In this document: one piece after another, positions 1-25,897 of the stretch | Position numbering within the stretch: the stretch's first letter is position 1 | How the letters are laid out: every line of letters begins with the position of its first letter | Origin: a virus | Direction: 5' to 3' (one strand) | Length of the DNA stretch: 25,897 nt | Virus record (IMG/VR): IMGVR_UViG_3300037264_006822 | Coordinates: 1 to 25,897 of that record | Program-made: the position numbers and the translations under genes | The notes under the pieces: model-generated | Database searches by the model: none | The model's input: the letters and a program-made list of their open reading frames with translations, nothing else | What the model was told of the DNA's origin: nothing

Positions 1-2
1 TA

Positions 3-137
3 CAAATCGAACTTGATGATCCGGAACTTGCACAGAGGATTGATGACGCAGATGCGTTTTGTATGAAGGCGAAGTCAGAGCTTTTGATCACTTATGATAT
101 TGCGGGAGTTGGTCTACCTGGCCTTGGCTCTAGCTGA
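3..137 (+). CDS. C-terminal end of unknown protein (partial)
   Basis: The only open plus-strand frame entering from the left edge encodes the last 44 residues of a protein and ends at a TGA at 135-137. It is acidic at first (IELDDPELAQRIDDADAF) and ends in a glycine-rich tail (GVGLPGLGSS). The start lies outside the window. I do not recognise the family. Its stop overlaps the end of the convergent helicase gene by 8 bases, a compact arrangement typical of phage genomes. That it is a gene at all rests on the open frame and on this fit with its neighbour. Confidence 0.5.
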   Translation, partial: QIELDDPELAQRIDDADAFCMKAKSELLITYDIAGVGLPGLGSS

Positions 138-1887
138 CATTCGTAATCGCATCCGTAAACCATTGCGGTAGCAGATGTTCGGCCTTCTTCTTAAACCAAC
201 CGAAGTCAGCATCCAGAATATATGTATGTGCCCAGTCTGTTTCAGAACGTACGGCCCGCCCGTAACTCTGTACAAGCTTGAGCGCCGTTAACCAATCATA
301 ATATTCTTGTGAGTCTTTCATTCGCGCTTCGAGTTGTGGATTGTCTTTCATGGACGGATATGGCACTTTTATGATGATCTGAAACCGGCCCAGGTCGTCT
401 TTGAGATCTAAGCCTTCATGCATGGCAGGGGCGACGATGACGGTATCCGTCCTCTCTGCGTGCTCCTTCAGCATTTCTGTCTTCGATGCCCAATCTTGCT
501 GGAACAGGAGTCTGCCCTTATACTTCGATCCTGCTAGGATGAGTCTGGCAATTTCGAAATTATGCGTATGGATAATGCCGCGTTTGCCTTTGTAGCGATC
601 TAGGATGGCATCGACGGCGCGGACGATGAGGGGCAGCGTCTTATGCTTGTGCTTGAAGCTCAAGGATCCCACGGGCATGAAATAAATGGGTCGGTTCTTG
701 ACGGGGAAGCGGCTTCCATAACGGACGCTATATGTCTGTGAGGTGTCGATACCGAGGGAATCGCAAATGGATCTCGGAGATAAAATCGTCGCACTCATCA
801 TCAAAATATGTCTGCCGGATGAGAAGATGAAATCCTCGGCCATACCCCTGACATAGATTGGCTTAAGCTCTATTGAATTCCAGGCGCCGCAGTTCTTGAA
901 GAGGGATACCCACCCGCCCTCCTCGGCGCTGTTGAGGAAATGCGTACACCGGCGTCGGGTGTCAAGCCATTCATCTTCCGTTTTCGGGTCTTTGGCCAGT
1001 CGCGCATGCTCGAGGATGGTATCGATGACGTCCAAGACGCCGCTGTCCTTCATGAATTTGGCGTATTCTGTGGCTGAGCTAAGCTGTGGAAAAGTGATGC
1101 CGTGCCCGCGGAGAGACTTGTCGGTCAGCGTGAAGCTGATGAAGCTCATCAACTCTGCCTCGGTGTTATGCGCTTCGTCGATGATGAGCAGGTCTCTTGG
1201 TGCGAATGCGTGCGTTAATACGGTTTGGGATAGAAATGCTTTGAAATTCATGAGGCAGATACGTGCCGGCAATGCCTCTCCGACTCTCTTCCAATATGGA
1301 CAGAGGGATCTTATCAGATTCGATTTTGCGGCTGGGAAGCATTCATCACATTTTGCCTGACCGTCGCGCTTGCATTTCCCTTCGCCGCAATTTTCCTTCT
1401 TGTTCCTGATCTCGAGAATCTTCGATATGTCGCCAAGATTCATTTCTACTGGGCATCCAGCCATGGTCCCATGACTTATGATGTAGTCAGTAGCTCTTGT
1501 CGCGTCTGAGCTTGATTTGCCCATAGCAACTAAGAGGCTTCTGATGTTGGCTGCTGCGAACCTCTCGTAAAATGTGCAGGGGTAGTTGTTGCGACCCTTC
1601 AGATCAACCACGGGAATGAGACTATCCTTAGGCGGCTGACCGAAATCGCGTGATATTTGGTCCTGTAGAAACTTCTGTGGGCAAGCCCAGAATGTCGTTT
1701 GGAAGAAGTGCGCGACCGCATAAGCAATTGCGGATTTGCCACCGCCGGTTGGCATCTCGATGAAGACGAAACGCTTCCCATCCCTGAATTGCTCGAGGGT
1801 GAGCCGAATAGCTTCGAGTTGATCGGATCTAAACTCGGCAAACGGGAAGAACGATTGGATGTTGTCGGCGGTTGGTTCATGTAGCAT
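130..1887 (-). CDS. DinG/XPD-like superfamily 2 DNA helicase
   Basis: Predicted ATP-dependent DNA helicase of the Rad3/XPD/DinG group, probably unwinding DNA during phage replication or recombination. Numbered from the ATG at 1887 (585 aa): a Q-motif-like FPFAEFRSDQ near residues 14-23, Walker A (MPTGGGKS) near 45-52, Walker B DEAH at 237-240 and motif VI QSYGRAVRSETD near the C-terminus. Between motifs I and II lie seven cysteines (104, 145, 167, 172, 180, 183, 196). XPD and DinG carry a four-cysteine iron-sulfur cluster in this position, so a cluster is likely, although which four are ligands is unclear. A GTG at 1941 would add 18 residues but overlap the divergent gp47 gene. The ATG at 1887 keeps the Q-motif at the usual distance from the N-terminus. 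Neither start has a clear ribosome binding site. Confidence 0.85.
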   Translation of the reverse strand: MLHEPTADNIQSFFPFAEFRSDQLEAIRLTLEQFRDGKRFVFIEMPTGGGKSAIAYAVAHFFQTTFWACPQKFLQDQISRDFGQPPKDSLIPVVDLKGRNNYPCTFYERFAAANIRSLLVAMGKSSSDATRATDYIISHGTMAGCPVEMNLGDISKILEIRNKKENCGEGKCKRDGQAKCDECFPAAKSNLIRSLCPYWKRVGEALPARICLMNFKAFLSQTVLTHAFAPRDLLIIDEAHNTEAELMSFISFTLTDKSLRGHGITFPQLSSATEYAKFMKDSGVLDVIDTILEHARLAKDPKTEDEWLDTRRRCTHFLNSAEEGGWVSLFKNCGAWNSIELKPIYVRGMAEDFIFSSGRHILMMSATILSPRSICDSLGIDTSQTYSVRYGSRFPVKNRPIYFMPVGSLSFKHKHKTLPLIVRAVDAILDRYKGKRGIIHTHNFEIARLILAGSKYKGRLLFQQDWASKTEMLKEHAERTDTVIVAPAMHEGLDLKDDLGRFQIIIKVPYPSMKDNPQLEARMKDSQEYYDWLTALKLVQSYGRAVRSETDWAHTYILDADFGWFKKKAEHLLPQWFTDAITNVS

Positions 1888-1894
1888 TGTCTTT

Positions 1895-1912
1895 AGATAC
1901 GAGACTGTATCT
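1895..1912. promoter_or_regulatory. Inverted repeat between divergent helicase and gp47 genes
   Basis: AGATAC (1895-1900) and GTATCT (1907-1912) form a perfect 6-base inverted repeat around a 6-base spacer, inside the 34-base gap between the helicase start (1887) and the gp47 start (1922). It could be an operator for both genes. Short repeats like this also arise by chance, so this is only a candidate. Confidence 0.25.
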
Positions 1913-1921
1913 GATGTGGAT

Positions 1922-2998
1922 ATGGGCAAAATCCTTTTCACTGCTGATGTGCATGCCGGCGTTCCTAAGAAATTGCATTATTCCATATGGGCATTACGGC
2001 AGATGCGGCAGTATGCCATTGAGAATGACATACAAGATGTGGTAATTCTGGGTGACTTATTCCATGATCGGGTTAGTATCAACATAGAGGTCTTGCACGC
2101 TGTTCATGCTTTCTTTGATGATCCTGCCTCACGCCGGTTGCATTGGTGGGCCTTCCCCGGCAACCATGACATGTTCCTTAAGAATTCTTGGGATATCCAT
2201 TCACTACAGCCGCTTAAAGGCCTGGTGAATATCATCCCGGACGTGCGGAAGCTTGAGATAGGCGGCACTAGTTTCTGGATCATACCCTTCATATATGACG
2301 AGAGCTCTTATATGAAGGTGTTGAAGGCTATCGAGGATCGAGCGGCTGCTGATGACATTCTTTTAACGCACATCGGCGTCAATGGAGCGAAGCTCAACGA
2401 ATGCTTCCTCATTAGAAACTGGAACATAGTCAATTTCAATCAGTCTAAATTCAGACTTGTGCTTACGGGTCATTTCCATTGTTACCAGCAAGTGGAACCT
2501 AATGTCTGGTATCCAGGCAGTCCTGTCGCCTTTCGTTTCGATGAGGGTGTCGTGCCGCATGGCTTCATTGTTTATGATGGTGACATCAAGTTTGTAAACA
2601 TCCGCGATATAAATCCATCTACCGCGGACGGACCGCCTGAGTATCGAACGCTGGTTGATGAAGATGCCGATGGGAAGCCAGATGATTTCTTTCTCAGAAA
2701 TCAGGTCCGAATCGTCTTAACTAGAAATTATACGCGTAACGAATTAGCCAAATTAGATGAAGCCATCCGGGCGAAGGGGGCTATTGGTGTAAGCTGGCTC
2801 AAACCAAAGGAGAAAGATGTTGAGATTGATGCCGCACGTAAGGGCGACATTGATATGAAGTCTCCGGAAAAACTGCTTGATATCTGGTTGAAAAAGGATA
2901 AGCCTGTAGATATGGACGCGCGTCTATTGTTTAAGTTACATGATCAGATCACCCAAGAGGCCGAAGAAAGGGTTATCGTAGAAACGGAAGACACATGA
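1922..2998 (+). CDS. Recombination endonuclease subunit, gp47/SbcD/Mre11-like
   Basis: Metallophosphoesterase nuclease subunit of the T4 gp46-gp47 complex (bacterial SbcCD, eukaryotic Mre11-Rad50). It processes double-strand ends for recombination-dependent replication and host DNA degradation. At 358 aa it is close to T4 gp47 in size. The phosphoesterase motifs are all present: D9-x-H11, G44-D45-x3-D49-R50, G80-N-H82-D83, T149-H150 and G183-H184-F-H186, giving the expected two-metal ligands. The start is the ATG at 1922, directly before the conserved first strand (GKILFTADVHAG). The open frame extends further upstream, but that part resembles nothing. It overlaps the next gene (gp46) by an ATGA, so the two are probably translationally coupled at fixed stoichiometry. 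Confidence 0.93.
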   Translation: MGKILFTADVHAGVPKKLHYSIWALRQMRQYAIENDIQDVVILGDLFHDRVSINIEVLHAVHAFFDDPASRRLHWWAFPGNHDMFLKNSWDIHSLQPLKGLVNIIPDVRKLEIGGTSFWIIPFIYDESSYMKVLKAIEDRAAADDILLTHIGVNGAKLNECFLIRNWNIVNFNQSKFRLVLTGHFHCYQQVEPNVWYPGSPVAFRFDEGVVPHGFIVYDGDIKFVNIRDINPSTADGPPEYRTLVDEDADGKPDDFFLRNQVRIVLTRNYTRNELAKLDEAIRAKGAIGVSWLKPKEKDVEIDAARKGDIDMKSPEKLLDIWLKKDKPVDMDARLLFKLHDQITQEAEERVIVETEDT

Positions 2999-4782
2999 TC
3001 GCCATTGAGTCCGTTGAAATCGCCAATTTCATGAGCTACGGGGAGCCTCCCGTCAAGTTGCAGCTTAGAGGTCTTGGTCCCACGCTAATCGTCGGTGAAA
3101 ATGCCGGCGATGAAGAGGGTAGTTCAAACGGGAGCGGCAAGTCGTCTCTGGCTGCGGCTATTCTATGGTGTCTGTTCGGTCGGACGATAGGGAAGGACCG
3201 TCCTGGCGACGCCATCGTGAATTGGTTCAACGGCAAGGATTGCTTCGTTAAGATCGAAGTAGGCGACTATGCGATCACGCGGAGTAGGCGATTGAAGGGC
3301 TCTCCAGAACTTATTATTCAGAAAAGCGGCAAGGACATTAGTGCATCTACAACGGAGAATGCACAAAAACAGTTACTTAGGTTATTCAATCTGGACTACG
3401 AGATTTTCGTTTCTAGCGTATTCTTCGGGCAGCTTGGTCGGTCATTCCTGGAATTGCCTGATGCCCGGAGGCGTTCCATTCTGGAGCGTGTGTTTAACCT
3501 CCACCGCTTGAATGTCTGGGCGGAAGTGGCGAAGGAGAAGCTGGTTGGTCTGGAGTTGAGCGTAGCTCAGCTCGCTGCCGAGTGCGCGGCGAATGAATCA
3601 GAACTAACAAGGCTTCGTGCTGACCTCGCATTGAAGCGGCGTCTGGAGACTGATTACGAAGGACGTCGTATAGATAGGCGCGATGCAGCTCTTCAAAGAC
3701 GACAGACGTATGAAACAGAACTTCGGCAGATAGCCGTGCCTAACATACCAGAAATCAAGCGGCAATGGGAAGTTGTAACGAAGATCAAACAGAAGCTGAT
3801 GGAGTATGAAGCGCAGTTGACGGAACGGACCGCGGGGGCCATGAGTCTCAAGCGTGACATAGGCAGCATAAATGAGGAAGAGAAGCGGTGGAAGGCTAAG
3901 GCGGGGACGATGTGTCCGTCTTGTCAGCAGTCCATTGCGCGAGAACATGTCCTTAATGTCTGCGCCCCCTTTGATGAGCGCCGGAAGCTAATTCAGAATC
4001 AGATTACCCGTCTTGAACAGGAAGCTACTGCTATCCGTACGGTTACGGAAAATACGTCCGCCAAAGTGTCTGCGGCTGGTCCACAAATGAGCTTGAAGGA
4101 GGCAGAGGCCATTGTGCGCGATGCGGCGAGGTTGCGAGATCAGATCCAGCAAGTCGATCGTGATGTAGAAACGATTATGGAAGAGGATAACCCATACGGC
4201 AGTCAGTCAGCTGAAAAGTCTATGTCAGATCGTGATGCGGTTATCACCGGTATCAAAAAACGGATCGAGGACCTTAATCTGCTAGTAAGACATATTTCTT
4301 ACCTTCATTCGGCATATAGCGACAAGAAAAAGCTTAAAAGCTTTCTATTGTCTGACCTCATTCCGTTCTTGAATGAGCGCGTCGTATACTATCTTAAGGC
4401 TTTTGATTGTGATTTCGACATGAAGTTCGATGCGACGTTGAAGGACGTAACGAGTCGATGGGACTATGAATTATGCTCGGGTGGGGAACGCAAGCGGATA
4501 GATCTGGCTGTCATGTTTGCATTTTATGACCTTTATGTTGCCATTTATGGCCCGCAGTGTAACGTCATCGTGCTCGATGAAGTGGATGGGCGCCTGGATC
4601 CGAGTGGGGTGCAGGCATTCGTAGACATCATAGATCGCGACTTCACGAGTAAATCTGGACAGAAGAATAGGCCAGATGCAGTGCTCATCATCTCACACAA
4701 GGACGAGATGCGAGACGCTTTCCCATCTAAAATCAAGGTCGTGAAGGATGGGAACATCTCCCGAATCGTGGAGGTCAGATAG
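2995..4782 (+). CDS. Recombination endonuclease subunit, gp46/SbcC/Rad50-like ATPase
   Basis: ABC-type ATPase partner of gp47. The 595-aa protein has the Rad50/SbcC layout. Walker A (NGSGKSS) is at residues 45-51. A first coiled coil (about 180-300) leads to a zinc hook CPSC at 307-310, and a second coiled coil follows (about 330-450). The ABC signature CSGGERKR lies near 494, Walker B plus D-loop (VIVLDEVDGRLD) near 525-535, and a switch His (IISHKDE) follows. The coiled coil is short compared with bacterial SbcC (about 1,000 aa) and similar to T4 gp46 (560 aa). The product should dimerise through the hook and couple ATP hydrolysis to gp47 nuclease activity. The start overlaps the gp47 stop by four bases. 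Confidence 0.95.
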   Translation: MIAIESVEIANFMSYGEPPVKLQLRGLGPTLIVGENAGDEEGSSNGSGKSSLAAAILWCLFGRTIGKDRPGDAIVNWFNGKDCFVKIEVGDYAITRSRRLKGSPELIIQKSGKDISASTTENAQKQLLRLFNLDYEIFVSSVFFGQLGRSFLELPDARRRSILERVFNLHRLNVWAEVAKEKLVGLELSVAQLAAECAANESELTRLRADLALKRRLETDYEGRRIDRRDAALQRRQTYETELRQIAVPNIPEIKRQWEVVTKIKQKLMEYEAQLTERTAGAMSLKRDIGSINEEEKRWKAKAGTMCPSCQQSIAREHVLNVCAPFDERRKLIQNQITRLEQEATAIRTVTENTSAKVSAAGPQMSLKEAEAIVRDAARLRDQIQQVDRDVETIMEEDNPYGSQSAEKSMSDRDAVITGIKKRIEDLNLLVRHISYLHSAYSDKKKLKSFLLSDLIPFLNERVVYYLKAFDCDFDMKFDATLKDVTSRWDYELCSGGERKRIDLAVMFAFYDLYVAIYGPQCNVIVLDEVDGRLDPSGVQAFVDIIDRDFTSKSGQKNRPDAVLIISHKDEMRDAFPSKIKVVKDGNISRIVEVR

Positions 4783-4785
4783 ATT

Positions 4786-4795
4786 CAAAAGTAGA
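4786..4795 (+). promoter_or_regulatory. CAAAAGTAGA element before a start lacking a Shine-Dalgarno (copy 1)
   Basis: The ten bases CAAAAGTAGA end two bases before the GTG start at 4798. The identical ten bases recur at 13169-13178, again just ahead of a start (ATG 13181) with no purine-rich ribosome binding site. Its function is unknown: it could be a promoter -10 region or a translation-initiation element. Confidence 0.3.
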
Positions 4796-4797
4796 TT

Positions 4798-5310
4798 GTG
4801 GATACGAATACCATCGATCGAATCAGACAGCTCATCATCAACGAATACGCTGCTAGACTATTGGTAAAATATTTCATAGAGAAGGGATTTAAAGACAGTT
4901 TCAACATCCACGTCTATCCGCCAGGTATCCAAGATTTACCTCAGCGCGTTCCAGCTCTCGCAGATAAAGTAGAGATCGAACCATACGTGGAGAGTATCAA
5001 TCCAAACGAGGGTATGGTCAAGCTCGGGTGGAACTTATTCGTAACTGGAAATCGCAGGATGTTTCTTGGCGAGACGTGCCATCGAGAATTAACTGAACTT
5101 AGGAGCGGTAGTATGACGGCGCCTAGTGGCACAGTCGTGCGGCTGGTTGCGACACCGAAGAAGATTATCGAGTTTATTTCAAATGTCCTGATGGACCATC
5201 GAGAGATGATCCAACCATCCATTTCTACAATTCCGCGGCTGCCGTCAGCCAGACCCAGAATCGGACCACTCTGGAGTGGTGGTTATTACGAGAAGCGACG
5301 TGGGAGGTGA
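4798..5310 (+). CDS. Hypothetical protein, 170 aa
   Basis: No family recognised. The protein looks like a compact mixed alpha/beta domain with an N-terminal helix (IDRIRQLIINEYAARLLVKY) and a basic, proline-containing C-terminal tail ending in KRRGR, which might touch nucleic acid or a partner. Translation must begin at the GTG at 4798, because a TAG lies two codons upstream in frame and the next in-frame ATG would remove about half of the protein. No Shine-Dalgarno precedes it; the CAAAAGTAGA element does. It follows gp46 by 15 bases and overlaps the region of the next small gene's ribosome binding site, so it probably belongs to the gp47-gp46 transcript. Confidence 0.75.
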   Translation: MDTNTIDRIRQLIINEYAARLLVKYFIEKGFKDSFNIHVYPPGIQDLPQRVPALADKVEIEPYVESINPNEGMVKLGWNLFVTGNRRMFLGETCHRELTELRSGSMTAPSGTVVRLVATPKKIIEFISNVLMDHREMIQPSISTIPRLPSARPRIGPLWSGGYYEKRRGR

Positions 5311-5312
5311 TG

Positions 5313-5483
5313 ATGGCAGCCAGCGCAAAAGCTCTCGTCGATTTGAGAATGATGGTAGAGATTAGACATGCAGAGGAAGCGCTCCAGAAGGTAGGAGTCA
5401 GATTGGAATTGAAGCAGGAAATAAAGACCGACGAATCTAACGTCGAGCAATTCGGCGTAATGGGCGTGAGAGATCTGAGTTAG
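5313..5483 (+). CDS. Small hypothetical protein, 56 aa
   Basis: A short gene with a good ribosome binding site (GGGAGG at 5302-5307) ahead of tandem ATGs at 5310 and 5313; the second has the better spacing. The first ATG overlaps the preceding stop. The product is largely helical and charged (AKALVDLRMMVEIRHAEEAL, then a Lys/Glu-rich stretch), with no membrane segment or recognisable motif. Its TAG overlaps the end of the convergent minus-strand gene by four bases. The strong ribosome binding site and exact fit between neighbours support it as real; its function is unknown. Confidence 0.6.
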   Translation: MAASAKALVDLRMMVEIRHAEEALQKVGVRLELKQEIKTDESNVEQFGVMGVRDLS

Positions 5484-6490
5484 CCTTCCACACCGAGCCT
5501 CATCGCCAGACATTGCGCCCGCAGCAACTCAAAGATCTTAGCGATCTCCTTAGGTGTCTTTTTGAGAAATCGCCCGATGGTGCTCTGGCACAAATCGTCT
5601 CCGTGTTTCTCGACGTACTCAGGCGGCGGCGAGACCATAATATCCAGAGCCTGCTGCGCGTCAGTAGGCAAATTAGTACGCATCACACGGATGCTGTCAT
5701 CGAATTTCTGGTGATCTTCTGCTGCGATACCCTTCGTACAGGCAAGCTTGTATTCGAGTTTGTAACGCACGCCATCACTATTGTCGCTTTGGTCGCCAGA
5801 TTCGAAGCTCACCATTTTGATGTTCGTAGTCAAGGGCATTTGCGCTTCGACGATTTTCACCTGATCGGCGATGATATGGACGCTGTTGCACTGCTTCCCG
5901 AAATAGAGCAGCTTCAAGCCGTAACGACGCAGGAACCTATGAATCTTCCACAGCTTTGGGAGGGCAGTAGCGGGAAGACGCATGACCTCGGCATTGATGA
6001 TGACATAACGGTTTGATTTCTGTACGATCCCGCCGATGAAGACGTTATAATCCCCGAGAAAATTGAGAATCATTTGTTTGGCCAATTCTGTGTTTAGGCC
6101 AGTGACCGTTTGGGTACTTCGGACGCGCGCCGGCTTGTTTTCGTTCAGGATCTGCCTGAGCGAATTGAAGATCCATTCCTGATAGAACTTTTTCCTTTGT
6201 TTTGGATTTTCTATGACTTCTGGCATCGGCTTGTGATATAACGCGGAGACAGTGGCCCGCCACACGGCCATAGCGACTTCTTGCATGGCAAATGATGGGT
6301 CCTTGTACTCGTTCCCGATGGTATTGGCAAGAGCCGTGATAAAAGCCTGGCGGGCCGGCTGTAGAAGCGGGTCCTGAAGGACCTGCTCCAGTACGTCACC
6401 AACCTTCTTCCGCTGCTCAGGAGATAACGATCGCATCGTGACGTTGCAGATCGAGCCCCGGAGGTAAAGACGAGCGATCTGGGATGCCAT
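5480..6490 (-). CDS. Hypothetical protein, 336 aa; possible divergent sigma-like factor
   Basis: No confident family assignment. Residues about 63-115 show a pattern reminiscent of sigma-factor region 2 (QEVAMAVWRA, then FYQEWIFNSLRQILNENKP, like the helix that binds core polymerase and the -10 strand). The last 50 residues (STIGRFLKKTPKEIAKIFEL) could form a helix-turn-helix like region 4. The middle (about 140-260) is an unknown alpha/beta segment. The ATG at 6490 has a good upstream GAGGGG. It is transcribed away from the gp55-like sigma gene across a 74-base gap, a location that suits a transcription or replication regulator. It could equally be an unrelated helical DNA-binding protein; the sigma link is an inference from pattern only. 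Confidence 0.8.
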   Translation of the reverse strand: MASQIARLYLRGSICNVTMRSLSPEQRKKVGDVLEQVLQDPLLQPARQAFITALANTIGNEYKDPSFAMQEVAMAVWRATVSALYHKPMPEVIENPKQRKKFYQEWIFNSLRQILNENKPARVRSTQTVTGLNTELAKQMILNFLGDYNVFIGGIVQKSNRYVIINAEVMRLPATALPKLWKIHRFLRRYGLKLLYFGKQCNSVHIIADQVKIVEAQMPLTTNIKMVSFESGDQSDNSDGVRYKLEYKLACTKGIAAEDHQKFDDSIRVMRTNLPTDAQQALDIMVSPPPEYVEKHGDDLCQSTIGRFLKKTPKEIAKIFELLRAQCLAMRLGVEG

Positions 6491-6509
6491 ATTCCCCTCG
6501 AATTATGAG

Positions 6510-6519
6510 TACCATGGTA
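6510..6519. promoter_or_regulatory. Palindrome TACCATGGTA in divergent intergenic region
   Basis: A perfect 10-base palindrome lies inside the 74-base gap (6491-6564) between the divergent 336-aa gene and the gp55-like gene, where promoters for both must lie. It might be an operator. No clear -10/-35 pair can be chosen by eye around it. Confidence 0.25.
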
Positions 6520-6564
6520 ATCTTTAGTTGTATGAGACGTATCTTATTTGATGGAGGTAATTCC

Positions 6565-7002
6565 ATGCCGTATGCGGACACGAAAGAACTGAAAGCTGCT
6601 TGGTATGAATGGTCGAAGACTCAGGACCCGGTTGCTTGGGACCGGCTAGCGGACGGCGTATACAAGATCTGCTGCGGAGTTGCGACGAAATTTCATCCGC
6701 AGACGGAAGAAGAGAAGCTTGAATTAGCACATCATGCCTTTGCGCTGACGTTGGGTAAGATCAGAAACGGGGTGCTGTGGGATAATGGCCGTACCCCTGT
6801 GTTCAACTTGTTTACGACTGCGATCTTCAACTGCCTCTTTTCGTTGAAAATGACGGAGAAGCGACGGCGAAGCAAGCTTGTAAGATACACCCAGCAGGCT
6901 CTTGAAAATCTTCCGCAACACATGAGGAGCGATCCTTTGCAGCACGCGAGTGGCGGCGAAAGTACGATTAAAACAGGCAAATCAAAGCTTGTCAAGTATT
7001 GA
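6565..7002 (+). CDS. gp55-like late-transcription sigma factor
   Basis: Probable phage sigma factor related to T4 gp55, which redirects host RNA polymerase core to late promoters. The 145-aa protein resembles sigma region 2: a first helix pair (residues about 12-45), an acidic EEEKLELAHHAFALTLGKI segment (48-66), then RTPVFNLFTTAIFNCLFSL followed by basic KMTEKRRR (76-103). The latter matches the gp55-type pattern of a glycine/aromatic turn, FxTTxxxN and a Lys/Arg cluster. T4 gp55 is 185 aa, so this one is short. The start is the ATG at 6565 with GGAGGT at 6553-6558, not the upstream in-frame ATGs. Odd: SKLVRY (104-109) is echoed by SKLVKY at the extreme C-terminus, where gp55 normally carries its sliding-clamp-binding peptide. 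Confidence 0.7.
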   Translation: MPYADTKELKAAWYEWSKTQDPVAWDRLADGVYKICCGVATKFHPQTEEEKLELAHHAFALTLGKIRNGVLWDNGRTPVFNLFTTAIFNCLFSLKMTEKRRRSKLVRYTQQALENLPQHMRSDPLQHASGGESTIKTGKSKLVKY

Positions 7003-7027
7003 CCGATCAAAATTCGCATGGAAACCC

Positions 7028-7291
7028 ATGATTTACGTAAGGCTTGTTACTAGATTCGTTCGTGCGTTATTTAGTCGCGAGGTTGCGTTGAGCGTCCTCA
7101 AGGATGCGCGACCTGACGATTTGTTCAATATCGTTGCTAAAAAGACGAAGGAGAGCATGCTCATTTATGTGACGAGCGATTCCAACGTCACCATGTACGT
7201 CAAAATGGATAGCATCCGATCGCGCTCTGTGTTGGCGGGCGTGCTGCCCAAGATCGCGAGTGATGCACTCAGGTTGCGAGCGACGACGTAA
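7028..7291 (+). CDS. Hypothetical protein, 87 aa
   Basis: No family recognised. It is a small basic protein (MIYVRLVTRFVRALFS at the N-terminus) followed by a beta-rich stretch (MLIYVTSDSNVTMYVKMDSI) and a C-terminal helix. The ATG at 7028 is favoured because an upstream ATG at 6950 would run inside the sigma-like gene; a weak TGGAAA precedes 7028. The stop overlaps the next start as TAATG, so it is probably co-translated with the DUF115-like gene. Function unknown. Confidence 0.6.
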   Translation: MIYVRLVTRFVRALFSREVALSVLKDARPDDLFNIVAKKTKESMLIYVTSDSNVTMYVKMDSIRSRSVLAGVLPKIASDALRLRATT

Positions 7292-8301
7292 TGCCGACTG
7301 TAATGCATTATCGGTTATCGGCTCGTCCAGGCATACAAAAAACTGGCATAACGATCGTCATTCCGCGTCCAGTCAAGTTCGCTATCACTAACCGGCCGGC
7401 GCTTGTTCAAGGCAAAATTGCCACCCAAAAACCACCCGCACCAAAACCTGCTCCAAAACCATCTACGCCGACGCTAGACAGACCGCGGCTTGTTCCACAG
7501 ATGATGAGGCCACCTAACGTCGGTAAGGTGACCATCATTACTCAAAACGCGCGGCGCCAAGCCAGAAATCATGTACGCCCGAGCCCATTGGTGCATATAG
7601 CCAAAGAAAGGGAGAGGCAGCTTTCAGCATCGCGTGGTGCGATTCAATCTTTGAAGCGGGTAGGGCATGGTCGCATCCTCGTAATAATCGGCAATGGCCC
7701 TTCCGTTTCTGAGGCGCCCCTGGAGAAGCTCAAAGGACATCCGAAGATCGACGCTATGAGCATCAACAAACCAGACCGACGTCTGTGGCCGACGCGTTTC
7801 TGGTGCTTCACTGACCAGAACCAATATGGCCGCAATAAAGAATTCTGGGACAATTACTCTGGGATGGTCGTCAATTCTGGCTCTGTACGTGAGCGTCGCC
7901 AGAATCAAGTACTCGTCCGTAATCTTTCCGGCATTGGCTTCTCGCGCGATTTGGCTAATGGATTTTATATTGGGCGGTCGAGCGTCTTTGCGGCTATGCA
8001 AGTTGCGTATTGGATGGATTATATGAAGGTCTACATTTTTGGCGTAGATATGACAGCTGTTAATGGGAAACTTCATTTCTACGGTCAGAATCCGGACGTA
8101 AACAATAAGATTAGGGTGACTAGATTTAAAGGAGAAGCAGAAAGCTTCATGTATGCTGCAAAGACGCTCAGTGACGGCGAAAGGGAGAAATTTATTTTCT
8201 GTTCATCATATAATCCATGGCCTTTTGTGAGCCGTTTCAGTAGATTGGATCAGAAGCTGGCGATCGACGAAATCTTGAAGACCGCGGGCAAAAGTAATTA
8301 G
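7291..8301 (+). CDS. DUF115/MAF-like protein (possible glycosyltransferase)
   Basis: The C-terminal two thirds (about residues 127-330) resemble the DUF115 / motility-accessory-factor (MAF) fold, often annotated in phages as 'norphogenetic protein'. The Rossmann-like start ILVIIGNGPSVSE is at about 128-140, and later segments (INKPDRRLW, FWCFTDQN, KVYIFGVDMT) look like the family's core strands. MAF proteins in flagellated bacteria transfer nonulosonic acids to flagellin, and some phage relatives are thought to modify surface sugars; the substrate here is unknown. The N-terminal 120 residues form a separate low-complexity basic region with a Pro/Lys/Ala linker (PPAPKPAPKPSTPT near 48-61), perhaps a flexible tether. 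It starts in a TAATG overlap with the preceding gene. Confidence 0.65.
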   Translation: MPTVMHYRLSARPGIQKTGITIVIPRPVKFAITNRPALVQGKIATQKPPAPKPAPKPSTPTLDRPRLVPQMMRPPNVGKVTIITQNARRQARNHVRPSPLVHIAKERERQLSASRGAIQSLKRVGHGRILVIIGNGPSVSEAPLEKLKGHPKIDAMSINKPDRRLWPTRFWCFTDQNQYGRNKEFWDNYSGMVVNSGSVRERRQNQVLVRNLSGIGFSRDLANGFYIGRSSVFAAMQVAYWMDYMKVYIFGVDMTAVNGKLHFYGQNPDVNNKIRVTRFKGEAESFMYAAKTLSDGEREKFIFCSSYNPWPFVSRFSRLDQKLAIDEILKTAGKSN

Positions 8302-8309
8302 GAGGAAAT

Positions 8310-8489
8310 ATGGCAGAGCATCCAACGCCGGACAAGCCAGCCGATACAGCCGCGAAGCTGTCACAGAAGGGCGCACACGGCGGTGGGAATCGGTTCTTTC
8401 AGATGACCATTCGTGACGCTTTTGACATACACAAGCGAAATCAGCAGCCGAACATCGAGCAGCACATCAGTAAGCCCAAAGGGTCGTGA
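8310..8489 (+). CDS. Small hypothetical protein, 59 aa
   Basis: A short gene with a strong ribosome binding site (GGAGGA at 8301-8306) and ATG at 8310. The product is hydrophilic and probably disordered at the N-terminus (MAEHPTPDKPADTAAKLSQK), with a glycine turn (GAHGGGNRFF) and a helical middle (QMTIRDAFDIHKR). No signal peptide or membrane segment is visible. It starts eight bases after the DUF115-like gene and lies 15 bases ahead of the deoxyribosyltransferase-like gene. Real by its ribosome binding site and position; function unknown. Confidence 0.65.
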   Translation: MAEHPTPDKPADTAAKLSQKGAHGGGNRFFQMTIRDAFDIHKRNQQPNIEQHISKPKGS

Positions 8490-8504
8490 TGTATCTGACG
8501 ACTT

Positions 8505-9080
8505 ATGGGTCTTCTCTCTTCTACAACATGCTATCTCTGTGGGCCTGTTGAAGCTGCCCAGGATGCTGCCGGCTGGCGGAATGACATCGGCGCCAAACTC
8601 GCACGTATGCGGGTCTTATGTTATGATCCACTAAAGAAACCGAAATGGGTTGGACAAAAAGGCCTTCTGCCGCAGGCAGACATCACAAATGGCATCCTTG
8701 GTAGAGGCCCAATACCCGTACAAGATGCGATTGACGCACAAGTTTTATCCAGAACTGTTTGTTTGAGACTGGTTAGTGCAGCGGACTGGGTCATCTGTCG
8801 GATGCCCAAGACGTTTACTGTCGGTACGATAGAAGAATTGCACATCGCATATCAGCGCGGTTGTCCGACGTTTTTTATCTGTCCAGATGGCATCCCTTCG
8901 GCCTGGTTAATTTCGATGTTCGCGCCATCTGCCAAAGACATCCCTGATGTGTTTCATGAGACGTCAGATAGTCTATTTGAGTATCTAAATAAGATAGACA
9001 CAGGTGTTGATTTAGATCCTCTACGATGGATCTTTCTCGCCTGGACTGGAGGAAAATATGATACCCAAACTCGAACCTGA
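8505..9080 (+). CDS. Nucleoside 2-deoxyribosyltransferase-like protein
   Basis: Looks like the nucleoside 2-deoxyribosyltransferase family, which cleaves or exchanges the base of 2'-deoxynucleosides or dNMPs. The N-terminal strand and loop CYLCGPVEAA with W24-R25 match the family's YLAGP...W/R signature. The segment ADWVICRMP leads into GTIEELHIAYQRG, where Glu111 occupies the position of the catalytic nucleophile in the GTxxE motif. Length (191 aa) is slightly above the usual 140-165. In-frame upstream codons reach a TGA at 8496-8498, so the ATG at 8505 is the earliest possible start, though its ribosome binding site is poor. It overlaps the DeoC-like gene by 23 bases; the two enzymes' chemistry (deoxyribosyl transfer, deoxyribose-phosphate aldol cleavage) fits one salvage route. 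Confidence 0.7.
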   Translation: MGLLSSTTCYLCGPVEAAQDAAGWRNDIGAKLARMRVLCYDPLKKPKWVGQKGLLPQADITNGILGRGPIPVQDAIDAQVLSRTVCLRLVSAADWVICRMPKTFTVGTIEELHIAYQRGCPTFFICPDGIPSAWLISMFAPSAKDIPDVFHETSDSLFEYLNKIDTGVDLDPLRWIFLAWTGGKYDTQTRT

Positions 9081-9837
9081 CTTGCAGGCTGGTAATGTCC
9101 GTGAAGCTATTCAAGCCGGAATGTTCGCTCTCAAGCACAGATGCCAGGCAATCATAGCTGCTCCGGCTCTGGTATCGTCTCTATTGACGGATAAGGCTGT
9201 ACGTGGCGGGCAGTTTAATGTCATCGCCGCGATCGATTTTCCGAACGGCAGAAATTTTGCGCTGGATAAATGGAAGGACGTAGGCAAGGAAGTTCTATCG
9301 GCCGATGGATTTGAAGTTATGCTTAGCATGGGCAGACTCCCTGCTGAGTGCCGGAACGAAATTCGCATCGTTACGGAGTTCATCAAGGGCCAGATTAACC
9401 CACTGGCAGAAATGCGGTTCGTTTTGCGCGTATTTGATCGTACACAGGCGGAAATCGAAGAGTGTCTGAAGGGAATCGCAGCATATCCTCCTGCAATGAT
9501 CCGTCTCGACCATCGTACGTCTGCTCCAAACACCATTATTGATCTGAAAAAGCAAATCGAAGCCATTACTCTTATACGCAAGCATGTAGCAACCCCCATT
9601 AAGGTCAGTGGCAATTTAGATTTCCAGGCACTGAAAGAGCTATCTAACATTCAAAAGGTGCATAGATTCGGCGTGTCTATGTCACAAGCCAGAGAAATAG
9701 TAAACGCGGTGAGAAAGGAAGAAGAAAAACCGCGGGGGAAAGCGACAGAATCAGTTCCATCTGCATCGTCTACCCCTGCAGCGCCGAATGGCACGCTGGG
9801 TCTTGAGCAGGGTCAGCTTGGTAAAGAAGTAACATAG
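9058..9837 (+). CDS. DeoC-like (deoxyribose-phosphate aldolase fold) protein, key lysine replaced
   Basis: The 259-aa protein resembles class I deoxyribose-phosphate aldolase (DeoC), a TIM barrel. Visible elements are VIAAIDFPNG (about residues 59-68, cf. the DeoC FPxG turn), DGFEVMLSMGRL, and PAMIRLDHRTSAPN followed by ATPIKVSGNLDF. In my by-eye alignment the second lysine of DeoC (E. coli Lys201) is kept as Lys182, but the Schiff-base lysine (E. coli Lys167) is Arg149. The activity may therefore be lost or changed. The last 40 residues are Ala/Ser/Pro-rich and probably disordered. The start has GGAGGAAAA directly upstream, inside the preceding gene. Other class I aldolase relatives remain possible. 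Confidence 0.6.
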   Translation: MIPKLEPDLQAGNVREAIQAGMFALKHRCQAIIAAPALVSSLLTDKAVRGGQFNVIAAIDFPNGRNFALDKWKDVGKEVLSADGFEVMLSMGRLPAECRNEIRIVTEFIKGQINPLAEMRFVLRVFDRTQAEIEECLKGIAAYPPAMIRLDHRTSAPNTIIDLKKQIEAITLIRKHVATPIKVSGNLDFQALKELSNIQKVHRFGVSMSQAREIVNAVRKEEEKPRGKATESVPSASSTPAAPNGTLGLEQGQLGKEVT

Positions 9838-9846
9838 GAGATCGCC

Positions 9847-10137
9847 ATGGATCTTATGCCGCTCTATGATCGCGTCGTGTTAGAGCCTGTTGCGCCGGAA
9901 GATAAATCCCCAGGTGGAATCGTTATTCCAGAGATGTCTAAGGGGGGTGAGAGATTCCGACATGGGAAAGTGCTGTCTATTGGGCAGGGCCGTATTGATG
10001 GCGGTAAGACATGGCCCATGACAGTGAAAGTCGGTGACGTCGTTCTCTTCAATTTTCATGCAAGCGCGCAGGTCAAACTCGGCGACAAAGAGGTCGCGAT
10101 CCTGGCAGAGAAGGACATCCTGGCCATCGTCAAATAG
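9847..10137 (+). CDS. groES: GroES-like co-chaperonin
   Basis: A 96-aa co-chaperonin of the GroES/Cpn10 family. It has the N-terminal strand PLYDRVVLEPVAPE, the mobile-loop flank GGIVIPE (about residues 23-29) that contacts the GroEL apical domain, the KVGDVVLFN strand pair, and the terminal EKDILAIV strand. Length matches cellular GroES (97 aa), whereas T4 gp31 (111 aa) is more divergent. In T4, gp31 replaces GroES so that host GroEL can fold the major capsid protein; this protein may serve a similar role. No GroEL gene is in the window. GGAG lies nine bases upstream of the ATG. It sits among nucleotide-metabolism genes. Confidence 0.95.
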   Translation: MDLMPLYDRVVLEPVAPEDKSPGGIVIPEMSKGGERFRHGKVLSIGQGRIDGGKTWPMTVKVGDVVLFNFHASAQVKLGDKEVAILAEKDILAIVK

Positions 10138-10141
10138 GCTT

Positions 10142-11389
10142 ATGAACACCAATTTCGTCTTTACGCCTGGCACGCTGACCACCATTTTAGATGCGCAAGC
10201 CGGCTCGTCCGGCAAGGGCAAGGTCGGATCATTTATTGCTCAACATGCCGATAATTGGCAGTTTGCGTGCCATGCATTCTTTCCACAAGCCGGTCATTGG
10301 GTAAAATTAGATGACGGACGGTCATTCTTCTATCAGACGTTCAACAGCTGCGCCTATCAGATCGATCGATACGAGAAGCTTTATATAGGCCCAGGGGCTA
10401 TTTTAGAGCTTCCAGCCCTATTTCGTGAGCTAGAAGAGAACAGAATTCCACGCCACAAAATTGGCATAAGCCCATTAGCTGCTATTTTACAGGACATAGA
10501 TGTCGGATATGAGCGCGGGACATGTGACTTCGATGGTCAGCCAGTCTCGGAACTGCATGATGGTACGATGAAACGTGGCAGCACCGCACATGGTGCCGGT
10601 GCGTGCCGTGCACGGCGTGTACTGCGTCGGCCGGAGAAGCTTTACGCGAGGGACGTACCAGAGCTTAAGGAATTCATTTGTGATGTGCCTGGCGAAATTC
10701 TTAGTCGTCTAGAACGGCATCAAGCTGGGCTGTTGGAAATAGCGCAAGGATTTCAACTATCATACCTTCTGCCGCATATGTTCCCATATACGACGAGTAG
10801 GAACTGTACCGTCGCTGCTGCATTAGACGACATGATGTTGCCTACATGGTGCGTCGGCGATGTTATTTTAAATGTTCGCACGTTTCCGATCAGAATAAAC
10901 AACAATAAATACCTCGGTCAGGATGGGAGGCATTTGTCGTGGGAAGAAGTCCAACAGTTCGATAGAGAAGGCAAGCCATATAATGTCTACGAAGGGAATA
11001 GCGGACCTGGATACCCAGACCAGAAGGAAATTACGTGGGATGAAGTAACAACCTTGTCTGGATCTCCGGACAAGATCATGGAGATTACAAGCGTAACTAA
11101 GCTTCCACGTCGCGTGTTTACATTCTCCAAGCAGAACCTACGAGAAGCCATCCGACATAATAATACAGGTCGGCAGACATATATTTCCCTCAATTTCATC
11201 AATTATGCCGATCATGCAATGACTGGTCGCCGTGGCACGGTTGAATCATGTTACAGTGATCCGGACGGACTTATTACACAGAAAGCTCGACAGTGGATTG
11301 AAGAAAACATCCAAGTGTGGCCACACGCAAAATTGAAGTTCCTGGGCACCGGTCCGTTGACCGATGATATGATCGTTTCGGAACCATAA
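10142..11389 (+). CDS. Adenylosuccinate synthetase family protein, PurZ-like active site
   Basis: PurA-family ligase of 415 aa. PurA joins IMP and aspartate using GTP; phage PurZ uses dGMP to start 2-aminoadenine (Z) nucleotide synthesis. The GTP loop reads AQAGSSGKGK (residues 18-27) where PurA has AQWGDEGKGK, so the PurA catalytic Asp13 is Ser22. An Asp-to-Ser change at this place is reported for PurZ enzymes. His52 (QAGHW) corresponds to PurA catalytic His41. Further matches are YIGPGAILELPAL, RGSTAHGAGACRA, FPYTTSRNCT and FLGTGPLTDDMI. The start is the ATG at 10142, four bases after groES. Whether the product is PurA, PurZ or a third activity cannot be settled by eye. No datZ or mazZ is visible in this window. 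Confidence 0.88.
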   Translation: MNTNFVFTPGTLTTILDAQAGSSGKGKVGSFIAQHADNWQFACHAFFPQAGHWVKLDDGRSFFYQTFNSCAYQIDRYEKLYIGPGAILELPALFRELEENRIPRHKIGISPLAAILQDIDVGYERGTCDFDGQPVSELHDGTMKRGSTAHGAGACRARRVLRRPEKLYARDVPELKEFICDVPGEILSRLERHQAGLLEIAQGFQLSYLLPHMFPYTTSRNCTVAAALDDMMLPTWCVGDVILNVRTFPIRINNNKYLGQDGRHLSWEEVQQFDREGKPYNVYEGNSGPGYPDQKEITWDEVTTLSGSPDKIMEITSVTKLPRRVFTFSKQNLREAIRHNNTGRQTYISLNFINYADHAMTGRRGTVESCYSDPDGLITQKARQWIEENIQVWPHAKLKFLGTGPLTDDMIVSEP

Positions 11390-11400
11390 GGAGAATGTCG

Positions 11401-11679
11401 ATGGCTAAGCCGAACGGCAAGACGAAGGGCGTGGCGAAGTTTATGGCTCCCGTGAAGGTGGATGATCTTCTGGCGGCAGTCGTGGGTCCAGAGCCCAAAC
11501 CGCGGACGGAGATCACCAAAAAACTCTGGGATTATATCAAGAAGAATAACCTTCAGGACAAGGTCAAGAGGCAGAACATCAACGCGGACGACAAGCTGAA
11601 GGCCGTATTCGGCGGCAAACAGACGGTCTCGATGTTCGAAATGACGAAGCTGGTGAATGGACATATCATCAAAGGATGA
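11401..11679 (+). CDS. SWIB-domain protein
   Basis: A 92-aa protein that is almost entirely one SWIB domain: RTEITKKLWDYIKKNNLQDK (a near-consensus first half, about residues 39-58), KRQNINADDKLKAVFGGK and VSMFEMTKLVNGHI. SWIB (SWI/SNF complex B / MDM2) domains occur in eukaryotic chromatin remodellers and in some bacteria, such as Chlamydiae, stand-alone or fused to topoisomerase I. The role is usually protein-protein contact near DNA. Here the short basic N-terminus (MAKPNGKTKG) could bind DNA. The ATG at 11401 is preferred over 11395 because AAGGAG ends at 11393. It overlaps the next gene as ATGA. Function in a phage is unknown. Confidence 0.9.
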   Translation: MAKPNGKTKGVAKFMAPVKVDDLLAAVVGPEPKPRTEITKKLWDYIKKNNLQDKVKRQNINADDKLKAVFGGKQTVSMFEMTKLVNGHIIKG

Positions 11680-12086
11680 AGGCAATCCTTCAGACTAACG
11701 TCACGGTGGATCGTCCTACTTCTACGGGTAGGATATTCACGCGGGCGGCTGTGGAAAGAGCTTTAGTTGATCCGGCCTTGCGCAACCGGCTGAGGCGCGG
11801 GATGATCGGCGGGTTGCTTAACCGTGATGGCGACAGAATTGCGGCGATCGACGAGCCGACTCATCTAGTTACGGACATAAAACTAGATCAGGATGGGAAT
11901 ATCGTCGTTGAATTGGACATCCTAGACACTCCAGCAGGTAAGCGTGTCCAAGAAGCCGCCTTGAATGGGAAGAAATTGATCGCCAAGCCTATCATTGTAG
12001 TGCCTGACGATCAACCGACGGCAGAATCAACCACAATAGACTGTCCGATATCATTCCATAAAGTGCAAATCGAGTTCGCCCCATGA
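11676..12086 (+). CDS. Small prohead-protease-like (gp21-type) domain protein, apparently inactive
   Basis: The 136-aa sequence follows the pattern of T4 gp21-type prohead proteases: a first strand ([11 protein letters not shown]), [15 protein letters not shown] (cf. NGRxYPxxxLExxV), [19 protein letters not shown] and [20 protein letters not shown]. It is much shorter than gp21 (about 210 aa). Where active enzymes have GELxHP with the catalytic His, this one reads GGLLNRDGD, and where they have a Ser-Ser-Arg motif it reads IAKPI. If the alignment is right, the domain is not a protease and may be a structural or binding relic. It overlaps both neighbours as ATGA and lies among nucleotide-metabolism genes, away from visible capsid genes. 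The assignment is by pattern only. Confidence 0.5.
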
Positions 12087-12631
12087 GCTTTTCATTATTG
12101 TCTGATCGTGACATTGAGTGCCTGGAATTCATAGAGAATTTCGAATCCGGCACGAAAAGACCGGGCATCATTTCATTTGGTCTCAGTTCGTACGGCTACG
12201 ACATTCGAATAGCAGACCGCTTTAAGATTTTTACCAATATCAATGGTTCTATTATAGATCCAAAGGCCATTGACGAAAAGTGTTTCTCTGATTTCAAGGG
12301 CGATATATGTGTCGTGCCGCCTAATTCTTACGTCCTTGGGGAAAGCATCGAGCGCTTTAATATGCCGCAGGATGTCATCGGTATTTGCCTGGGTAAGAGT
12401 ACCTACGCGAGGGCAGGCATCGCCGTCAATTGTACGCCAATCGAGCCAGGTTTTAAGGGCACAATTGTTGTGGAGGTCATCAATGCTACTCCGCTGCCAG
12501 CGAAGATTTATGCCGGCGAAGGAATAGCGCAGATCGTGTTCTTCCGCGGCCGGCGTCCGCTTGTAACGTACGCAGATAAGCGCGGCAAGTACCAGGACCA
12601 ATCCGGTATCGTCACTTCTCGTGTTGATTGA
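12083..12631 (+). CDS. dcd: dCTP deaminase (Dcd/DUT family)
   Basis: Predicted dCTP deaminase, converting dCTP to dUTP on the way to dTTP; the fold is shared with trimeric dUTPase. The 182-aa length is close to E. coli Dcd (193 aa). Conserved parts are SYGYDIRIA (about residues 35-43), the [10 protein letters not shown] motif (Lys105-Ser106 and following) corresponding to the RSSxAR nucleotide-binding motif, and [12 protein letters not shown] with Glu131 at the position of the catalytic Glu. The first Arg of RSSxAR is Lys here. The C-terminal part ([12 protein letters not shown]) resembles the flexible lid. A bifunctional dCTP deaminase/dUTPase cannot be excluded. It starts in an ATGA overlap with the previous gene and ends the nucleotide-metabolism run. 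Confidence 0.9.
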
Positions 12632-12653
12632 CCTAACGTCTGTGCATATCCGC

Positions 12654-12666
12654 GCAAAAATAGCAT
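12654..12666 (+). promoter_or_regulatory. Candidate phage promoter motif GCAAAAATAGCAT
   Basis: This 13-base sequence differs by one base from GCAAATATAGCAT at 21141-21153. Each lies in a short intergenic gap just ahead of a GC-rich, well-initiated gene (12700 and the tail sheath at 21175), 33 and 21 bases before the ATG. It is flanked here by GTCTGT (12638-12643) and ACAGAC (12678-12683), an inverted repeat. The AT-rich core could be the -10 region of a late promoter; its use is inferred. Confidence 0.4.
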
Positions 12667-12699
12667 TGACGGATTTTACAGACATTAGGAGACAGTACG

Positions 12700-13095
12700 A
12701 TGGCCGAGCAGCCCGCTCTGAGCAACGTTTCGATCTTCCGGACGGTGAGGGCGTATCGCGGTGAGGAGCTCCGGCATGACGCGATCAAGCCGATCACGCA
12801 TAAGATGCGCGGCCTGGTCGTGAGCGTTCCTGCGCGTGAGGTTCTGGTGCAGGAGACGCGGAACGCGTCTCTATCGGATGCCTTCCGTTTTGGTCATCCG
12901 GTTGTTCGGCACCTGCGTTCTGTCTGCACGCTAGATGACGTTACGAGCGGCGTCAGTGGTCTGGAATTCCCGACCAGGATCGGCCGCGACGTCTTCCTTG
13001 CCAAGGACGAGAACAACCTTGCCGACGATCTCCATCAGGAGGTCCGGGAGACCTGCGGCGTGGACGCCGACGCCAGCCTCGTGGGTGGCGTGTAA
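12700..13095 (+). CDS. Hypothetical protein, 131 aa, GC-rich, own expression cassette
   Basis: No family recognised. The protein is mixed alpha/beta with no signal peptide or membrane segment; the N-terminus is SNVSIFRTVRAYRGEELRHD and the C-terminal half (FPTRIGRDVFLAKDENNLAD) is acidic. The gene is clearly richer in G+C at third positions than its neighbours, like the tail sheath gene and unlike most others here. It has AGGAG about eight bases before the ATG, a candidate promoter upstream and a strong hairpin downstream. In phages this combination usually marks an abundant product such as a head decoration or other virion protein. That is an inference from expression signals, not from sequence similarity. 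Confidence 0.75.
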   Translation: MAEQPALSNVSIFRTVRAYRGEELRHDAIKPITHKMRGLVVSVPAREVLVQETRNASLSDAFRFGHPVVRHLRSVCTLDDVTSGVSGLEFPTRIGRDVFLAKDENNLADDLHQEVRETCGVDADASLVGGV

Positions 13096-13125
13096 GGTCG
13101 CGTGACGTACAATTGCGACAAGTAA

Positions 13126-13155
13126 GACGACCCCAGGGGCAACTCTGGGGTCGTC
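13126..13155 (+). terminator. Strong hairpin, probable terminator after the 131-aa gene
   Basis: GACGACCCCAG (13126-13136) pairs perfectly with CTGGGGTCGTC (13145-13155) around an 8-base loop, giving an 11-bp GC-rich stem 31 bases after the stop codon at 13095. No T-run follows (CTGTATCC), so it may terminate weakly or act as an mRNA-stabilising or processing structure. The next gene starts only 25 bases later. Confidence 0.65.
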
Positions 13156-13168
13156 CTGTATCCGGACG

Positions 13169-13178
13169 CAAAAGTAGA
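13169..13178 (+). promoter_or_regulatory. CAAAAGTAGA element before a start lacking a Shine-Dalgarno (copy 2)
   Basis: Identical in all ten bases to 4786-4795 and, as there, ends two bases before a start codon (ATG 13181) with no other ribosome binding site. It directly follows the terminator-like hairpin, where a new promoter would be expected. Function unknown. Confidence 0.3.
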
Positions 13179-13180
13179 AC

Positions 13181-13579
13181 ATGGATGAGTTCGAGACCAA
13201 ACTCGACGCCGTCTTCGCCGTTATTGTGCCGCAGACGCAGGTTCAGACACAGAAGCCGAAGGCGATCTGGGTTGATTTCGATGGTACTCTAACCAGTGAT
13301 CCGCCATCGCGAGACCCGCTGTGTCAGGCGCCAAGAGAGGATGTAGTCGGTGCTATCAGGCAACTCAAGCAACAGTGTCTGGCACTGAACGTCATTGTAT
13401 TCACCGCACGCCCTTGGGCTGATATGATGGGTATAAAGGAATGGTTGGACGCCCATTGCGTGCCTTATGACAGCGTCGTCTGTGGCAAGCCAAGCGTCAA
13501 TGCCTGCATCGACAACATCTCGGTCAATCCTTGTCTCCCAGGTTGGCAGCAGCAATTGAATCATTTGTTGGGACTCTGA
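13181..13579 (+). CDS. HAD-superfamily phosphatase
   Basis: A 132-aa haloacid-dehalogenase-fold hydrolase, probably a phosphatase. Motif I is D32-F-D34-G-T (WVDFDGTLTS), motif II is VFTARPW with Thr75, and motifs III/IV are Lys103 (CGKPSVNA) with an acidic D111 (CIDN). Asp32 would be the nucleophile and Asp34 the acid/base. The short, capless layout resembles small phage and bacterial phosphatases of unknown substrate, which may act on nucleotides, sugar phosphates or polynucleotide ends. The N-terminal 25 residues are a Gln/Thr-rich extension. No Shine-Dalgarno is visible. It is followed after one base by the next ATG, so the two genes probably form a transcription unit. Confidence 0.85.
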   Translation: MDEFETKLDAVFAVIVPQTQVQTQKPKAIWVDFDGTLTSDPPSRDPLCQAPREDVVGAIRQLKQQCLALNVIVFTARPWADMMGIKEWLDAHCVPYDSVVCGKPSVNACIDNISVNPCLPGWQQQLNHLLGL

Positions 13580-13580
13580 T

Positions 13581-14567
13581 ATGCATAAATCCGTCCGATC
13601 GATCATGTATGAATATGTCTATGAGTCGGATTTCGAACGGCTTTTGTCGGCTATTTTATTAGAGGAGACGATATCGCTTGCGGATTGGCAGGCCGGCAAG
13701 AGGGTGAGGATCGTTAAAGATAAGGAAGTCGTCGACGATTTTTCGCAGGATGAAACAGGCCAGCAAGCCGGGCGTGAATTAGTTCTTCGTTCGGACGAGT
13801 TTAGGCGTGCTGGAGGCGGAGAGAGCATCTCCAAGCAGCAGTTCATCCTCCTGCCGACTGAATCGTTAGATTCGGGAGGGATGTCTCACGTACTGGCTTA
13901 TGTTGAGGAACAGTTGCATGATAAAGGCAATATTGCGCTGCGTGGTTGGCCAGGCTTCGGTATTGAAGGTGCAGCCTACCCAGCGGCATGGCTTAAGGCT
14001 CTTCCTACTGGTTATCAAGAGCAAGTAAAGCGACAGGAACAGCTTGGCAACGCGTGGATCGTTTATGAAATTGATGGTGTGCCGTTGGCTGAGGTTTTAC
14101 GCCGGCCTGTCCTGCGTCCGGTCGGACATAAACGAGAACAATGGTATGAAGAATTAGTCGATTATATCCGCCAGGCGAAGGAGGCTGACAAGACACTTAG
14201 TGTGGAATATGTACCCGCCCGTATTAAGCGATTTGCGGGGGATCTCGCCATTACGGGGCAGGGAGATGCTGTCCTCATCGTCTCACATGAAAAGTCTAAA
14301 GCCGCCTATATCGTCAAGAAGAAGATGGATGTAGATGGCGAGATGTATGACTGGGACGATGCGATGGAAATGAAGATGAATGAATTCGTCGACAAGAAAC
14401 ACGAATCACAGACGCAGGCGAAACTTCTCTTCCGTCAGTGGGTACAGGAAACCAGCAACGGATGTGGTATGCGCCGCGACTTCCATGTCACTGATATCGG
14501 ATTAATTCTCGATGCTGGAGTGAGTTATAATACTGCTCTCGAGCTCGGTGCCTGCGACAAATCATAG
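13581..14567 (+). CDS. Hypothetical protein, 328 aa
   Basis: No family recognised. The protein is hydrophilic and mixed alpha/beta. The N-terminus (MYEYVYESDFERLLSAILLEE) is predicted to be helical and is followed by an acidic linker with DDFSQDETGQQ. A middle segment is glycine/proline-rich (LRGWPGFGIEGAAYPAAWL), and near residues 230-260 lies a beta-rich part (GDAVLIVSHEKSKAAYIVKKK). No catalytic motif is evident. The ATG at 13581 follows the HAD gene's stop by one base; an in-frame ATG at 13608 is an alternative. The gene ends convergently with the ClpS-like cluster, overlapping it by six bases. Interaction with DNA or with the phosphatase next door would only be guesses. Confidence 0.8.
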   Translation: MHKSVRSIMYEYVYESDFERLLSAILLEETISLADWQAGKRVRIVKDKEVVDDFSQDETGQQAGRELVLRSDEFRRAGGGESISKQQFILLPTESLDSGGMSHVLAYVEEQLHDKGNIALRGWPGFGIEGAAYPAAWLKALPTGYQEQVKRQEQLGNAWIVYEIDGVPLAEVLRRPVLRPVGHKREQWYEELVDYIRQAKEADKTLSVEYVPARIKRFAGDLAITGQGDAVLIVSHEKSKAAYIVKKKMDVDGEMYDWDDAMEMKMNEFVDKKHESQTQAKLLFRQWVQETSNGCGMRRDFHVTDIGLILDAGVSYNTALELGACDKS

Positions 14568-15041
14568 CGGTCGTACGTCATGCCCGCGCATCAGAATCTC
14601 CTCTCCATGCCTTTTGCAATACCATGTCCGAATTCCGCTTTCTGGATTTTGTTCGGTGAAAGCAACGGGATCATGACAAGCCTGATCGGGCCATGACTTG
14701 CAGATGGCACAAGGACCGGTATCGAACGTCGTAATACATGTCGGACCGATACCACGCTTATCATGCTCCAGGGTGACGTGGAAACCGAAAATAAAATATT
14801 GTGAAATCAGGAACGCATAGTGTTCTGCCGGCTCGAATGGTCCAATATATACGGCGCACCTATTACGCTTGATCTTGGCGACCATTTCTTCGCAGCGGTG
14901 TCCATCCCAATGAAAGATGTCTGCCAACATGCGATGGATGCGGGCTGAAGTGTTGAGGCGCGTCGGGTCATCATGCACCACGACGCAGGCCCGCTGCGAT
15001 TTCTGGGTCGGTAAATGGTGGATGTGATAAAAATCAGGCAT
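14562..15041 (-). CDS. ClpS-like adaptor with C-terminal Cys/His putative zinc-binding tail (paralogue 2)
   Basis: The 159-aa protein has a region (about residues 17-95) resembling ClpS, the adaptor that delivers N-degron substrates to ClpAP: CVVVHDDPTR (ClpS VNDDxTP; His23-Asp24-Asp25), a helix ending in FHWD, PFEPAEHYAFLISQY (cf. the ClpS AE helix) and FHVTLEHD (last strand). ClpS Asp35/Asp36 are kept as Asp24/Asp25. The VHxxG histidine of ClpS, which binds the substrate amino group, is not obvious here. The tail adds C111-x2-C114 and C142-x2-H145, a likely zinc site. It overlaps the upstream paralogue by eight bases. It lacks the conserved Gly of VHxxG, so it is the more divergent copy. 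Function is inferred from fold only. Confidence 0.65.
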   Translation of the reverse strand: MPDFYHIHHLPTQKSQRACVVVHDDPTRLNTSARIHRMLADIFHWDGHRCEEMVAKIKRNRCAVYIGPFEPAEHYAFLISQYFIFGFHVTLEHDKRGIGPTCITTFDTGPCAICKSWPDQACHDPVAFTEQNPESGIRTWYCKRHGEEILMRGHDVRPL

Positions 15042-15489
15042 TGGCGATTGTCCAGAAATCTTTCATGCCGAGTAACCATTTGGCATGGCTTTCGCAAAAC
15101 CAATATCTGAGTTGGCCATCAGTAGTTGCGCGGACCTCAGAGTGCGTGATGAGTCCTGCACATTTTGGGCATTCATTCACAAAGAAGCGATCTGAAACGT
15201 GGCTTATGAAACATGGCCCCTCATCATAGGTCTTTATAATACCAGGCTTGAGGGGCACTAGTGATATTTTGAAACCGAATGCGCCCCATTTTGACATTGC
15301 TATTGCGAAGTACTCTGCCGGCTCAAATGGCAATGTCATGACATCTCGCATGCCACTTTTATCGACAATGACCTCACATTCGGCCGCGTCGAGATGTAGT
15401 ATCTTCTGTAATGCCTCGATCATTTCGTCTCTGGTATGAAAGCGCTCTGGGTCGTCATGAAGGCGTAGGTGATAGAGATTCGGCTCCAT
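15034..15489 (-). CDS. ClpS-like adaptor with C-terminal Cys/His putative zinc-binding tail (paralogue 1)
   Basis: The 151-aa protein reads like ClpS over residues 5-82: YHLRLHDDPERF (Asp12-Asp13 as in ClpS NDD), EMIEALQKILHLDAAECEVI (cf. VLQKFFxxDxxxA), VDKSG (43-46, ClpS VHxxG with His replaced by Asp), PFEPAEYFAIAMSKWG (cf. the ClpS AExxxAxV helix) and FKISLVP. The tail has C107-x2-C110 and C132-x2-H135, spaced like the zinc site of its neighbour. The ATG at 15489 has GGAGAC upstream; an earlier in-frame ATG (15516) has none and lies in the operator-like repeat. Both minus-strand genes interrupt a run of plus-strand genes, suggesting separate acquisition or regulation. A role in redirecting or blocking host ClpAP is an inference. 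Confidence 0.7.
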   Translation of the reverse strand: MEPNLYHLRLHDDPERFHTRDEMIEALQKILHLDAAECEVIVDKSGMRDVMTLPFEPAEYFAIAMSKWGAFGFKISLVPLKPGIIKTYDEGPCFISHVSDRFFVNECPKCAGLITHSEVRATTDGQLRYWFCESHAKWLLGMKDFWTIANA

Positions 15490-15503
15490 ATAGTCTCCAT
15501 TTT

Positions 15504-15518
15504 TATTGTAACACAATA
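15504..15518. promoter_or_regulatory. Inverted repeat TATTGT-N3-ACAATA in divergent promoter region
   Basis: A 6-base perfect inverted repeat with a 3-base spacer lies in the 72-base gap between the ClpS-like operon (start 15489) and the divergent gene at 15562. The position and symmetry suit a dimeric repressor's operator. No -35/-10 pair is certain. Confidence 0.4.
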
Positions 15519-15561
15519 CCAGTCAGACGTCAATTATGGTCAAAACTATCATGGAGGATAT

Positions 15562-16089
15562 ATGACACGCCTATCCACAGATCCGCTCGTTCCAAATCCG
15601 GCCGGCGCCGAATATGGTGAGTTCTCTACTTTTACCGTCTTTGCGCGTGTCGAACCACATTTGGGATTCGGTCGTCGGTTCGATATGGTCAGGGATCTTG
15701 AAAAAATCGCTAATCGAGTAGAAGAAGCACTAAAAGACTCGAGTGGCAGCTTCGGAGTAGACATCTGTGTACCAGGCCCCGTGATGTTTACGCATCAGTT
15801 CGGACAAAAACCGGCCAGGCTTACGATTACTGGTTTCATGCAGAGCGACAAACCTGTTCGATCGCCGGTGACGGACAGAACAATCGATCATGACAATGCG
15901 GTACAGACGGGTCCATCAGCGACGGGCGGAAATCTTCGCGATGGTACGGCCCCAACGGCAGATGAAGATGCTGATGTTAAGCTTCTGAAGCAGACGCTGG
16001 AGGCTATGTCGTCAGATCTACAGAACATCTTCCGGATCGAATTAAATGGGGTCCTGTACGGCGAAAACGGCAGAAGCTTCCCCTTGTAA
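15562..16089 (+). CDS. Hypothetical protein, 175 aa
   Basis: No family recognised. It begins the virion-gene run that leads to gp13, so it may be a structural or assembly protein. The middle (FSTFTVFARVEPHLGFGRRF, then VDICVPGPVMFTHQFG) looks like a small beta-rich domain. It is followed by a Thr/Gly/Asp-rich, probably disordered stretch (about 110-140) and a C-terminal helix (VKLLKQTLEAMSSDLQNIF). The ATG at 15562 has GGAGG at 15553-15557; the longer upstream frame has no ribosome binding site. The 64-base gap after it is C/T-rich and holds no clear terminator. Confidence 0.7.
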   Translation: MTRLSTDPLVPNPAGAEYGEFSTFTVFARVEPHLGFGRRFDMVRDLEKIANRVEEALKDSSGSFGVDICVPGPVMFTHQFGQKPARLTITGFMQSDKPVRSPVTDRTIDHDNAVQTGPSATGGNLRDGTAPTADEDADVKLLKQTLEAMSSDLQNIFRIELNGVLYGENGRSFPL

Positions 16090-16153
16090 CACTCCTCTAA
16101 GCACTCCCTCATCATCCCACGTCTGTTTGTCTTCAAAAGTACTATGGTGAATT

Positions 16154-16894
16154 ATGGCCATCATCGGGCCTGCTGACCTACCCAAAGTGCTACGCGTGGC
16201 TTCTGAGGATCTGAAGGCCTATGTCCTTGCGAAGCTTGGGCATCCGAATGTCCTTGTCGAGTTGAGGGAAGAGCAATTCGAAATCATCTTGAGGACGACG
16301 GGAGATTTCATTGCTGGGTATTTTCCGCTTGAGGAGCGCTTTGCCTTCTTCAAAACGGAGCCGCTTCGCTCAACATACCCATTACCCGCGGATGCGTATT
16401 GGGTTCAAAAAGTGTCGTGGGATCCGGCGACGACGCGTATAGATGATATATTCGGCGCTGAGAGCTTTCTATTTAATATTGGCAACATTTCTGGCATCCA
16501 GAATGTATTGACGGATTTCAATCTCCTTCAGCAATACCGCAAATTTAGCGCACGCATTCTGAGTACTGAGGGCGGATGGGAGGTCAAGGGTGACAACCAG
16601 ATCAGACTCTATCCGACGCCGCGCGGATCGTTTGGTGTAGTGGTCGAATATATCCCGCGCGTCACTCAATTTAGATCGCCGCAGGCAAGAGAAATAACGA
16701 TGCGCGCGATGCTTGCTGAATCTAAGATTATGATTGGCGAGGCCCGGCGGAAATTGTCGGGTTTGCCGGCGCCGGATGGTGGACAACTGACATTGAACGG
16801 TGAGGCGCTAGTATCAGAAGGCAATGCTGAAAAGGTACAGTCAGTACAGGATGCGATATTGTTGGGCGAGCCACTCGGGCCTCTTCTCTATTAA
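16154..16894 (+). CDS. gp13-like neck (head-completion) protein
   Basis: The 246-aa protein resembles the T4 gp13 family, which with gp14 forms the neck that closes the filled head and receives the tail. The pattern includes an N-terminal helix (LKAYVLAKLGHPNVLVEL), SxYPLPADAYWVQKV in the first third, LLQQYRKFSARI, GDNQIRLYPTPRG and a central-sheet strand VVVEYIPRV, then a C-terminal helix (AMLAESKIMIGEARRKLSG). T4 gp13 is 309 aa, so this is shorter. Supporting context: gp14-like and gp15-like genes follow in T4 order. The ATG at 16154 has no strong Shine-Dalgarno; ATGGTG lies nearby. The family call rests on pattern and gene order. Confidence 0.6.
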   Translation: MAIIGPADLPKVLRVASEDLKAYVLAKLGHPNVLVELREEQFEIILRTTGDFIAGYFPLEERFAFFKTEPLRSTYPLPADAYWVQKVSWDPATTRIDDIFGAESFLFNIGNISGIQNVLTDFNLLQQYRKFSARILSTEGGWEVKGDNQIRLYPTPRGSFGVVVEYIPRVTQFRSPQAREITMRAMLAESKIMIGEARRKLSGLPAPDGGQLTLNGEALVSEGNAEKVQSVQDAILLGEPLGPLLY

Positions 16895-16899
16895 TTAAA

Positions 16900-17565
16900 A
16901 TGACGCCGCAAGACATCGCCAATCTGGTTGATGAAGAGCCGCAGCTGCAGGTGCCGCACTGTTTCCTGGAGCAGGCTCTTCATCTTCTGATTAATGCAGA
17001 GGACGCAGAGCCAATTATACATAACGGCCAGGTGCTTTTAACGCGCGATGAAAGATCGCGCTATGGAGATGAAGAACAGATCGAAATTGCAGGCAGAGTA
17101 CTCATGCGCCTTGAGGAGGGTAAAGTCGGTCAAGCAGAATCTGATGTATTTCGGGCTCTGACCCAGCTGAGCGATAGACTGGTGGAACGGCTACAAAAGC
17201 TTGGGCTTGAGGTAGAGAAATATGACGCAGATCACGCTATGGTATTAGAGGTACAAGTTGGACGTAATCAGTCGTTCCCGGCGTCGCAACGTTTACACAT
17301 TATGATCTATGATACGGATGATATGACGGTCGAAGTGCCGACGGAAGTAGCAAGCAGATTAGAAATGGACAATTTTCACACATTTAAGCAGCCGCAGGCT
17401 CTCATTAACCTGATACCGTCGATGATCGATCGTATCAGTAAGCTCACAAATGATAGTAAGACGGAGGACGCATCGGAGACTCAGGCTGGAAAGCTAGATA
17501 AGCTCGACATGGTCCGGAAAGCTACGAAGCCCCCAGCAATGGGTGGGACATTCGCACCTTATTGA
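16900..17565 (+). CDS. Hypothetical protein, 221 aa (probable virion/assembly)
   Basis: No family recognised. It is an acidic protein with a helical first half (EIAGRVLMRLEEGKVGQAES, then ALTQLSDRLVERLQKLG) and a beta-rich middle (MVLEVQVGR, LHIMIYDTDDMTVEVPT). The C-terminus (about 180-221) is charged, Lys/Asp/Glu-rich and proline-ended (KPPAMGGTFAPY), probably flexible. It begins five bases after the gp13-like gene with no visible Shine-Dalgarno, which suggests translational coupling. By its location between gp13- and gp14-like genes it is probably an assembly or structural protein. Confidence 0.75.
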   Translation: MTPQDIANLVDEEPQLQVPHCFLEQALHLLINAEDAEPIIHNGQVLLTRDERSRYGDEEQIEIAGRVLMRLEEGKVGQAESDVFRALTQLSDRLVERLQKLGLEVEKYDADHAMVLEVQVGRNQSFPASQRLHIMIYDTDDMTVEVPTEVASRLEMDNFHTFKQPQALINLIPSMIDRISKLTNDSKTEDASETQAGKLDKLDMVRKATKPPAMGGTFAPY

Positions 17566-17566
17566 T

Positions 17567-17971
17567 ATGAACCCAGATTTTACAATCCAGAATAAGCTCG
17601 AGGTTTTATTCGGGGATATATTATTGCTTCCGGGATGCGAACCAACGTCAGCATTTACCTCGCCGACGCTTGATATGAATAGGGAGTGTCCATCTACTTT
17701 TATTAGGCTTGAGACTGCCTTGAAGGCGATACCTGCTGCGACGATCGTCAGATTGTCGAATTTTGGTGCGGGATCCAAAAAGTTCTTTGTCTTACCAAGC
17801 GGACCTCCGCCACAGGTTGGAGATTGCTGTAACGATCAGCCAGATTGGTACGAAGTCCTGCGGCAGGCAGCATTCGCAGACACGCCAGCAGAGACTAAGC
17901 CGAAATGCGAGGGAGAGGGGTTCAGCTTTGAGGGCAATTGTGGCCCATGTCATTCAGTGGCGAGGTATTAA
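17567..17971 (+). CDS. Hypothetical protein, 134 aa, cysteine-containing C-terminus
   Basis: No family recognised. The first 80 residues (DFTIQNKLEVLFGDILLLPG) look like a mixed-fold domain. The last 50 hold several cysteines (GDCCNDQPDW, KPKCEGEG, NCGPCHS), which could bind a metal or form disulfides. The ATG at 17567 follows the previous stop by one base; a GTG at 17543 would overlap it and add eight residues. The stop overlaps the next start (TAATG). It lies in the neck-gene run. Confidence 0.6.
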   Translation: MNPDFTIQNKLEVLFGDILLLPGCEPTSAFTSPTLDMNRECPSTFIRLETALKAIPAATIVRLSNFGAGSKKFFVLPSGPPPQVGDCCNDQPDWYEVLRQAAFADTPAETKPKCEGEGFSFEGNCGPCHSVARY

Positions 17972-18768
17972 TGCATCCGTTGGCTGAAGCTGTTATCGCC
18001 TATCTCATGGAAGACATCGTTGACACGCAGGTCATCGATATGTCTTTAACTCCTGGTGAGACACAGTATCAGATGAACGTCGTATTGATGATATATGAGC
18101 GTGGGAAATCGAAGGGCGCTAAGGGCTTTGGTCCAGAGCAAGAGGGACAATGGCACCAGGTATCTGGAATACGGCCAGATCGCGGATTTATCCCGTGGCT
18201 TATGACGGTCCTTGCTCCGTTTAATCCATCACAGCCGCGGAGGACGCCGATTAGCCAATCCTATGGCATAAAGGATAAGTGGGATATCAGCATTGATAGG
18301 CCAATTTACAGCCAACCAGAACTTGGCCGGACGGATGAACAAATCTTCCATGCGGTACTCAGGAAGTCGCCGGCCTTAGAATGGTTTCGGATCGATGGCA
18401 ATCCTGATACTGGAGTTTGGTCTGTCGTCGTCCAGATTGAGGAACCCGGATACGTTGTCAAACCGGAGACTGTACGTCGTGAGCGAGAGGCACAACTCGC
18501 ACAAAGCAGGCAGATTGTCGTACGGCAATATGATGGAATCGTCAAGAGTCTTGCTGACAGGCTTGGTTCAGATCAGCCTATAGTAGATGTCGCTCTCGGC
18601 GATTACTTGGTAGCACACGGCTTTTCGGAGCCATTTGAAATTCATTTGGTAACGTATGATGAAGCGCAGCGTGCATTAGAAGTAGCGCGACACCTGTCTC
18701 CGGAAGAATTGAGGCCGTTCGTTGAATCGCTGGAGGAATCTTATCTGAGAGGCTTGGATGTTACATGA
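17971..18768 (+). CDS. Hypothetical protein, 265 aa (probable virion/assembly)
   Basis: No family recognised. The protein is soluble, with a beta-rich first third (VIDMSLTPGETQYQMNVVLM), a middle with DKWDISIDRPIYSQPELG, and a C-terminal helical bundle (EAQRALEVARHLSPEELRPF). No transmembrane segment is seen. The start (ATG 17971) overlaps the preceding stop, with CGAGG upstream; the end overlaps the start of the gp14-like gene by 11 bases. The position directly before the gp14-like neck gene suggests a neck or head-completion role. Confidence 0.75.
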   Translation: MHPLAEAVIAYLMEDIVDTQVIDMSLTPGETQYQMNVVLMIYERGKSKGAKGFGPEQEGQWHQVSGIRPDRGFIPWLMTVLAPFNPSQPRRTPISQSYGIKDKWDISIDRPIYSQPELGRTDEQIFHAVLRKSPALEWFRIDGNPDTGVWSVVVQIEEPGYVVKPETVRREREAQLAQSRQIVVRQYDGIVKSLADRLGSDQPIVDVALGDYLVAHGFSEPFEIHLVTYDEAQRALEVARHLSPEELRPFVESLEESYLRGLDVT

Positions 18769-19330
18769 GTTTAATTTTTCAACGGATGAGCGATTCGTCA
18801 GCATCGATGACGTTCCCGATCTTCGAAGCGACGCCGATAAAGTATTCACGCCCCTGTCTGTTTTCAATCATGCGAAGCCTGATCTTGGATATGCGGAGAG
18901 GTTGGCTGAGGAGACGATAAACATCGTCGGCGCCTGGGTCCTTATTCTGCCGCGCACAGACAATGCCGATGTGAATGAGGTCTGGGAGGAGGACCCAAAT
19001 CCGAGTTATAAAAATGGTATCAGGCTAAAGGGCTACTTTAAACCAGAGCCGACCGGCCTTGAGCTTACGAAGTGGGGTGTCGATGCACCGAACCAGACGA
19101 CGATTGTGTTTGCTCGCTCGACGATACTACAGCAGTTTGGTCAGAAGCGCATGTTGAGACCAGGGGATGTAATCTCAATCCCGCACAATGCGTTGGGGCA
19201 GGTGCGCATCAACAAGTTTCGTATTGTTGACGCTCAAGATAGTGGAAATTTTCATTATCGCTGGTTATATTATCAAGCTCTGCTGGAGAACATCATCGAC
19301 GACAAGTCTCTCAATGTGGACCACAAGTAA
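18758..19330 (+). CDS. gp14-like neck protein
   Basis: The 190-aa protein resembles T4 gp14, the second neck (head-completion) protein. LAEETINIVGAWVLILPR (about residues 48-65) matches the family's EExIxxxGxxVxYxPR pattern. An acidic EVWEEDPNPSY segment follows, then LKGYFKPEPTGLELTKWGV and TTIVFARSTI, in the order seen in gp14 homologues. T4 gp14 is 256 aa. GAGAGG precedes the ATG at 18758, inside the previous gene. Its place between gp13- and gp15-like genes agrees with T4 order. Confidence 0.75.
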   Translation: MLHEFNFSTDERFVSIDDVPDLRSDADKVFTPLSVFNHAKPDLGYAERLAEETINIVGAWVLILPRTDNADVNEVWEEDPNPSYKNGIRLKGYFKPEPTGLELTKWGVDAPNQTTIVFARSTILQQFGQKRMLRPGDVISIPHNALGQVRINKFRIVDAQDSGNFHYRWLYYQALLENIIDDKSLNVDHK

Positions 19331-19678
19331 ATGCCAAAGCGCGTACCAGTCAGATCTATTGGTGAACTTAAACGACGCCTGTCTACTGATGTGCAGGCTA
19401 GGTCGGAGATGATTTTGTCATCCATAGGCCCAATCATCGTACAGGACATTCAGGCGACGTCATTAAATAGGGTGTTGCCTGAATTCTCTGTTACGAAACC
19501 GGCGCGCAAAAAGGTTGCGTTACGCATTTTCGTAACTAATGAAGATGAAGTGACAGCTCTTGCGGTGCGCAAGGAAGAGCATCTGCTTGGTGGTACGCGG
19601 CCATTTGCTACAACCATCAATAAGCTCCAGAGTAAGACAAATATGCTACAGTTCATGAGAGATGCTGGAATTAAATAA
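19331..19678 (+). CDS. Hypothetical protein, 115 aa (between gp14- and gp15-like)
   Basis: No family recognised. It is a small basic protein, helical at the N-terminus (ELKRRLSTDVQARSEMIL), with a middle strand pair (KKVALRIFVTNEDEVTALAV) and a C-terminal helix. Its start abuts the gp14-like stop and its stop overlaps the gp15-like start. Position suggests a head-tail connector or assembly factor, but nothing in the sequence shows which. Confidence 0.75.
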   Translation: MPKRVPVRSIGELKRRLSTDVQARSEMILSSIGPIIVQDIQATSLNRVLPEFSVTKPARKKVALRIFVTNEDEVTALAVRKEEHLLGGTRPFATTINKLQSKTNMLQFMRDAGIK

Positions 19679-20496
19679 TGAGTATTTATAATTTCTCGTT
19701 TGAGCCACGAGCAGGCAGTCCTCCTGGGGCTGTTGAGCGTAGCTCAATCATGCCGAAGTTCACGGATATACCTGACCGGACAAAGAAGTCATTTGCGACA
19801 TTTGATAAAGTTAATGTCAACATCGAAGACGTTAAGGAAGTCTTGACGAAGGGCTTCTTCGTCTTTGATGAGGGCATGAAAAACTGGCTATCCAATATTG
19901 AAGTTCCGACGAAGGATGGCATGAAGAAGCTGACGGTTCGCGTGCCTAGGCTTGACAAAACAGTTTTGGTGTGGAGACAGGAGCTACATGAAGGACGCAT
20001 CAGCCTTCCGGTTGCGTCGGTTATTAGAAATTCTGCGGCCTTTAACGCACAGAAATTCAGTCCGGCATATCATTATATGCGCCTGCGTACGGTCGATTCG
20101 ACGCGGTCACGCGCGTCGCAAATATTTAGGCCGACGCCGTTTTTGGCTGAGTACCAGATTTCAATTTGGACGGAATGGAAGCAAGATGCTGAATATATCA
20201 CACATCAGATCCTGACAAGATTCTCACCTCTGGCAGAGTTCAGAGTTTCAGATGAGCACCTACAGGGACAGGTCATCGTGAAGCTAAATGGTTGGAGCGA
20301 TGTGAGTGATGTGGAGTCCGCAAAGGACGCTGTGTCGAAGGTAAGATATGATATTAGTACGTCAGCGGAAGTTTGGTTGCCGCTGCCTGAGCGGCTCGTT
20401 CCGCTGATCCGCGGGAGGGTGTCTGCGCTTCAAGAGACGTCAGGGGAGATATTGAGCGCCTTGCAAGGCACAGGCATCGTACCAGTACGCCTATGA
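19678..20496 (+). CDS. gp15-like tail-completion / proximal sheath-stabilising protein
   Basis: The 272-aa protein resembles T4 gp15, which caps the tail and stabilises the proximal sheath before head joining; its length is similar to T4 gp15. The most telling segment is FLAEYQISIWTEWKQDAEYI followed by THQILTRFSPLAEFRVS (about residues 157-195), the gp15 pattern of a beta strand, an aspartate and a QILxxFxPxxxxxV stretch. An N-terminal extended region (NFSFEPRAGSPPG) and a central basic stretch precede it. It overlaps the preceding stop and the following start, and lies two small genes upstream of the tail sheath, as expected for a tail-completion gene. Confidence 0.65.
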   Translation: MSIYNFSFEPRAGSPPGAVERSSIMPKFTDIPDRTKKSFATFDKVNVNIEDVKEVLTKGFFVFDEGMKNWLSNIEVPTKDGMKKLTVRVPRLDKTVLVWRQELHEGRISLPVASVIRNSAAFNAQKFSPAYHYMRLRTVDSTRSRASQIFRPTPFLAEYQISIWTEWKQDAEYITHQILTRFSPLAEFRVSDEHLQGQVIVKLNGWSDVSDVESAKDAVSKVRYDISTSAEVWLPLPERLVPLIRGRVSALQETSGEILSALQGTGIVPVRL

Positions 20497-20840
20497 ACAT
20501 CACCCAACGGCTTGACGAGGCATTGGCAGATGCCGTAGACTGGTCACGCGTAAAAAATAATATCGGATTAATCCGGCGTGCAGCGTCTGCTCTAGACGAA
20601 GCTGCTGACCGAAAATCGACGCGCGATGTACTTATCATGCTAAATCGCGTGATCTCTGCTGTTGCGGATGTGCACGAGCAGTTAGGGCAAGATTCGAAAC
20701 TGGCGAGGCAGCATAAGGAAATTGTTGCAAAGATCGCTAGTGATCTCGACGAAGTGGGTGAATCAGGACTGTTGGGTCTCGTTCAGCGACCAGCGGCGCT
20801 TTTTGCACTTAAGAAGCTCAGAGACATTCGCGGCAAATAA
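20493..20840 (+). CDS. Hypothetical helical protein, 115 aa
   Basis: No family recognised. The sequence is nearly all helix-forming with heptad-like spacing (LDEALADAVDWSRVKNNIGL, LNRVISAVADVHEQLGQD), suggesting a small helical bundle or oligomer. No membrane segment. It starts in an ATGA overlap with the gp15-like gene and lies upstream of the sheath region, so a tail-assembly role is possible. Confidence 0.75.
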   Translation: MNITQRLDEALADAVDWSRVKNNIGLIRRAASALDEAADRKSTRDVLIMLNRVISAVADVHEQLGQDSKLARQHKEIVAKIASDLDEVGESGLLGLVQRPAALFALKKLRDIRGK

Positions 20841-20858
20841 CTTTATTGGAGGTGGATG

Positions 20859-21134
20859 ATGATCCGCCGTCACCTGTCGCAGCGCGAGCTTAAGCAGATG
20901 AAGAAGGACCAGGCCGACGATGAGGTCATTGTCGTTTATAATCCAAGACCACAAATGGTTACGCTCAGATTGAAATCAAAGAAGGACTTCTTCATTGATG
21001 AGCAGTCAATCCAACTCCTGGGGAAGCGCACTGCTAAGCTCTCCTCTAAGCGCGTCGATTGGAACCAGCTGAGCAATCTACAGAAGCGTGGGGATGTCAG
21101 AATCATGGGACAGACCCCGGTGGCTACCAGCTAG
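20859..21134 (+). CDS. Hypothetical protein, 91 aa, upstream of tail sheath
   Basis: No family recognised. It is a basic N-terminal helix (IRRHLSQRELKQMKKDQAD) followed by a small beta-rich domain (EVIVVYNPRPQMVTLRLKSK) with a C-terminal helix region; the layout suggests binding to a nucleic acid or an acidic partner. GGAGGTGG (20848-20855) precedes tandem ATGs at 20856 and 20859, and the second has the usual spacing. The gap to the sheath gene holds a candidate promoter. Confidence 0.7.
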   Translation: MIRRHLSQRELKQMKKDQADDEVIVVYNPRPQMVTLRLKSKKDFFIDEQSIQLLGKRTAKLSSKRVDWNQLSNLQKRGDVRIMGQTPVATS

Positions 21135-21140
21135 GATCGA

Positions 21141-21153
21141 GCAAATATAGCAT
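21141..21153 (+). promoter_or_regulatory. Candidate promoter motif GCAAATATAGCAT before tail sheath
   Basis: Differs by one base from 12654-12666. It lies within AGGATC (21133-21138) ... GATCCT (21156-21161), an inverted repeat with 17 bases between the arms, and 21 bases before the sheath ATG (AGGAG lies between). The repetition before two GC-rich genes suggests a late promoter; initiation has not been shown. Confidence 0.45.
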
Positions 21154-21174
21154 AAGATCCTTAGGAGAATTGCG

Positions 21175-24081
21175 ATGGCAGTCTTCCTGTCACCCGGCGT
21201 ATTCCCGCGCGAGATTGACATCAGTGTATTGCCGGCTTCTACAAGTGCCACCAGGCCAGCTTTTGTCGGCACGGCACAGAAGGGCAAGCTGAATAAGCCG
21301 TTATTCGTCTCGACGTCGGAACAATTCATTGACACCTTCGGCAATCCATTCCTTGATTCGAATCTCGGCTTCGCAGCCCTCGGATATTTCGAACAGGGGA
21401 ATGAAGCATTTGTCATGCGCGTCGGTGTCGAATGCGAGGAGGGACAGCCAGAAGAGCTTGCGAATATCTGCATCGACACAAGCGGCGCCAATATTGAAGG
21501 TTTCGGGCGCATTCCGACCTTCCGTGGCATCGATCTTGGGCGCATCAAGCTGCGAGCTGTGACGGAAGAGGAGCCGTATGAGTTCCATGAGGACGGCGTC
21601 TTCAGGCCTTCAGATGATACGCCGAATGCGGCTGACTATACCGATGTGGACTCGCCCGATTCCTGCGGTACGACAGTCGCGGATCTGGATTTCGTCGGTG
21701 GCGGCCTCAGTGATACTTACATCGGTGCCATCGATGACACGTTCATTGTTCTGATCACCGACAGCCCGCCGCCGTCCAGTGGCTCTGTGATGGATGGTGC
21801 GAAGTATGAGATCGTTCGTAACAGTGATGGAAAGGTGATTTCCTCCGGCACTGTCGACGAAAGCGGTACGCCTGGCACGTCGGAGCCGATCCCAGTTGGA
21901 GATGGCGATGACGACACTGGCTTGATCTGCGCCATCGTCATCACTGGTGCCTGCCCGATTGAGCAGGGGGACGTTTTTACCTTCCGGGCTCAGCCTGACA
22001 ACAGAACCTTCGAGTTCGAGGTGCAGGGCAGCTCGCCCGGCTCGTTCACTTTTGCAGATGGCGCATCGTTCACCAACAACGACGATTTCGTGACGGCATT
22101 CAACGCCCTGATTGGCGCGGGTCCTGACTACAGGGCAATCGATTTGGGCGGCGCCCCGCAGATCGTTACGGAAACGGCTGGCGAGAGGATTCAGCTGGTC
22201 GATACCGACTCATGGGCGCTGGAGGTCGGAACGCAGCTCTTCGCCTTTGATATTCCGAGGAGTCATTTCCTCGGGACGGAAAGCGAGGAATTCGTCATCA
22301 CCACGGCGAACAATCGGATTAAGATCTCCGTCACGAGCCCAAGCGTTAAGGACGACTTCAATGCCACGATCCCAACTGGAACAACTGTTGGGGCGTCCAC
22401 CATCGCGTCCGCCATCCACAACGCTGGTCTGAAGCTGGGCGATCGGTTCTTCGAAGCTTTCACACTCACCGTCGCGGAGGATGACGACCGCGTGGTCGTT
22501 GCCACGGTGGAGGACCACCAGTTCGATCAGGTGAAGCTGGAAGCATCCTTCACAAATATCAAGACCCTCAAGTTTGCCGAAGAGATCGGTGTCCTCTTCC
22601 CATATACGGTTGCTTATCGCGGATTCTTTGATCCGCGGGTCAAGCTGCCTGCCTCCAGCTCTACGTCCCCGAGCACGCCTCAGTCGTGTGAGGACGATCC
22701 AAGCAGCGCTGATTGTCTGGCTGATTCAAAATACTATGAGAACATCGTCGGGTGGGCGGTGGCGAAGTCGCCCGGTACATGGATCAACGACTTCTCCTGG
22801 ACGATCGAGCTTGACCCTCAGAGGCCGGGCCGATTCACCTCCAGGATCACTGATACGGCTGGCATTGAGCATGATCGGATCGACGATGTCAGCTTCGACC
22901 AGCGCGAGGAGCGGCATATCGCCAATATCGTCAACGAGAATTCCTCGCTCGGCGGCGTCAACGGGAATGCTTGGTTCAATTGGGAGGATCGCCCAGCCTT
23001 CCTGGGCAGCGATCCGGGCGATGTAGTCTCCTTTGAACTGCGGACGCCGAGCACTTTTAGCAAGAGATCTTTCGTCTGGCTGAGAGTGGCGGATCCGATT
23101 CTTGGACCCTCCAATGGGATTCCGGAGGATCCGGCCTTCAGCTCAGAGCTCGACCGGGCCATTATTGGGAACCCCTCGCTCTCGACGGGTCTCTTCGCCT
23201 TTCAGAACCCGGAAGAGATTGACATCAATCTCTTGCTCGTCCCTGGCGTAAGCTCCGGCGCCGTCATTGGTCAGGGACTGCAGCTCTGCGAGTCGCGCGG
23301 AGACTGCCTCTATATCGTCGATCCGCCGTTCGGGCTCAGGCCGCAGCAGGTAGTGGAATGGCACAACGGTCTGCTCCTCAGCGACCTTACGCAGGCCATC
23401 AATTCGTCGTACGGTGCGCTGTACTGGAGCTGGCTCAAGGTATTTGACCAGTTCAGCGGTCAGAATATCTTCGTGCCGCCGAGCGGACATGTCGCGGGTG
23501 TTTTTGCGAGGACGGCGCGCGAAGCAGAAGTATGGTTTGCCCCTGCCGGTCTACGCCGGGGTCGGCTGCTTACGCCGCTTGATATCGAATTCAACACGAC
23601 GCTGGGCGAGCGGAACTTGCTGTACGGTGGTGGCAACGCTGTCAACCCCATCGTCAAGTTCACGCAGGAAGGCATTACGGTCTTTGGTCAGCGGACGCTG
23701 CAGCGCCGCGCCAGCGCGCTTGATCGCGTGAACGTCCGGATGCTGCTGATCTTCCTCAAGAAGGCCTTGGTCAGGCTGCTCCGGGAGTTCGTCTTCGAGC
23801 CCAACGATCGAATCACCAGGGCGCAGGTTACGGCGGCCGTCAACCCGTTCCTGGCTGATGTACAGGCCCGGCGTGGCCTCACTGGATTCAAGACGGTGTG
23901 TGACGAAACGAACAACACGCCGGAGAGGATCGATAGAAACGAGCTCTGGGTATCGGTCTTCCTCAAGCCGACGAGGGCAGCCGAGTTCATCGTGCTCAAT
24001 CTCGTGATCCTCCGGACGGAGCAGAGCTTCTCGGCGGAGGAGGTTCTTGCCGCGGGCGGCGTCGTGACAACCAGCGCGTAG
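21175..24081 (+). CDS. Contractile tail sheath protein (gp18-like), unusually long
   Basis: Tail sheath subunit that polymerises around the tail tube and contracts at infection. The N-terminus (FLSPGVFPREIDISVLPAST then PAFVGTAQKGKLNKP) and the C-terminal region (SGAVIGQGLQLCESRGDCLY near 691-710, YWSWLKVFDQFSGQNIFVPP near 749-768, GHVAGVFARTAREAEVWFAP, and a final FIVLNLVIL strand) are typical of the family. The protein is 968 aa, against 659 in T4. A large middle segment, about residues 140-460, is Gly/Ser/Asp/Thr-rich and reads as one or more extra beta domains, possibly exposed on the tail surface. The gene is markedly richer in G+C than most neighbours. AGGAG is well placed; a strong hairpin follows. 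Confidence 0.96.
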   Translation: MAVFLSPGVFPREIDISVLPASTSATRPAFVGTAQKGKLNKPLFVSTSEQFIDTFGNPFLDSNLGFAALGYFEQGNEAFVMRVGVECEEGQPEELANICIDTSGANIEGFGRIPTFRGIDLGRIKLRAVTEEEPYEFHEDGVFRPSDDTPNAADYTDVDSPDSCGTTVADLDFVGGGLSDTYIGAIDDTFIVLITDSPPPSSGSVMDGAKYEIVRNSDGKVISSGTVDESGTPGTSEPIPVGDGDDDTGLICAIVITGACPIEQGDVFTFRAQPDNRTFEFEVQGSSPGSFTFADGASFTNNDDFVTAFNALIGAGPDYRAIDLGGAPQIVTETAGERIQLVDTDSWALEVGTQLFAFDIPRSHFLGTESEEFVITTANNRIKISVTSPSVKDDFNATIPTGTTVGASTIASAIHNAGLKLGDRFFEAFTLTVAEDDDRVVVATVEDHQFDQVKLEASFTNIKTLKFAEEIGVLFPYTVAYRGFFDPRVKLPASSSTSPSTPQSCEDDPSSADCLADSKYYENIVGWAVAKSPGTWINDFSWTIELDPQRPGRFTSRITDTAGIEHDRIDDVSFDQREERHIANIVNENSSLGGVNGNAWFNWEDRPAFLGSDPGDVVSFELRTPSTFSKRSFVWLRVADPILGPSNGIPEDPAFSSELDRAIIGNPSLSTGLFAFQNPEEIDINLLLVPGVSSGAVIGQGLQLCESRGDCLYIVDPPFGLRPQQVVEWHNGLLLSDLTQAINSSYGALYWSWLKVFDQFSGQNIFVPPSGHVAGVFARTAREAEVWFAPAGLRRGRLLTPLDIEFNTTLGERNLLYGGGNAVNPIVKFTQEGITVFGQRTLQRRASALDRVNVRMLLIFLKKALVRLLREFVFEPNDRITRAQVTAAVNPFLADVQARRGLTGFKTVCDETNNTPERIDRNELWVSVFLKPTRAAEFIVLNLVILRTEQSFSAEEVLAAGGVVTTSA

Positions 24082-24095
24082 TAATATGCTACAAT

Positions 24096-24130
24096 GAAAC
24101 GGCCTCGGTAGATAATATCGAGGCCGTTTC
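24096..24130 (+). terminator. Strong hairpin terminator after tail sheath
   Basis: GAAACGGCCTCG (24096-24107) pairs perfectly with CGAGGCCGTTTC (24119-24130) around an 11-base loop: a 12-bp stem 15 bases after the sheath stop. No long T-run follows (TGTAGG). The next ribosome binding site and ATG begin within 18 bases, so termination and restart, or regulated read-through, are both possible. Confidence 0.75.
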
Positions 24131-24148
24131 TGTAGGTGGATAACCAGT

Positions 24149-24823
24149 ATGTTTTATCCATATACTATCATCGGCCATAGTCAAATGCTTGGAGATATTA
24201 TTGATGCCATCGCCGCAGTTAATGGATATGTGAGCCGGGTTGTTCAGAATGCGGAAGACAGACCAAGGAAAGGCGAACTTACCCTTCGAGAGCGCGTCTC
24301 TCAGATAAGATATGGCGTCAATATTCAGTCGATTGATGAATTTAATCCGTCGCCAGATGAAAGGTATGTCCTAGGTGTTGGTGGTGGGCGCCTTGCATTT
24401 CGGAAGACCATCCAGCAGATTCAATCCAAATTTGGTATCGCATTTACTAGCCTCGTACATCCGTCTGCTATAATATCCCCTGCGGCGACTATCCATGAGG
24501 GAGTATTTGTCGGCGCCGGCTGTGTTATTGCGTCCGGTGCGAATCTTGCGCCATTTTCCATGATGAATAGAGCGTCAAGTCTTGGTCATGATAGCAAGCT
24601 TGGTACATACGCTGTGATACAGCCTGGCGCTCATGTGGGAGGATATGTTACTATCGGTACTGGTGCCACGGTAGGCCTCGGCGCGAGCGTCATTGAGCGG
24701 ATTTCAGTTGGCGATGGGGCGTTTGTGGCAGCGGGAGCGGTAGTCATTCAGGACGTACCAGATCACGCGCTTGTTGCCGGAATCCCAGCCAAAGTAAAGA
24801 AATACAAAGAAATCCTTACATGA
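24149..24823 (+). CDS. PglD/NeuD-family sugar O/N-acyltransferase
   Basis: Acyltransferase with an N-terminal Rossmann-like nucleotide-sugar domain (residues 1-~95; YTIIGHSQMLGDI and YVLGVGGGRLAFR) and a C-terminal left-handed beta-helix of hexapeptide repeats (about 100-210; e.g. IHEGVFVGAGCVIASGANLA). His147 in SLGHDSKLG matches the catalytic His of PglD (NxxxxxHD). PglD acetylates the 4-amino group of UDP-sugars, and NeuD-type relatives act in sialic acid O-acetylation. Length (224 aa) is typical. The next gene, a DegT-type aminotransferase, overlaps by four bases. Such pairs make N-acylated amino sugars in bacteria; the substrate here is not known. It follows the sheath terminator by 18 bases. 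Confidence 0.88.
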   Translation: MFYPYTIIGHSQMLGDIIDAIAAVNGYVSRVVQNAEDRPRKGELTLRERVSQIRYGVNIQSIDEFNPSPDERYVLGVGGGRLAFRKTIQQIQSKFGIAFTSLVHPSAIISPAATIHEGVFVGAGCVIASGANLAPFSMMNRASSLGHDSKLGTYAVIQPGAHVGGYVTIGTGATVGLGASVIERISVGDGAFVAAGAVVIQDVPDHALVAGIPAKVKKYKEILT

Positions 24824-25897
24824 TTCCTATTTATAAGCCAGATGTTACGGAGAAAGAGATTGCTGCTGCGGCTGATGTCTTGCGCTCTGGGTGGATAGGC
24901 GCTGGTACTAAGGTAGCTGAATTCGAACAAGCATTTGCATCATATATTGGTGTTCGTCATGCGATCGCCACTTCCTCATGTACGGCCGCATTGCATTTGT
25001 CGTTAATTGCGTCTGCTGCTGCCGGATCAGAAGTTATAACCACACCGATGACTTATGTTGCGACAAATCATGCTATATTATACTGTGGAGCCATACCCGT
25101 CTTTTGTGATATAGAAACGGATAGTCTCAACATAGATCCAAACTGTTTGCGTGGATTGATTACTGACAAGACACGTGTGATAATCGTAGTGCATCATGGT
25201 GGCGCGCCCGCAGACGTGGACAGAATTCTTGAGATAGCAAATGAATACGGCTTAATCGTCATAGAGGATGTGGCACACGGATGCGGCGGCCGGCATCACC
25301 GCGGCATGTTGGGCTCGCTGGGTAAATTTGGATGCTTTAGCTTTTATGCGACGAAGAACATGACGACGTGCGATGGTGGCATGATTACGACCAATGACAG
25401 TACAGCATATGAAAGGATACTTAGACTTCGCGACTTCGGTCTTACGAAAAGCGTTTGGGATCGTACACAGGGTGGGTATTCATGGGATTATGATCTTGCC
25501 GAGCTGGGCTACAAATACTGTATGAATGATCTTGCTGCCGCTATCGGTCTGGTACAGTTAGGGCGCCTTGATACGATGTCCAGGCGACGCCATCAAATCT
25601 GGGTGGCGTACGACGAAGCATTTCGCATGTGTGAAAGAATCAGACTGTTTCCGCCAAGGACGTACGCCGCGGCGCATGCGCATCATTTATATATCATTAG
25701 GCACGAGAATCGCGATGCAATCCACGAGCATTTGAGAGCTGCTGGCATATCAACGGGAGTGCATTACAGACCGAGTAATCAGTTTACCTTATATCGTAAA
25801 TACCGTGGTAGTACGCCAGTCGCCAATAAGTCGTGGACCGAAATTTTGACGTTACCCTTATATTCCTCTATGGGCCAGGATGAAGTAGATTCCGTCA
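24820..25897 (+). CDS. DegT/DnrJ/EryC1/StrS-type PLP aminotransferase (partial, runs off window)
   Basis: PLP-dependent sugar aminotransferase of the ArnB/PglE type, open to the last base, so only the first 359 residues are seen (the family is usually 360-400 aa). Family features in order: MIPIYKPDVTEKE and GWIGAGTKVAEFEQ near the N-terminus, TSSCTAALHLSL (phosphate-binding region), VIEDVAHGCGGR, and Lys179 in SFYATKNMTTCDGG as the PLP-binding lysine. The final part (HHLYIIRHENRDAIHEHLRA, then GVHYRPSNQ) also fits. It would transaminate a 3- or 4-keto nucleotide sugar, giving the amine acylated by the preceding enzyme. It starts in an ATGA overlap with that gene. Confidence 0.93.
   Translation, partial: MIPIYKPDVTEKEIAAAADVLRSGWIGAGTKVAEFEQAFASYIGVRHAIATSSCTAALHLSLIASAAAGSEVITTPMTYVATNHAILYCGAIPVFCDIETDSLNIDPNCLRGLITDKTRVIIVVHHGGAPADVDRILEIANEYGLIVIEDVAHGCGGRHHRGMLGSLGKFGCFSFYATKNMTTCDGGMITTNDSTAYERILRLRDFGLTKSVWDRTQGGYSWDYDLAELGYKYCMNDLAAAIGLVQLGRLDTMSRRRHQIWVAYDEAFRMCERIRLFPPRTYAAAHAHHLYIIRHENRDAIHEHLRAAGISTGVHYRPSNQFTLYRKYRGSTPVANKSWTEILTLPLYSSMGQDEVDSV

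Follow-up and report, generated by a model that had tools for sequence, protein, structure and literature searches.

This locus raises the question of what two adjacent ClpS-like proteins with Cys/His tails would do in a tailed phage. ClpS is a bacterial protein that passes tagged proteins to the cellular shredder, and a phage may jam or redirect this host machinery by means of such a ClpS-like pair. The window, that is, the whole stretch of DNA analysed here, is a 25,897-base IMG/VR virus record. This fragment of a myophage genome encodes a T4-type tail sheath protein, SbcC/SbcD-like nuclease subunits and a helicase. The gene pair, its signals and the borders of the slot in which it resides are as follows:

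12700..13095, plus strand: conserved flanking gene, left border of the slot
14562..15041, minus strand: P0001, 159 aa, with a predicted ClpS-like core (aa 17-94) and a Cys/His tail
15034..15041, minus strand: 8-base overlap of the P0002 and P0001 genes, ATGCCTGA
15034..15489, minus strand: P0002, 151 aa, with a predicted ClpS-like core (aa 4-80) and a Cys/His tail (aa 91-151)
15495..15498, minus strand: ribosome-binding site GGAG ahead of the ATG at 15489, as read from the sequence
15505..15533, minus strand: sigma70-type promoter-like site TTGACG-17-TACAAT, near-consensus (10/12 match)
15550..16089, plus strand: conserved flanking gene, right border of the slot

The two adjacent homologous minus-strand reading frames described in the original prediction are both in place, share 33% identity over 140 aa (E value of 2e-19 in a single pairwise comparison), and sit among plus-strand genes. 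To that description can be added that they form an overlapping two-gene unit, convergent with the gene at 13581-14567, in which the 3′ end of the P0001 gene lies 6 bases deep; the 8-base overlap of the pair suggests translational coupling. The promoter-like site, located 15 bases upstream of the P0002 ATG, is the sole 10/12 sigma70 match in positions 14400-15700, and a control stretch (positions 1-13000) has 9/12 sites only, not above chance. Its proximity to the ATG would leave a leader of merely ∼10 nt.

A third family member was recovered from relatives fetched via the tail sheath gene. It is encoded at positions 3709-4170, minus strand, of a related 107-kb contig (referred to as L005), where it is present as a single copy and occupies the same slot on the same strand, between homologues of 12700-13095 and 15550-16089; a promoter-like site, TTGACG-17-TATACT, is found upstream of it (4225-4197). 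By score, P0002 is closer to the L005 protein than to P0001 (83.6 versus 66.6 bits), whereas by alignment identity it is closer to P0001 (37% versus 31%). Since the gene and the promoter-like site are both conserved despite this divergence, chance ORFs are very unlikely. The neighbourhood search for homologous pairs in other phages, suggested along with the original prediction, yielded this single homologue in the same slot but no second pair.

Other contents of the slot in the window are a HAD-like gene (13181-13579) and a gene for a 328-aa protein (13581-14567). Among 80 loci fetched via the head-tail adaptor gene, both flanks were detected in 39, some of these being overlapping copies of one contig, and the slot there is often empty (∼100-210 bases between matches) or carries other cargo. 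Apart from L005, the ClpS-like gene is absent from the slot of all relatives obtained in this way. With the slot empty or otherwise filled in relatives, the ClpS-like genes are therefore accessory cargo of a variable slot. The other cargo, as named by eye, includes a ThyX-like thymidylate synthase as well as endonuclease-like and other genes, and counterparts of the variable slot 12700-16089, whose conserved flanking genes belong to the virion region, occur in loci L041, L044, L052, L065, and L101.

Searches for further members found the family nowhere else. PHROGs and PADLOC had no matches for P0001 or P0002, NCBIfam gave irrelevant weak matches only, and protein searches of 50,697 phage records and sequence searches of the PDB produced only chance-level matches. 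When IMG/VR was pattern-scanned using the proteins and three alignments, the L005 contig alone was returned; scans of this kind depend on short peptides being conserved, so that distant members may escape them. There was no copy in a scan of bacterial genome contigs, nor any hit in a profile search, run without a positive control, of 398 genomes from the phylum of E. coli.

The sequence signals that assign the cores of these proteins to ClpS are weak singly and, in our view, convincing together. ClpS (PF02617) is the best Pfam match for P0002 (E value of 0.0021) and P0001 (0.01), but the respective scores, 18.3 and 16 bits, lie below the gathering cut-off of 23 bits; when the window was searched with the ClpS profile, P0002 was detected at an E value of 2.1e-5. 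In profile-profile comparisons by hhalign, the three-member family matched a small ClpS alignment with a P value of 1.4e-5 and a broader one with 3.1e-5, ranking first among 229 families (runner-up, 0.0028), which were taken unselected from ORFs of the same phage loci and served as the null; different handling of the family alignment changed the value to 1.3e-4. The ClpS identity put forward originally thus falls short of the Pfam cut-off. Against a bacterial-only ClpS profile the link is almost gone (P of 0.078) and therefore runs via divergent phage ClpS. A narrow proteobacterial ClpS HMM detected neither protein, and a broader home-made one found P0002 merely at an E value of 3, so evidence from single-sequence HMM searches is not relied on here.

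Structure prediction agrees with the ClpS assignment. The layout described in the original prediction (His-Asp-Asp after the first strand, a long helix, Pro-Phe-Glu-Pro-Ala-Glu at the start of helix 3, and a last strand) can be recognized both in the sequence and in the AlphaFold2 models of the two proteins, which share one three-row alignment and are therefore not independent of each other. The modelled cores (pLDDT of ∼64-88) have the order strand-helix-helix-strand-helix-strand, and in Foldseek searches both match solved ClpS structures best: ClpS chains take all PDB ranks from 1 to 35 for P0002 and from 1 to 31 for P0001, with TM scores, normalized by target length, of up to 0.84 and 0.89, respectively. 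Identity of the models to cellular ClpS is 12-19%; the top viral structure match is the ClpS of phage Atu_ph07.

The substrate pocket of ClpS includes Asn34, Met40, and His66. Equivalents of all three are replaced in all three family members, with one or two acidic residues left near Asp35/36 in a register that varies with the aligner; judged from these alignments, the N-degron pocket is degraded throughout the family. The loss of the His that binds the substrate amino group, noted in the original prediction, holds for every member, but the identity of the replacing residue (Asp in P0002, Lys in P0001, and Ile in L005) depends on the alignment. During delivery, the N-terminal extension of ClpS enters the channel of ClpA (PMC9663308). 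This extension is nearly missing from P0002 and the L005 protein, where ∼4-6 residues precede the first strand; P0001 has ∼16. In E. coli ClpS, Glu79, Glu82, and Lys84 contact ClpA (PMC12493166). Both glutamates have a Glu equivalent in every family member (E56/E59 in P0002, E70/E73 in P0001, and E61/E64 in L005); these residues belong to a P-[FL]-E-x-x-E motif and are among the few invariant ones. Lys84 is replaced by Phe, Tyr, or Leu; it is likewise missing from Leptospira ClpS1 (PMC12493166).

The C-x2-C...C-x2-H tail was correctly recognized from the start as an element present in both proteins and foreign to bacterial ClpS: the 30 bacterial ClpS proteins compared stop 0-10 aa past the core and have no such tail, which in this family extends over ∼60 aa. 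Nor is there one in any of eleven ClpS-type proteins taken from phage records, a set that may include bacterial DNA. The ligands would be C107, C110, C132, and H135 in P0002 and C111, C114, C142, and H145 in P0001. A Cx2C-x(10-40)-W[YF]-Cx2H pattern is common to all three members, and when 2,639 phage ORFs with lengths of 100-350 aa were examined, no further family had its W[YFW] form; the looser Cx2C...Cx2H arrangement occurs in 0.3-2.4% of shuffled versions of each protein. The tail motif is conserved as strongly as the core. In the P0001 model, the tail (pLDDT of ∼50-72) consists of a knuckle, a hairpin (126-131/138-142), and a helix (143-156) that starts from C142-x2-H145; having the last two ligands at a helix start suggests a resemblance to treble-clef fingers. 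In P0002, the pLDDT of the tail is below 50. A zinc site is accordingly a prediction for both proteins, made from the motif and one model of modest confidence. Weak Pfam matches of the tails to PHD and FdhE were put down to Cys/His spacing only.

From the sequences and models we infer that zinc is bound, that the proteins dock and displace ClpS, and that there may be a client, and combine these points in the following reading, which we prefer but hold tentatively, its chances being slightly below even: the pocket-poor, zinc-tailed ClpS-like pair docks on host ClpA or ClpC and displaces ClpS, while the tail binds another partner. The two genes would make up a small unit of the phage, served by a host-type promoter-like site of its own. 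The ClpS-like core would dock at the ClpS site on the N-terminal domain of ClpA or ClpC, and displacement of host ClpS would alter N-degron and other N-domain-dependent proteolysis in the course of infection. The zinc tail would bind a different protein and either deliver it to the protease or hold the complex. The invariance of the glutamates where the pocket is lost offers one specific support for docking, and the combination of retained docking glutamates, lost pocket and extension, and a new tail fits an occupant of the Clp N-domain that does not read N-degrons. Displacement of host ClpS is the least that such an occupant would be predicted to cause, and conservation of the tail predicts a second partner. 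Counting against this reading are the loss of Lys84, the below-cut-off Pfam scores, the P value of 0.078 with bacterial ClpS alone, the lack of any encoded Clp N-domain protein in the ten virus records tested, and the short leader. The earlier idea that the pair binds ClpA or ClpC and blocks or re-specifies N-degron proteolysis remains plausible on these sequence data. A more elaborate version, which we consider doubtful, is that these are paired ClpS mimics that have kept the docking face and dropped N-degron reading, with the zinc finger picking clients, such as defence proteins, and host ClpS being shut off. If true, this version would mean that the host protease is turned against chosen host proteins, making the pair a new kind of phage Clp adaptor.

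Other explanations were weighed as well. The C-terminal domain of ribosomal protein bL12 belongs to the same fold class as ClpS, and bL12 chains do appear among the structure matches (rank 47 for P0002 and rank 32 for P0001), which would make the core a bL12-like domain acting on translation. This is very improbable: ClpS chains hold better ranks, the bL12 Pfam profile (PF00542) has no match, and hhalign against bL12 gives a P value of 0.56, so the bL12 identity was rejected. Alternatively, the ClpS-like fold might have been reused as a general binding module unconnected with Clp, leaving the zinc tail as the working part, which would bind, for example, nucleic acid or a host protein. The loss of the pocket and Lys84, the low identity to cellular ClpS, and a tail motif conserved no less than the core speak for this. 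Against it stands that the residues aligning with the ClpA-contacting Glu79 and Glu82 belong to the few invariant ones, and we regard it as unlikely.

The pair could also consist of true N-recognins, i.e., adaptors of altered specificity that hand proteins with particular N-terminal residues over to the protease of the host; delivery of this kind has been proposed for jumbo-phage ClpS (PMC7824862). An acidic pair (D12/D13 and D24/D25) does lie near the position of ClpS Asn34-Asp36 in both window proteins, and Atu_ph07 ClpS likewise has His-Asp-Asp there; however, equivalents of His66 and Met40 are absent from all three members, the L005 protein has Arg-Pro-Asp, and the N-terminal extension is nearly missing in two of the three, making this distinctly improbable. 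Much the same holds for a client-free antagonist pair, with one protein on the Clp N-domain and the other on host ClpS or another partner in an anti-proteolysis role: the overlapping genes, their unequal divergence, and the near lack of an N-terminal extension in P0002 would suit it, but the related phage has a single copy on its contig and the conserved tail suggests a bound partner.

ClpS has been known from jumbo phages (PMC7824862, PMC6102473). Like the window pair, the jumbo-phage proteins (PA5oct, Atu_ph07, and Phosso) have a ClpS-like core in a tailed phage, and it is the ClpS profile including them that matches the window family. Unlike the pair, they are encoded by single genes, keep most of the N-D-D...T-P-M residues and an N-terminal extension of up to ∼20 aa, and, in those compared, have no Cys/His tail. 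In the literature searched, we found no test of the proposal that jumbo-phage ClpS feeds targets to host ClpAP. The RaK2/GAP32-type phage proteins of 177-179 aa (GAP32_314, Kaldavass, and RaK2 H6X3W1) share a degraded-pocket ClpS core with the window pair, but their extra parts are without the Cys/His motif and their docking helix keeps Y-T-Y-E-[IL]-A-H. Bacterial ClpS (PF02617) has the fold order and the Glu79/Glu82 equivalents in common with the pair, which differs by its low identity, the loss of the pocket and Lys84, and the gain of the zinc-type tail. In eukaryotic UBR E3 ligases, a zinc domain (the UBR box) and a ClpS-like N-domain are likewise combined in one protein, but the motif of the UBR box is different, the box precedes the ClpS-like domain, and no sequence link between these ligases and the window pair was found. 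The pocket-degraded, zinc-tailed, tandem form of ClpS appears to be undescribed within the libraries and literature searched. With a natural ClpS that has the docking residues but not the pocket, one could ask directly if N-degron proteolysis is jammed by phages or reprogrammed.

Several other genes of this myophage deserve mention. A phage-encoded GroES (Cpn10, E value of 2.9e-23) is found at 9847-10137 on the plus strand; the fragment shows no GroEL. Adjoining it, and a dCTP deaminase gene, is a homologue of the PurZ-like succino-amino-deoxyadenylate synthase (10139-11389, plus strand), with GSSGKGK in place of the GDEGKGK of PurA; it matches NCBIfam PurZ at an E value of 3.4e-42, but under the cut-off of that model, and PHROG 1211 at 3.6e-32. 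Judging from this gene, the phage may carry diaminopurine DNA. The products of three plus-strand genes, a weakly matched sialyltransferase/WaaZ-like protein (7291-8301), a NeuD-like acetyltransferase (24149-24823), and a PseC-like aminotransferase (24820-25896), suggest phage-made sugar decoration. Finally, in the related locus L007, the head-tail adaptor homologue (1849-2979) is interrupted by an in-frame intein-like insertion of ∼120 aa (2163-2527) that ends in VVHNS.
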